Source of the DNA: a virus
Strand: one strand, 5' to 3'
IMG/VR virus record: IMGVR_UViG_3300027793_000075
Span: 21,567 to 85,566 of that record
Length of the DNA: 64,000 nucleotides
The notes under the pieces were generated by a model that had not been told where the DNA came from, did no database searches, and worked only from the letters and a program-made list of their open reading frames with translations. The translations under genes and the position numbers were made by a program. Of the stretch, positions 1 through 64,000 are shown piece by piece. The first letter of the stretch is position 1. Each line of letters starts with the position of its first letter.

Positions 1-10
1 GATAGAAACT

Positions 11-208
11 ATGATTAGTGTTGTAATTGTCAATTTTCACAGCGACGATGTTGCGCTGTTAAAAAACATGAAATACAATTTAGAAAAAGCTGGCTTTTCT
101 CTAACGGAGAGCTATACTAGTGGTGTTGTAAGTGAAAAACAGAGAGATGCAGGTATTCTCGTTGACACAATAGCACTGGTATATAATAAAACACATGAAA
201 TCAAATGA
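11..208 (+). CDS. Hypothetical protein, 65 aa
   Basis: Small ORF at the left edge of the window, complete with ATG and stop. The protein begins with a hydrophobic beta-strand-like run (ISVVIVNF) and is otherwise mixed charged, with no motif I recognise. It overlaps the next gene by 14 bases, which is typical of tightly packed phage operons and supports translation. No Shine-Dalgarno sequence is visible, but only ten bases of upstream sequence are available. Upstream genes of the same operon are outside the window, so its context cannot be judged. Confidence 0.6.
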   Translation: MISVVIVNFHSDDVALLKNMKYNLEKAGFSLTESYTSGVVSEKQRDAGILVDTIALVYNKTHEIK

Positions 209-437
209 ATTTGTCAATCTAACCGAAGAACAATATAAAAGATTGTTGATTGATGCAATTTGTAAATATCAGCCGGCCAATTCTCAGTCGGAGTGTGTTG
301 AATTGGAAAAACGTGGACTTGCAAAATTTAATGGCAATCAATGGAATGAAAGCTGGGCATGGAAATCCGATGCGTTACGTAAAATGCCAATTATTGAGCT
401 AGAAACTATCTACAAACAATATCTCACCAATCTTTAA
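195..437 (+). CDS. Hypothetical protein, 80 aa
   Basis: Short, charged, probably helical protein with several Trp residues (WNESWAWK near residue 52). No known domain is recognised. The start lies inside the end of the preceding gene (14-base overlap) and the stop is 25 bases before the PRPP synthetase gene, so it is probably co-transcribed with that gene. Function unknown. Confidence 0.65.
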   Translation: MKSNEFVNLTEEQYKRLLIDAICKYQPANSQSECVELEKRGLAKFNGNQWNESWAWKSDALRKMPIIELETIYKQYLTNL

Positions 438-462
438 ATACTAATAGAAAATAAGCTACAAC

Positions 463-1428
463 ATGAAAAACCTTAAACTTTTTAGTGGCACCAGCAATGT
501 TCCTCTTGCAGAAAAGATTGCAGAGAATCTTTTTACCAAGCTAGGTGATATTTATCATCATCGGTTTCCTAGCGGCGAAACTTATTGTCAGTTCAAGGAA
601 AACATTCGTGGAAGTGATGTTTTTCTTATTCAGGGAATCACCAATCCTGCAAATGAGAATTTGATGGAATTGCTTGTTATGGCTGATGCTGCTCGACGTG
701 CAAGTGCCGAGCGTATTACTGCCGTAATTCCTTATTTTGGATATGCCCGTCAAGATCGCAAAGACAAGTCGCGTGTACCAATTAGTGCCAAGTTGGTTCT
801 TGATATTATTGAAACTGCCGGTATTGATCGTGTGGTAACTATGGATTTGCACAGTCCTCAAGTTGGCGGATTTACCAATTTGCCATTTGATCATTTGACT
901 TTTGAACCTGTACTTGTCAATTATATTCGCAGCAAGTATCACAGTCTTGCTCTGCGCGACAGTGTTGTTTTGATGGCACCTGACGTTGGTGCTGTTAAGC
1001 GAATTGAAAAGTATGCTAGTATTCTAAAGAGTGATTTTGGATTTATTAGCAAAAAGCGTATTGGCGACGACAAGGTTGAATTGCAGAGTATTGTTGGTGA
1101 TGTCAAAGACAAGCATGTAATTATTATTGATGATTTGACTGAAAGTTGCGGCACTCTCATTCAAGCTGCCGATGCGTGTAAAAACAATGGTGCCAATCAT
1201 GTAACTACCGTTGTCACACACGGTTGCATTACTGAAACAGGTGTAAATCGATTGGAAAATGCACTTGTAAACAAGAATATTGATGAATTTGTATATAGCA
1301 ATACCGCAAATATTGCCAAGCATACAAAGTTGGCGGATCGTCTTGTTGAATTGGATGTTAGCATGGTATTTGCCAAGGCAATCAACAACATTCACAACAA
1401 TGAAAGCGTAAGTGAATTGTTTATTTGA
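463..1428 (+). CDS. prs: Ribose-phosphate pyrophosphokinase (PRPP synthetase)
   Basis: Makes 5-phosphoribosyl-1-pyrophosphate from ribose 5-phosphate and ATP, the activated sugar for nucleotide and NAD synthesis. The 321 residues match the usual length of about 315. Visible signatures are the N-terminal FSG start, FPSGE near residue 32, the catalytic loop YARQDRK near residue 90, MDLHSPQVGGF near residue 128, and the PRPP-binding loop IIIDDLTESCGT near residue 222. The last differs from the common DDMIDTGGT but keeps the acidic pair and the terminal GT. Phages of this type often carry PRPP synthetase beside NAD-salvage genes. Here a Nudix gene follows one small gene later, but no nicotinamide phosphoribosyltransferase is inside the window. 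The function call is firm; the pathway is inference. Confidence 0.95.
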   Translation: MKNLKLFSGTSNVPLAEKIAENLFTKLGDIYHHRFPSGETYCQFKENIRGSDVFLIQGITNPANENLMELLVMADAARRASAERITAVIPYFGYARQDRKDKSRVPISAKLVLDIIETAGIDRVVTMDLHSPQVGGFTNLPFDHLTFEPVLVNYIRSKYHSLALRDSVVLMAPDVGAVKRIEKYASILKSDFGFISKKRIGDDKVELQSIVGDVKDKHVIIIDDLTESCGTLIQAADACKNNGANHVTTVVTHGCITETGVNRLENALVNKNIDEFVYSNTANIAKHTKLADRLVELDVSMVFAKAINNIHNNESVSELFI

Positions 1429-1431
1429 TAC

Positions 1432-1635
1432 ATGTCCAAAACAAATCAATATAATACACTAATTTCTGCATGGCTTAGAGAAATGCATATGATTGGTTCT
1501 GTATTGTATGATTTGGAGTTGGATAGAACAATGAATAAAAAAGCAAAAGCAGCATTAACTAAAGTATATAAAAATAGAATAAAACGTTGTAAGTATAATA
1601 TTACTAGATCTAAAAACCTAAAAAAGAAAGCATAA
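1432..1635 (+). CDS. Hypothetical basic protein, 67 aa
   Basis: Small protein whose C-terminal half is strongly basic (KAKAALTKVYKNRIKR, then a lysine-rich end), probably helical and possibly nucleic-acid binding by charge alone. It begins 3 bases after the PRPP synthetase stop and ends 4 bases before the Nudix gene, so it belongs to that operon. No known family recognised. Confidence 0.6.
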   Translation: MSKTNQYNTLISAWLREMHMIGSVLYDLELDRTMNKKAKAALTKVYKNRIKRCKYNITRSKNLKKKA

Positions 1636-1639
1636 TTAT

Positions 1640-2065
1640 ATGGTTGAATTCGTTGATAGTATTCCTGAGAATGAGAGTGTTGGAGTGTGTGTAATTTTGA
1701 TTGACAAGTGGACAAATAAGATTTATTTGGCCGAAAGAAAGGGTAGTTATGAAACTCATAAGTTTTGTTGCCCCGGTGGAATGGTTGAATCAAATGAAGA
1801 TTATATCAGTGCTTTGATTCGTGAAGTAAAGGAAGAAACTGGTCTTCAACTCAAGTTTCCCAATATTCAATTTGTAGCTACTGCAAAGCATCAGGGTGCT
1901 AAAAGCAATTATACGATGTGGTTCAAGTATTATCTTGACAGTCGAGATATTCCTAGTAATTTGGAACCTGAAAAGCATGGACCTTGGATGCTTTATAGTC
2001 GTCACGAAGCATTGAAGTTGCCGTTGATGCTTAGTACCCGCGAAACGTTTGGTAATTATCTATAA
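1640..2065 (+). CDS. Nudix hydrolase
   Basis: Hydrolyses a nucleoside diphosphate linked to another group, using Mg2+. A perfect Nudix box spans residues 47-69: G, five residues, E53, seven residues, then REVKEETGL, where the glutamates bind metal. The 141-residue length is that of a stand-alone Nudix domain. There is no N-terminal nucleotidyltransferase domain, so it is not the bifunctional NMN adenylyltransferase/Nudix protein of some T4-like phages. The substrate is unknown; ADP-ribose, NADH, NTPs or capped RNA are all possible. Its place two genes after PRPP synthetase suggests nucleotide or NAD metabolism, which is inference. Confidence 0.93.
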   Translation: MVEFVDSIPENESVGVCVILIDKWTNKIYLAERKGSYETHKFCCPGGMVESNEDYISALIREVKEETGLQLKFPNIQFVATAKHQGAKSNYTMWFKYYLDSRDIPSNLEPEKHGPWMLYSRHEALKLPLMLSTRETFGNYL

Positions 2066-2071
2066 TCAATT

Positions 2072-3064
2072 ATGATTGGAAGTATTCCTACAAAACTAAA
2101 GTTATTTGTTTGCAATCCGCGAAAAATAACATTAAATTATGATGATTTGGAAATTGCTATCGGCAAGCCAATCATGGCAAATGAAACATTTGTAAGTGAT
2201 GCAGACAATGCAAAAACTTGCGGCACCGGAGAAGAATGGGCAAAGAAAAACGGCATTTGGAATGGCAACACACAAAAATATGATTTGTTTGGCTATAATG
2301 TAGAAGAAGTTGAAAATAAACCAATTACAGATGTTATTGTAACAAGTTTGGAGCATCGTGGAAATGGTGGACGTGCTTACAAGGTGATCGTCAATGGAAA
2401 ATATTATGTAGATTTGCGAGAAGACATTCTACTTGATACCATTTTGAATGCTGGTATTGAAATTGGTGGCAAACTCAAAGGAGAATATATTTGGGCGAGA
2501 ATTGGCAGTGCGATGAAGCTAATTCGCACCAACAGTGCATTGCATGAAGAAATGCTTAAAAGCACTGAAATGAACAGTTTGAACAAAATTAAAAATCTAC
2601 AAGTTGGTAAAATTTACGAAAGCAAGACTCAGCGACTCATTTATCTTGGAAAAGTAAATTCTACTGAAGTAGACTTTGTTGAAAAACAAAGTGGAAATTT
2701 ATATTACAATCGTACCAATAACTTGATCGATGGTAAATTAGTTACAAAACCTGTTTCTGGAATGCTTTTTTATGAAATTGCATCTTATCAAAAAGATATT
2801 AATGCCATGGAAATCAATGCATATCGATTCAGTATTAAAAAGTCCCACACACTTCGTGTAGATACAGGTATCGATGCAAAAATTCCTGTCAATTGGCTTG
2901 ATGATTTGAAGAAAAAAATCTACGATGACGCCATTGAGACTGCGAATAGATTTCAAGATGTTAAAAATAGCAAATTTCACGAAGTTTACTATATGACATA
3001 TTATAGTGCGATTGCCAATATCGAAACAATGCATCCTGCATTTGACCGTGCTTTGAAATTGTAA
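2072..3064 (+). CDS. Hypothetical protein, 330 aa
   Basis: A complete 330-residue soluble protein with no transmembrane segment and no catalytic motif I can name. It looks like a two-part protein: residues 1-150 are mixed alpha/beta, and the C-terminal part has a beta-rich stretch followed by helices (residues 260-330). It starts 6 bases after the Nudix stop and ends the first operon, being followed by a hairpin terminator. Position suggests early or middle expression. Function unknown. Confidence 0.8.
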   Translation: MIGSIPTKLKLFVCNPRKITLNYDDLEIAIGKPIMANETFVSDADNAKTCGTGEEWAKKNGIWNGNTQKYDLFGYNVEEVENKPITDVIVTSLEHRGNGGRAYKVIVNGKYYVDLREDILLDTILNAGIEIGGKLKGEYIWARIGSAMKLIRTNSALHEEMLKSTEMNSLNKIKNLQVGKIYESKTQRLIYLGKVNSTEVDFVEKQSGNLYYNRTNNLIDGKLVTKPVSGMLFYEIASYQKDINAMEINAYRFSIKKSHTLRVDTGIDAKIPVNWLDDLKKKIYDDAIETANRFQDVKNSKFHEVYYMTYYSAIANIETMHPAFDRALKL

Positions 3065-3086
3065 ATAAATCAAAGTGTAGAAGTTC

Positions 3087-3114
3087 TTGACTTTAAAAAA
3101 AACTAAGCTAGACT
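3087..3114 (+). promoter_or_regulatory. Sigma70-type early promoter
   Basis: TTGACT at 3087-3092, a 16-base spacer, then TAGACT at 3109-3114. The -10 box overlaps the left arm of the terminator hairpin that ends the previous operon, so transcripts starting near 3121 would lack the hairpin. Serves the phosphatase operon starting at 3144. Confidence 0.6.
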
Positions 3115-3143
3115 GTCATCATAAACGGTGACAGTCTTTTTTT
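3111..3143 (+). terminator. Rho-independent terminator
   Basis: Stem GACTGTCA with its complement TGACAGTC around a ten-base loop, followed by seven T. It terminates the operon ending at 3064. The T-run abuts the ATG of the next gene at 3144. Confidence 0.85.
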
Positions 3144-3842
3144 ATGAAACCCCAGAAAATATTCATAATCCGGCACGGCCAAAGTGAAGGCAATGTAGAT
3201 AAAACGATTTATCACAAAAAGCCTGATTATGCCTTGAATCTAACCAATATTGGTATTCAACAAGCCCAATGGGCAGGAACCGAACTAAAACACATTATCG
3301 GTAACGAAACACTAGGTGTATATTACAGTCCTTTTTTTCGCACCATACAGACGCTCAATAACATTTCTAAAACGCTCAATGATGATGGAATCAATAGAAT
3401 TGCGTTTGCCCGTGAAGAGCCGCGCATTCGTGAACAAGAATGGCATGGAAGAATTCCCATTGATTATGACGCAAATTATAGTGATTTGCTAGAAGCAGAA
3501 CGCGATCAACACGGTACGTTTTTTTATCGATTTGATGGCGGTGAAAGTTGTGCCGATGTATATGATCGTGTAAGTGATTTTCTCAATACGCTTCACAGAG
3601 ACTTTGAAAAAAATACTTATCCGAACAATATTTTGTTGGTTGCTCATGGTATGAGTATGCGAGTATTTATGATGCGTTGGTTTCATAAAACTGTTTCTGA
3701 ATTTGAAACTTGGGCAAATCCACATAATTGTGAAATCTATACAATGCGACTCAACTCAAATGACAATTATGATTTTGATTTTACAACGATCCGAACCGAT
3801 CCTGTAATTCATCCTTATCAATGTAAACTTGAATTAACTTAA
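3144..3842 (+). CDS. Histidine phosphatase (phosphoglycerate mutase-like) family protein
   Basis: Member of the histidine phosphatase superfamily, which forms a phospho-histidine during phosphate removal or transfer. The RHG catalytic motif is at residues 10-12 (IIRHGQSEGN), the second catalytic histidine is in VAHGMSMR near residue 167, and the acidic REQEWHG segment lies between. The length of 232 residues fits the family. The substrate cannot be told from sequence: sugar phosphates, nucleotides and phosphoproteins are all known. First gene after a terminator and promoter, followed by a HAD-like gene one base later, so the two are probably co-translated and may act in the same dephosphorylation step. 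Confidence 0.9.
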   Translation: MKPQKIFIIRHGQSEGNVDKTIYHKKPDYALNLTNIGIQQAQWAGTELKHIIGNETLGVYYSPFFRTIQTLNNISKTLNDDGINRIAFAREEPRIREQEWHGRIPIDYDANYSDLLEAERDQHGTFFYRFDGGESCADVYDRVSDFLNTLHRDFEKNTYPNNILLVAHGMSMRVFMMRWFHKTVSEFETWANPHNCEIYTMRLNSNDNYDFDFTTIRTDPVIHPYQCKLELT

Positions 3843-3843
3843 T

Positions 3844-4269
3844 ATGAATATTGCACAATTGATGATTCGCAATGCCCTGAAGCAAAAGGCTGAAAAGAAT
3901 TGGGATAAATTGTATTGGGCAATTGATTTGCATGATACAATTATTACAGGAACTTATAATCGTTTCAATCATGGCGCCACTATTTATCCATATGCCAAAG
4001 AAGTATTAGACTTTCTTCACAGTCATCCAGAACATCAGACCATACTATGGTCTAGCAGTCACGATGATGCATTATTTGATATTATCAAGCGATTCGATCT
4101 GCGATTTAATTATATCAATAAAAATCACGAAGTTCCAAGCAACGAATTGTGCGATTTTGACAAAAAATTGTACTTCAATATTCTTATTGATGACAAGGCC
4201 GGATTTGATGGAAATGTGGGGTGGGGGGACATCAAAAACGAACTAATTTATCAGGGAATTTGGAAATAA
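3844..4269 (+). CDS. HAD-like hydrolase, small
   Basis: Resembles small haloacid-dehalogenase-type phosphatases. Motif I is IDLHDTI near residue 28, a variant of the usual DxDxT because position +2 after the first Asp is His. Motif II is a serine in ILWSSSH near residue 65, and the acidic motif IV is LIDDKAGFDG near residue 117. At 141 residues there is no room for a large cap domain. The atypical motif I makes activity uncertain: it could be a phosphatase with a shifted second acid, or a binding protein. It lies between the histidine phosphatase and PTH2-like genes with gaps of a few bases. Confidence 0.7.
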   Translation: MNIAQLMIRNALKQKAEKNWDKLYWAIDLHDTIITGTYNRFNHGATIYPYAKEVLDFLHSHPEHQTILWSSSHDDALFDIIKRFDLRFNYINKNHEVPSNELCDFDKKLYFNILIDDKAGFDGNVGWGDIKNELIYQGIWK

Positions 4270-4276
4270 TAAACTT

Positions 4277-4714
4277 ATGAAAGAAAATTATATCTTATAT
4301 ATACTTATTCGTAATGATATGCCATCTTTAAATGCAGGTAAGGCGATGGCACAAGCAAGTCATGCCAGCAATGCATTTATCAAAAAATACGGAACCACCA
4401 AACCAGCAAAAGATTGGGCCGGTGAGACTTCTCAAGGTTTCGGCACCGTAATAGTGTTGAGCGCAAATAAAAAGCAATTGGATGCTGCAATTCACAACAG
4501 CGAAGTGGCAGACATTGTAATCGATCCAACATATCCATATATTGTTAACAATGAAATAGCGGAGCTTATTGATCCGGCTACGCATACGGTGTCTCCTATT
4601 GTTAAAAATGATGGTAGCGTTGTATTGCATCGTAAAGAGACCACTTGTGGTTATGTTTTTGGAACCAAAGAACAGTGTAAATCTGTAATTGGTAATTTAC
4701 CACTACATCCCTAG
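4277..4714 (+). CDS. Peptidyl-tRNA hydrolase 2 (PTH2)-like protein
   Basis: The N-terminal third matches the PTH2 signature: LIRNDM followed by AGKAMAQASHASNAFI at residues 20-36, where the GKxxAQ and SHA elements are characteristic. PTH2 enzymes cleave the ester between peptide and tRNA, releasing tRNA from stalled ribosomes. The 145-residue length is slightly above the usual 115-120, and the C-terminal part (TTCGYVFGTKEQC to the end) is in the place of the family's usual closing GP-x-G-x-L element. A phage could use it to recycle tRNA late in infection. PTH2 is mainly archaeal and eukaryotic, so its presence is notable. Homology is seen; activity is inferred. Confidence 0.75.
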   Translation: MKENYILYILIRNDMPSLNAGKAMAQASHASNAFIKKYGTTKPAKDWAGETSQGFGTVIVLSANKKQLDAAIHNSEVADIVIDPTYPYIVNNEIAELIDPATHTVSPIVKNDGSVVLHRKETTCGYVFGTKEQCKSVIGNLPLHP

Positions 4715-4738
4715 GTCAAAATAAAATAAACAACGAAC

Positions 4739-4767
4739 TTGACATGTACTGTATAAAAATATATGTA
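4739..4767 (+). promoter_or_regulatory. Sigma70-type promoter
   Basis: TTGACA at 4739-4744 and TATGTA at 4762-4767 with a 17-base spacer, in a 70-base AT-rich gap before the metallophosphoesterase gene at 4785. The -10 box is weak; a 16-base spacing would give ATATGT. Confidence 0.5.
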
Positions 4768-4784
4768 CATCACATAACACTTAA

Positions 4785-5435
4785 ATGAAACTACTTAAAT
4801 TCAATAATCCTAATATTAATCATTGGGTTTGTTCAGATTTACATTTGAATCATAATAAAGAGTTTCTATATGTAAAGCGTGGATTCAATAATATTGAAGA
4901 ACACAATGAAACTGTATTAAATAATATAAATACTTTGGTTAAACCAGATGATATATTATTTAGTCTCGGTGATTTTTGTTTGACAACTCCAGAGGATAAA
5001 TTTGAAGAATTGATTAGTAGAATCAATTGTAAAAACATTTATTTAATTTGGGGCAATCATCCAAATCCAATTAAAAAGATTTATTACAGAGAAATAGAAA
5101 AACAGTATGGACCTGATATTGATGTGTATCCATACAGATACAAAAATATTGTATTTGTTGGATATCATCTTGAATGTATCATACAGGGTAAATATGTTGT
5201 TCTCAATCATTTTCCTATTGAAGTGTGGGAAAATATGAAAGAAGGATCATATATGCTTTGTGGTCATAGTCATTATAGTTTAGAACGTACTCGTAAAGAA
5301 AGTACAGATGGTTTAACTCTTGATTGTGGTTGGGAGGGTCACAATAGTATTTATAATTTCAATGAAATTGTAACTATTATGAAGAATAAACAGATTCGAA
5401 CTGTAGATCATCATGTCAAAGCATCAGCAGTATAA
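4785..5435 (+). CDS. Calcineurin-like metallophosphoesterase
   Basis: Two-metal phosphoesterase fold. Motifs in order: SDLHLNH near residue 18, LGDF near residue 62, WGNHPN near residue 88, NHFP near residue 140 and GHSHYS near residue 159. Together these supply the metal-binding Asp, Asn and His ligands. The usual GNHD is GNHP here, a common variant in small phage and bacterial members. Length of 216 residues is normal. The substrate may be a nucleotide, nucleic-acid end or phosphoprotein. Located outside the RNA-repair cluster but in the same early region. It overlaps the next gene by 23 bases. Confidence 0.9.
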   Translation: MKLLKFNNPNINHWVCSDLHLNHNKEFLYVKRGFNNIEEHNETVLNNINTLVKPDDILFSLGDFCLTTPEDKFEELISRINCKNIYLIWGNHPNPIKKIYYREIEKQYGPDIDVYPYRYKNIVFVGYHLECIIQGKYVVLNHFPIEVWENMKEGSYMLCGHSHYSLERTRKESTDGLTLDCGWEGHNSIYNFNEIVTIMKNKQIRTVDHHVKASAV

Positions 5436-5649
5436 AACTGAAATTAACATGTTATTGAGAGCATTGGATAAAACCGATGCTCTCATTACTGATATCACAG
5501 TATTTAGTGATTTGTTGCCCTCGAAAAAAATAGATCAAAAAATAAAAGACAACCTAAAGAAAATCGAAACCAAGTATAAATTACAGATTTTATTTGGTGA
5601 CAAACTAAGTGATGTAGCAGAAAAGATGTATAATTATTTACCATTTTAA
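5413..5649 (+). CDS. Hypothetical protein, 78 aa
   Basis: Small, probably all-helical protein with a central lysine-rich segment (KKIDQKIKDNLKKIETKYK). Its start lies within the end of the metallophosphoesterase gene, and it ends 8 bases before the P-loop gene. No domain recognised. Confidence 0.65.
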   Translation: MSKHQQYKTEINMLLRALDKTDALITDITVFSDLLPSKKIDQKIKDNLKKIETKYKLQILFGDKLSDVAEKMYNYLPF

Positions 5650-5657
5650 ATATAAAT

Positions 5658-6191
5658 ATGAAACCAACTCTAATGATTAGTTTTTTTGGTGGTCCCGGCT
5701 GTGGAAAAAGCATCATGGCTGCTGATGTATTTGCAAAATTAAAGTGGCAAGGACATACTGCCGAACTGGCATTTGAATACGCTAAAACCAAAGTGTGGGA
5801 AAAATCTATTAATGTATTAAACAATCAAGTGTATGTATTTGGCAAACAGCATCATATAACCAACCGATTGCTTGGTCAAGTAGAGTTTATTGTCACAGAT
5901 AGTCCGTTTTTAATTAGCTGTGTTTATGACAGTAACAATGATAGCAATTTACAGTCACTTGTTGTCACTGAATATAAAAAGATCAATACATATAATTTCT
6001 TTTTGATGCGAGATTCTGATAAATTTGAGGCCGGGGGGCGTCTGCAAAATTTGGAAGAATCAATCAAAATTGACAATCGTATTATTGATGTATTGAACAA
6101 ACACAATATTGAATTTGAATCTATAAAAAGCTGCCCTGAGAATGTTTCTGTTATCGTAGAAAAGATTCTAAAAAAAGTTGCAAGCATTTAA
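5658..6191 (+). CDS. P-loop NTPase (NadR/Ttd14-like AAA protein)
   Basis: Small ATP/GTP-binding protein. The Walker A motif GGPGCGKS is at residues 11-18, and FIVTDSPFL near residue 78 is the Walker-B-like strand with the TDSP signature seen in phage proteins related to the NadR kinase domain. Length of 177 residues fits a single nucleoside-kinase-like P-loop domain. It may phosphorylate a nucleoside or nicotinamide riboside, but no substrate-specific residues can be identified. It is followed by the macro-domain gene, which would agree with a NAD/ADP-ribose role, but that is speculation from position. Confidence 0.8.
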   Translation: MKPTLMISFFGGPGCGKSIMAADVFAKLKWQGHTAELAFEYAKTKVWEKSINVLNNQVYVFGKQHHITNRLLGQVEFIVTDSPFLISCVYDSNNDSNLQSLVVTEYKKINTYNFFLMRDSDKFEAGGRLQNLEESIKIDNRIIDVLNKHNIEFESIKSCPENVSVIVEKILKKVASI

Positions 6192-6212
6192 ATTTTAACC
6201 TATAGTAAAAAC

Positions 6213-6692
6213 ATGATTGAAATAATTGATAAAAACATTTTTGAACATAATGCTCAATGCATTATCCATCAAGCAAATTGTCATTGCCGCATGGCAAGTG
6301 GAGTTGCAGCACAAATACGTCGCTTCTATCCAGAAGCTGTGGCGGCAGACAATGCAACAACAGTTGGCGATGCTAATAAGTTAGGTACGTTTACTAGTGC
6401 AACTGGTAAAGACGGCAAGATTATATACAACTTGTATGGACAATACAATTTTGGTAATCAAATTCGGCAAACACATTACGAAGGTTTTTACAGAGCAATG
6501 GATGCGATACATAAAGATGTTGTAGCCAGAAACCTAACTACTGCAAGTGTGCCATATAATATTGGTTGCGGTCTGGCAGGCGGTAGTTGGAAGATTGTAT
6601 CTGCAATTATCGATGAAATTTGGCATAATAGTGCTGTAGAATTGACAATATGCAGATATGCTCCTGAAAATGCGCGTGATAGAGGATATTAA
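6213..6692 (+). CDS. Macro domain protein (ADP-ribose binding/hydrolysing)
   Basis: Single macro domain of 159 residues. Diagnostic features are IIHQANCHCRMASGVA at residues 17-32 (binding of the distal ribose), the Y-G-Q segment near residue 70, and VPYNIGCGLAGGSW near residue 113, which forms the phosphate-binding loop. Proteins of this type bind ADP-ribose and often remove it from proteins or from ADP-ribose 1-double-prime-phosphate, a by-product of tRNA end repair. Both roles fit here: the window encodes RNA-repair enzymes and predicted ADP-ribosyltransferases. The domain is clear, the reaction is inference. Gaps to neighbours are 21 and 5 bases. Confidence 0.92.
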   Translation: MIEIIDKNIFEHNAQCIIHQANCHCRMASGVAAQIRRFYPEAVAADNATTVGDANKLGTFTSATGKDGKIIYNLYGQYNFGNQIRQTHYEGFYRAMDAIHKDVVARNLTTASVPYNIGCGLAGGSWKIVSAIIDEIWHNSAVELTICRYAPENARDRGY

Positions 6693-6697
6693 ATCGC

Positions 6698-7054
6698 GTG
6701 CAAGAAGGTATAGACTACACAATTGAAAATGGTAAATATGTATTTACCAGTAAGTTTTTATTAAAAAGAGGCTATTGTTGTCATTTTGGATGTCGCAATT
6801 GCCCATACACAAAAAAATATATGGAAAAAATATTATACATGAAAGGCGATTTGCCACATAGAACAGTTATTCAACATGATGATTTAAAATATGATGGAAA
6901 GAATTTAATTATTCCCGGATATTGGGCGAGTTCAATTGCTGAATATATAAAAAATGTAAATGAAAATAAGATTGCTGAAGACGACAAGGAAGACTTGGAA
7001 ACCTTCAAGAGTTTTATTTTTGATGTCGAATATAGTAAGAACGAAGGAAATTAA
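6698..7054 (+). CDS. DUF5522-like cysteine-cluster protein
   Basis: Starts with GTG, chosen because the N-terminus then fits the family pattern: an EGIDYTIENGKYVFT segment, then LKRGYCCHFGCRNCPY at residues 22-37 with four cysteines (27, 28, 32, 35) that could bind metal. I recognise this as resembling the short DUF5522 family, which I associate with Bacteroidetes proteins of unknown function. The C-terminal 65 residues are an extension with no recognised motif and an acidic end. The family resemblance is a weak hint of host origin. The gene sits 5 bases after the macro-domain gene and 2 bases before the next. Confidence 0.75.
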   Translation: MQEGIDYTIENGKYVFTSKFLLKRGYCCHFGCRNCPYTKKYMEKILYMKGDLPHRTVIQHDDLKYDGKNLIIPGYWASSIAEYIKNVNENKIAEDDKEDLETFKSFIFDVEYSKNEGN

Positions 7055-7056
7055 TT

Positions 7057-7275
7057 ATGAATAATAGTAATTACGCCGCCGACCAAATTCTGGAATATTT
7101 GTTGAAAAACGGTTGGGTATCAACCAATTGTTATTCTTCACAGCGTGTGAAAGCAGATATTGAGCAGATCATAATTAATGCAGCATTATCAAATGTTAAA
7201 GTGTCCAACAATTTAGATGTTACTACATTTGATAGTGCCACTACTTATACGATTCCTGTATATAAATTTGACTGA
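7057..7275 (+). CDS. Hypothetical protein, 72 aa
   Basis: Short protein starting 2 bases after the previous stop, with a helical N-terminal half (DQILEYLLKNGW) and a beta-like C-terminus. The first half could be a small winged-helix-like or scaffold element, but nothing diagnostic is present. Last gene of its operon; a promoter follows immediately. Confidence 0.6.
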   Translation: MNNSNYAADQILEYLLKNGWVSTNCYSSQRVKADIEQIIINAALSNVKVSNNLDVTTFDSATTYTIPVYKFD

Positions 7276-7283
7276 CAATCCTA

Positions 7284-7311
7284 TTGACTTTTTATAATGT
7301 CCGTGTTAGAT
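7284..7311 (+). promoter_or_regulatory. Sigma70-type early promoter, leaderless arrangement
   Basis: TTGACT at 7284-7289, continuing into TTTTATAAT, with the -10 TTAGAT at 7306-7311 after 16 bases. The ATG at 7319 is only 7 bases after the -10 box, so transcription should begin at or next to the start codon. Confidence 0.65.
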
Positions 7312-7318
7312 TGGGTGT

Positions 7319-7498
7319 ATGAAAATTCAAATAGTAAAAGACAATGAACCGGTTTGCGAAAAAAATTCAATTTCATTGAAGATAAATCAAATCGTTGAAG
7401 GTAAACTGATCACAAGAGGTCGGTTTACCTCTACTTTTGAGATTGACAATCAACTTGTATGTATTCGTAATTGGAATTGGAAATTAATCACGGTATAA
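7319..7498 (+). CDS. Small hypothetical protein, 59 aa
   Basis: Uninterrupted ORF directly downstream of a promoter. The protein starts MKIQIVKDNEPV and ends NWNWKLITV, with alternating hydrophobic and charged residues that suggest a small beta-sheet fold. It fills what would otherwise be a gap of more than 200 bases. The spacing of the ATG from the -10 box predicts a leaderless mRNA; no Shine-Dalgarno sequence is present. Function unknown. Confidence 0.65.
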   Translation: MKIQIVKDNEPVCEKNSISLKINQIVEGKLITRGRFTSTFEIDNQLVCIRNWNWKLITV

Positions 7499-7509
7499 TA
7501 AATAAGTTT

Positions 7510-7713
7510 ATGCACACTAACGAAGAATTAGACAAACTTGCAGAAGAAGTATACGATTGGTGTTGCGCTCGACGCGAAGATAATTTGGATAAAAAGGGCA
7601 ATCCCGGCGATCCACGCAAAGTAAGTTCTCCGTATCCACTTGCTATGGATAATGTAAAAGCATTTTACAGAAATGTAGTAAAATGGCATTTGGAAAAACA
7701 AAATAATCCATAA
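7510..7713 (+). CDS. Hypothetical protein, 67 aa
   Basis: I take the ATG at 7510, beginning MHTNEELDKLAEEVYDW, because an upstream in-frame start would overlap the preceding small gene. The protein is helical and charged, with a WCCARRED segment near residue 17 and a helical C-terminus (AFYRNVVKWHLEKQ). The next gene starts 4 bases later. No known domain. Confidence 0.65.
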   Translation: MHTNEELDKLAEEVYDWCCARREDNLDKKGNPGDPRKVSSPYPLAMDNVKAFYRNVVKWHLEKQNNP

Positions 7714-7717
7714 CAGT

Positions 7718-8422
7718 ATGAAAAAAATAATTAATACAATTGCGGTCACTGGAGCCGACGATTCAACGTCAATACAAGACATGGTTAAATTGCAACAAAA
7801 ATATCCATTTATTGAATTTGCAATTTTAATTAAATCTCCTACCGTATCGCGCTCCAGTTTTAGTAGATTTCCTTGCATTGAATGGCTAAATAAACTAGCC
7901 GAACAAAGTCATTTATTGAATCTATCAATGCATTTATGTTCGCGGCCTGTAAAAGATATTTTGGACCATGGGGTTTTACCAGATCATATTGCCAATATTA
8001 AATACAAGCGCATTCAAATTAATACTCATGCAGAACCACATTCTTATTCAAGAATGAGTTTATATAAATGTTTTGAAGAAAATGCAAATACTACTTTTAT
8101 ATTTCAATTAGATGGTGTAAATGAACATATGTTCACGGATTCCATTGACGCGGGATATAAAAATATAGCTGGATTATATGATTTGAGTCATGGTGCAGGT
8201 ATTCTGCCTGACAAATGGATTGAAACTCCAAAAAATGGTATTTTATATGGTTATGCAGGCGGGTTGTCTCCAGAAAATGTTGCTTCCCAATTGTCTAAAA
8301 TTGAAAAATTGACAGATAATACATGGATTGATGCAGAAACTTATCTTCGAACAGATAGCAAATTTGACCTAAATAAAGTTGTTGCATTTGTTGAAGCATC
8401 AAAACCGTGGAATATATTATGA
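7718..8422 (+). CDS. TIM-barrel protein resembling phosphoribosylanthranilate isomerase
   Basis: The 234 residues show the alternating strand and helix pattern of a beta/alpha barrel. The C-terminal part (GYAGGLSPENV near residue 185, then WIDAETYLRT, then a final helix) is arranged like the phosphate-binding end of TrpF, where AGGLxPENV is typical. The N-terminal catalytic cysteine motif of TrpF is not evident (ITGADDST-like start instead of KxCG), so the reaction is probably different or lost. No other tryptophan-pathway gene is in the window. It overlaps the next gene by ATGA. Barrel call moderate; isomerase activity unsupported. Confidence 0.6.
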   Translation: MKKIINTIAVTGADDSTSIQDMVKLQQKYPFIEFAILIKSPTVSRSSFSRFPCIEWLNKLAEQSHLLNLSMHLCSRPVKDILDHGVLPDHIANIKYKRIQINTHAEPHSYSRMSLYKCFEENANTTFIFQLDGVNEHMFTDSIDAGYKNIAGLYDLSHGAGILPDKWIETPKNGILYGYAGGLSPENVASQLSKIEKLTDNTWIDAETYLRTDSKFDLNKVVAFVEASKPWNIL

Positions 8423-8619
8423 ATGAAGAATTAGACTTAGCTTACATGTCAATTGAAACACTAAAAAATAGAATCAATGTTCTTGAAGAAGAATTACGCA
8501 TTGTGAAAATTGAGAGAGACCGGCTTAATGATCAATATCACAAAAATGCACTATCAGATTATCATTATCATGATAATGATGAAACAATCAGATATGGATT
8601 TAACGGGCCGGGGTATTAG
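8419..8619 (+). CDS. Small coiled-coil protein, 66 aa
   Basis: Start chosen at the ATG overlapping the preceding stop (ATGA), giving MNEELDLAYM. Residues 10-45 have heptad-like spacing of Leu, Ile and Val (IETLKNRINVLEEELRIVK), a likely coiled coil, followed by a His/Tyr/Asp-rich tail. Probably a dimeric accessory protein; function unknown. Confidence 0.6.
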   Translation: MNEELDLAYMSIETLKNRINVLEEELRIVKIERDRLNDQYHKNALSDYHYHDNDETIRYGFNGPGY

Positions 8620-8637
8620 ACACATGTACCTATCATT

Positions 8638-8757
8638 ATGAAAAATAATAAAAAAACAAAAAAATGCAATATTTGCAACGGAAATAAATATTACGTCACT
8701 TATGACGGATATTACAATCCATGTGGACGATGCAATCCTAACGGTAAAATTCATTAA
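8638..8757 (+). CDS. Tiny zinc-ribbon protein, 39 aa
   Basis: Thirty-nine-codon ORF between two genes. It has a lysine-rich N-terminus and two CxxC pairs (CNIC at residues 10-13 and CGRC at residues 29-32) separated by 15 residues, the spacing of a single zinc ribbon. The paired motifs and the lack of overlap with the adjacent genes (next ATG 1 base after this stop) argue that it is real. Possible nucleic-acid or protein adaptor; no specific role can be given. Confidence 0.6.
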   Translation: MKNNKKTKKCNICNGNKYYVTYDGYYNPCGRCNPNGKIH

Positions 8758-8758
8758 T

Positions 8759-9025
8759 ATGAATGCTAAAGAAGCACAAATGCTTGCGGATGTTGTGTAT
8801 AATAAACGACATCAATCGGAAATTAATGAAATATATAAAAAAATTCGCGCAGCCGCTGAAAATGGAGATTATATATTAATTTTAAAATATGATCACATTG
8901 TACATTATCGGATCATTCCAGTTTTAGAAAAACAGGGATATAAAGTAAAACATGATACCCGAACACATTGCTGTTCTGAAGGAAGATGGAGAATAGAAGA
9001 ATTAGTTATTTCTTGGAATGAATAA
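8759..9025 (+). CDS. Hypothetical protein, 88 aa
   Basis: The start at 8759 (MNAKEAQMLADVVY) is preferred because a longer form would overlap the zinc-ribbon gene. Helical N-terminal half, then a beta-like segment ending RTHCCSEGRWRIEELVISW. I recall comparable small phage proteins of this form but cannot name a family. Confidence 0.65.
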   Translation: MNAKEAQMLADVVYNKRHQSEINEIYKKIRAAAENGDYILILKYDHIVHYRIIPVLEKQGYKVKHDTRTHCCSEGRWRIEELVISWNE

Positions 9026-9046
9026 TATAATAACATCCGTATAAGT

Positions 9047-9337
9047 ATGCACGATTTATCCAACAATATGTTGCTCATGATTGAGCCACAATCTCGTATC
9101 AAAGAACCTGCTGTAAATGATGCATATACAGCAAAAATGGAAATGCTCATGAAAAAAGCAAAACATGGTTCACCATGCAAAGGATTTCATCAGTGTGCGT
9201 GTGGTGAATGTAGCACAAATTACGATTTGAAAATTGGAAAATACACTACAAATTCACTTGCCGCTCATTATTTACGCTATCATCGTAGCGAAGTTCCTGC
9301 TTCCGAAATCGAAAAGTTAAGAAAATTATTTCTATAA
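9047..9337 (+). CDS. Hypothetical zinc-finger-like protein, 96 aa
   Basis: The central segment has CACGEC near residues 49-54 and then HYLRYH near residues 74-79, a Cys/His arrangement compatible with a zinc finger. N- and C-terminal parts are helical. Nucleic-acid binding is plausible but unproven. Last gene before a promoter. Confidence 0.65.
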   Translation: MHDLSNNMLLMIEPQSRIKEPAVNDAYTAKMEMLMKKAKHGSPCKGFHQCACGECSTNYDLKIGKYTTNSLAAHYLRYHRSEVPASEIEKLRKLFL

Positions 9338-9343
9338 AAAGAG

Positions 9344-9371
9344 TTGACTTTGTGAAGTAACATGCTATCAT
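9344..9371 (+). promoter_or_regulatory. Sigma70-type early promoter, leaderless arrangement
   Basis: TTGACT at 9344-9349, 16-base spacer, TATCAT at 9366-9371. The ATG of the next gene is at 9378, 6 bases after the -10 box. Confidence 0.7.
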
Positions 9372-9377
9372 AAATGT

Positions 9378-10157
9378 ATGAAACTTAAATTCATAGGCGT
9401 CGGCGGTGCGTTTGCGCCAATTTCAATCGGCAATTCAAATATACTTCTTTCCCATAACGGAAAGAATATGCTAATTGATTGTGGAGTGACTGCACCATTT
9501 ATTCTTCGTGATGAATGGAACATTCAACATTCGGATATTGATAGTATTTGGGTGAGTCATCTCCATTCCGATCATATTGGTGGATTGGAGCATTATGCAT
9601 TTTTGCGTTATTTTTCTCCGGTTCGTGACCAGCAAGGAAATGTAATCAAACCGAAACTTTACACGATTCGACATCTAATGCAAGAATTGTGGGATAATTC
9701 TCTCAAAGGCGGATTGGAGTCTGTTGAAGGTAAAATTACCACACTCACTGATTTTTTTGATTGCAAACCAATTGAGCCAAACGATAATTTTGTGTGGCAA
9801 GGCTATAATTTTCAGCCGGTCCAGACAATTCATGTAATGGCTGGATATATTTTTAGATACAGTTATGGGTTGTTGATAACAAATCCAGAAACAAAGAAGA
9901 AAACGTTTATAACCACGGATACACAATTTAGTCCGTATCAACTTCATAAGTTTTATGAAATGTCTGATATCATTTTCCATGACACAGAGACTCTTCCATT
10001 TAAATCTCATGTTCATGCTCATTATGAAGATTTGAAAACGCTGGATGCACCAACACGGGCCAAGATTTGGATGTACCATTATGCAAAGCCAATCGAATCA
10101 TGGGAAGCAGATGGATTCGCAGGATTTGTAAAAAAGGGTCAAGAATTTGACATATAA
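9378..10157 (+). CDS. Metallo-beta-lactamase-fold hydrolase (RNase Z-like)
   Basis: Binuclear zinc hydrolase. The metal-binding motif HLHSDH is at residues 61-66, preceded by LIDCG near residue 33. Later ligands are provided by TTDTQ near residue 195 and by the His-rich KSHVHAHY near residue 213. The early GVGGAFAPISIGNSN region resembles the opening of RNase Z and PhnP-type proteins. Candidate roles are tRNA 3' processing, cyclic-phosphate hydrolysis or another phosphodiesterase reaction. Given the two RNA ligases and kinase downstream, an RNA role is attractive but is inference. Likely translated from a leaderless mRNA. Confidence 0.9.
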   Translation: MKLKFIGVGGAFAPISIGNSNILLSHNGKNMLIDCGVTAPFILRDEWNIQHSDIDSIWVSHLHSDHIGGLEHYAFLRYFSPVRDQQGNVIKPKLYTIRHLMQELWDNSLKGGLESVEGKITTLTDFFDCKPIEPNDNFVWQGYNFQPVQTIHVMAGYIFRYSYGLLITNPETKKKTFITTDTQFSPYQLHKFYEMSDIIFHDTETLPFKSHVHAHYEDLKTLDAPTRAKIWMYHYAKPIESWEADGFAGFVKKGQEFDI

Positions 10158-10193
10158 TACTTTTAGAGAATAAAAGTGGATTACAACAATCGC

Positions 10194-10221
10194 TCGATTT
10201 TTTATAAAACTACATTATACT
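10194..10221 (+). promoter_or_regulatory. Early promoter with weak -35, leaderless arrangement
   Basis: TCGATT at 10194-10199, followed by TTTTATAAAA, and a strong TATACT at 10216-10221 after 16 bases. The ATG is at 10228, 6 bases after the -10 box, as in the neighbouring promoters. Confidence 0.55.
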
Positions 10222-10227
10222 AAATAT

Positions 10228-10530
10228 ATGAAGATTGACTATTACATAATTGGGCACACGGGAGCAATCCACAAACACTATATTGATACCGAAAGCGAGA
10301 ATTATTTTTCTCACACAGATCATGAAGTAACTATCATATATAAAGAATTAGATGAAGATTATTACTTCATTACAGAGAAAGTAACATATCCTCGTATTTT
10401 TGAAACTGCACAATTGGAGCGAATCGCCACATATAAAGAACGAATTGAAAGTCTTCAGAAAGATTTAGCAGTATTTGAAAACAGTAAGGATTATGATCAC
10501 TACTGGGAGTTGGTAGAAAAAAATCGCTGA
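10228..10530 (+). CDS. Hypothetical protein, 100 aa
   Basis: Acidic small protein with a beta-like first half (MKIDYYIIGHTG) and a helical, coiled-coil-like second half (ERIATYKERIESLQKDL). Its stop codon is part of a CTGACTTTCTATAAAA sequence that resembles the promoter elements seen between other genes here. Function unknown. Confidence 0.65.
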   Translation: MKIDYYIIGHTGAIHKHYIDTESENYFSHTDHEVTIIYKELDEDYYFITEKVTYPRIFETAQLERIATYKERIESLQKDLAVFENSKDYDHYWELVEKNR

Positions 10531-10544
10531 CTTTCTATAAAACC

Positions 10545-10736
10545 ATGAAATGGACGAAGAAACTTCCCAATAAACGGGGATATTATTGGTATAAAGATGA
10601 AACAATGGAAGAACCTGTTGTTTTATATGTAAAAGAACATAATGGTGGTTGGTTTGCTCAAGATGAAGAATATTGTTTTGTTGTCGAAAAAGACCGATCA
10701 AATTGGTGCTACATATCAGAACCAGCCACCCATTGA
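10545..10736 (+). CDS. Hypothetical Trp/Tyr-rich protein, 63 aa
   Basis: Begins MKWTKKLPNKRGYYWYKDE and continues as a small beta-sheet protein with spaced Trp and Tyr. The opening pattern (W-x-LP-x-GYYWxK) is common in small phage proteins of unknown role. The stop TGA lies within a TTGACT sequence at 10733-10738. Confidence 0.65.
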   Translation: MKWTKKLPNKRGYYWYKDETMEEPVVLYVKEHNGGWFAQDEEYCFVVEKDRSNWCYISEPATH

Positions 10737-10757
10737 CTTTCTGTAAAATAAAAATAT

Positions 10758-10982
10758 ATGAAGATATATTTTGAATCCGAAAACGATAAAATAAAATTTA
10801 ATAATTGGTTACGAGAAATTCAGCATTGTGCATCGTATATTGATGTTGCATTGCATGATCCTGTTCTTTTTGAAGGTCAAGAAGAAACCATACGGAGCAA
10901 TGCCAGAACTTTAGGATGTCGAATATATGATGTTGCCGAATCAATGTATGAAGTAATTCCCCAAGACAAACTTTCTCGTTGA
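10758..10982 (+). CDS. Hypothetical protein, 74 aa
   Basis: Small helical protein (KIKFNNWLREIQH, later IRSNARTLGCRIYDVAESMYEVI), with no recognised motif. Its stop codon overlaps the -35 box of the next promoter (10979-10984). Short intergenic distances on both sides place it in the series of small early genes at 10-11 kb. Confidence 0.6.
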   Translation: MKIYFESENDKIKFNNWLREIQHCASYIDVALHDPVLFEGQEETIRSNARTLGCRIYDVAESMYEVIPQDKLSR

Positions 10983-11006
10983 CTTTCTATAAAAACCTGA
11001 TATCTT
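10979..11006 (+). promoter_or_regulatory. Early promoter in front of the split RNA-ligase start
   Basis: TTGACT at 10979-10984 with the TTCTATAAAA extension, 16-base spacer, TATCTT at 11001-11006. An ATG follows at 11013, again 6 bases after the -10 box, but the reading frame it opens is only nine codons long (see 11013-11042). Confidence 0.7.
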
Positions 11007-11012
11007 GATTGT

Positions 11013-11042
11013 ATGAAGATTGACCTATCAAAATTAGTTTAA
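11013..11042 (+). pseudogene. Possible remnant of the original RNA-ligase start
   Basis: Nine codons, MKIDLSKLV then stop, placed exactly where a leaderless gene should begin after the promoter at 10979-11006. The RNA ligase 600 bases downstream begins MKIDLNNID. The shared MKIDL suggests that the ligase once started here and was separated from its promoter when the HNH endonuclease gene was inserted. It could also be a short leader peptide. The match is short, so this is an inference. Confidence 0.4.
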
Positions 11043-11087
11043 TGTTTGATGATTCCACTTGCTACTTATTTAAAAGGAAGCAATTGG

Positions 11088-11660
11088 ATGAAAAATATAA
11101 TAAATCAAAAGTTTGGTAAATTATTAGTTTTAGAATTTCATAGTAAATCATTAGCAAAAAGACCACAAAATAAATGGAAATGTATATGTGATTGTGGAAA
11201 GGTAAAAATAGTACAAGAGAATCATTTAGTTCGGGGCACTACGAAATCATGTGGATGTTTGCATAAAAGAACTGGAAAAGATTCTCCATTCTTCAAAGGC
11301 TATGAAGACATTTCATTAGATTTTTTTAATCACATAAAAGCAGCATGTGAAAAACCACAAAAATATAGAAAATCCCGTGAGTTTAAATTAACGATAGAGT
11401 ATTTGTGGAATTTATATATAAAACAAAATAAAAAATGTGCAATATCTGGTGTAGAAATCTTGTTTACTGAACGAGAAGGAAGTAGAGGACGAAGATGTTC
11501 AGCATCTCTTGATAGAATTGATTCATCAATCGGATATGTTGAAGGTAATGTTCAATGGGTACATAAAATCGTCAACATAATGAAAAATAAAACAGATATG
11601 AAAGAATTCATATCTTGGTGTAATAAAATTACAAAACATAATGAAAATAGACCTCAATAA
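11088..11660 (+). CDS. HNH homing endonuclease
   Basis: Free-standing mobile endonuclease. The N-terminal half has the zinc-binding arrangement typical of many phage homing enzymes: FGKLLVLE, then WKCICDCG near residue 38 and TKSCGCL near residue 60. The C-terminal half has the HNH core: CAISGVEI near residue 120, ASLDRIDSSIGYVEGNVQWV near residues 137-156. The start at 11088 is chosen because a good Shine-Dalgarno AAGGAAG precedes it, unlike most genes nearby, which agrees with an outside origin. The gene lies between a promoter plus MKIDL remnant and the RNA ligase, and its end overlaps the ligase start by 20 bases. Confidence 0.88.
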   Translation: MKNIINQKFGKLLVLEFHSKSLAKRPQNKWKCICDCGKVKIVQENHLVRGTTKSCGCLHKRTGKDSPFFKGYEDISLDFFNHIKAACEKPQKYRKSREFKLTIEYLWNLYIKQNKKCAISGVEILFTEREGSRGRRCSASLDRIDSSIGYVEGNVQWVHKIVNIMKNKTDMKEFISWCNKITKHNENRPQ

Positions 11661-12741
11661 TATTGACACTGAAAATTTCATGTCGCATGACCATTTCATC
11701 AATGGAGAAGTTGTCACGCTAATTCAGCCAAAAAACATAGGAGTTAAATGGCGGCAGGATAATAAGCATTTGCGTTCTTCCGTATGGAACTATGAAGGTG
11801 AGCTTATCAGCGCAGGATTTCCTAAATTCACTAATTTTGGTGAAAATCCCGAACATTTTCCTGTTCCACAGTCATTGAAGAATTGCACTGTTGTTGAAAA
11901 ATTGGATGGTTCATTGCTTATTGTCAGCAAGTATAAGGGTCAACTTATTCTACGTACCCGTGGAACTGTTGACGCATTTACGATGGACAATGGACATGAA
12001 CTCGAAATTTTCAAGACCATATTTTCTAAATATGAAAAGTTATGGAATAGTCACGATGATACTTGGGATTTTAGTCTATTATTTGAATGGGTGTCGCCAA
12101 TAAATAAAATCGTACTTTCATACGGTGATTCTCCAGATTGGTATTTGGTCGGGATTGTTAATCACGATAATTATAGACTTGAGTCGCAAGATTTTTTGGA
12201 TGAATTCGCCAAAGTAATCAATGTAAAGCGTCCGGCAACCTATACTTTTTCTGATGTCAATGATCTATTAGAGAATGTTGAACAGTGGAAAGGTAAGGAA
12301 GGTGTAGTTATTTACAGCCAAGACGGTCAAATGCTTCATAAAGTGAAGGGTGCATGGTATTTGGCACTTCATCATATGAAATCTGAACTTTCTTCAACAG
12401 AGAAAGTTATGGACGTATGGTTAGAACAAAAAATGCCGGATTATAATAGCTTCTATAATTATATATCCACCACTTTTGATTTTGAGTTGGCAGAGCAAAT
12501 TCGTGGAACAATTAGCAATCTTTGTGATGGACGCAAGGAAGTCGATAAGATTATTGATCATATGCGCGGCTTCATAAATAGCAAAGTTCGTCACCTTACC
12601 TCACGTAAGGAACAGGCATTGACTATTTTGAATTCGTATGGCGAAACCAATCGAAGCGGTTATCTATTCAAGATTTTGGATAACAAACCTCTTGAAAAAG
12701 ATGATTATAAGAAACTGATGTTTCAAGTTTTAAAGAAGTAA
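11641..12741 (+). CDS. RNA ligase, T4 Rnl1-like
   Basis: ATP-dependent ligase that joins RNA 5'-phosphate and 3'-hydroxyl ends. The nucleotidyl-transfer motif is EKLDGSL with the nucleophile Lys87, preceded by the FPKFTNFGE segment typical of the Rnl1 group. Later motifs are LLFEWVSP near residue 145 (motif III-like), EGVVIYS near residue 224 (motif IV) and HKVKGAWY near residue 235 (motif V). A helical C-terminal domain completes 366 residues, close to T4 Rnl1. Phages use such ligases to repair tRNAs cut by host anticodon nucleases. The present start overlaps the HNH gene, so translation may depend on coupling to that gene. Confidence 0.92.
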   Translation: MKIDLNNIDTENFMSHDHFINGEVVTLIQPKNIGVKWRQDNKHLRSSVWNYEGELISAGFPKFTNFGENPEHFPVPQSLKNCTVVEKLDGSLLIVSKYKGQLILRTRGTVDAFTMDNGHELEIFKTIFSKYEKLWNSHDDTWDFSLLFEWVSPINKIVLSYGDSPDWYLVGIVNHDNYRLESQDFLDEFAKVINVKRPATYTFSDVNDLLENVEQWKGKEGVVIYSQDGQMLHKVKGAWYLALHHMKSELSSTEKVMDVWLEQKMPDYNSFYNYISTTFDFELAEQIRGTISNLCDGRKEVDKIIDHMRGFINSKVRHLTSRKEQALTILNSYGETNRSGYLFKILDNKPLEKDDYKKLMFQVLKK

Positions 12742-12747
12742 ATATAA

Positions 12748-12780
12748 ACTCACCAAATATAATAATTTGGTGAGTTTTTT
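12748..12780 (+). terminator. Rho-independent terminator
   Basis: Stem ACTCACCAAAT paired with ATTTGGTGAGT around a six-base loop, followed by a T-run. Ends the HNH/RNA-ligase unit. Confidence 0.9.
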
Positions 12781-12800
12781 ATTTGTTATATATTTTTGTT

Positions 12801-13067
12801 ATGATAACTAAACACACGCTAATCAAAGGCACTCCTGAAGAAATTCAACAATATATTGTTTCTCAAATAGAATATAAGCACAATGATAGTTTTGATATAA
12901 AGGATCAACTTAATAAAATTGGACTAGAAAAACAAGGTATGATTTTTTATCTTGAAAAAGTATCTGATATAATTAAACTCGTTTCTATATATGTTCACAC
13001 TGTTGATGCGGTTGCGAGAGAGAAGGCACAACAAAAAATGATTGAATCATATAATAAATTATCATAA
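12801..13067 (+). CDS. Hypothetical protein, 88 aa
   Basis: Start taken at MITKHTLIKGTPEEIQ; an earlier in-frame ATG lies too close to the terminator. Small charged helical protein with no recognised domain. It sits alone between two terminators, with no strong promoter visible, only the AT-rich sequence after the terminator. Function unknown. Confidence 0.6.
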   Translation: MITKHTLIKGTPEEIQQYIVSQIEYKHNDSFDIKDQLNKIGLEKQGMIFYLEKVSDIIKLVSIYVHTVDAVAREKAQQKMIESYNKLS

Positions 13068-13088
13068 TGGTAATGCCCATTATTTTTT
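13064..13088 (+). terminator. Rho-independent terminator
   Basis: Stem ATAATGG and CCATTAT with a six-base loop followed by six T, starting at the stop codon of the preceding gene. Weak stem but correct form. Confidence 0.6.
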
Positions 13089-13100
13089 ATACAAAACAAG

Positions 13101-13128
13101 TTGACTTCTGATGCACATAGAGTAAGAT
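13101..13128 (+). promoter_or_regulatory. Sigma70-type promoter for the rIIA-like gene
   Basis: TTGACT at 13101-13106, 16-base spacer, TAAGAT at 13123-13128. The ATG is at 13163, giving an untranslated leader of about 28 bases. Confidence 0.6.
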
Positions 13129-13162
13129 ACGAACTCGATCCAAAATAATTGTATAAAAATTC

Positions 13163-21320: not shown

Positions 21321-21626
21321 ATGAGTGGGTATTTATACATAATAAGCAATGAAAACTTTCCCGGTTGGATCAAAGTAGGAGTTACAAAAGACCTCAAAAA
21401 TCGATTGCATACTTATCAAACGGCTAGTCCGTTTCGTAATTACATTTTGGAATATAGTTTGTTTCATCCCGAATATTTGCAAGCCGAAAAGAAAATCAAG
21501 GAGACCATGAAACACTTTGCAAAAAGTGTAAAAAATGAATGGTATGAAGTTGATTTGCATATGGCCAAAAGTCGCTTGGATGAGCAGCTTGAAGAATATC
21601 AGCGAAAAAACTTGACTCCTACGTAG
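21321..21626 (+). CDS. T5orf172/GIY-YIG-like nuclease-domain protein
   Basis: The 101 residues fit the T5orf172 (MUG113) branch of GIY-YIG domains: GYLYIISNENFPGWIKVGVT at residues 3-22 carries the tyrosine and glycine core, and LKNRLHTYQTASPF has the conserved arginine, followed by a glutamate-containing helix and a C-terminal W-Y segment. Such small proteins are often single-domain nucleases of unknown target in phages. Begins directly after the ClpP stop. Confidence 0.82.
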   Translation: MSGYLYIISNENFPGWIKVGVTKDLKNRLHTYQTASPFRNYILEYSLFHPEYLQAEKKIKETMKHFAKSVKNEWYEVDLHMAKSRLDEQLEEYQRKNLTPT

Positions 21627-21639
21627 TTTTTATATATCG
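21612..21639 (+). promoter_or_regulatory. Possible sigma70-type promoter
   Basis: TTGACT at 21612-21617 inside the end of the previous gene, with TATATC or TATCGT at 21633-21640 as -10. A Shine-Dalgarno GGAG follows at 21641, then ATG at 21650. Confidence 0.45.
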
Positions 21640-21649
21640 TGGAGACGTT

Positions 21650-22294
21650 ATGAGTGAAATAGCAAACAAACCAATTACGTTGCAGTTGAACAGTGCTTGG
21701 AAGCCAATCGGTTACAAGAGTGTCAAAGATGCAATTATTAGCCTAACTGGTAGCGAAACAAAACCAGAACCATCAGCATTAGCAATCGACATCGAATATG
21801 CTCTTAAAGATGATGGAACTCCTGATTTTGCTAATGTTATCAATATGCGTCCTGTATCATGGAGCGAGTGGATTACTCTACCTATTCGTGATTGGGATCT
21901 GACTATCAGTGGCGCAAATAAGAAATATCGTGTACCAACTGTTATTGTTGCTGTCAATTATGACAAAATGCCTCGTAAAGAATTTGACGGCAAGCCAAGT
22001 AACGATAGTATTTTCCAGCGTGATAATAATACTTGTCAAGTTACCGGGCAGCAATTGCCAAAAGAAATGTTGAATGTTGATCACGTTATTCCTCGTAGTC
22101 GTGGAGGTAGCGACGAATGGGATAATCTTGTTACTATCAGAAAAGATATTAACAGTAAAAAAGGTAACAAACTAAATAGTGAAATTGGTTTGAAGTTGAT
22201 TCGTCAGCCTACAAAACCAAAGCCTATTGACGTTATGTATCTGATTCGTGAAGCGCGACACAAAGATTGGGAACATTTTTTGGTAAAAAAGTAG
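21650..22294 (+). CDS. HNH endonuclease
   Basis: The C-terminal half holds a canonical HNH site: RDNNTCQVTGQQLP near residue 126, LNVDHVIPRSRGG near residue 143, and WDNLVTIRKDINSKKGNK near residue 159. The N-terminal half (residues 1-110: LQLNSAWKPIGYKSVKDAI and later RDWDLTISGANKKYRVP) is of the type found in phage HNH proteins that start with a L-N-x-x-W-x-P strand. Its Shine-Dalgarno GGAG is better than that of most neighbours, so it may be an acquired homing enzyme. Followed by a strong terminator. Confidence 0.9.
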   Translation: MSEIANKPITLQLNSAWKPIGYKSVKDAIISLTGSETKPEPSALAIDIEYALKDDGTPDFANVINMRPVSWSEWITLPIRDWDLTISGANKKYRVPTVIVAVNYDKMPRKEFDGKPSNDSIFQRDNNTCQVTGQQLPKEMLNVDHVIPRSRGGSDEWDNLVTIRKDINSKKGNKLNSEIGLKLIRQPTKPKPIDVMYLIREARHKDWEHFLVKK

Positions 22295-22320
22295 GAATGT
22301 GAAGAAAATTCATAACATTA

Positions 22321-22358
22321 AACTCTGAACGAAATATTTATCGTTCAGAGTTTTTTTT
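22321..22358 (+). terminator. Rho-independent terminator
   Basis: Stem AACTCTGAACGA with TCGTTCAGAGTT, eight-base loop, and eight T. Closes the rightward early region. Confidence 0.93.
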
Positions 22359-22362
22359 ATTT

Positions 22363-22527
22363 ATGAATGCAATCACTATCAAAATTCAAGAAGAAGAAAT
22401 GGAACTAACCACGGAAATGATCCAATTTTACAAAGATCAAACCCGAAAAAAACGAGTAACAAAAAAGGGAATTGAAAAATTTTTCAATTCCCTTCTTGAT
22501 AAGTTTTATACTAATTTGCTTTTTTAA
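22363..22527 (+). CDS. Small hypothetical protein, 54 aa
   Basis: ORF starting directly after the terminator T-run: MNAITIKIQEEEMELTTEM, then a basic helix and a final hydrophobic helix. The composition is protein-like, but there is no promoter or Shine-Dalgarno sequence and the second half contains a perfect 30-base palindrome that acts as a terminator on the other strand. It overlaps the end of the vWA gene by 4 bases. It may be real but weakly expressed, or fortuitous. Confidence 0.4.
   Translation: MNAITIKIQEEEMELTTEMIQFYKDQTRKKRVTKKGIEKFFNSLLDKFYTNLLF
22461..22494 (-). terminator. Terminator of the leftward vWA gene, inside a perfect palindrome
   Basis: Perfect 30-base inverted repeat centred between 22479 and 22480 (GGGAATTGAAAAA and its complement). 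On the minus strand it is followed by TTTTTTG, so it should stop leftward transcription after the vWA gene. Confidence 0.7.
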
Positions 22528-23219
22528 GGAGTAACAACCGTTTTGACAGTTGTCACTGTTTTTGTCACAGTTGCACCAGCATCTTTTTGTGCATCAAGAT
22601 CCTTTTGATTGTAAGCAAATGTTGTATTTGCAAAACTACGAAGAGCAGTTGTATTGGCACTTAACGATGCAAACATATTCGCACTACCTTTGCTATTTGC
22701 AGCATACGTCAAACTAGCATCGGCAGCAATACCAAGATTTGCGCTTACACTCCAAGCATCTTGATTTGCTCCAATATAAGTAAATTGCCAATTATAAACC
22801 TTGTTTTGATGTTCAACTGACTTCTTTACTTGATCCCAAGTATAAGTGTGGCTACTATTTTCTTCACCATCTGTAATAATAACAACCAATACCTTTTCTG
22901 GTCGTTCTGATTCTTGCAACTTTGCCAAGTGATTTCCTACATTTTTAATTGTAGTTCCAACTGCATCCAACAAAGCGGTGCCGCCTCTTGGCACAAATGT
23001 CTTGTTGTCCAAATCCTTTACAAAGTCAATTGGAGTATTTTCATACACAGCTTCATAAAGTGTATCAAACTGATAAAAACTTACGTCGCATGTACCATGC
23101 TTTAATGCCTTTTGGTCAGAAATAAACTTGTTATAACCACCAATAACATCATTGGCAATACTACCCATACTTCCACTTCTGTCTACCACGAATACAATTT
23201 TTGTATAATCTTTTTTCAT
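22524..23219 (-). CDS. von Willebrand factor A (vWA) domain protein
   Basis: A 231-residue protein made of one vWA domain. The metal-ion-dependent adhesion site is complete: DRSGSMGS at residues 13-20, the threonine in GGTALLDA near residue 80, and the aspartate in IITDGEENS near residue 114. The tail after residue 190 is rich in Thr, Val and Ala. vWA proteins bind protein partners through Mg2+; this type resembles TerY-like cytoplasmic members. No signal peptide. The gene has the best promoter of the window, which suggests early, strong expression. Role in infection unknown. Confidence 0.92.
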   Translation of the reverse strand: MKKDYTKIVFVVDRSGSMGSIANDVIGGYNKFISDQKALKHGTCDVSFYQFDTLYEAVYENTPIDFVKDLDNKTFVPRGGTALLDAVGTTIKNVGNHLAKLQESERPEKVLVVIITDGEENSSHTYTWDQVKKSVEHQNKVYNWQFTYIGANQDAWSVSANLGIAADASLTYAANSKGSANMFASLSANTTALRSFANTTFAYNQKDLDAQKDAGATVTKTVTTVKTVVTP

Positions 23220-23266
23220 ATATGTTTTTCTAATAATTATTATGTAGATCGATGTCTACCTCATGC

Positions 23267-23294
23267 ATTATATAGAGACCACCGTAGTTGTCAA
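23267..23294 (-). promoter_or_regulatory. Consensus sigma70 promoter for the vWA gene
   Basis: On the minus strand TTGACA (23289-23294), 16-base spacer, TATAAT (23267-23272), an exact consensus match. The leader of about 40 bases contains a short inverted repeat GTAGA/TCTAC near 23244-23259 that may be an operator or hairpin. Confidence 0.85.
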
Positions 23295-23298
23295 CTTT

Positions 23299-23601
23299 TT
23301 ATAACATAAACACAAATGACGCTGGTTTAACAACCTTCGGAATAATTGATAAACCAGATGTATTTGCTACATTCAAATTTTCTTTTTGTTTTTCTTTTTC
23401 GGTTTTTAATTTTTCAATCATTAATGTTCCATGTCTAACAACAATAGTATATGTATCTTTGCCGTCTGTAACATGCAATTGATTAGTTGTAATAATATTT
23501 GGTGTTTGTTCTTTAATTGTTTTAGTTTCTGTTGCATCTGCGGTTAGTGCGCCCAATCCACACAATGCCAAACAGCTTTTTAAGAAGTTGTTTCGATTCA
23601 T
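23299..23601 (-). CDS. Secreted or membrane-anchored small protein
   Basis: The N-terminus MNRNNFLKSCLALCGLGALTADA has a basic start, a hydrophobic core and an Ala-x-Ala-like end, consistent with a signal peptide; the cysteines do not form a clean lipobox. The mature part (residues 25-75) has beta strands (TYTIVVRHGTLMIEKL), then a lysine-rich helix. One hundred residues in all. No known family. Four bases after the IscU gene in the leftward operon, and its stop lies just upstream of the vWA promoter. Confidence 0.7.
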   Translation of the reverse strand: MNRNNFLKSCLALCGLGALTADATETKTIKEQTPNIITTNQLHVTDGKDTYTIVVRHGTLMIEKLKTEKEKQKENLNVANTSGLSIIPKVVKPASFVFML

Positions 23602-23604
23602 AAC

Positions 23605-24006
23605 TTATTTTATACCTTTTCTTTTTTTATAATCTTCAAGTGCTGCATTTAATGCTTCGCTTGCCAATACACTACAATGTATTTTTACCGGAGGCAAACC
23701 ACCCAATGCATCTACTATTTGTTGATTATTAAAATTTTGTTCCACATCATTTATGGTGCGTCCTTTGATGAGTTCTGTGGCCATGCTACTAGCAGCAATA
23801 GCACTGCCACAACCAAAAGTCTTAAATCTTGCGTCGATGATTTTTCCAGTAGTTTCATCTATTTTAAGACTAATTTTCATGATATCACCACATGCTGCGG
23901 CACCAACTTCGCCAATAGCATCTGCATTTTTGATATCACCCATGTTGCGTGGATTCATAAAATGATCCATCACAGTTGAATTGTATAATGTATAAGATTC
24001 ATTCAT
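23605..24006 (-). CDS. iscU: IscU/NifU-like Fe-S cluster scaffold
   Basis: Assembles iron-sulfur clusters for transfer to target proteins. All functional residues are present: Cys39 and Asp41 in GAAACGD, Cys66 in FGCGSAIA, and His110-Cys111 in KIHCSVLA, spaced as in IscU. The opening VMDHFMNPRN is also typical. Start at 24006 (MNESYTLYNS) is preferred over one eight codons upstream. No cysteine desulfurase, ferredoxin or chaperone gene is in the window, so it would depend on host partners or supply a phage Fe-S enzyme encoded elsewhere. It overlaps the upstream small gene by 8 bases. Confidence 0.93.
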   Translation of the reverse strand: MNESYTLYNSTVMDHFMNPRNMGDIKNADAIGEVGAAACGDIMKISLKIDETTGKIIDARFKTFGCGSAIAASSMATELIKGRTINDVEQNFNNQQIVDALGGLPPVKIHCSVLASEALNAALEDYKKRKGIK

Positions 24007-24196
24007 ATTTTTTATCTCCAATCGAACCATGCACTGTTAATTTATATATAGGATTTGCACATCCTAACCCAACATAACTTCCCCATTTATTGCATCCACA
24101 ATGTTTACCATGTGGGCCTGTATTAGTAATTTTGTGTTTAAGATACCAATATAATTTATATAACGCCGACTTTTCTTTAATTATTAACGTATTCAT
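23999..24196 (-). CDS. Hypothetical cysteine-containing protein, 65 aa
   Basis: Small protein with a helical N-terminus (KSALYKLYWYLKH) and a Gly/Cys/His-rich middle (HGKHCGCNKWGSYVGLGC) that may bind a metal or cluster. It sits immediately before IscU, overlapping it by 8 bases, so it may be functionally linked to Fe-S assembly. That link is from position only. It also shares one base with the dehydratase stop. Confidence 0.6.
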   Translation of the reverse strand: MNTLIIKEKSALYKLYWYLKHKITNTGPHGKHCGCNKWGSYVGLGCANPIYKLTVHGSIGDKKYE

Positions 24197-25332
24197 TATA
24201 ATCCCATTAATTTTAGGTCATTTAACACCATTTTTTCTACCAATTGTGGAAATGTTGTTTTTGGTTGCCATTGCAATTCATTTCTTATCAAATTACTATT
24301 ACCAAGTAAAAGATCAACTTCGGCGGGTCGATAGAATTTTGGATTAATTTTTACCAGTACACTATTGATTGGATCATATTTCATAGCATCAGCCACACTA
24401 ATGCTATATTCTTCACCAAGTCCATTTCCATGCCATCCGCCGTTTATACCTGCTGCTGTAAATGCCATTTCAATAAATTCTTTGATTGTATGTGTTTCGT
24501 TGCTAGAAACCACATATTCTTGAATTTGCATATGACTATCAAAATCAATTCTGTATTTTTCTTGATTTAACATTCTCCAAATTGCATCAACAAAATCTTC
24601 AGCATCACTCCAATCTCGTTTTGCATATACATTGCCCAATTCAATACTATTAAACGGGTTGCCTTCTATCAATGCTTTTTTGATACGTGCCACTCCTTTT
24701 GTAATTTTACGAGTTACAAATTCTTCGCCACGACGAGTTCCTTCATGATTAAATAATAATCCTTGTATTGCATACAGTTTGTAGCTTTCACGATATACTT
24801 TTACCAATTGACGTGCCGCAGCTTTGCTTGCTCCATATGGACTACGTGGTTTTGATGGATGTTTTTCATCTTGGGGTGCGTATTCAACATTACCATATTC
24901 TTCTGATGAACCTGCATTGTAAAATCGACATGTAGGTTTGTGTTGACGAATAGCTTCTAAAATATGAATAACACCGGTTGTATTGCATTCCCATGTTTGG
25001 GCAGGAAAATCCCAACTGCTACCAACAAATGTTTGTGCGGCAAGATTAATAAAATAGTCTGGCTTCAATTCTTTTACAATAGCATTGATTGCATGTGCGT
25101 CACTAAGATCAAAATTAACCAATGCAAATCTATTTTTACTCCAATCAACATCTTTTAAATTGGCATGATTAGGTACGCTCAATCTACGTACTCCTCCAAA
25201 AATCATATAATCGGTATTTTTCAATAAATAATCGACCATATGACTACCATCTTGGCCTGTTACTCCAGTGATAAAAACTACTTTGCGGTTGTCGATAAGA
25301 GATGCTGCGTCAGAAATATTTAATATATTCAT
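24196..25332 (-). CDS. gmd: GDP-mannose 4,6-dehydratase-like enzyme
   Basis: Short-chain dehydrogenase of the extended type, 378 residues from the preferred start MNILNISDAASL. The NADP-binding glycine motif is ITGVTGQDGSH near residue 22, the catalytic set is GSSEEYG near residue 125 and YGASKAA near residue 148, and RRGEEFVTRKI near residue 182 is typical for GDP-mannose dehydratases. It would convert GDP-mannose to the 4-keto-6-deoxy sugar, the first step to fucose, rhamnose or perosamine sugars. Phages may use this to modify host surface glycans or decorate virions. No partner glycosyltransferase is in the window. First gene of a leftward operon. Confidence 0.93.
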   Translation of the reverse strand: MNILNISDAASLIDNRKVVFITGVTGQDGSHMVDYLLKNTDYMIFGGVRRLSVPNHANLKDVDWSKNRFALVNFDLSDAHAINAIVKELKPDYFINLAAQTFVGSSWDFPAQTWECNTTGVIHILEAIRQHKPTCRFYNAGSSEEYGNVEYAPQDEKHPSKPRSPYGASKAAARQLVKVYRESYKLYAIQGLLFNHEGTRRGEEFVTRKITKGVARIKKALIEGNPFNSIELGNVYAKRDWSDAEDFVDAIWRMLNQEKYRIDFDSHMQIQEYVVSSNETHTIKEFIEMAFTAAGINGGWHGNGLGEEYSISVADAMKYDPINSVLVKINPKFYRPAEVDLLLGNSNLIRNELQWQPKTTFPQLVEKMVLNDLKLMGL

Positions 25333-25402
25333 ATTTTTTATAATTACTGCTGGTATCATATAAAAATTCAGATGTTAGGTTTAGTATATATGTATAAGTC
25401 GT

Positions 25403-25786
25403 ATGAATCAAGATATTTTAATTCAATTATTAACCGACAAGATTTTTTATAATCAAATTATAAAAGAGTTTCCGGGGTTATATTCACCGTGTTTAATTAT
25501 AAAACAAAATAGCTCAACTGAAGGAGTTGCCAAATCAATTGAAAAATTATTAACTTTTTATAAAACAAATGAAAAATTTAAATTATTAATTGATTCATTA
25601 AATAACAATAAAGTGGACGAGTCTTCGATTATTAACGGCAGCGATGTTGTTGGTATGGTAATAATATTGGATAAAAAAGAAGAGAGTTTTAAAAAACTGA
25701 TGCAAACTGCTAAAAAAGAAAAATGGCAATATAAAGGAATTGCAATTGTGGATCAATTTGATAGTATTCGCTTATACTTTTATTAA
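25403..25786 (+). CDS. Hypothetical protein, 127 aa
   Basis: Only rightward gene within the leftward block. Mixed alpha/beta protein, Lys-rich, with no recognised motif; residues 80-127 alternate strands and helices (VGMVIILDKKEESFKKL, then IAIVDQFDSIRLYFY). It is divergent from the dehydratase gene across a 70-base AT-rich gap, and its end overlaps the end of the leftward gene at 25783 by 4 bases. A TATAAG at 25393 may be part of a promoter, but no good -35 box is seen. Confidence 0.65.
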   Translation: MNQDILIQLLTDKIFYNQIIKEFPGLYSPCLIIKQNSSTEGVAKSIEKLLTFYKTNEKFKLLIDSLNNNKVDESSIINGSDVVGMVIILDKKEESFKKLMQTAKKEKWQYKGIAIVDQFDSIRLYFY

Positions 25787-26259
25787 AACGAATCATCAGA
25801 ATCATCATCATCTTCTTCAATGTTTTCGTCAATCGTTCCATATTTGTTGTTAAAATTTTTAAAATCTTGATCATTTAATCCGAGCGAGCTTAACATTGTC
25901 AAAATAATATAACAAATTTCATCTTTTGACAATTTGTGATCCATCAATTTTTTTGCAATTATATTGGCAATATAATTTAATTTCATCAATTTCTTTTCAT
26001 CTGCCAATTCTTTTCTCGCCGACTGCTTAATATCTTTTTCCGGTAATATTAAACCCGGAATCAAATCCTGATTCATTGAATACTTAGTAGTTTTTAACAC
26101 TTCTTTCTGCAACAATTCATTGAATTCTTCTTTGGTTTTACATTTCTTTTTAATTTTGTCGCTTATTTGTTTGATGTCTTTTTTAGACACTTTGCGAGCA
26201 ATACTAAATGATGTTAAAATTCCATGCTTGGCGATCAAATGATTAAATCCAGTACTCAT
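25783..26259 (-). CDS. Hypothetical protein with acidic tail, 158 aa
   Basis: Helical protein, lysine-rich in the middle (KKDIKQISDKIKKKCKTKEE) and ending in a run of Asp and Glu (about the last 17 residues). Acidic C-terminal tails are common in phage single-strand DNA-binding and replication accessory proteins, and this gene lies near a helicase gene, but the rest does not resemble such proteins. A TATTTAT motif lies 4 bases before the start codon, so it may be a late or independently transcribed gene. Confidence 0.7.
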   Translation of the reverse strand: MSTGFNHLIAKHGILTSFSIARKVSKKDIKQISDKIKKKCKTKEEFNELLQKEVLKTTKYSMNQDLIPGLILPEKDIKQSARKELADEKKLMKLNYIANIIAKKLMDHKLSKDEICYIILTMLSSLGLNDQDFKNFNNKYGTIDENIEEDDDDSDDSF

Positions 26260-26262
26260 AAT

Positions 26263-26272
26263 TATAAATATC
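26263..26272 (-). promoter_or_regulatory. Late-type TATTTAT motif, leftward
   Basis: On the minus strand GATATTTATA, with TATTTAT ending 4 bases before the ATG of the gene at 26259. Same motif and spacing as at several late rightward genes. Confidence 0.5.
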
Positions 26273-26284
26273 TATATAAAAAAT

Positions 26285-27067
26285 TTAAAACCGTGCTTTA
26301 ATTGGAAATTTTGCACCTTGCAAAATATCGGGGTCCATATTGAAATGAACAGTTCCTCGTTTTATATATCCTCTACCAGATACAAACGTACAATTATAAC
26401 ATAGTACTTTTAAATTTTCTAATTTATGATTGTGACGATCACCGTCTTCAAAGTTTAATAATAATGGTATTTTTCCATCTGTAATACGGCGTTCGCTAAA
26501 ACCACATTGTTCACATTCGCTTTTTTTAATACCTGCTCGCACCAATTTATCTTTTAATCGATGAATCGGAAAGTTTGGAAATTGATTATTAAGAATTTTG
26601 TTGATCGGATATTTTCCTTTATAAGGATTTACAGGAGCAACGTCTGGTCGTTTTTGCGTCTGATCACGAACTTTAAAGATGTTATACATCTTGCAATATT
26701 TTTTATATGTAGGATAACTAACACCTAATCTTTTTGCCGCTTGTCTAGCACTATTTGTATGTTTTTGAACTTCTAGGATTTCTGATTCTAGTAACGGTTT
26801 TGCTGCTTTTCCAATTAATTTACGTGGTTGAAATATAATATCTTCAGCTTGTTTTTCTAAAAATGGAATCTTTATGTCTTGTTGTTTTAACGCATCGACT
26901 TCAGCAACAATTTCTTTTTGAATTTCTGATGCAATATCAGAACCAACAGTTGTAAGTTCTTTTATATCTTTGACATCGCGTTTTAATTGTTCCATTTCTT
27001 TGATTTTGTTTTCCATTTCTTGCAAACGGAACAACAACGCTGTCACATCAATATTTGACTCATTCAT
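26285..27067 (-). CDS. HNH-type nuclease with coiled coil and helix-turn-helix
   Basis: Three parts in 260 residues. Residues 1-75 are a coiled coil (LLFRLQEMENKIKEMEQLKRD region). Residues 100-130 form a helix-turn-helix (SARQAAKRLGVSYPTYKKYC). Residues 175-235 are a zinc-containing HNH-like domain: CEQCGFSERR, then LLNFEDGDRHNHKLENLKVL and CYNC. The histidines and asparagine of the HNH core are present within that segment. DNA binding and cleavage are likely; it may be a replication or recombination nuclease or a sequence-specific homing-like enzyme. It overlaps the next upstream gene by 8 bases, close to the helicase. Confidence 0.78.
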   Translation of the reverse strand: MNESNIDVTALLFRLQEMENKIKEMEQLKRDVKDIKELTTVGSDIASEIQKEIVAEVDALKQQDIKIPFLEKQAEDIIFQPRKLIGKAAKPLLESEILEVQKHTNSARQAAKRLGVSYPTYKKYCKMYNIFKVRDQTQKRPDVAPVNPYKGKYPINKILNNQFPNFPIHRLKDKLVRAGIKKSECEQCGFSERRITDGKIPLLLNFEDGDRHNHKLENLKVLCYNCTFVSGRGYIKRGTVHFNMDPDILQGAKFPIKARF

Positions 27068-27377
27068 AATTGCTTTTTATAGGCTCTACTGCCCAATCTA
27101 TATTTGTTTGTTTATAAAGATTTTTACGTAAAAATTCTGCTTGTTTATGTAACCCGGCATTTATTAATATTTTGTAACTATTATAGGTTATTAGTTTTTT
27201 CTCTGAATTGTTGCCGCTCCAACAAATCATAACCGCAGCCAATCTTAGTTGTTTTTCTTTTGCCATTTGTTCAATAATTTGTGTGCATGCTTCTGCATAT
27301 ATATCATCAAATAAATTGGCGTCGATTTTAACCGTTTTTTTCCAATCGCCACTAGTTACTGTTACTTGTTTCATCAT
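27060..27377 (-). CDS. Hypothetical protein, about 105 aa
   Basis: Start uncertain: MMKQVTVTSGDW at 27377 is favoured; an ATG six codons earlier would overlap the helicase more deeply. The protein begins with a short beta hairpin and continues as helices (LFDDIYAEACTQIIEQMAK). Translationally coupled with both neighbours. Possibly a helicase accessory protein; no family recognised. Confidence 0.65.
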   Translation of the reverse strand: MMKQVTVTSGDWKKTVKIDANLFDDIYAEACTQIIEQMAKEKQLRLAAVMICWSGNNSEKKLITYNSYKILINAGLHKQAEFLRKNLYKQTNIDWAVEPIKSNYE

Positions 27378-28962
27378 ATTTAAGATCTCCATCATTTAAC
27401 AAATCCATGTTTTCTAATTTTTCATTTACACTTTCACAAACTCTTTCTTCAACAGTTTTTGCCACGAAAACAATTTTTTGAACACTTTTGCTTTTGGCAC
27501 TATCACGCCACACTCTACCTGTGGATTGACGCATTTGAACGGCTGAATAAGATGGTGAAATTAGTGACAATCTAGGATATTTACCTGTCACATCATGTAA
27601 AGAAAGTCCGGCTCCACCAGCAGCAATATTGACTAATATTACTCTTTCTTTATCATTTTGAAAATTATCAATATTTTGCTGGCGAACTTTTTCATATTTA
27701 AGTTCACCATTTACAATACATTGGGTATTTAAACGTTCTGCAAGTGCATGAATAGTTTCTGTAAAATTACAAAATACAACTACACTCATTCCATTTTCCA
27801 GACCTTCTTCTATCATTTCAAGGAACAGTGGTACTTTTACTAATTCAATTTCTTGTCGTGCTCGTAATATAGCAGTCAATTCATTCGTATTACGCTCTTT
27901 TTTTATTTTCTTGCGTAATTTTTTAAGCTCACTTTCCATTTCAGAATAAATCTTATTGATTTTTTTCTGAGCTTCTTCTTCCATGTCATAACACGCTGCA
28001 ATTATTTGACTTTCTGGAAAATTTGGAATTGTGTCGCGACTCAATCGAACACCTCTATTAACAAATATATCTTTGTTTAACTTGACTAAATGTTCTTTGC
28101 CACCAGTGAATTCCAAACCAAAACGTCCTTTGGTAACACCGTGTTCATACAGCCACGCATAATACTGTGGATTGTTGTTGAATAGCTTTAACGCAGATCC
28201 AACAGTTTTTAACTCCAATGGATTTGTAGCATTTGTAGCACTGCAAAACAACATCTTGTATCCTTGATTCAATGCTGCAATGCATGTCTCACTGTTTTTT
28301 GTCTTGGCACCTTTTAATTTCTGACTTTCATCCCAAATAATTAAGGTGTTCTTAGGTATCTTCCAAACAAATTCTTTTCTGCGCGTTTCGCGTCTTTTTA
28401 CATAACTTGCAAATGGACTATCTTTTCTTCCAGTTCGTAGCATTTCATAGTTTATAATACCTACTAATTTGTCTTTCATTTTGAAATGATTAACAATAAC
28501 ACGCTTCCAAGATTCCATTACTGCTTTTGGGCAAACAATCAATATTTGCATGTTTAGTTCTCTTGCAACGCCACATGCAGTATATGTTTTACCAACACCA
28601 ACATCACTACCATCAATACCCGCACCCCATTTTTTAATAGCCGCACATAATTTCTCCGCAGCAGTTACTTGCCAAGGACGCAATCCAGTCGAATTGTTTA
28701 ATGGCAATACTTCCAAAGATTCTTCTTGTTTTGCTCCAACATCAACCGGTGCATCAAACAATACTTTTCTGGCTTTTGATTCGATTAATATCCATTCACC
28801 ATCTTTTTTTGCGACACTATATCCCTGTGCCTTTAAAGAAAGACTGTGCTTCTTCCAATAATCGAAAAAACTAAATCTAAGTTCTTGAGGAATTAACCAA
28901 TCACGCTGCCAGATACTATCAGTTTTGTATGGCTTTCCCCAGTTAACATCTAACTGATCCAT
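27352..28962 (-). CDS. SF2 helicase/ATPase, SNF2-like
   Basis: A 536-residue superfamily-2 helicase. Motif Q-like LRPWQ near residue 93, Walker A SDVGVGKTYTA near residue 118, Walker B with DESQ in IIWDESQKLKG near residue 210, and motif III FCSATN near residue 240. The C-terminal domain has NIAAGGAGLSLHD near residue 445 (motif V) and MRQSTGRVWRDS near residue 477 (motif VI). The arrangement and the QSTGRVWR arginine motif resemble SNF2-type translocases more than DEAD-box RNA helicases. The N-terminal 90 residues are family-specific. In a T4-like phage it could do the job of UvsW or similar recombination helicases; this is inference. Confidence 0.92.
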   Translation of the reverse strand: MDQLDVNWGKPYKTDSIWQRDWLIPQELRFSFFDYWKKHSLSLKAQGYSVAKKDGEWILIESKARKVLFDAPVDVGAKQEESLEVLPLNNSTGLRPWQVTAAEKLCAAIKKWGAGIDGSDVGVGKTYTACGVARELNMQILIVCPKAVMESWKRVIVNHFKMKDKLVGIINYEMLRTGRKDSPFASYVKRRETRRKEFVWKIPKNTLIIWDESQKLKGAKTKNSETCIAALNQGYKMLFCSATNATNPLELKTVGSALKLFNNNPQYYAWLYEHGVTKGRFGLEFTGGKEHLVKLNKDIFVNRGVRLSRDTIPNFPESQIIAACYDMEEEAQKKINKIYSEMESELKKLRKKIKKERNTNELTAILRARQEIELVKVPLFLEMIEEGLENGMSVVVFCNFTETIHALAERLNTQCIVNGELKYEKVRQQNIDNFQNDKERVILVNIAAGGAGLSLHDVTGKYPRLSLISPSYSAVQMRQSTGRVWRDSAKSKSVQKIVFVAKTVEERVCESVNEKLENMDLLNDGDLKYDETSNSN

Positions 28963-28973
28963 AACAAAAAATA

Positions 28974-29273
28974 TTAATCTCCCATTTCGGTACGATAGTT
29001 TGAATATTGGGCTACTTCATAAATATTACATTTAACATGACGCAGTTGCTTTACAACTCCAATATCAAAATATTTTGCCAGTGATTCTACAAATGTTTTA
29101 CCATTCGAATCATCTGGACCATGGCCCAAATCAATAAGATTCTGCATATAGGTACGACGATTCTGTTTAAATTTTCGTTGTACAGTGCCCTCTAAATGTT
29201 TAACTACCTCGTTGAGTGTATTATAATACACAGGAGTTTTACCTAATGTTGTATCAACTATATAAAATTTCAT
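28974..29273 (-). CDS. Hypothetical protein, 99 aa
   Basis: First gene of the leftward helicase operon. Mixed alpha/beta protein starting with a beta strand (MKFYIVDTTLGKTP) and containing a basic helix (VQRKFKQNRRTYMQNLIDLGHG). It might be a small DNA- or RNA-binding protein. Eleven bases separate it from the helicase gene. Confidence 0.7.
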   Translation of the reverse strand: MKFYIVDTTLGKTPVYYNTLNEVVKHLEGTVQRKFKQNRRTYMQNLIDLGHGPDDSNGKTFVESLAKYFDIGVVKQLRHVKCNIYEVAQYSNYRTEMGD

Positions 29274-29314
29274 AACTTACTAATAAGTATGGTGTTGTCT
29301 ACCATATAGCGTAT

Positions 29315-29342
29315 ATTTTAACATATAATAAATCAGTTACAA
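29315..29342 (-). promoter_or_regulatory. Possible leftward promoter of the helicase operon
   Basis: On the minus strand TTGTAA (29337-29342), 16-base spacer, TAAAAT (29315-29320). Within the 150-base divergent region. An inverted repeat TATGGT/ACCATA at 29288-29306 lies in the predicted leader. Confidence 0.35.
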
Positions 29343-29372
29343 TTTATTTTATTGTTTAAATTGATTTACATG

Positions 29373-29412
29373 CCATAAATATTATATAAACAATAAAATA
29401 AATTATATTTAT
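29373..29412. promoter_or_regulatory. Back-to-back late-type motifs between divergent operons
   Basis: AATATTTATGG on the minus strand (29373-29383) and TATATTTAT on the plus strand (29404-29412). They face the leftward helicase operon and the rightward late genes respectively. The rest of this 150-base gap is AT-rich and holds no ORF. Confidence 0.45.
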
Positions 29413-29423
29413 TATCAACCTTT

Positions 29424-29822
29424 ATGGCACTAATAAGCAGCTATTCAATAAGATTTGATCAAAGAAACGGCGCGAATACAGCGTACACCGAAAGTTTTGT
29501 ATCTGGTTCAAATCTTATTTTAACTACAAATTCAACCGGCATTGTAACAGGATCATATATTGTTCCGTCTAGTAGTCTTTCTATAACTGCGAGTTATACT
29601 GAAACAGCAAGTTATGCAAATCAAATATTTGTAGCAAAACAATCATTTTCTTCTAGTACAACGTGGAGTTTTTATCATAATTTAAATACAACATCTCCAT
29701 TCATTCAAATATATAATCAAAACAACGATCAAATGATTCCTGCTAAAATCCAAGCAATTAATAATTCTACAAGTTCAATACAATTTAGTTTTTCAGCAAG
29801 TGGAATCGCAATAGCTCGCTAA
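29424..29822 (+). CDS. Small fibre-related protein, 132 aa
   Basis: The first half carries the same kind of phrase as the giant fibre proteins downstream (SGSNLILTTNSTGIVTGSY, then SITASYTETASYA). The C-terminal half is a distinct beta-rich domain (TTWSFYHNLNTTSPFIQIYN). Ser and Thr make up a large share. Probably a virion surface or fibre-attachment protein, given its place at the start of the late region just before the sheath gene. The exact role is unknown. Confidence 0.75.
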   Translation: MALISSYSIRFDQRNGANTAYTESFVSGSNLILTTNSTGIVTGSYIVPSSSLSITASYTETASYANQIFVAKQSFSSSTTWSFYHNLNTTSPFIQIYNQNNDQMIPAKIQAINNSTSSIQFSFSASGIAIAR

Positions 29823-29844
29823 AATAAAGATTTTATAAAAAAAC

Positions 29845-29883
29845 TATAAATATTATAATCTTGAATTTTTGACGTATATTTAT
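29845..29883 (+). promoter_or_regulatory. Late-type promoter motifs before the sheath gene
   Basis: TATAAATA at 29845-29852 (identical to the T4 late consensus) and TATATTTAT at 29875-29883. The sheath ATG is at 29932, with a Shine-Dalgarno GAAAGG at 29915-29920. Confidence 0.5.
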
Positions 29884-29931
29884 ATTTAGTTTTATATAAC
29901 AAAAAAACTGATTTGAAAGGAAATTTAATAT

Positions 29932-32900
29932 ATGCCAATTACTGAAGGTGGAAAATTTAGCCCAGAAGATAGAATCGTTAGTCCCGGTGTGTTTACCCGC
30001 GAAAACGATTTGAGCGGCATTGCTCAAGGAGTAGCAGATATTGGCGCAGCAATTGTTGCTCCATTTCCGCAAGGACCGGGCTTTGCCCCAACATTAGTTA
30101 CCAGTACTGCTGACTTAGAAGCAAAATTTGGTGTAGCTGATGGTGTTTATTACGGCCCATATACAGCAAAAGAATATTTGAAAGAAAAGGGATTCGTAAC
30201 AGTTGTTCGTGTGGGTGCATTAACTGGATATAACCAAAATAACCCATTCGTCATTTGGGCAGAACCGGGTTCATGGGCACGCAGTGGCAGTGCAGGTGCA
30301 TTTAATAGTGCTAGTTCATATGTTTTGTATGACAATAATGATTTAGCCGCTACATTTGACTATACTGCATCAAGCACAAGCGGATCGTTGACATTTTTAA
30401 GTGGAGCATCATTTATTGGTAAATTCCAAGCCTCACAAGGAGATGCAGTAAGTGGAAGCACCTCCAATTTTAGTAGCGGAAGTAAATTGTACTACAATCA
30501 ACAGTTTGCATTTGCGTTTTCAACAAATACTACTGCATCATCATTGCGTGTTACAAGTAGTCTTCAAGGAAGCGGTGCATCTGGAACTGTTAAATTATTA
30601 CAAGCACTAACCGAAACCGCAGGAGCAAATGGTAGTGTTAGTGGTTCATTTCCTGTTAGTGGTATTACCGTTGTAAATACTGATAACGGTATTGTTACTG
30701 ATGGCAGCGCAATTAAATTGATTAGTGGTTCATTTACATCGTCGGTTGTTTCAGGTGGATGTGGTGTTCAATTAGTTGTTAACGGTATTATAAGTGGTTC
30801 ATTTGGTCAATTGACCGGACAATTTAGTGCATCAAATGGTAGTTATGGCGATCCATGCAGTCCAGTTTCACAAAGCGGTCGCTTACCACAAATTTTAGCA
30901 GTGTTATCTGATACACAACACGCAACATTGGATTCAACGCTTAGTGCCGCAGGATTTAGTGGTAGCGTATTGACTTCTAGCGTTGCTTCATCTGGTACAT
31001 ATAGTGGCAGCGTTGATCAAGCTGCATTAAATTTTCAATTGCAATTAAAGAGTGATGGTAGTACTGTTGGTTTCTATGATTTCTCATTGGATCCAGCAAG
31101 TAACAAATATATTACCAATGTCTTCGGCACAGATCCAACTGCTGGAAATCCAGCAAAACAAGTTGCAGGAACCAAAATTGAAGCTGCTTACTTATATAAA
31201 TTCTTCGGTAGTAGCGTACAACGTGTTGCTGCAAATCTGTTAACAGAAGGTTGGCAAATCCGTGGTGCAGTGTTTCCAAGTGCTAGTTTCACAACCGGCA
31301 ATCCATTGACATTCACCGATTCATATTCATTGAACTTGAATGCTGGTGATAGCAGCTTTGGATTGACCCATGCATATACTCCTTGGGTAAAGAGTCAAGG
31401 TATTGCTCCATGGAGTGCAGATGGTAGCACCGCAAATGCAACTAAATTTGAATTGTTTAAAGTTCATACATTAGCGGACGGTACTTACACCAATCAAAAA
31501 TACAAGATTGAAATCAGTAATGTCAAATTGGCTGGTACAGTTGCTGGTAGTGATTGGGGTAGTTTCACATTGGCAGTACGTGACTTTAGCGACACGGAAA
31601 AGAAACCTAAATATTTGGAAATCTTCCAAAATTTGAGTTTGGATCCAGATAGCGCAAACTTCATTGCACGTCGTATTGGTGATCGCTACAATTATATTAC
31701 CTATGCAGGTAAGATTATTGAATTTGGTACTTATAACAACTTGAGTAAATACATTCGTATTGAAATGAGTGAAATTGCTTATCCAGTAAGTGCAGTTCCT
31801 TATGGTTTCCAAGCATATACAACACCAATTGGCAGCACAGCAACTGGTTATGTTCCAATTGTTAAATACAGCAAAGCAAGTATCTACGGTCAAGCACCGG
31901 GCAAATATGCGTCCGGCACAGTCTTTGGTGATAATCCACTAGGTGCTGATGATGAATTGACCGCACTGTATCCAACAGCAAGTACTGGTGTAACTGTGGC
32001 CGAAGACACATTGCAATATTTTGCTCCAATTCCAGCGATGGGTGCAAATGATAGCAATGGTAAGAATATCGACTTCGACTTGGGCGATGTATTGGGTAGC
32101 GGTAGTGCTGCTTATATTGCAACAACTGGTAGTTTGTTACCAGCCGCAACAAGTGGTAGTATTCCATCTGTATATGATGCTGCTAATGAAGCAAATTATG
32201 TTAAGATGCGTAAATTCGTACTAGGTTTCCAAGGCGGATTTGATGGTCAAAGCCCAGCAATTCCAATCAATGTTGGTAGTGATATCACAGCAGGTAATAC
32301 TCAAGGTTTGAATTGTACTAACATTAATAGTGGCGGTAGTATTGCTTACAAACAAGTTGTAGGTGCTCTTGGTAATGCAGATGAATTTGATATTAACTTG
32401 ATTGCTACACCGGGTATCTTCCATAGCCAACATAGTTATGTTGCCCAATTGGTAATTGATATGTGCGAAGCTCGCGGAGATTGTTTCTACATCATGGATA
32501 ACATTATCTTCCCTAAGAGCAATCAAACAGTTGGTATGATTGATGCTGCTGTAAATGACGTATCAACAATTGATAGCAATTATGTTGGTACATATTATCC
32601 TTGGATCAAGATTCTTGATACCAATATGAACAAGATCATCAGTGTTCCACCAAGTGTTATTATGCCAGCAATTTATGCTGCAAATGATAATTCAAGTGCC
32701 GAATGGTTTGCTCCAGCAGGTTTGAATCGTGGTGGTATCGCACAAGCTGTTCAAGTTCTTGATAGATTAACACATGCTGAACGCGATGTGTTGTATGAAG
32801 GTCGTGTTAACCCAATCGCAGCATTTCCGGGTCAAGGAATTTGTGTATGGGGCCAAAAGACACTTCAAATCAAACCAAGCGCATTGGATCGTATCAACGT

Positions 32901-33207
32901 TCGTCGATTGTTGATTGCATTGAAGAAATTTATTGCAAGTTCAAGCAAGTTCTTGGTATTCGAACAAAATGTTGCCGCAACAAGAAATCGTTTCTTGAGT
33001 ATTGTCAATCCATATTTGGAAAGCGTACAACAACGTAGTGGTTTGTATGCATTCCAAGTAAAAATGGATGCTGAAAACAATACACCAGACTTGATAGATA
33101 GAAATGTTCTTTACGGTCAAATCTACTTGCAACCAGCAAAGACTGCTGAATTCATTATTCTTGATTTCAACATCTTGCCAACAGGTGCTCAATTTCCCGG
33201 CGCATAA
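29932..33207 (+). CDS. Contractile tail sheath protein (gp18-like)
   Basis: Forms the contracting outer tail cylinder. The N-terminus SPGVFTRENDLSGIAQGVADIGAAIVAPF and the segment YGPYTAKEYLKEKGFVTVVRVG (near residue 80) match T4-like sheaths. The C-terminal 200 residues (YAANDNSSAEWFAPAGLNRG, RVNPIAAFPGQGICVWGQKT, FLVFEQNVAATRNRF) are the conserved sheath core. At 1091 residues it is far longer than T4 gp18 (659); the excess is a Ser/Gly/Thr-rich region at about residues 100-420 that resembles fibre repeats and probably forms exposed decoration. A leading Shine-Dalgarno sequence and the following terminator indicate high, independent expression. No tube gene follows it. Confidence 0.93.
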   Translation: MPITEGGKFSPEDRIVSPGVFTRENDLSGIAQGVADIGAAIVAPFPQGPGFAPTLVTSTADLEAKFGVADGVYYGPYTAKEYLKEKGFVTVVRVGALTGYNQNNPFVIWAEPGSWARSGSAGAFNSASSYVLYDNNDLAATFDYTASSTSGSLTFLSGASFIGKFQASQGDAVSGSTSNFSSGSKLYYNQQFAFAFSTNTTASSLRVTSSLQGSGASGTVKLLQALTETAGANGSVSGSFPVSGITVVNTDNGIVTDGSAIKLISGSFTSSVVSGGCGVQLVVNGIISGSFGQLTGQFSASNGSYGDPCSPVSQSGRLPQILAVLSDTQHATLDSTLSAAGFSGSVLTSSVASSGTYSGSVDQAALNFQLQLKSDGSTVGFYDFSLDPASNKYITNVFGTDPTAGNPAKQVAGTKIEAAYLYKFFGSSVQRVAANLLTEGWQIRGAVFPSASFTTGNPLTFTDSYSLNLNAGDSSFGLTHAYTPWVKSQGIAPWSADGSTANATKFELFKVHTLADGTYTNQKYKIEISNVKLAGTVAGSDWGSFTLAVRDFSDTEKKPKYLEIFQNLSLDPDSANFIARRIGDRYNYITYAGKIIEFGTYNNLSKYIRIEMSEIAYPVSAVPYGFQAYTTPIGSTATGYVPIVKYSKASIYGQAPGKYASGTVFGDNPLGADDELTALYPTASTGVTVAEDTLQYFAPIPAMGANDSNGKNIDFDLGDVLGSGSAAYIATTGSLLPAATSGSIPSVYDAANEANYVKMRKFVLGFQGGFDGQSPAIPINVGSDITAGNTQGLNCTNINSGGSIAYKQVVGALGNADEFDINLIATPGIFHSQHSYVAQLVIDMCEARGDCFYIMDNIIFPKSNQTVGMIDAAVNDVSTIDSNYVGTYYPWIKILDTNMNKIISVPPSVIMPAIYAANDNSSAEWFAPAGLNRGGIAQAVQVLDRLTHAERDVLYEGRVNPIAAFPGQGICVWGQKTLQIKPSALDRINVRRLLIALKKFIASSSKFLVFEQNVAATRNRFLSIVNPYLESVQQRSGLYAFQVKMDAENNTPDLIDRNVLYGQIYLQPAKTAEFIILDFNILPTGAQFPGA

Positions 33208-33226
33208 TTAGTTCCTAAAAATCAGA

Positions 33227-33256
33227 CCCTGCTAGAGAAATCTAGCAGGGTTTTTT
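33227..33256 (+). terminator. Rho-independent terminator after the sheath gene
   Basis: Perfect stem CCCTGCTAGA with TCTAGCAGGG, GAAA loop, then six T. Confidence 0.95.
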
Positions 33257-33268
33257 ATTGGAACACTA

Positions 33269-33277
33269 TATATTTAT
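33269..33277 (+). promoter_or_regulatory. Late-type TATTTAT motif
   Basis: TATATTTAT ending 4 bases before the ATG at 33282. Located right after the sheath terminator, so it probably starts a new transcript. Confidence 0.55.
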
Positions 33278-33281
33278 ATAT

Positions 33282-34046
33282 ATGATTTATTTGTCCGACC
33301 TACTAAATGAAACAAAACTACCATCAAGTGAGATTGATATGGACGTTTATGCGCGTAAGTATTTAAAAACAATAGATTATTTAAAAACTAAGAAAAAAAC
33401 ATTGTTACTCACAACTAGTAATAGATGGATACAACACAAAGATGATGTACCAAAAAGTACTCAATTGGCAATAAAAATAAAAGAAACTCTTGGAAGTGAT
33501 AAAATAATTCATCTTGATATTCCAAAATTAAATATTTTACCATGTGAAGGTAATGTTAGTAGCAACAAGCAATTTGGTGGATATCATTGTGGTACAAAAG
33601 ACTCGGCATTAAAAGATAAAGAAAAAAATCCTACGGGAAATCATCGTTGTTGGTGTAGTTATAACAACAAAAATGATGAATTATGGAAAGTTAGTAAAGA
33701 ACTTTTTGAATGTGATGCTGTTGTATTTTTTACAAGCATTAGATGGGGACAAGCCAATAGCTTTTACCAAAAATTAATTGAAAGATTAAATTGGCTTGAA
33801 AGCCGACATGCTACATTGGGAGAAAGCAATATTGTTAAAAATATTGACGCTGGATTTATTGCAGTTGGTCAAAATTGGAACGGTCCAAGTGTTGTGAAAA
33901 CTCAAAAACAAGTTTTTGAGTTTTTTGGATTCAATACTCCAAATGATTTGTTTTGGAACTGGCAATATACAAATGACCCGTGGGATGAATCAAAGCGTTC
34001 ATATAATACTGCACCGAGTGTGTTTAACGAAACATTTAAAATATAA
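33282..34046 (+). CDS. Flavodoxin-like (NADPH-dependent FMN reductase-type) protein with capsid-targeting-like start
   Basis: Start at 33282 (MIYLSDLLNETKLP) because the upstream ATG lies inside the promoter motif. Residues 40-250 follow the flavodoxin-like reductase pattern: a beta strand, then STQLAIKIKETLG (flavin-phosphate loop region), IIHLDIPKLNILPCEGNVSS near residues 75-94, four cysteines (88, 103, 123, 125), and ECDAVVFFTSIRWGQANSFYQKLIERL near residues 143-169, the classic helix-strand before the isoalloxazine site. It probably binds FMN; the cysteines could hold a metal or Fe-S cluster. The N-terminal peptide ends in L-N-E (residues 8-10), the prohead-protease cleavage pattern shared by several genes of this module. 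Packaging into the head is inferred. Confidence 0.78.
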   Translation: MIYLSDLLNETKLPSSEIDMDVYARKYLKTIDYLKTKKKTLLLTTSNRWIQHKDDVPKSTQLAIKIKETLGSDKIIHLDIPKLNILPCEGNVSSNKQFGGYHCGTKDSALKDKEKNPTGNHRCWCSYNNKNDELWKVSKELFECDAVVFFTSIRWGQANSFYQKLIERLNWLESRHATLGESNIVKNIDAGFIAVGQNWNGPSVVKTQKQVFEFFGFNTPNDLFWNWQYTNDPWDESKRSYNTAPSVFNETFKI

Positions 34047-34096
34047 AAAACTTATATAGATATTATGTTATATGTAATAAAGGCTGTTATAAATTT

Positions 34097-34786
34097 ATGA
34101 AAAAAGCATCAGGAAAAAGTAATTTAAGCATTGTACGCGATTATCTTGACGGAACTAGACCATTCATTCAAGTAGGATATGATGAAAATGTGGCATTGCA
34201 AAGTCGAAAAGAAGGAGAAGAATGGGAAGATAGTAATGGTGTTAAATGGGTAAAGAAGAATGGATATAAGAAACGTGTAAGCAAAAAAGCACAGTATGTT
34301 TTTGAACAACGCTGCACGGTTTGTAACGCAGATATGAAATGGGGAAATTATCTTGATCAGAAAATATATCCGAAGACTCAACGATGCTATGAATGCAATA
34401 TTGAATTTGAAGCAATCTTAAAAAGTCGTGGAATTTACAATGACTATGAAAAATTTAAAGTAATTAACAATGAATTATCAATGATGAAAGATTTCAAATC
34501 AAAGATTGTTGATAGCATAAATTACCTTGAAAATTATACACCACAAACAAAAGATCCTCAATTTTTCAATGAAGATGGTAGCAATGAAATTTGGGTAGAT
34601 GACACAGATAGACGCGAACTTGTATTGAAAGATTTGAAAGAAGATCTTGATAAAGTCAATAGTGGAATCGCATTAGCAGAAAGCGAATTAGTTAAATTAA
34701 ATTATAACGTTGCGCTTGATCCAAATATTAATAAATTAACATTGAAAAAGATACAGGAAAAAGAGGAGAAATTGCAAAATGGCTGA
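34097..34786 (+). CDS. Zinc-ribbon coiled-coil protein upstream of the terminase
   Basis: The 229 residues contain CTVCNADMKWG near residue 74 and QRCYECNIEF near residue 97, two CxxC pairs forming a likely zinc ribbon. These are flanked by a basic N-terminal region (KKNGYKKRVSKKAQY) and a C-terminal coiled coil (residues 125-229). It overlaps the large terminase gene by 8 bases, the position of the small terminase in T4. Small terminases are coiled-coil DNA-binding proteins, so this is a candidate partner for DNA recognition, but zinc ribbons are not typical of that family. Function therefore uncertain. Confidence 0.7.
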   Translation: MKKASGKSNLSIVRDYLDGTRPFIQVGYDENVALQSRKEGEEWEDSNGVKWVKKNGYKKRVSKKAQYVFEQRCTVCNADMKWGNYLDQKIYPKTQRCYECNIEFEAILKSRGIYNDYEKFKVINNELSMMKDFKSKIVDSINYLENYTPQTKDPQFFNEDGSNEIWVDDTDRRELVLKDLKEDLDKVNSGIALAESELVKLNYNVALDPNINKLTLKKIQEKEEKLQNG

Positions 34787-36374
34787 AAAATCATTAAAAG
34801 AAATAATCAAAGAAGAGTATAAAAAATGTTTGGTTGATCCGATATATTTCATGAAGAAATATGTAAAGATTCAACATCCAATTCGTGGCACAATTAATTT
34901 TGATTTGTATCCTTTTCAAGAAGAAACATTAAGTGGATTGGTAGAAAATGATTTTAATATCATTTTAAAAAGTCGTCAAATGGGTATTAGCACATTGGTT
35001 GCCGCATATAGTTTGTGGCTGATGGTATTTCATACAGATAAAAATATTCGCTGTATTAGTATTACACAAGAAACAAGTAAAGAAATTGTTACCCGTGTTC
35101 GATTTGCCAATGATAATTTACCCGTTTGGTTAAAAGTGCCCGTTGTTGAAAACAATCGTCTTTCTCTAGTATTAAAAAATGGTAGTACAATCAAGGCAGA
35201 AAGTAGTGCAGGTACAGCAGGACGTTCGGCGGCATTGTCATTACTAATTATTGACGAAGCTGCATTTATTGATAATATCGAAGAAATTTGGTTGTCTGCT
35301 CAATACACATTGAGTACAGGTGGTCGTGCAATTGTTTTGAGTACACCAAACGGAGTTGGTAATTTCTTTCATAATACATGGGTTGACGCTGAAGCAAAGA
35401 AAAACAATTTTCATACAATTAAGTTGCCGTGGCATTTACATCCGGAGCGTGATCAAAAATGGCGCGACCAACAAACAGCTTTGAGTGGTGTAAAAGGATC
35501 TGCACAAGAATGTGATTGTGATTTTAGTACTACCGGTAACACTGTAATTGATATTCCTACATTAGATTTTTACAAAAATGAAAAGGTTAAAGATCCGATA
35601 GAAATGCGGGGTATTGATAAAAGTTATTGGATTTGGGAATATCCAGATTATAGTCGTAGTTATATTGTTTGTGCCGACGTTGCGCGTGGAGATGGTGCAG
35701 ATTATAGCGCATTTCATGTAATTGATATTGAAAGTTTCACGCAAGTTGCCGAATATCAAGGTCAAATTAATACTAAAGATTACGGTAATATGTTGGTTAG
35801 CGTTGCGACCGAATATAACAATGCATTATTAGTTGTTGAAAATGCAAATATCGGATGGGCAGTATTACAGCAAATTATTGACCGTGGCTATCCTAATACA
35901 TTTTATAGCAGTGCCGATCTTCAATATGTAGATATTGAACGTCAGATATCAAACAAGTTTAATGCTATGGAAAAGAAGATGGTGCCGGGATTTACGACAA
36001 CAATGAAGACTCGTCCGTTGATTGTATCTCGTTTGGAAATGTATTTTAGAGAACGTAGCATTGAAGTTCGTTCAGCAAGATTGGTAAATGAATTGAGAAC
36101 ATTTATTTGGAATGGTAACAAACCAGAAGCGTTGCCAAAATATCACGACGATCTGGTTATGTCATTTAGTATTGGTATGTGGGTGCGTGATACTGCATTA
36201 AAATTACGTCAACAGGGTGTTGATATTACTAAGAGTTTGATAAACAACATCAACAAGCTTGGAAATGCAGATCCAATTTATAAAACTGGTAATTTAACTG
36301 CTCAACAAGCATGGGAAATGAATATCGGAAAAACTGGTAATGATAAAAAAGAGTCTTTAAATTGGTTATTATAA
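34779..36374 (+). CDS. Terminase large subunit (gp17-like)
   Basis: Packages DNA into the prohead by ATP hydrolysis and cuts the concatemer. The ATPase domain has FQEETLSGL (adenine motif), a Walker A variant SRQMGIST at residues 65-72 and Walker B LSLLIIDEAAFI near residue 150, followed by the coupling motif LSTPNG near residue 185. The nuclease domain has VCADVARGDGADYSAF near residue 298 (first metal Asp), LVVENANIGWAVL near residue 350 and HDDLVMSFSIGMW near residue 460 (last Asp). The 531-residue length is a little shorter than T4 gp17 (610). Confidence 0.96.
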   Translation: MAEKSLKEIIKEEYKKCLVDPIYFMKKYVKIQHPIRGTINFDLYPFQEETLSGLVENDFNIILKSRQMGISTLVAAYSLWLMVFHTDKNIRCISITQETSKEIVTRVRFANDNLPVWLKVPVVENNRLSLVLKNGSTIKAESSAGTAGRSAALSLLIIDEAAFIDNIEEIWLSAQYTLSTGGRAIVLSTPNGVGNFFHNTWVDAEAKKNNFHTIKLPWHLHPERDQKWRDQQTALSGVKGSAQECDCDFSTTGNTVIDIPTLDFYKNEKVKDPIEMRGIDKSYWIWEYPDYSRSYIVCADVARGDGADYSAFHVIDIESFTQVAEYQGQINTKDYGNMLVSVATEYNNALLVVENANIGWAVLQQIIDRGYPNTFYSSADLQYVDIERQISNKFNAMEKKMVPGFTTTMKTRPLIVSRLEMYFRERSIEVRSARLVNELRTFIWNGNKPEALPKYHDDLVMSFSIGMWVRDTALKLRQQGVDITKSLINNINKLGNADPIYKTGNLTAQQAWEMNIGKTGNDKKESLNWLL

Positions 36375-36389
36375 GATATATATACAAAT

Positions 36390-38261
36390 ATGCCTACAGA
36401 TGAATTCAAAGAGTTGAAACAACGTTCGTTGTTTTCAAAATTAAGAAGATTATTTAGCACCGACGTAATTGTTCGTAATATTGGTGGTAAAAAACTGAAA
36501 GTAGTAGACACCGACGAATTAGCATACGCGACAGATCGTAATACCTTACGTGATCGTTTCAATCGTATTCGCACAAGTGCTTATAATCAATATAGCCGTG
36601 ATTTCACATTGAGTTATCAAGCGGCTCGTATTGAATTGTTTCGTGATTACGACACAATGGATATGGACCCTATTATCAGTAGTGCATTAGATATTTATGC
36701 AGATGAGTGTTTAACGCAAAACGAATTGGGCGATATGCTAACAATTCGTAGCACCAATGATAACGTCAAACAAATTCTTCATAATTTGTTTTATGACATT
36801 TTAAATATTGAATTTAATTTGTGGAGTTGGACTCGTAATTTGGTCAAATATGGTGATTTTTACTTGAAAATGTATGTAAGTCCAGAATTTGGCGTTTACA
36901 TGGTTGAACCAATTAGTAGCTACAACGTTACCCGTGTAGAAAATAGCGATTTAAATAATAAAAATTATATTAAATTTCAAGTAAATTTACCAGAAGGTGG
37001 AAAAATTGAAGAATTAGAAAATTATCAGGTTGCACATTTTCGTTTGTTGAGCGATAGCAATTTCTTACCTTACGGAAAAGGTATTATTGAAGGTGCGCGT
37101 CGTGTTTGGAAACAAGTTAGTTTGATGGAAGATGCAATGTTGATTCATCGTATTATGCGAGCACCTGAAAAGCGTATTTACAAGGTTGACATTGGTAATA
37201 TTCCACCAAACGAAGTTGATCAATATATGGAAAAATTGATCAATAAAACAAAAAAAGTTCCTTATATTGATGAAAAAACAGGTGACTACAATCTTCGTTT
37301 CAATTTGTGGAACATGGTTGAAGATATTTATTTGCCTGTTCGTGGCAGTGATAGTGGAACCAGCATTGAGCCATTGAGTGGCATGGAATTTACAGGTATT
37401 GATGATATTGAATATCTTCGCAACAAAATGATGGCTGCATTAAAGATTCCAAAGGCATTTTTGGGATATGAAGAAGATTTGAGCGGCAAAGCTACATTAG
37501 CAGCAGAAGACGTTCGTTTTGCACGTACCGTTCAACGTGTTCAAAAATTTATTGTTAGTGAATTAACAAAAATTGCAATTGTTCATTTGTATTCACAAGG
37601 TTATCGCGATGCAGAATTGGTTGATTTTAGTTTGGAATTAACAAATCCATCGACTATTTTTGAAAAAGAAAAGGTTAGTGTCTGGCAAGAAAAAACCAGT
37701 TTGGCAAAAGAAATGATTGATGCCAAAATTTATAGTCGTAAATGGATTCATACTACTGTCTTCAATACCAGTGAAGATGATATTGACACTATTAACAATG
37801 ATATTGTTGAAGATGCAAAACAAGCATATCGTTTGAAGAAGATTGAAGAAGAAGGTATTGATCCAGCAAAACCATATAATAAAATTAATGCTGGTGAAGA
37901 AGGAGACGCTGGCGCAACCCCTGAACTCGGCGCAGCAGAACCAGAAGCAGCACCAGCAGAAACACCAGCACCACCAACAGGTGCAGGAGAAGCTCCATTA
38001 AAAGAACGAGATCAAACAGGTCGTAAAAAAGCATCAAATTATCCATTTGGAGAAGATCCATTGGGTAGTAAAGAAAACACTCGCCGTTCAAATAAAACAA
38101 CAACAAAACATCCTATTTCACATGCATACAAAAATAATAGTCCTTTGAGTTTTGAAGGATTGGATATGCATCTTCGTGGAGATGGTACAAAATCAATTTT
38201 AAATGAAAATATAGATTCAAAAAAGAAATCATTTTTGGATGAATCTAATATAATTGACTAA
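36390..38261 (+). CDS. Portal protein (gp20-like)
   Basis: Twelve copies would form the head vertex ring through which DNA enters. Typical T4-like portal features: RDYDTMDMDPIISSALDIYADEC near residue 85, NLVKYGDFYLKMYV near residue 150, MLIHRIMRAPEKRIYKVDIG near residue 249, YLRNKMMAALKIPKAFLGYEED near residue 346, and the following AEDVRFARTVQRVQKF helix. The C-terminal 120 residues are a low-complexity Ala/Pro/Glu stretch and a charged tail. At 623 residues it is longer than T4 gp20 (524). Placed 16 bases after the terminase. Confidence 0.96.
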   Translation: MPTDEFKELKQRSLFSKLRRLFSTDVIVRNIGGKKLKVVDTDELAYATDRNTLRDRFNRIRTSAYNQYSRDFTLSYQAARIELFRDYDTMDMDPIISSALDIYADECLTQNELGDMLTIRSTNDNVKQILHNLFYDILNIEFNLWSWTRNLVKYGDFYLKMYVSPEFGVYMVEPISSYNVTRVENSDLNNKNYIKFQVNLPEGGKIEELENYQVAHFRLLSDSNFLPYGKGIIEGARRVWKQVSLMEDAMLIHRIMRAPEKRIYKVDIGNIPPNEVDQYMEKLINKTKKVPYIDEKTGDYNLRFNLWNMVEDIYLPVRGSDSGTSIEPLSGMEFTGIDDIEYLRNKMMAALKIPKAFLGYEEDLSGKATLAAEDVRFARTVQRVQKFIVSELTKIAIVHLYSQGYRDAELVDFSLELTNPSTIFEKEKVSVWQEKTSLAKEMIDAKIYSRKWIHTTVFNTSEDDIDTINNDIVEDAKQAYRLKKIEEEGIDPAKPYNKINAGEEGDAGATPELGAAEPEAAPAETPAPPTGAGEAPLKERDQTGRKKASNYPFGEDPLGSKENTRRSNKTTTKHPISHAYKNNSPLSFEGLDMHLRGDGTKSILNENIDSKKKSFLDESNIID

Positions 38262-38306
38262 AGTTAGATAAATATCGTATTTAAATCAATTTTACACATT
38301 TTTCTC

Positions 38307-38315
38307 TATATTTAT
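38307..38315 (+). promoter_or_regulatory. Late-type TATTTAT motif
   Basis: TATATTTAT 23 bases before the ATG at 38339, in the 77-base gap after the portal gene. Confidence 0.45.
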
Positions 38316-38338
38316 AAAATAACGGAATAGACATTATT

Positions 38339-39205
38339 ATGTATAAAGCAAAACATTCTAAGTTTAGAAACACTGGGTTGCTATTTGAGTTACTTACTCG
38401 ACAAGTAACTGCGGATATTTTAGCTGGAAAAGACGAATCACCGGCTAAAAATTTACTGTTTAAATATTTTTCGCCAAATACAGAACTTGGACGCGAATGG
38501 CAATTGTATAATTTCTTAGTAAATGAACGTGCCAAAGACGAAACTCTAGCAGAAAAATATATCTCAATCACTTTAAAGCAAAGAGAAAAACTTGATAACA
38601 AAAAACTCACTGAACAAAAATATAATTTAATCAAAGAAATTAATGATGTCTATTCCGCAGAAACATTATTAAAATCAAGTTTAAAAAATTATAAACTTTT
38701 TGCTTCAGTTTATAAATTATTTGAAGATCACATTAATAATAAAATTAAGTTTGATATTCAAGAAGTAATTCAAGCTAGAAATTTTATTAGTGAAAATCTA
38801 TGCGGTATCAAAAAGAAATCTCCAGAAGCAGAAGAAGAAGTAATTAAAATCTACAAGCAACAAAGCGAAGATATTCGTATGTTGTCTTACAAAATCATGG
38901 TCGATAGCTTGAATGAAAAATATCAAGGACTTGATCAAAATCAAAAACGATTACTTAGAGAATTTATTAACAATATTACTAATACAAATTCATTGAATGT
39001 ATTGATTAATGAAGAAGTAGAAACTGTAAAGAAAGAATTGACTGAATTGAGTTCACAAGTTGATTCAGATGTTATCAGAATTAAAATTACAGAAACTGTA
39101 AAACAATTGGATAAAGTAAAACCATCAAAGAGTGTCAAAGACAATCAAGTTATGGTTTTGTTGCTTTCATATGAACTCATCAAAGAAATAAAATCACAAA
39201 TTTAA
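38339..39205 (+). CDS. Conserved helical virion-module protein, 288 aa
   Basis: Helical protein beginning MYKAKHSKFRNTGLLFELLT. I recall the same opening (KHSKFKNTGxLFELL) and following helices in many marine T4-like phages, always near head genes, without a known role. Position between portal and prohead protease corresponds to where T4 has the small internal head proteins gp67 and gp68. Probably a prohead core or head-assembly component; that is inference from place. Confidence 0.75.
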   Translation: MYKAKHSKFRNTGLLFELLTRQVTADILAGKDESPAKNLLFKYFSPNTELGREWQLYNFLVNERAKDETLAEKYISITLKQREKLDNKKLTEQKYNLIKEINDVYSAETLLKSSLKNYKLFASVYKLFEDHINNKIKFDIQEVIQARNFISENLCGIKKKSPEAEEEVIKIYKQQSEDIRMLSYKIMVDSLNEKYQGLDQNQKRLLREFINNITNTNSLNVLINEEVETVKKELTELSSQVDSDVIRIKITETVKQLDKVKPSKSVKDNQVMVLLLSYELIKEIKSQI

Positions 39206-39211
39206 TAATAT

Positions 39212-39709
39212 ATGAATAAAGACAACGTAATGAAAAAAGGCAAAATTATTGTTGGAGGCACTTTGCGTGAAAAATTAAAAGCAAAGTTAAAAGAAATCAT
39301 TCGTAAAAAAATGACAGAAATTTCAACAAGCGGTGCTGCTGGTGGTAGTGCTGCGGATGGTAGTGCCGGTCCAGTAAAAACGCCATATGCATTTGGTAAA
39401 GTAAAAGATCCTACAACTGGTTTGGATGGATACAAGCAAGTTGGAAAACCCGAAACAGGTACAATTACTGAAAAAGAAGGTAAGAAAAAAGAACCCGAAA
39501 CTAAAGAATCTCCTAAGAAGAGTGAACCAAAGCCATATGAGCCAATTGTAAAGCCAAAAACTCCTGAAGAAAAAGCTGCCGATGAACTTTCTGCTTCAAA
39601 CGAAAGACGTAAAAAAGAAGTAGAATTGGTTGCGAAAATTGTATCAGGATGGGCCGATACTCGCAAAAAAGCTTCAAAAGCTTCAAAAGCTTCAAAAAAA
39701 TCTGATTAA
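39212..39709 (+). CDS. Hypothetical basic low-complexity head-module protein
   Basis: A lysine-rich N-terminal helix (TLREKLKAKLKEIIRKKM), a Gly/Ala/Ser stretch (residues 45-60), then Pro/Lys/Glu-rich sequence and a final tandem K-A-S triplet repeat encoded by direct DNA repeats near 39668-39700. Largely disordered. Could be an internal head or core protein like T4 gp67/gp68 by position. The first or second ATG (MKKGKIIVGG) could be the start. Confidence 0.65.
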   Translation: MNKDNVMKKGKIIVGGTLREKLKAKLKEIIRKKMTEISTSGAAGGSAADGSAGPVKTPYAFGKVKDPTTGLDGYKQVGKPETGTITEKEGKKKEPETKESPKKSEPKPYEPIVKPKTPEEKAADELSASNERRKKEVELVAKIVSGWADTRKKASKASKASKKSD

Positions 39710-39720
39710 TAAAGATTATT

Positions 39721-40200
39721 ATGTCGATTAGTTTAAAAAGACTAATAGAATTGGATAGTGAGCCGCAAGTCAAACAAAATGCGGCTTATACTCCTATTGT
39801 TGCTCAACAACCAACTCCACAAGGTCAGGAGTTTAATGTTGGATTAGATTTTACTAATTTTGAACGAACGATAGCAGCATTTACTGAAAATGCAAAAAAT
39901 GCATTTCAACAAAAACTTATGAGTTTGGTTGGAAATAAAAAAGTATTTTTGCGTGGTAGTAAAGGCTATGGTCAGCCAATTAAAGATTATACTGTCAATG
40001 TAAAAAGCGTTAGCATTGATTTTTATTATGAACGTTATGTTGTTGTTTTCAAAGATGAAAATGACAAAGAATACTTTTTAGAGCCGGGATACAAGATTAA
40101 AATCTTGGGTCAGGCACAAATTGTTCCAAAAACACCAAAGAAAAAAAAGAAGGAACAACCTCCGGTTGTGCCAGTTCAACCAAATATTAATCCTAGATAA
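39721..40200 (+). CDS. Head-module protein with capsid-targeting-like N-terminus, 159 aa
   Basis: Begins MSISLKRLIELDSE, where L-I-E at residues 8-10 matches the prohead-protease site and the LKRLIE part resembles the common start of other genes in this module. After a disordered segment, residues 40-135 form a compact domain with beta strands (KKVFLRGSKGYGQPIKDYTVNV, then YYERYVVVFKDEND) and the tail is Lys- and Pro-rich. Directly upstream of the prohead protease. Possibly a packaged internal protein; unknown function. Confidence 0.7.
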   Translation: MSISLKRLIELDSEPQVKQNAAYTPIVAQQPTPQGQEFNVGLDFTNFERTIAAFTENAKNAFQQKLMSLVGNKKVFLRGSKGYGQPIKDYTVNVKSVSIDFYYERYVVVFKDENDKEYFLEPGYKIKILGQAQIVPKTPKKKKKEQPPVVPVQPNINPR

Positions 40201-40201
40201 T

Positions 40202-40819
40202 ATGAATAAAGAATTACTTGTTGACTGCATTTCGTTTGCAGTAAGCCGAGATGTCATAAATGAAATGACAAATAGTGGCGGACCTTTTGTAGTAAAAGGT
40301 GTATTGCAACGTGCTAATGCAAAAAATCAAAATGGTAGAATTTATCCAAAAGCAATTTTGGAACGTGAAGCAGTAAAATATACTGAAAACTTCATCAAAC
40401 AACGTCGTGCATTAGGTGAATTAGATCATCCTGAAACTAGTGTTGTTAATTTGCAAAATGTTAGTCATAACGTATTGGAAGTTCACTGGGAAGGTGATGA
40501 TTTGGTCGGTAGTGTTGAAATTTTAACAACGCCAAGCGGCAACATTTTGCGTGAGTTATTTAAAAGCTCAATCAATGTTGGCATTAGTAGTCGTGGCGTA
40601 GGTAGTGTAAAACGAAAAATGGCAGAAAGTGCAGATGAAGTTCAAGAAGATTTTGAATTAATTGCATTTGATTTCGTTAGCAACCCAAGCACACAAGGAG
40701 CATTTTTACATCCGTCTGGACAAATTCAAGAAGGTGTAAATACAATTAAAAATCCAGTCACAAACAAATGGGATAATGTAAATAATATTATTCGAGAAAT
40801 CTTAGGAGAAATTAAATAA
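40202..40819 (+). CDS. Prohead core protease (gp21-like)
   Basis: Serine protease that cleaves scaffold, capsid and targeting peptides during head maturation. The start at 40202 (MNKELLVDCISFAV) is 1 base after the previous stop; an ATG 81 bases upstream in this frame lies inside that gene. GRIYPKAILEREA near residue 46, LGELDHPE with the catalytic His76, and NVGISSRG with the catalytic serine (129 or 130) are the hallmarks. The length of 205 residues agrees with T4 gp21 (212). It is the expected processing enzyme for the I/L-x-E peptides described in the findings. Confidence 0.93.
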   Translation: MNKELLVDCISFAVSRDVINEMTNSGGPFVVKGVLQRANAKNQNGRIYPKAILEREAVKYTENFIKQRRALGELDHPETSVVNLQNVSHNVLEVHWEGDDLVGSVEILTTPSGNILRELFKSSINVGISSRGVGSVKRKMAESADEVQEDFELIAFDFVSNPSTQGAFLHPSGQIQEGVNTIKNPVTNKWDNVNNIIREILGEIK

Positions 40820-40822
40820 TAT

Positions 40823-41503
40823 ATGAATAATAAAACACAAAATGAAGGATTTTTTGACCGTCTTAAAGCAAATTGGACTGGGGCAAAAACTGCCGCAACA
40901 AATATAGGAACAGGCGTAGCATCGGTTGCGGCTGGAGTACCATTGAAATTAACCAATGTTCAAGATGCCAGAATTAAACAATTATTTAGTCAGGTTCAAG
41001 CAAGAATCAAACCATATGCAAACAAATTGGGAAATACAAATGTTGCGACCAAACTGAATGCTGAAATTGAAGTAAAAAAGAATCTTCTAGGATTCATCAA
41101 TGATTTCATGAAAATGACGGGTGAAAAAAAACCAAATAATGTGATTGCCACATTGCAACAACCACAATATGCTGAAATTGCAAATTATATCAAAAAATTA
41201 GGGCTTTCTGTTCCTGTTTCAAAGAAACCTGTGACACCATCCGCATCCACAACTACCCCTACCCCAGCACCTGCTTCATCTACACCGCCAACTGGAGGTA
41301 CACCCGCCGATGGTACATTCGATGTTTCTAAAAATTATAAATTTGATGCTAGTAAAAATCTATGGGTTAATATTTCAACCGGAGTTGCGTTGAACAAATC
41401 AGCTTCAGACGCAAAGACAGTTGCATACTGGAATGCAGTTAAAAAAGGAACCATCATTCCAGAAAATAAAACTAAAATTGTATATAAAGAGTTTTTTGTA
41501 TAA
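40823..41503 (+). CDS. Hypothetical head-module protein with Pro/Thr linker, 226 aa
   Basis: Helical N-terminal 125 residues (NEGFFDRLKANWTGAK, then a helix bundle with RIKPYANKLGNTNVATKL), a Pro/Thr/Ser/Ala linker at about residues 135-165, and a small C-terminal domain (FDVSKNYKFDASKNLWVNIST). Such two-domain proteins with flexible linkers are seen among internal head proteins of T4-like phages, but no family is recognised. Located 3 bases after the protease gene and before the scaffold. Confidence 0.65.
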   Translation: MNNKTQNEGFFDRLKANWTGAKTAATNIGTGVASVAAGVPLKLTNVQDARIKQLFSQVQARIKPYANKLGNTNVATKLNAEIEVKKNLLGFINDFMKMTGEKKPNNVIATLQQPQYAEIANYIKKLGLSVPVSKKPVTPSASTTTPTPAPASSTPPTGGTPADGTFDVSKNYKFDASKNLWVNISTGVALNKSASDAKTVAYWNAVKKGTIIPENKTKIVYKEFFV

Positions 41504-41508
41504 TTGCT

Positions 41509-41517
41509 AATATTTAT
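41509..41517 (+). promoter_or_regulatory. Late-type TATTTAT motif
   Basis: AATATTTAT with TATTTAT ending 5 bases before the ATG at 41523. Confidence 0.5.
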
Positions 41518-41522
41518 TACAT

Positions 41523-42008
41523 ATGATCACGTTAAAAAAAATTATTGAAGGAGTTGAACAAGAATCTTCTGTAGATACTAATGAATTGAGTGGTATGATG
41601 GGACAGTCACCTACTACATGGGATACGCCAAAAGCATATGCTCCTGCCGGTGCGCCAGTTCGAACAAATGAAGCATTACCTTCAAAGAAATTAACCGCTG
41701 AAGAAAAGCGTAAATTGCTTGGTATGATTGGTCAATTTAACGAATATCGCCGTGCTATGAAGATGGCGGATGAATTGAAACACGTTGCTGAAAACATTGT
41801 TTACATTGCAGAAATGACCGAAAAATACGGTTTGAATGAAACAAGTGAGTGGTTTGAAGGAGTAACATTGGAACGTGATATGAAAGAAATTAAACGTTAT
41901 GCAAGTGAATTGCATAAGATTGCTAATAAAGTTCATCCACAGGTTCAACAAGCCGAAGCAATATACGAAGAAATTGGACTAAAGTTAGAAAGATACTTTA
42001 ATCTATAA
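41523..42008 (+). CDS. Head-module protein with capsid-targeting-like N-terminus, 161 aa
   Basis: Begins MITLKKIIEGVEQE; I-I-E at residues 7-9 fits the prohead-protease consensus and the MITLKKII part fits the shared start pattern. The rest has a disordered segment (residues 20-60, TTWDTPKAYAPAGAP) and a long helical domain (RRAMKMADELKHVAENIVYIAEM to the end), probably a coiled coil or helix bundle. Followed by a bidirectional terminator. Possibly packaged in the head; function unknown. Confidence 0.72.
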   Translation: MITLKKIIEGVEQESSVDTNELSGMMGQSPTTWDTPKAYAPAGAPVRTNEALPSKKLTAEEKRKLLGMIGQFNEYRRAMKMADELKHVAENIVYIAEMTEKYGLNETSEWFEGVTLERDMKEIKRYASELHKIANKVHPQVQQAEAIYEEIGLKLERYFNL

Positions 42009-42011
42009 ATC

Positions 42012-42040
42012 AAAAACCCCACTTAATAGTGGGGTTTTTT
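42012..42040. terminator. Bidirectional terminator
   Basis: Stem CCCCACT with AGTGGGG and TAAT loop, with an A-run before and a T-run after. Suits both the rightward gene ending at 42008 and the leftward gene ending at 42042. Confidence 0.92.
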
Positions 42041-42041
42041 A

Positions 42042-42425
42042 TTATACTTCTAATTTTCCAAACTCATCTATTCTATCCATCATGTTATCGAATGATTTAA
42101 AATAATGTTTTCTATCATTAACTTTTAATTCATATCCAAGCTTTTTATGCTTGGCAATGCTGTATCTATTCATATCCATATCACCGGGAATAGTTAATCC
42201 CATATGACTATCACCTTCGATTTGAAAGCCCATACCTTCAAGCATATCCAAATGTTTCATTTCCCACGAATTTGGATTATCGAAGTCATCTAACTTGTAA
42301 TAATTTTCATTTTGTAGTTCGGATGTATGATAATCTTTTCTAATATTCATTGGTTGTTTGTAGCTATTATGATTGCTGCCAACACTATGACGTTTTGAAC
42401 TAATTGTAAATTGTTTTGATTGCAT
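42042..42425 (-). CDS. Hypothetical protein, 127 aa
   Basis: One of two leftward genes inside the late region. Polar protein with many Asn, Lys, Met and Tyr; the C-terminal half (MKHLDMLEGMGFQIEGDSHMG to the end) looks like a small alpha/beta domain. No recognised motif. It follows the other leftward gene by 3 bases, so both are probably one transcript ending at the shared terminator. Confidence 0.65.
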   Translation of the reverse strand: MQSKQFTISSKRHSVGSNHNSYKQPMNIRKDYHTSELQNENYYKLDDFDNPNSWEMKHLDMLEGMGFQIEGDSHMGLTIPGDMDMNRYSIAKHKKLGYELKVNDRKHYFKSFDNMMDRIDEFGKLEV

Positions 42426-42428
42426 ATG

Positions 42429-42917
42429 TTATTTATTCATTAATAGTGCGTCTGTAAAAAAATTATAAATGTTGCTCAAGAAATTTGGAATATTTGCATT
42501 TTTATCAAATGAACTTCCTGAGCGACTAAACACTGCGCCGGGTTTATCTATATCTTCTCGTTTAGTAAATGCAACATACCACATGGCATATTTATATTCA
42601 TTAGAATTTCGTGGATTTGCAATTTTTCTAATGGCAAAATGAAAATTTGTTGGCGATTGATTAACTTCAAATTGAATAGTATTATTTGTAAAATCAACTG
42701 AACTTATATTACTATATACATGTTTAATTGCTTCTTTTATTTTTTCAAGCTCTTGAGGACCAATTGTATAAGGGCGATTATATCCTTTTTGTAATACAGC
42801 AGTCAAATTGGTATCATCAGCTTCTTTTGTTTCAACATAAGAAGATTCAATCAACATATTTTCCAACAATACTTTTTTGATATATTGTTTCAATGATTGT
42901 TTTTGTTTTTCGTTCAT
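42429..42917 (-). CDS. Hypothetical protein with possible targeting peptide, 162 aa
   Basis: The N-terminus is an amphipathic helix (SLKQYIKKVLLENMLIESS) that contains two I/L-x-E sites, L-L-E at residues 17-19 and L-I-E at residues 22-24, so it may carry a longer version of the capsid-targeting peptide. The body is alpha/beta with no known motif (YTIGPQELEKIKEAIKHVYS; AMWYVAFTKREDIDKPGAVF). A late-type motif lies 4 bases before its start codon on the minus strand, consistent with late expression. Confidence 0.68.
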   Translation of the reverse strand: MNEKQKQSLKQYIKKVLLENMLIESSYVETKEADDTNLTAVLQKGYNRPYTIGPQELEKIKEAIKHVYSNISSVDFTNNTIQFEVNQSPTNFHFAIRKIANPRNSNEYKYAMWYVAFTKREDIDKPGAVFSRSGSSFDKNANIPNFLSNIYNFFTDALLMNK

Positions 42918-42920
42918 ATA

Positions 42921-42930
42921 AATAAATATC
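42921..42930 (-). promoter_or_regulatory. Late-type TATTTAT motif, leftward
   Basis: On the minus strand GATATTTATT, with TATTTAT ending 4 bases before the ATG at 42917. Confidence 0.5.
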
Positions 42931-42961
42931 TAAAAATATTTTAACTTTTGTATTTTTTAAT

Positions 42962-42970
42962 TATATTTAT
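42962..42970 (+). promoter_or_regulatory. Late-type TATTTAT motif upstream of the scaffold gene
   Basis: TATATTTAT, 96 bases before the scaffold ATG in the divergent gap 42918-43066. The gap holds no ORF; a Shine-Dalgarno AAAGGA precedes the scaffold start. Confidence 0.4.
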
Positions 42971-43066
42971 TTTACAGTAATACGACATTTCCTTTGTCGC
43001 AATAAATATTCTAACTTTATTGGAGTTTCTATAATAACTTCAGAAACAAACAAAGGATAATCATAT

Positions 43067-44248
43067 ATGTCAAAATTATTACAAGAAGCACTCGCTGACG
43101 CAAAAGCCGTTAAGCGTATTGCTATTGAAAATGCTAAAGTAGCATTAGAAGAAACATTCCAACGCGAAGTCACCGGAATGTTCCAAGAAAAAATCAAAGA
43201 AGAATTGGCCAACGAAGAAACCTACGGTGTAGGTGATCAAAGTGGCGGCCTTCAAGGATCCAGTGATATTGGCGGAACTGTTGGTGGCAGCAAAAAGCCA
43301 TCTGCAAAAGCCCACAAAACATCAACCAAAGTTTCTAAGTTGGAAACTGGTGTAAAATTGGATGAAGAAGCCGAAGATTCGATGCATGCTGAAGTTGGTT
43401 CACATGACAATCAAATGGAAGCTTCAGAAGAAGCTGTTCATGATGAAACAATTACCAATGAAGAATTGGAAGAAATCTTGAGTAGCTTAGAAGAAGAATT
43501 GGATGAAGAAGGTGAACCGTCACCAGCACAACCTCCTGTTGATCCAATGGCACAAACACCTGCTCCTGCTCCTGCGCCAATGGCACCTGCTCCAGTTGAT
43601 CCAAATGCTCCAGTAGCTGCTCAACCTCCAGTTGATCCAAATGCTCCTGTTGCTCCAGTTGCTCCTGCTCCAATGGCACAAGCACAACCTCCAGTTGCTG
43701 AAGAAGAAGAAAGCATGGAAGAAATCAGTCTCGACGAACTTTTGAGTGAAATCGGTGCTGAAGAAAGCTTGGAAGAAGCTAAGGAAGAAGACGACGACGA
43801 AAAAGAAGAAAAAGAAGAAGGTAAAGAAGAAGATGAAGATTTGAAAGAACAAAATACTTCACTTCGTACCCAATTGAGCGAACACATTAAAGTCATTGAA
43901 TATTTGCGTGAACAAATCAATGAAATTAATTTATTGAATGCAAAATTATTGTATACCAACAAGTTGTTTAAGCAATTTGGATTGAGTAACACACAAAAAT
44001 TGAGCATTGTTGAAAAATTCGACTTGGCAAGCACAGTACGTGAAGTCAAGTATGCATACACAATTTTAGCCGAATCATTAAGTTCCGGTGCATCAACAGT
44101 CAAGAAGACTAATACTGTTGCAAAATCTATCACCGAAGGTTTGGCAAGCAAAGCAGTTGCATCCACAAAACCATCAAAAGATGTAATTGTTGAAAACACT
44201 AACGAGATGGCTTTGAAATTCCAAAGACTCGCCGGAATCAAGAAGTAA
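43067..44248 (+). CDS. Prohead scaffolding core protein (gp22-like)
   Basis: Very acidic, helical protein of 393 residues between protease and capsid genes, as T4 gp22. An N-terminal helix region, an acidic middle, a repeated Pro/Ala stretch (about residues 150-205, with several V-D-P-N-A-P units) and a charged region rich in Lys, Asp and Glu. The conserved C-terminal coiled-coil follows (SLRTQLSEHIKVIEYLREQINE, LLYTNKLFKQFGLSNTQK), ending FQRLAGIKK, a closing phrase I associate with gp22-like proteins. It shapes the prohead and is degraded by the protease. The Pro/Ala insertion is unusual for gp22. Good Shine-Dalgarno sequence. Confidence 0.88.
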   Translation: MSKLLQEALADAKAVKRIAIENAKVALEETFQREVTGMFQEKIKEELANEETYGVGDQSGGLQGSSDIGGTVGGSKKPSAKAHKTSTKVSKLETGVKLDEEAEDSMHAEVGSHDNQMEASEEAVHDETITNEELEEILSSLEEELDEEGEPSPAQPPVDPMAQTPAPAPAPMAPAPVDPNAPVAAQPPVDPNAPVAPVAPAPMAQAQPPVAEEEESMEEISLDELLSEIGAEESLEEAKEEDDDEKEEKEEGKEEDEDLKEQNTSLRTQLSEHIKVIEYLREQINEINLLNAKLLYTNKLFKQFGLSNTQKLSIVEKFDLASTVREVKYAYTILAESLSSGASTVKKTNTVAKSITEGLASKAVASTKPSKDVIVENTNEMALKFQRLAGIKK

Positions 44249-44299
44249 TTTTAATGGTGAGCAAAAACCAAACAAAAAAATAGATAAGGAAAATATAAT

Positions 44300-46063
44300 A
44301 TGAGTGATATTAAGTCATTATTGACAAACAACATGAACCCACAAGCACGTTTGATGCAGGAAACTCGTCAATTACAAAGTAAGTGGGATAAAACTGGTCT
44401 TCTTGAAGGATTGGGCGGCGTAGAAAAAGCCAATATGTCCATCTTGCTTGAAAACCAAGCAAAGCAATTGCTTGATGAAGCAACTGCCACAGGTACATCA
44501 GCAAACAGTGAACAATGGGCAGGCGTAGCTCTTCCATTGGTTCGCCGTGTATTTGCTGAAATTAGCGCAAAAGAATTCGTTTCAGTACAACCAATGAATC
44601 TTCCAAGTGGTTTGATCTTTTATTTGGATTTCAAATATGGTTCAACTAATGGCGGATTTACTGCTGACTCAGCTAACAATTACAGTTCATTGTTCGGTGG
44701 AACAGGCAAGAAGCTTGGATCAACTGACAGTGCAACCGGTGGTTTGTATGGTGTAGGTCGTTATGGTTATTCTATTAATGATATTACAGCAAGTATTTCT
44801 GCTGCAACTGGTAGCAGCTTGCCAGCAAGTGGAGTATATTTCACCACTGCGTCATATAGTGATGTCGATTTTGATGCATCCTATAGTTCTAGCGTTAACG
44901 GTACAAGCAACAACATCTACAAGTTGACAATTAATTTGGGAGATAATAGTAGTACTTCAGGTGCAAACCCATTTGCATCAACAATTAATAATGCCGACTT
45001 AAATGCAGTACGTAGCTTCGTATTCACTGGAACCAGTACAACTACTGCTCCATTGAACGCATTCCAAGCTGTATATAACACTGGTAGTTTGGCAAGTCCA
45101 CAATACTCAGTAACATTGTTCTTCAGTGCATCTTCAGCATTGTTGGCAGCCGGTAAAGTAACTGGCTCTGTATTGTTTAGCAAGCAACCAACTGATACAA
45201 CCCGTGGTGACTTCGAAGATAAGGCTCCATTCAGTGGTACTGGTGCAAATACTGGTATTAACGCTGGTACCGATATTGGTATTCCAGAAATTAACTTGGA
45301 ATTGAAGAGCGAACCTATCGTTGCCAAGACACGTAAATTGAAGGCCGTTTGGACCCCTGAATTGGCTCACGATTTGAATGCTTACCACAGCATCGACGCA
45401 GAAGCAGAATTGACTGCTTTGTTGAGTGAATACGTCTCAATGGAAATTGATTTGGAAATCCTTGATATGTTAATTACTGCTGCTCCGGGTGTAACAACTC
45501 AAGCATGGAGTGCTAAGATCGGTAATGAATTGTCAGTTAACTTGGATAGTTTCGGTAATATGAATAATATTACTTTGAACACCGACGCAACTAACAAAAC
45601 TGCATATGTTAAGAGCACATGGTTCCAAACATTGGGTAACAAGATTCAACGTGTATCTAACAAGATTCACCAATTGACTCTTCGTGGTGGTGCTAACTTC
45701 TTGGTCGTCAGTCCAGATGTTGCAACTATCTTGGAAAGTATTCCGGGCTATGTAGTAAACACCGATGGTGATAGTGCTAAGTTCGCAATGGGCGTAAGCC
45801 GTGTTGGTTCTTTCGCATCACGTTTCCAAGTTTACAAGAATCCATATATGGTTGAAAACGTAATCTTGGTTGGTTTCCGTGGAAATAACTTCCTCGAAAC
45901 TGGTGCAGTTTATGCTCCATATATCCCACTCGTACAAACTCCAATGGTATACGATCCAATTAACTTCACACCACGTCGTGGAGTATTGACTCGTTATGCT
46001 AAGAAAGTAATTCGTCCAGAATTCTACGGTAAAGTATTCATTGGTGATCTTGACCAAGTATAA
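44300..46063 (+). CDS. Major capsid protein precursor (gp23-like)
   Basis: Principal head shell protein, 587 residues (T4: 521). The N-terminal part (residues 1-60) is a propeptide; a prohead-protease site L-D-E is at residues 58-60, followed by ATATGTSANSEQWAG, the same place as the T4 cleavage after Glu65. ALPLVRRVFAEISAKEFVSV near residue 75, the hallmark FVSVQPMNLPSGLIFYLD, and VRGNNFLETGAVYAPY-like C-terminal segments are diagnostic. A Ser/Thr/Gly-rich insertion between about residues 130 and 330 is larger than in T4. Preceded by Shine-Dalgarno AAGGA and followed by a terminator, as for a highly expressed gene. Confidence 0.96.
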   Translation: MSDIKSLLTNNMNPQARLMQETRQLQSKWDKTGLLEGLGGVEKANMSILLENQAKQLLDEATATGTSANSEQWAGVALPLVRRVFAEISAKEFVSVQPMNLPSGLIFYLDFKYGSTNGGFTADSANNYSSLFGGTGKKLGSTDSATGGLYGVGRYGYSINDITASISAATGSSLPASGVYFTTASYSDVDFDASYSSSVNGTSNNIYKLTINLGDNSSTSGANPFASTINNADLNAVRSFVFTGTSTTTAPLNAFQAVYNTGSLASPQYSVTLFFSASSALLAAGKVTGSVLFSKQPTDTTRGDFEDKAPFSGTGANTGINAGTDIGIPEINLELKSEPIVAKTRKLKAVWTPELAHDLNAYHSIDAEAELTALLSEYVSMEIDLEILDMLITAAPGVTTQAWSAKIGNELSVNLDSFGNMNNITLNTDATNKTAYVKSTWFQTLGNKIQRVSNKIHQLTLRGGANFLVVSPDVATILESIPGYVVNTDGDSAKFAMGVSRVGSFASRFQVYKNPYMVENVILVGFRGNNFLETGAVYAPYIPLVQTPMVYDPINFTPRRGVLTRYAKKVIRPEFYGKVFIGDLDQV

Positions 46064-46090
46064 TCCGTAACGAGATATTAAGTTAAAGCG

Positions 46091-46120
46091 AACCCACGGT
46101 ATTTCTACCGTGGGTTTTTA
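46091..46120 (+). terminator. Rho-independent terminator after the capsid gene
   Basis: Stem AACCCACGGTA with TACCGTGGGTT, four-base loop, T-rich tail. Confidence 0.93.
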
Positions 46121-46132
46121 TTTTTTATTTTT

Positions 46133-46140
46133 CTATTTAT
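46133..46140 (+). promoter_or_regulatory. Late-type TATTTAT motif of the effector operon
   Basis: CTATTTAT, ending 6 bases before the ATG at 46147 and directly before the ATG at 46141. It opens the operon of putative packaged proteins (46147-49123). Confidence 0.5.
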
Positions 46141-46146
46141 ATGATT

Positions 46147-46941
46147 ATGTATTCAGAAAAAATATCACTAAAGTCTTTGTTATTGGAATATTTTACGGAA
46201 CCCGTTTCTGTTTTAAAAAAATACATTACTAAAACAGAGGCAGAAAGAAAAATAGAACTTGGATTAAAAAATGATTGCATAGAATTTTTAGCAAGACGAT
46301 ATCCAAGTATATATGAAAAATATAGAAAAAACAATTACGGTGAATCGTCTGAAATGTTAATGAAAGAGCATTTAGATGTATTTAATGAATGGTGTAATTT
46401 TTTGTATGAAAAATTAAACAGTTATGATTATCATGAATACTTTGACACGGGCTATCCGACATGGAATTATGTAGATTATAGATCCATTGTAAAAAATCAA
46501 TGGTTGATTCATTTTAGTGATACAGCACAAAATATTTATTATGATCAAAGATTTAATAGTGGAGTAGATGATTATACAAGACTAGGATTAACTAAGCATT
46601 TATCCGATGGTATGAAAGATATGGAAGGATATAATTTTGCTTATTTATTAAGTGATTATTTGAGATACGGAAAGGAACGTAATCGATTCAAATATGGAAA
46701 AGAAGCTGTTTTGTTCAAAGCAAGTGGAATACAAGTGTGGCATTTTGGTGATGCCGAACCACAAGTAATTTTTTGGGGACCGAGTGCATTTGATATTGTC
46801 TATATTAGAGAAGACAGTGACACAGGCGAATATTATGTATATAGTAAAAACAAGACAAGTCCATTCAGAGGAGAATTTGATGATTGTGTTGACTGGGTAA
46901 TAAATAATTTTAATCAATATAAACGCATATTATTACCTTGA
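46147..46941 (+). CDS. Putative packaged protein, possibly ADP-ribosyltransferase-like, 264 aa
   Basis: Start MYSEKISLKSLLLEYF; an alternative ATG lies two codons upstream. L-L-E at residues 12-14 fits the prohead-protease consensus and ISLKSLLLE fits the shared targeting pattern. Residues 20-115 are helical. The C-terminal domain has LIHFSD (His122), DDYTRLGLT near residue 145, FKYGKEAVLFKASG near residue 198 and WHFGDAEPQVIFWGPSAFDIVYI. The order of an H-F-S-D strand and later beta strands is reminiscent of DarT/KptA-type ADP-ribosyltransferase folds, but the catalytic set is not clear, so that idea is weak. First gene of a tightly packed operon between capsid and neck genes. Confidence 0.65.
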   Translation: MYSEKISLKSLLLEYFTEPVSVLKKYITKTEAERKIELGLKNDCIEFLARRYPSIYEKYRKNNYGESSEMLMKEHLDVFNEWCNFLYEKLNSYDYHEYFDTGYPTWNYVDYRSIVKNQWLIHFSDTAQNIYYDQRFNSGVDDYTRLGLTKHLSDGMKDMEGYNFAYLLSDYLRYGKERNRFKYGKEAVLFKASGIQVWHFGDAEPQVIFWGPSAFDIVYIREDSDTGEYYVYSKNKTSPFRGEFDDCVDWVINNFNQYKRILLP

Positions 46942-46946
46942 TGTAT

Positions 46947-46955
46947 TCTATTTAT
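46947..46955 (+). promoter_or_regulatory. Late-type TATTTAT motif
   Basis: TCTATTTAT, ending 6 bases before the ATG at 46962; supports that start over an upstream ATG at 46938. Confidence 0.45.
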
Positions 46956-46961
46956 TATCAT

Positions 46962-47573
46962 ATGAAATTAACCGACATTGTTGAAAATATTGTTCATCCA
47001 GCAGAACCAATGAATCTAATTAAAGAGGTTGCTGTTAGCCAAAATTTAAAATATCATTTGGATAGACACTTAACGCTTGAAGAATGTGTATTTCGCAATT
47101 ATAGCGAAGCTTATTTTAACTTAATAAATGAAATTCGTGCATTATACAACGATGATGCAATTGAATTAAATGAATATGACGCAGATATTGTCGAAAGCGA
47201 TTTGGGAGAAACTGCTGAATATGAAGGACGCACTGTATATTTAGATGCTCCTATTGAAGAAGATGTTGATGAACAATTGATGTTGGAAGCAAAACATCGT
47301 GGCAGAACAGTTAAATTAAATAGACCATTTCGAACTCCCGGTGGACCAAAAAAATTTGCTGTTTATGTAAAAAGCAAAAAGGGAAAAATCAAAAAAGTAA
47401 CATTTGGTGATCCTAAAATGCGTGTTCGTGCCAGTAGCAAGGCTCGCCGCAAGAGCTTTTCTGCCCGACATAAATGTAGTCAAAAGAAAGATCGTACAAC
47501 AGCAGGTTATTGGAGTTGCAGAGCACATCGTATTCGCAGTTTGGGTACAAAAAGCAAGGGCAAATATTGGTAA
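46962..47573 (+). CDS. Packaged basic protein with conserved C-terminal domain, 203 aa
   Basis: Start MKLTDIVENIVHPAEP; I-V-E at residues 6-8 is a first prohead-protease site. The middle is acidic (residues 60-115). A second, textbook site lies at L-M-L-E followed by A-K-H-R-G near residue 118. After it the protein is strongly basic: GRTVKLNRPFRTPGGPKKF, then KKVTFGDPKMRVRASSKARRKSF and RHKCSQKKDRTTAGYWSCRAHR. I recognise the FGDPxM...RR-x-F-x-ARH-x-C...YWSC block as a domain widespread in T4-like marine phages, function unknown (a DUF5872-like family). Likely cleaved to release a small basic, perhaps DNA-binding, head protein. Confidence 0.78.
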   Translation: MKLTDIVENIVHPAEPMNLIKEVAVSQNLKYHLDRHLTLEECVFRNYSEAYFNLINEIRALYNDDAIELNEYDADIVESDLGETAEYEGRTVYLDAPIEEDVDEQLMLEAKHRGRTVKLNRPFRTPGGPKKFAVYVKSKKGKIKKVTFGDPKMRVRASSKARRKSFSARHKCSQKKDRTTAGYWSCRAHRIRSLGTKSKGKYW

Positions 47574-47574
47574 T

Positions 47575-47600
47575 ATATGATTAAGCTTAAAGATTTGATT
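47575..47600 (+). repeat. 26-base exact repeat, copy 1 (targeting-peptide cassette)
   Basis: Identical to 47928-47953. Covers 2 bases before the ATG and the first eight codons (M-I-K-L-K-D-L-I) of the gene at 47577. Identity ends abruptly on both sides. Confidence 0.9.
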
Positions 47601-47933
47601 GACGAAGGTTGGGGAGGCATGCTTCAAGCACAGTTCTATTGGCTTGATAAAAATGGAAATGCGAAAAAAGTTTCAAGTCACGGAAGTTATGCTAATCTTT
47701 TATCAAAAATAGATTGGGACGATGATCAATCATATCAATATATGTTTGATCGTGGATGGGCAAGAATTTCAATAGAAGATAATTATATATTTATAAATAC
47801 ATCATTGACAAATCCAGTTCACGTCGATTTGACCAAATCTCAAAAAGAATGGCTTAAAACAATCCGAGATGAAATATATCCAGCGCAACATTTACAAATT
47901 GTAAACATATACCGAAGACCAATAGAAATATGA
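47577..47933 (+). CDS. Putative packaged protein, 118 aa
   Basis: Begins MIKLKDLIDEGWGG; I-D-E at residues 8-10 matches the prohead-protease consensus. The mature part is a small alpha/beta domain (QAQFYWLDKNGNAKKV, MFDRGWARISIEDNYIFIN, then a helix and IVNIYRRP). The GWARI-type strand is something I recall from other phage proteins but with no known role. Its first eight codons are identical at DNA level to those of the next gene. The stop overlaps the next start (ATGA). Confidence 0.7.
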   Translation: MIKLKDLIDEGWGGMLQAQFYWLDKNGNAKKVSSHGSYANLLSKIDWDDDQSYQYMFDRGWARISIEDNYIFINTSLTNPVHVDLTKSQKEWLKTIRDEIYPAQHLQIVNIYRRPIEI

Positions 47934-47953
47934 TTAAGCTTAAAGATTTGATT
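47928..47953 (+). repeat. 26-base exact repeat, copy 2 (targeting-peptide cassette)
   Basis: Second copy of the sequence at 47575-47600, again placed exactly at the start of a gene (47930). Confidence 0.9.
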
Positions 47954-48271
47954 TTAGAACATTCAAATGATATTGTTTATCACTTGACTAAAAAATCTAA
48001 TTTATCCAGTATTAAGAAATACGGACTAAAACCAAATTTACCGGTTGATATGCCCACTGAAGATGAAGGTGTGTATGTATTTAAAACAAAAGAAAATGCA
48101 GAAGATGCATTGATGAATTGGTATGGAGACAGATTTGATGAAGATGAAGAATTTGTATTGTTGACCATCAAGACAGATGGATTGCAATTGTTTTCAACAA
48201 TGGTAGATTGGGAATATATTTCATACACAAATATACCAGCATCCAATATTATTAAAATAGAAAATATATGA
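47930..48271 (+). CDS. Putative packaged ADP-ribosyltransferase-like protein, 113 aa
   Basis: Begins MIKLKDLILEHSND, with I-L-E at residues 8-10 as prohead-protease site. The rest resembles the compact ADP-ribosyltransferase/RNA 2'-phosphotransferase (KptA- or DarT-like) fold: IVYHLTKKSNLSSIKKYGLKP at residues 15-35 with His18 and the GLKP turn, then GVYVFKTKENAEDAL near residues 47-60 and strands up to the C-terminus. Such proteins bind NAD+ and modify protein or nucleic acid, or remove RNA 2'-phosphates. The catalytic acid cannot be assigned with certainty. Resembles, in concept, the packaged T4 Alt protein. Confidence 0.65.
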   Translation: MIKLKDLILEHSNDIVYHLTKKSNLSSIKKYGLKPNLPVDMPTEDEGVYVFKTKENAEDALMNWYGDRFDEDEEFVLLTIKTDGLQLFSTMVDWEYISYTNIPASNIIKIENI

Positions 48272-48873
48272 TTTTATTAAAAACATTACTATTAGAAAAT
48301 AATTGGCCGAATGTAATTTTGAATGATAAACATCTTTGGTATCATGGCAGAAGCATTGATAGTGACGTTTTTTCGTATGATTATGTCGGCGGCGAAAATG
48401 CATATGATCAAGAGGGGCCGGGATTTTATTTTACAAATAATTTCGAGGATGCAAAAAAATATACAAATTCAAATGGTATTATATTAAAATGTAAAATAAA
48501 TTATCAAAAAATACTTATAAAAAGCCCATCATCAAATACAAAAGTTAATAAAAAAATAATTGTTGATTTAATTAATAGTAGTCCAGACAAAGATTATACA
48601 CTAGAAAATTTTGATGAAAATCCAAAAATGGCAATGATTAAAGCAATAAATGCATATTTGAAATATGATTATGCGCATGACGCGTATCAAATACTTGCCC
48701 GTGATTTTTACAAATACAATCCAAAAGAATATTTACAAATATTGTCAAAATATTATGATGCTCAATTAACTGATAAAAACATAATGGATGGTAAAAAAGT
48801 ATATCATTTGATTGTTTACAATCCAACATTAATTACAGTTATTGATAAAATAAAATATGAATCTTCCATTTAA
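48268..48873 (+). CDS. Putative packaged ADP-ribosyltransferase (PolyVal-ART-like), 201 aa
   Basis: Begins MILLKTLLLENNWPN, with L-L-E at residues 8-10. The catalytic-fold signature is LWYHGRSI (His26) and, after AYDQEGPGFYFTNNFEDAKKY at residues 45-65, a beta strand IILKCKINY. The H...G-x-G-x-Y-F-T-x-x-x-x-x-A-x-x-Y arrangement is that of ADP-ribosyltransferase domains found in phage polyvalent proteins. It is predicted to transfer ADP-ribose from NAD+ to a host target. The C-terminal helical 100 residues may give specificity. The best ART candidate of the window, and the closest functional parallel to T4 Alt. Confidence 0.75.
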   Translation: MILLKTLLLENNWPNVILNDKHLWYHGRSIDSDVFSYDYVGGENAYDQEGPGFYFTNNFEDAKKYTNSNGIILKCKINYQKILIKSPSSNTKVNKKIIVDLINSSPDKDYTLENFDENPKMAMIKAINAYLKYDYAHDAYQILARDFYKYNPKEYLQILSKYYDAQLTDKNIMDGKKVYHLIVYNPTLITVIDKIKYESSI

Positions 48874-49123
48874 AGAAATCTCATTGGGCAACAATCAATA
48901 TATAAGAGAGTTTGCCGCTGATACAAATCGTGATGTTGTAGAAGAATGGCATCGGGATCGTGAAGATCGTATTGTTGAAGTAATTGAAAATACAGATTGG
49001 TTGTTTCAAATGGATAACGAATTACCAATTTTATTAAAAGAAAAATTATATATTCCCAAAGAAAACTATCATAGAGTAATTATGGGAAAAGGCAAATTAA
49101 TTGTTAAGATAACCAAGCTTTAA
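48857..49123 (+). CDS. Cupin-like small protein, 88 aa
   Basis: A compact beta-rich protein with EEWHRDREDRIVEVIENTDW near residues 28-48 and YHRVIMGKGKLIVKI at the end. The WHRD start and terminal HR-x-I-x-G-x-G-x-L are what I recall from short cupin-like proteins in marine phages; His30 and the later His could bind a metal. No targeting-type N-terminus. Overlaps the preceding ART gene by 17 bases, so it may be co-expressed with the effectors. Confidence 0.65.
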   Translation: MNLPFKEISLGNNQYIREFAADTNRDVVEEWHRDREDRIVEVIENTDWLFQMDNELPILLKEKLYIPKENYHRVIMGKGKLIVKITKL

Positions 49124-49126
49124 AAC

Positions 49127-49133
49127 TATTTAT
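49127..49133 (+). promoter_or_regulatory. Late-type TATTTAT motif before the neck genes
   Basis: TATTTAT ending 5 bases before the ATG of the gp13-like gene at 49139. Confidence 0.5.
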
Positions 49134-49138
49134 AATAT

Positions 49139-50347
49139 ATGGCAAATGCAAATATCGATCAAGATCGTGTAAGATGGCCGGGTAGCGGTAGTGCTGTGAA
49201 CACTGGTAGTGTTCCGTATGGATTTTATCTCAATGAAAGCGCAACTACCGGCAGTGTTGGTTATTTTGAATATGATTGTCAAGCTGCTGCCGGTTGGGCA
49301 GCAAAACGTTTGGGTTATCCAATTGTAGATATTGAAATGATTGATGTAAATTTCTATGCATGTTTTGAAGAAGCTGTAAGTGAATATGGTGCTCAAGTAA
49401 ATCAATTCAACATTCGTAATAATATGTTGAATTTACAAGGTATGCCCGTGGCAAATAATCCAAATGTTACAGGTCTAAATGTAAAAGGAAGTGCATTGCC
49501 ATTTATTGTTGAATTATCAAAACAATATGGTAGTGAAGTTGGCGTCGGAGGATATGTGGAAGCAAAAAAATATGGCGTTGCAGTTACAAGTAGTGTTCAA
49601 ACATATGATTTACAAGCATTAATTGGAACCGCAGTTGAAAGCGGCAGCCGTGTTGAAATTCGCAGAGTATTTCATGGCCCACCACCAGCATTTGCACGTA
49701 TTTACGATCCATTCAGCATGACTGGTATGAGTTATAGTAACGTATTGAATGAAATGGGATTCGCTGGCTATAGTCCTGCTACACAATTTTTAATGACGCC
49801 GATCTTTGAAGATTTGCTTCGCGGTCAAGCAATTGAATTCAATGATATGGTACGAAAAAGCGGATACAGCTTTGAAATTATTAATAACAAATTAAAATTA
49901 TTTCCTATTCCAACATATGATCATACTGTTTATGTAGAATACGTTGTAGAAAAAGATAAATATAGTACGGCATCGCTGTTTAGTAGTGGAAGTAATTATG
50001 ATATTGTAAGTGATTATAGTAATGCACCTTATCAAAACGTTGTATATAAGAGCATCAACGCCGTTGGTAAACAATGGATACGAAAATATTTCTTGGCATT
50101 ATGTAAAGAAACTCTTGGTCGAATTTTGCAAAAATATACAACAGTTCCGATTCCGGGTGGCGAAGTTACTCTGGACGGTGCTGAATTGCGTAGTGAAGCG
50201 ACATCTGAAAAAGAAGTGTTAATGACACAATTAAGAGAAAATCTTGAAGCCAGTGGACGTGCTGCACAAATGGATGCCAAAGCAAATGAAGCTGATAAAA
50301 TTCAAGAAACTCTTCGTAAAACCCCACTGTTAATTTATATTGGATAA
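49139..50347 (+). CDS. Neck protein (gp13-like)
   Basis: Head-completion protein that binds the portal vertex and joins head to tail. Diagnostic segments are RLGYPIVDIEMIDVNFYACFEEAVSEYGAQVNQ near residues 59-92 (a conserved helix in cyanophage gp13 proteins), the RRVFHGPPPAFARIYDPF stretch near residue 178, and KLFPIPTYDHTVYVEYV near residue 255. Length of 402 residues is greater than T4 gp13 (309). The C-terminus contains a helical region (EKEVLMTQLRENLEASGRAAQMDAKANEADK). Located with gp14- and gp15-like genes, in the T4 order. Confidence 0.87.
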   Translation: MANANIDQDRVRWPGSGSAVNTGSVPYGFYLNESATTGSVGYFEYDCQAAAGWAAKRLGYPIVDIEMIDVNFYACFEEAVSEYGAQVNQFNIRNNMLNLQGMPVANNPNVTGLNVKGSALPFIVELSKQYGSEVGVGGYVEAKKYGVAVTSSVQTYDLQALIGTAVESGSRVEIRRVFHGPPPAFARIYDPFSMTGMSYSNVLNEMGFAGYSPATQFLMTPIFEDLLRGQAIEFNDMVRKSGYSFEIINNKLKLFPIPTYDHTVYVEYVVEKDKYSTASLFSSGSNYDIVSDYSNAPYQNVVYKSINAVGKQWIRKYFLALCKETLGRILQKYTTVPIPGGEVTLDGAELRSEATSEKEVLMTQLRENLEASGRAAQMDAKANEADKIQETLRKTPLLIYIG

Positions 50348-50350
50348 TTT

Positions 50351-50653
50351 ATGGAACAAGAAAAAGAACCATCTAAGTTTTTGTCATACAGTACATCAAT
50401 GGAATGTCCGCAATGCAAATCTAATAAATCAAAAGTCATAGATAAACGCAATGCACAAGATCACATTGTACGTCGAAGACACTGTGAAAATGGACATCGT
50501 TATACGACGATGGAATTGGACGCAAACAAACCCGGTGCAGCAAAAAAAGGAACAATTGATCCAACAAGTGATGATTTTGCAGAAAAAATGAAAAATGCAC
50601 TTGTTCAGTCAATCAATTATCAAAAACTTGCAAACGCACTATATATTAGATAA
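50351..50653 (+). CDS. NrdR-like zinc-ribbon protein in the neck operon
   Basis: Residues 18-57 match the N-terminal zinc ribbon of NrdR: MECPQCKSNKSKVIDKR, then VRRRHCENGHRYTTME. The two zinc-binding pairs are CPQC and CENGH, so one ligand is His rather than Cys. The ATP-cone domain of true NrdR is absent; instead there is a short linker and a C-terminal helix. It therefore is not a ribonucleotide-reductase repressor in the usual sense. Being between gp13- and gp14-like genes, it may be a structural zinc protein or a late regulator. Confidence 0.75.
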   Translation: MEQEKEPSKFLSYSTSMECPQCKSNKSKVIDKRNAQDHIVRRRHCENGHRYTTMELDANKPGAAKKGTIDPTSDDFAEKMKNALVQSINYQKLANALYIR

Positions 50654-50658
50654 TTAAT

Positions 50659-51129
50659 ATGAGTTTATTTGGACGCTATTTTAGTGAACGCGATTTAAGA
50701 TTGATTAATTCTGTTAATGCAGAATTGACCCGCGATATTATTCAAACTTTAGTTGTTTGTTTTAAAATCGCTGGTAATGTTACCAAAACAAACATGTATG
50801 GTGAAAGCAGTCCTAGCGAAGGCAAATCTTTTTATGATGGTATTGAGCTGACCGCATTAATTGAACGAAGTGATCCAACAACAGACGATGAAGGATTTGG
50901 TCCAGATCGGGATCAAAGCGTTGTGTTCAAATTGAGAGAAAATACTTGTGCCGATGCAAATTATTTTCCTGAAGTTGGCGATTTAATTTTATTTAATAAT
51001 CGGTATCATGAAATTAATAATGTTGTTCAAGAACAATTTTTGGGTGGCCAGAGTGATAAGAGTCATAGTTTTATTTGCAATACTCATTATAGTCGTTTAA
51101 GTAAACTTAACATCATTGAAAGACAATAA
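50659..51129 (+). CDS. Neck/head-completion protein (gp14-like)
   Basis: Similar in place and in its central motif to T4 gp14: EVGDLILFNNRYHEINNVVQEQ near residue 107 parallels the EGDLIYFPM...FEINWV segment of T4. At 156 residues it is shorter than T4 gp14 (256), lacking its C-terminal extension. The N-terminal helix (RDLRLINSVNAELTRDIIQT) and the DGIELTALIERSD strand are additional features. Links the gp13 ring and the tail. Confidence rests on synteny plus this motif. Confidence 0.75.
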   Translation: MSLFGRYFSERDLRLINSVNAELTRDIIQTLVVCFKIAGNVTKTNMYGESSPSEGKSFYDGIELTALIERSDPTTDDEGFGPDRDQSVVFKLRENTCADANYFPEVGDLILFNNRYHEINNVVQEQFLGGQSDKSHSFICNTHYSRLSKLNIIERQ

Positions 51130-51131
51130 TT

Positions 51132-52316
51132 ATGTCATGGCGTGGTAATACATCAAATCCAGTACCTTCGAATGTTGATGAAACAAAGAAAAATCCTTAT
51201 TTTACAAATCAAGAAAATAAGGCAATGGATGTTCGTCGAGATAAAGATACACGAAAGAATTTCACAGTTACTTTAATTGATATTGACAATTCATTGATGG
51301 AATATTTACAAAATGTAATTAATCCAACAGTTGTCGATGCCGGTGCAAATATCAAAGTACCTATTCTTTATGGAAATCCCGAAAGATGGAAGGCTATTCA
51401 AAACGACGGATATTATCGTGATATAAATGGTAAAATCCAATTACCCGCAATAATGTTCAAGCGTAGCTCGTTTAGTAAAAATGAAAATTTACAAACGTTT
51501 AATAGATATTTAACATATCCAGTTATGACTAAATTTAGTGAAAAAAATCAATATACTAAATTTAGTTTGTTAAATGATACCGTTGCTCCTGTTAATCAAA
51601 TACATGCCGTGACATTGCCAGATCATGTAAAAGTTGAATATGAATTTATGGTTTGGACAGAATATGTGGAGCAAATGAACGCTATTTTAGAAAAAATTAA
51701 CTTTGCAAGCGAAGATTATTGGGGCGATCCACAACGATTTAAATTTAGAGTAACAATCAACGATTATAGTCATACCACAGAAGTCTCTAACGATAAAGAT
51801 CGTATGGTTCGTACCTCTTTTACGCTAAGTTTGTTTGCATATTTATTGCCGGAAAGTTTTGAAGATCGCAAATCAACGGTTCAAAAACTACTGACTCCTA
51901 AAAAGATTAGTATTACGGCAGAAATTGTAAATGGAGTTGAAATGACATCGACAAATAAAAATGTTAAAGCGAATTCATATAGCAACCCAAGCAATCCTTA
52001 CTATAATGTTAATAATGTTATATCATCAATTAAAGATTCGTGGACTGTTCCTAAACCTGCTATTGTAACAGAAAAATCAACAGTTGAAGGAGGCGATGTA
52101 ACGACTCAAATTAGACAAAGTTATGCAGCACTCATTCAACAGACAATTAATATGGTTATCAGTGGAAGTACAACAGGAAGTGTAAATATTTGGCATAACC
52201 CACCTTCTTCACCAACCGAATATGGTGAAGAAGGTTGGATGGCATATGATGGCGATTATCATTATATATATGTTGGTGGTCGGTGGAGACGCCAAGCAAT
52301 TGCAGACTTCGAATGA
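51132..52316 (+). CDS. Tail terminator / sheath stabiliser (gp15-like) with C-terminal fibre-tip domain
   Basis: Residues 45-260 resemble T4 gp15: IKVPILYGNPERW near residue 71 (T4: FIRVPITYASKEHF), VKVEYEFMVWTEYVEQMNAIL near residue 166 and FKFRVTINDY, ending in a FAYLLPESFED-like turn. This forms the hexameric ring that closes the tail. Unusually, residues 345-394 form a separate domain (WHNPPSSPTEYGEEGWMAYDGDYHYIYVGGRWRRQAI) that resembles the tip domains of phage fibres, including the end of the fibre at 52401. At 394 residues it is longer than T4 gp15 (272). A collar fibre or whisker-like function is possible. Confidence 0.82.
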   Translation: MSWRGNTSNPVPSNVDETKKNPYFTNQENKAMDVRRDKDTRKNFTVTLIDIDNSLMEYLQNVINPTVVDAGANIKVPILYGNPERWKAIQNDGYYRDINGKIQLPAIMFKRSSFSKNENLQTFNRYLTYPVMTKFSEKNQYTKFSLLNDTVAPVNQIHAVTLPDHVKVEYEFMVWTEYVEQMNAILEKINFASEDYWGDPQRFKFRVTINDYSHTTEVSNDKDRMVRTSFTLSLFAYLLPESFEDRKSTVQKLLTPKKISITAEIVNGVEMTSTNKNVKANSYSNPSNPYYNVNNVISSIKDSWTVPKPAIVTEKSTVEGGDVTTQIRQSYAALIQQTINMVISGSTTGSVNIWHNPPSSPTEYGEEGWMAYDGDYHYIYVGGRWRRQAIADFE

Positions 52317-52357
52317 TTAACTAAATATTAAAAAAAACCAGTTTAAATAAAAAAAAA

Positions 52358-52366
52358 TATATTTAT
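52358..52366 (+). promoter_or_regulatory. Late-type TATTTAT motif before the first fibre gene
   Basis: TATATTTAT 34 bases before the ATG at 52401, in a very A-rich 84-base gap; a weak Shine-Dalgarno AGGA is at 52387. Confidence 0.45.
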
Positions 52367-52400
52367 ACTAAGATCATAGTAATATAGGAACCAAAGTAAT

Positions 52401-54821
52401 ATGCCATATCCAAATACAACAGCTTCAGTCATTGTAATTTCACAAACAAGTGCAAGTTCTGTCGGCGGCCAATTTCCATTTATTGAAAGACAGATTAGCG
52501 GTAGCAATCTATTTTTGGTAACAGATGCAAACGGCTTTTTAACCGGAAGTACAAGCATTCCCGGTGGAAGTTTTACCTCTTTAACAGTAACTGGCGCACT
52601 AACAGCAAGTATAATTAGTGCAAGTACAGCACTTACGAGTGCAGCCGCAACATTTACTGGTCCTGTAACAATGAGTTCAATGCTTAGTGCAAGCGGGGGC
52701 ATTACAGCAAGTGGTATTCAAAATACAGGAACACTTACTGTTGTTGGTACGAGTACATTAGGTACAACAAATGTAACTGGATTGTTAAGTGCAAGTGGAA
52801 ATATTACCGCAAGTAATATTTTTGACGCCGGTACACTGGTCGTATTGGGTAATACCATTCTTACAACGGTAACAGCAAGTAACATTAGTGCGAGTGGAAA
52901 CATTAGTGCAAGTTTGTTTGTTGGCGCTCACACAGGAAGTACATTTGGTACTGCAAGTTGGGCAACCAATGCTACAACAGCTACAACTGCAAATGCGTTA
53001 AATACAGCTAATAATTATACCATTTCAGGATTGACTGTTAATGGTAACGTTAGTGCAAGTGGTACATTTACCGCAAGTAATTTTCACGTAGTTAATAATG
53101 TTGGATTTGCATCAAGTGTAACCGTTGGTGGTTCGCTATCAGTTAGTGGAAGTACCGTATTTGGAAATGACGTAACTGATACTACAACTATTAACGGTAA
53201 TTTAATTAACAGTGGCAGCTTTTTCACAAGCGGTTCAATTACTGCAAGTAACATTAGTGCGAGCGGAAATATTAGTGCAAGTAACGGTTGGTTTAATAAT
53301 TTGACAGTTGCAGGAACGTTAAATGCCACAGTAAGTGGTAGTATTACCAATGCAAGTAGTGCTAGTATTGCTGCAAATAATAGTACTGCAACACTACAAT
53401 ATATTACATTTGTTGACGGAACTGGAAATCGTCCATTGTATGTTGATCAAGATAGCTTAACATGGCAGCCAAGTACCAACACGCTGAGTAGTAGTGGTAA
53501 TTTTGTTGGAGTAAATTATACAGGTTCAAGAATTACTATATCAGGTGGTACTGGTAACAGCACTGCTGTTGGTACACAAGGTATTCTTTCATCAAATGGT
53601 ATTGGTGTCAGTGGCAATAGTTATTTCAATGGAGATGTTGGTATTGGTACGTCGTTAACTGTTGGTGGCATAATCTCTGGAAGCAATGCATTATGGTTAG
53701 CCGGTAATGCAACATTAGCTGGAAATAGTGCTACTGTTACTCATACTGGTACTGGTAATTTATCAATCCTTTCTAGTAATGGAAGTGTAGTGATTGAAGG
53801 TTCTACTTTTACTGGAAATGATGTAACTATACCGGGTGATCTTGCTGTAAATGGTGGCGATATCACAACAACAGCGGCCACATTTAATTTGATAACAGGC
53901 AGTGCTACAACAGTTAATTTCGCTCACAATGCATCGGCTCTTACGATTGGTGCAACGGGTAGTAGCACTATATTTAATGGCGATATTGCTGTCAACGGTG
54001 GAGATATTTCAACCACAGCATCTACATTTAATTTCTTAACAGGTAATTCTGCAACAACAACAGTAAATATGTTGTGGAACGATGCTACGCCCACACTTAG
54101 AATTAGATCTACAAAAGATGCCACTGCGCCGGGTACTGCCGCTGTTGTTGTTGATGGTGGTGTTTCTATTGCAAAAAATCTTATTGTTAGTGGTAGTACT
54201 ACAATGTATGGTGATTTAACATTGATTGGTACTGGATCGATTGTTAATATTAGTAGCAGTACTGTTATTATTGGTGATAATCGTATTGCATTAAATGCAT
54301 GGAGTGTTGGAAGTCCACAACGTTATGGTGGTATTGACGTTTTTGATAGTGGTAGCACTGCGTCGGTTACAAGTTCTTTGTTGTGGGATAGTTTAAATAA
54401 CTATTGGTTGTTACAAACAAACAATACAGGTTCTCCTGTAACTGCAAGCAGTGCAGTTATTCTACAAGGTCCAACAAGTAGTTTTGGTAGTGAATTTTTA
54501 TTGACAGTAAACAACTTCTTGAAAGTTCAAACAACAACGGGTAACATGATTACTTCAAGTTTGAGTGAAGTTGGTAACACCTTACAATATGCGGGTACAA
54601 TTAGTGCGAGTGTTGTAACTGGAAGTCAAGTTTTTGGATTAACTGGATCATTTATTAATCTGGCATTACTAACTGGTAGTTCGCCGGGAGTAGGCACTCA
54701 AGTTCCTGCAAGTCCAAATGCTGCGGGATTGCCGGGACAAATTGAAGTTGACAACAACTTTATTTACGTTTATACGAATAATATTTGGAAACGTGTTCCT
54801 GTTAGTGTTTGGTCATTATAA
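52401..54821 (+). CDS. Fibre-like repetitive structural protein, 806 aa
   Basis: Ser/Thr/Gly/Asn-rich protein with repeated phrases such as SASGNISAS, GSTFGTASWATN and GNATLAGNSATVTHTGTGNL. The C-terminus (QIEVDNNFIYVYTNNIWKRVPVSVW) is a small tip domain of the kind found at the ends of phage fibres. The repeats are consistent with a long beta-structured trimeric fibre. Likely function: receptor binding or decoration. Specific receptor unknown; a sugar-binding function is plausible given the surface-sugar gene at 24196. Confidence 0.85.
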   Translation: MPYPNTTASVIVISQTSASSVGGQFPFIERQISGSNLFLVTDANGFLTGSTSIPGGSFTSLTVTGALTASIISASTALTSAAATFTGPVTMSSMLSASGGITASGIQNTGTLTVVGTSTLGTTNVTGLLSASGNITASNIFDAGTLVVLGNTILTTVTASNISASGNISASLFVGAHTGSTFGTASWATNATTATTANALNTANNYTISGLTVNGNVSASGTFTASNFHVVNNVGFASSVTVGGSLSVSGSTVFGNDVTDTTTINGNLINSGSFFTSGSITASNISASGNISASNGWFNNLTVAGTLNATVSGSITNASSASIAANNSTATLQYITFVDGTGNRPLYVDQDSLTWQPSTNTLSSSGNFVGVNYTGSRITISGGTGNSTAVGTQGILSSNGIGVSGNSYFNGDVGIGTSLTVGGIISGSNALWLAGNATLAGNSATVTHTGTGNLSILSSNGSVVIEGSTFTGNDVTIPGDLAVNGGDITTTAATFNLITGSATTVNFAHNASALTIGATGSSTIFNGDIAVNGGDISTTASTFNFLTGNSATTTVNMLWNDATPTLRIRSTKDATAPGTAAVVVDGGVSIAKNLIVSGSTTMYGDLTLIGTGSIVNISSSTVIIGDNRIALNAWSVGSPQRYGGIDVFDSGSTASVTSSLLWDSLNNYWLLQTNNTGSPVTASSAVILQGPTSSFGSEFLLTVNNFLKVQTTTGNMITSSLSEVGNTLQYAGTISASVVTGSQVFGLTGSFINLALLTGSSPGVGTQVPASPNAAGLPGQIEVDNNFIYVYTNNIWKRVPVSVWSL

Positions 54822-54841
54822 TGTTTTGTGAATTAACAAAC

Positions 54842-64000: not shown

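Follow-up and report, generated by a model that had tools for sequence, protein, structure and literature searches.

The 64,000 nucleotides of viral DNA analyzed here (the window; positions 21,567 to 85,566 of IMG/VR record IMGVR_UViG_3300027793_000075) encode nine proteins that begin with a shared short peptide, and these most likely represent a modular set of capsid-targeted internal proteins trimmed by a gp21-like protease, several of them enzyme-like and carried as exchangeable cassettes. We assign this reading a probability of about 0.84. A first-pass annotation of the same DNA had taken the peptides for capsid targeting signals that a gp21-like protease removes, and that proposal gains support from the positions shared with the capsid targeting sequence (CTS) of T4, from the cleavage site of gp23 and from the association with gp21.

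When the N-termini of the nine genes were reread in the window, all nine stood as that annotation had quoted them, with a common short peptide closed by I/L-x-E (Table 1). Its statement that the proteins are unrelated outside the peptide also held, the nine forming separate families once the first 16 residues were removed. In 39721, 41523 and 46962 (genes are named by the position of their first codon) the hydrophobic residues before x-E are one fewer, with Glu at residues 10, 9 and 8, respectively, and slightly upstream of genes 46147 and 46962 lies an in-frame ATG that could serve as an alternative start. M, I, L4, L8 and E10 of the 33282 tag are kept in 4/4 homologues, and the linker behind the tag diverges.

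Table 1. Tagged genes and head genes of the window. "Loci" refers to the 80 contigs around gp21 relatives.
Feature	Gene or site	Strand	Tag	Tag position	Evidence or occurrence
Tagged protein, weak FMN reductase/flavodoxin-like domain	33282..34046	+	MIYLSDLLNE	33282-33311	FMN_red E=0.006, below cut-off
Tagged protein directly before gp21	39721..40200	+	MSISLKRLIE	39721-39750	relatives in 16/80 loci
gp21-like prohead protease	40202..40819	+			phrog_207 E=5.7e-49
Tagged protein between gp21 and gp22	41523..42008	+	MITLKKIIE	41523-41549	relatives in 59/80 loci
Tagged protein, longer leader	42429..42917	-	MNEKQKQSLKQYIKKVLLE (19 residues)	42861-42917	relatives in 7/80 loci
gp22-like scaffold	43067..44248	+			position between gp21 and gp23; in 42/80 loci
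gp23-like major capsid protein	44300..46063	+			phrog_138 E=3.1e-69
LLDE codons, predicted gp23 cleavage site (before Ala61)	44468..44479	+			aligned with T4 FLTE65/A (slash, cut)
Tagged cargo candidate, longer leader	46147..46941 (alternative start 46141)	+	MYSEKISLKSLLLE (14 residues)	46147-46188	relatives in 3/80 loci
Tagged cargo candidate	46962..47573 (alternative start 46941)	+	MKLTDIVE	46962-46985	relatives in 9/80 loci
Tagged cargo candidate	47577..47933	+	MIKLKDLIDE	47577-47606	relatives in 2/80 loci
Tagged cargo candidate, predicted ADP-ribosyltransferase-type fold	47930..48271	+	MIKLKDLILE	47930-47959	relatives in 3/80 loci
Tagged cargo candidate, ART-PolyVal-like	48268..48873	+	MILLKTLLLE	48268-48297	relatives in 5/80 loci

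T4RE, a rule derived from the N-termini of T4 proteins only, is matched by 7/20 called genes at 33-49 kb and by 1/58 elsewhere in the window (Fisher p=2e-4). The annotation had named equal frequency at early, non-structural genes as grounds for rejecting its reading; in the window the pattern is nearly absent from non-head genes. One of the sequences behind T4RE was Alt, entered as MELITELFDE, and Alt is a poor model for such a rule since a review, in its passage on this protein, gives it a 7-residue N-terminal propeptide removed by gp21 (PMC9026906). The large terminase (MAEKSLKEIIKE), whose N-terminus fits T4RE, and a gene at 50659 match as well, probably by coincidence. A rule shaped post hoc on the window matches 9/20 genes at 33-49 kb and 0/58 elsewhere, with the terminase among its matches and the 42917 gene not. 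The strict 10-residue rule is matched at 5/78 gene starts of the window, where internal 10-mers lead one to expect 0.12, and four of the nine tagged genes (33282, 47577, 47930 and 48268) match it exactly, the others being shifted or one residue shorter. Applied to T4 (1-150 kb), it picks out 4/238 called gene starts, three of which are IPII, IPIII and gp24, and misses IPI and Alt.

Of 470 distinct N-termini in the 80 contigs surrounding gp21 relatives, 76 fit T4RE, compared with 1.6% of internal windows, and in 40 of these 76 the Glu stands at residue 10. Entropy across these 76 N-termini is low at P7 (1.26 bits), P4 (1.54), P3 (1.47) and P1 (0), where the rule itself accounts for part of the constraint, and high at P2 (3.10) and P1' (3.70). 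A free P2 and a constraint that is gone after P1 are what would be expected of a cleavage site. In residue numbering, positions 4, 7, 8 and 10 are constrained and conservation drops after Glu. For the CTS of T4 IPIII, residues 4 and 7 are described as important for targeting and residues 8 and 10 for processing (review, PMC9026906), and these are the positions that are constrained in the tag. The lysines at P6 and P8 are constrained too (1.96 and 2.38 bits), a feature without counterpart in the passages of T4 work on capsid targeting sequences that we consulted.

The predicted cleavage site of gp23 has the form hydrophobic-hydrophobic-x-E/A (slash, cut) in 14/14 aligned major capsid proteins, an alignment that left out capsid proteins >90% identical to that of the window or very like one already included. 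This conservation suggests that hydrophobic-x-E would also be the site after which the clade's protease cuts. The presence of a gp21-like protease in the window, another claim of the earlier annotation, is borne out by its profile match (Table 1), and the GEL-x-HP and SSRG stretches of the enzyme are conserved in 6/6 aligned sequences. For the gp22-like scaffold, a PHROG search returned no match at E<=0.001.

The suggested tie between tag and gp21-like genes was also recovered: gp21 was present in 20/43 tag-bearing records and in 0/31 controls, counting records of at least 16 kb among the first 80 listed. A looser tag form read backwards gave 0 matches in 43 records. Nineteen of the 43 tag-bearing records had no match to gp21, gp23 or gp17 and may be fragments; T4- or immuto-like genes were seen in all four of these that were inspected, immuto being an isolated Flavobacterium phage that also has the tags. 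The phrog_3014 profile was found in 0/20 records and, being without a match anywhere, is uninformative. In a prokaryote genome collection the consensus MIKLKDLLxE occurred in only 13 stretches.

Among the matches listed, the consensus tag is carried by 54 families in 111 complete proteins, and the looser tag set by 81 families; the family count covers complete proteins of at least 60 residues and sets aside one consensus site deep inside a frame. The largest family, with 49 tagged members, is that of 41523. Pfam scans were run on 67 proteins, that is, the 81 family representatives minus 15 (short, likely false, belonging to the most frequent core families or encoded in the window) plus L091. 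Enzyme likeness was found to Nudix proteins, zeta-toxin-like kinases and lysozyme, and more weakly to metallopeptidases and ADP-ribosyltransferases. L171, considered as an Acb1 (anti-CBASS) candidate, reached 20.2 of 27 bits, under the Pfam cut-off, and serves as a lead only.

The genes for gp17, gp20 and gp21 are present in 70-80 of the 80 loci, gp23 in 48 and a neck gene in 32, and relatives of the cargo genes in 2-9. In the window the stretch from gp23 to the neck genes is occupied by a cassette of five cargo genes, and the same gap holds no gene in one relative (L075) and different tagged genes in others (L007, L021 and L012). The best reading is that the cargo proteins, several of them enzyme-like, would be carried in exchangeable cassettes. 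Two, 47930 and 48268, look ADP-ribosyltransferase-like. The best of five structure models for 47930 had a pLDDT of 70 and the others 44-58, from a 2-sequence alignment, and compared with known structures the model matched KptA/Tpt1 (best E=1.9e-4). For 48268, structure prediction yielded nothing usable (mean pLDDT 36), so that its ADP-ribosyltransferase label rests on a Pfam match to an ART-PolyVal-like family below cut-off (E=1e-4); a profile search of 48268 against solved structures gave no match. This protein also matches phrog_25279 (E=2.6e-22), a family without a named function, and its homology in the listed jumbo phages starts at residue 24, behind the tag. The C-terminal domain of 46962 matches phrog_7595 (E=7.5e-16).

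Support from virion proteomes of other phages is mixed, S-CREM2 being in favor and S-SZBM1 giving none. With the 219 annotated starts of S-CREM2, five of the six strict-rule proteins appear in the published list of 52 virion proteins (PMC10665884), or 5/52 virion proteins versus 1/167 others (p=0.003); with gene-caller starts for the non-virion genes the count is 4/4, or 5/5 with one annotated start. These matches fall on 5/28 non-structural or unknown and 0/24 structural virion proteins, and three are listed as non-structural: a SAM hydrolase, an APH/ChoK-like kinase and a cytidylyltransferase. Under the looser T4RE the enrichment is not clear (6/52 versus 8/167, p=0.08). For S-SZBM1 (annotated starts; PMC9146016) the strict rule is matched by 0/30 listed virion proteins and 4/188 others, and T4RE by 1/30 and 9/188, the sole virion match being a cytidylyltransferase with a tag form one residue shorter; the tagged proteins _191 and _192, adjoining the terminase, are not reported from the virion in that list. 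CBB_455, a jumbo-phage relative of 48268 with a vague tag only, is absent from the CBB virion table (PMC5259590). Comparable non-structural enzymes, several with a T4-type tag, are found in virions of the T4-like cyanophages S-CREM2 and S-SZBM1, but the passages of the cyanophage papers on virion enzymes do not name a targeting peptide, and two such papers allow for purification leftovers as the source (PMC10665884, PMC9602691).

Like IPI, IPII and IPIII of T4, the window's proteins combine an N-terminal peptide of about 10 residues with unrelated mature parts in a genome that has a gp21-type protease, and IPII and IPIII share with them hydrophobic residues at 4 and 7, I/L at 8 and Glu at 10. 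The peptides themselves differ (MKTYQEFIAE in T4, MIKLKDLLxE in this clade), the propeptide of IPI is longer and escapes the strict rule, and the window differs in having about nine tagged genes, with a predicted cargo that includes enzyme-like proteins. Alt, a packaged and injected ADP-ribosyltransferase, is likewise preceded by a short N-terminal peptide and recalls the two ADP-ribosyltransferase-like proteins of the window; however, these are much smaller, and the likeness is a general ADP-ribosyltransferase resemblance only. The cleavage motif of phiKZ-type giant phages is S/A-x-E, unlike I/L-x-E, and to our knowledge their head proteins share no 10-residue tag. Their inner-body or ejection head proteins are nevertheless similar in being cut after Glu by a distant relative of gp21, as summarized in a review (PMC9026906).

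We propose a T4-type capsid targeting role for the shared peptide. With its hydrophobic face (residues 4 and 7 when the tag has 10 residues) it would bind the prohead core during assembly and bring the attached protein along, whatever its kind. The gp21-like protease would then cut after I/L-x-E (residues 8-10), and the mature protein would stay in the DNA-filled head, from where it could pass into the host together with the DNA. The sequences themselves show the peptide, the limits of its conservation, its link to phages with gp21 and a gp23 cleavage site of matching form; the steps of core binding, cleavage, packaging and injection we infer for this phage. The window's nine or so tagged proteins would probably divide into two prohead core proteins (39721 and 41523) and about seven exchangeable cargo proteins.

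It could be argued instead that all tagged proteins are structural components of the prohead core or scaffold, in which case the peptide would serve core assembly and no tagged protein would reach the host. For 39721 and 41523 a role in the prohead core is indeed more probable than one as injected cargo, because both keep their place between portal and scaffold (Table 1), and gp22 and gp67 of T4 are described as core proteins cut by gp21 (PMC9026906). Extended to the whole set this explanation is unlikely, given that tagged families include enzyme-like proteins, that the cargo genes occur in few loci and vary from one relative to another, and that the S-CREM2 virion list holds three tagged enzymes, although its authors allow for contamination (PMC10665884).

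Slightly less likely again is that the peptide sorts proteins elsewhere, to the membrane, the replication compartment, the outer capsid or the tail, and that its I/L-x-E ending is incidental. A short amphipathic N-terminus could serve other roles, tags lie far from head genes in some records (G014 and G042), and the S-SZBM1 virion list is without a strict-rule protein. However, the IP and alt genes of T4 also lie away from the head cluster, and the loss of constraint after P1 with P2 free, the same form at the gp23 cleavage site and the agreement with the T4 CTS positions given in the review (PMC9026906) all argue against sorting of this kind. Coincidence, in the sense of a common helical N-terminus without shared function, deserves hardly any weight. 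It is true that a loose motif within the first 20 residues matches 37/238 T4 gene starts, for which reason this rule was dropped as uninformative, but the strict rule is matched at 72/1259 gene starts in gp21 loci versus 5/1204 in control viral loci (p~3e-16, with redundant genes), and in the viral collection at least 120 stretches contain MIKLKDLLxE, compared with 2 for a scrambled sequence of identical composition, both of the latter being 8-residue reading frames.

The principle, that of the T4 capsid targeting sequence, is already known, and a review states that such sequences could allow T4-like phages to load various proteins (PMC9026906). What is new is the scale (a single, nearly fixed tag shared by 54 families in 111 proteins, among the matches listed), a consensus for a large uncultured clade, a locus behind gp23 with exchangeable cassettes, and a rule by which three enzymes seen but unexplained in the S-CREM2 virion list are singled out. 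In the open-licence literature we found capsid targeting linked with cyanophages in one T4 review only, and no report that brings the capsid targeting sequence and the prohead protease together with metagenomics. The tag offers a way to predict which proteins such phages would carry into the host, and the question of what phages inject besides DNA becomes partly answerable from sequence and directly testable. With odds only a little better than even, the near-invariant ten-residue tag may be a general loading ticket in a large uncultured T4-like clade, by which dozens of unrelated proteins are swapped in and out; they would form a ready-made arsenal at work in the host ahead of any phage gene expression. 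The proteins concerned would be ADP-ribosyltransferase-like proteins, zeta-like kinases, Nudix proteins, 2H-phosphoesterase-like proteins and peptidases. If true, such a loading ticket would amount to a phage version of a secretion signal that serves a changeable set of effectors.

At the level of sequence evidence, the tag, a short N-terminal peptide ending in I/L-x-E, is best read as a capsid targeting sequence (CTS) of the kind carried by T4 internal proteins, as the first-pass annotation had proposed. All nine peptides quoted there are present in the window, and the proteins behind them form nine separate families, in line with its statement that they are unrelated outside the peptide. On this reading, the tagged proteins would be loaded, trimmed and injected in this phage. 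The virus record is 85,566 bases long, and the window (bases 21567-85566) contains a T4-like head module (see table); its terminase is closest, among named relatives, to those of Microcystis phage Mel-JY01 and immuto-type Flavobacterium phages (∼54% identity). The motif TATTTAT lies at most 20 bases upstream of 33282, 41523, 46147 and 46962, four tagged starts among the eight on the plus strand, and within 25 bases of 7/78 called window starts overall; it is possibly a late promoter or initiation element.

Head-module genes and their positions in the window
Feature	Position	Basis
Terminase large subunit	34779-36374	
Portal	36390-38261	
gp21-like protease	40202-40819	
Scaffold-like protein	43067-44248	position
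gp23-like capsid protein	44300-46063	
Neck protein	49139-50347	

The tag is more frequent than chance would give. With a rule modelled on T4 N-termini, which asks for M and then hydrophobic-x-x-hydrophobic-hydrophobic-x-E in the first 20 residues, matches were obtained in 7/20 genes at 33-49 kb versus 1/58 elsewhere in the window (p=2e-4), which bears out the expected scarcity of the pattern at other gene starts; the terminase among those seven is probably a coincidence. Of 222 loci surrounding gp21 relatives, the best 80 were used: 76/470 distinct N-termini matched, against a background of 71/4521 internal windows (1.6%); shuffled N-termini matched at 2.0%. A strict rule, which requires hydrophobic residues at positions 4, 7 and 8 of a 10-residue peptide that ends in Glu, matched 72/1259 gene starts in these best 80 loci versus 5/1204 in 120 control viral loci chosen by an ATP-binding motif, counts that take in near-identical genes of related contigs.

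Degenerate DNA for the consensus MIKLKDLLxE found at least 120 stretches in the viral collection, versus two for a same-residue scramble, both only 8-residue reading frames; a slightly looser pattern read backwards had no match in 43 tag-bearing records. Across tag-bearing records the codons vary and the residues stay constant, and therefore the constraint acts on the peptide. The prokaryote genome collection held 13 stretches, five of which resemble gene starts. One of these has its first 50 residues in common with a viral tag protein; another comes from a Flavobacteriaceae bin, on a stretch that also contains a relative of the window's 46141 gene.

In 40 of the 76 matching N-termini from the best 80 gp21 loci, the Glu falls at residue 10. 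Entropy there is low at P7 (1.26 bits), P4 (1.54), P3 (1.47) and P1 (0), although the T4-derived rule itself dictates the Glu at P1 and hydrophobicity at the other three. It does not dictate that this Glu should be residue 10, that P2 is free (3.10 bits) or that constraint is lost once P1 is passed (3.70 bits at P1'). In the T4 IPIII CTS, residues 4 and 7 serve targeting and residues 8 and 10 processing, according to a review (PMC9026906); these correspond to L4, L7, L8 and E10 of the consensus. The tag also favors lysine at P6 (1.96 bits) and P8 (2.38 bits), a preference that the T4 work consulted does not explain. At the gp23 cleavage site, which follows a 65-residue propeptide in T4 (PMC9026906), the T4 sequence FLTE65|A aligned as hydrophobic-hydrophobic-x-E|A in 14/14 homologues, the window's LLDE|A included, and the gp21 stretches GEL-x-HP and SSRG were kept in 6/6 aligned proteins.

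The suggested tie between tag and gp21-like genes gains support from records of at least 16 kb among the first 80 listed: gp21 (phrog_207) occurred in 20/43 tag records versus 0/31 controls, selected by the same rule from their first 80. gp23 was found in 18/43, three of these beyond the gp21-bearing ones, and a search of the 20 still unmatched for the window's terminase gave one more match. Nineteen of the 43 were thus without a gp21, gp23 or window-terminase match; genes like those of immuto, T4 or the window occur in each of the four inspected (65/273, 16/75, 19/75 and 12/56 called proteins), and the largest ends in neck genes, which in the window adjoin the head genes.

Published virion lists give a mixed picture. 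Cyanophage S-CREM2 has 52 virion proteins out of 219 genes (PMC10665884), and the strict rule picked six proteins from all 219 annotated starts. Five are in the virion list: a SAM hydrolase (MKDFDSFLEE), an APH/ChoK-like kinase (MKRFDAFLTE), a cytidylyltransferase (MKNFSSFLTE) and the unknowns ORF13 and ORF136; ORF175 is absent from it. This amounts to 5/28 non-structural or unknown virion proteins, 0/24 structural ones and 1/167 others (p=0.003); the looser T4-derived rule gave 6/52 versus 8/167 (p=0.08). The S-CREM2 authors considered contamination possible (PMC10665884). The virion-listed Cas9-like ORF12 (L359, S-CREM2, 7704-10313, minus) carries a tag-like peptide, FASFMAE, deeper in the sequence, near residue 24 of the annotated product. 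For S-SZBM1 (PMC9146016), the strict rule matched 0/30 virion proteins versus 4/188 others and the T4-derived rule 1/30 versus 9/188, the sole virion match being a cytidylyltransferase with a form one residue shorter (MRFRQFIIE); a cytidylyltransferase was detected in S-SM1 virions too (PMC3037559). S-SZBM1_191 and _192 (L365, S-SZBM1, 22311-22628 and 22628-23125, minus), small and near the terminase, begin MKSFKSFLSE and MKTFKQYITE and are absent from that list. In T4 (1-150 kb) the strict rule matched 4/238 called starts, namely IPII, IPIII, gp24 and gene 61.1, and neither IPI nor Alt. Gene 61.1 (L086, T4, 18966-19130, minus) begins MKTFKEFIKE; the internal proteins in the part of the review's composition table consulted (PMC9026906) do not include it, and it may be an unrecognised T4 internal protein.

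What the tag is attached to is diverse. After removal of the first 16 residues, the 111 complete consensus-bearing proteins, drawn from the at least 120 stretches, fell into 54 families; once the nine window proteins and the gp21-locus proteins matching the T4 rule were added, the set came to 278 proteins in 81 families, a few of them likely false, e.g. terminase and scaffold. Most of 67 representatives had no Pfam match. The others included Nudix, phage lysozyme, FMN reductase-like, ADP-ribosyltransferase-like, metallopeptidase-like, helix-turn-helix and several domains of unknown function, with a zeta-toxin-like kinase above cut-off (representative L091) and a 2'-5' RNA ligase/Acb1-like match below it. 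The model of 47930 suggests an ADP-ribosyltransferase-type fold (best pLDDT 70, only two sequences aligned), its best structural matches being tRNA 2'-phosphotransferases (E=1.9e-4), and 48268 has a weak ART-PolyVal match. Among the matches listed, jumbo-phage relatives of 48268 show alignment only beginning at residue 24. Members of the 33282 family keep the tag while differing in the linker. The C-terminal domain of 46962 (46962-47573), phrog_7595, accounts for the greater part of a small Pelagibacter phage HTVC008M protein (L356:14908-15309), and in Methylophilales phage Melnitz (L357:13519-15471) is fused to a protein beginning MKKFSEIIEA, which we take to be nucleotidyltransferase-like. 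Several tagged proteins have a Cys-rich stretch directly behind the tag (loci L075:11765-12112, L076:6147-6551, L062:7808-8143, L081:9193-9537).

Among the best 80 of 222 loci, 46147, 46962, 47577, 47930 and 48268 were present in 2-9/80. Terminase, portal and gp21 reached 70-80, gp23 48 and the neck gene 32, the last two being the fairer yardstick because loci differ in span. 41523 (59/80) and 39721 (16/80), which stay in place between portal and scaffold, more probably belong to the prohead core. The gp23-to-neck stretch holds no gene in locus L075, one candidate in L012, and different tagged sets in L007 and L021, each beside a gene starting MNSGIYKITNKNNGKFYIGSS. That gene (L007:16502-17233, L021:15672-16403) heads the cargo cassette in these two close relatives; its N-terminus is presumably GIY-YIG endonuclease-like, and it could drive cassette exchange.

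In conclusion, the capsid-targeting principle is already known from T4; what is new is how large the repertoire is and what it consists of, together with the consensus and the exchangeable locus.
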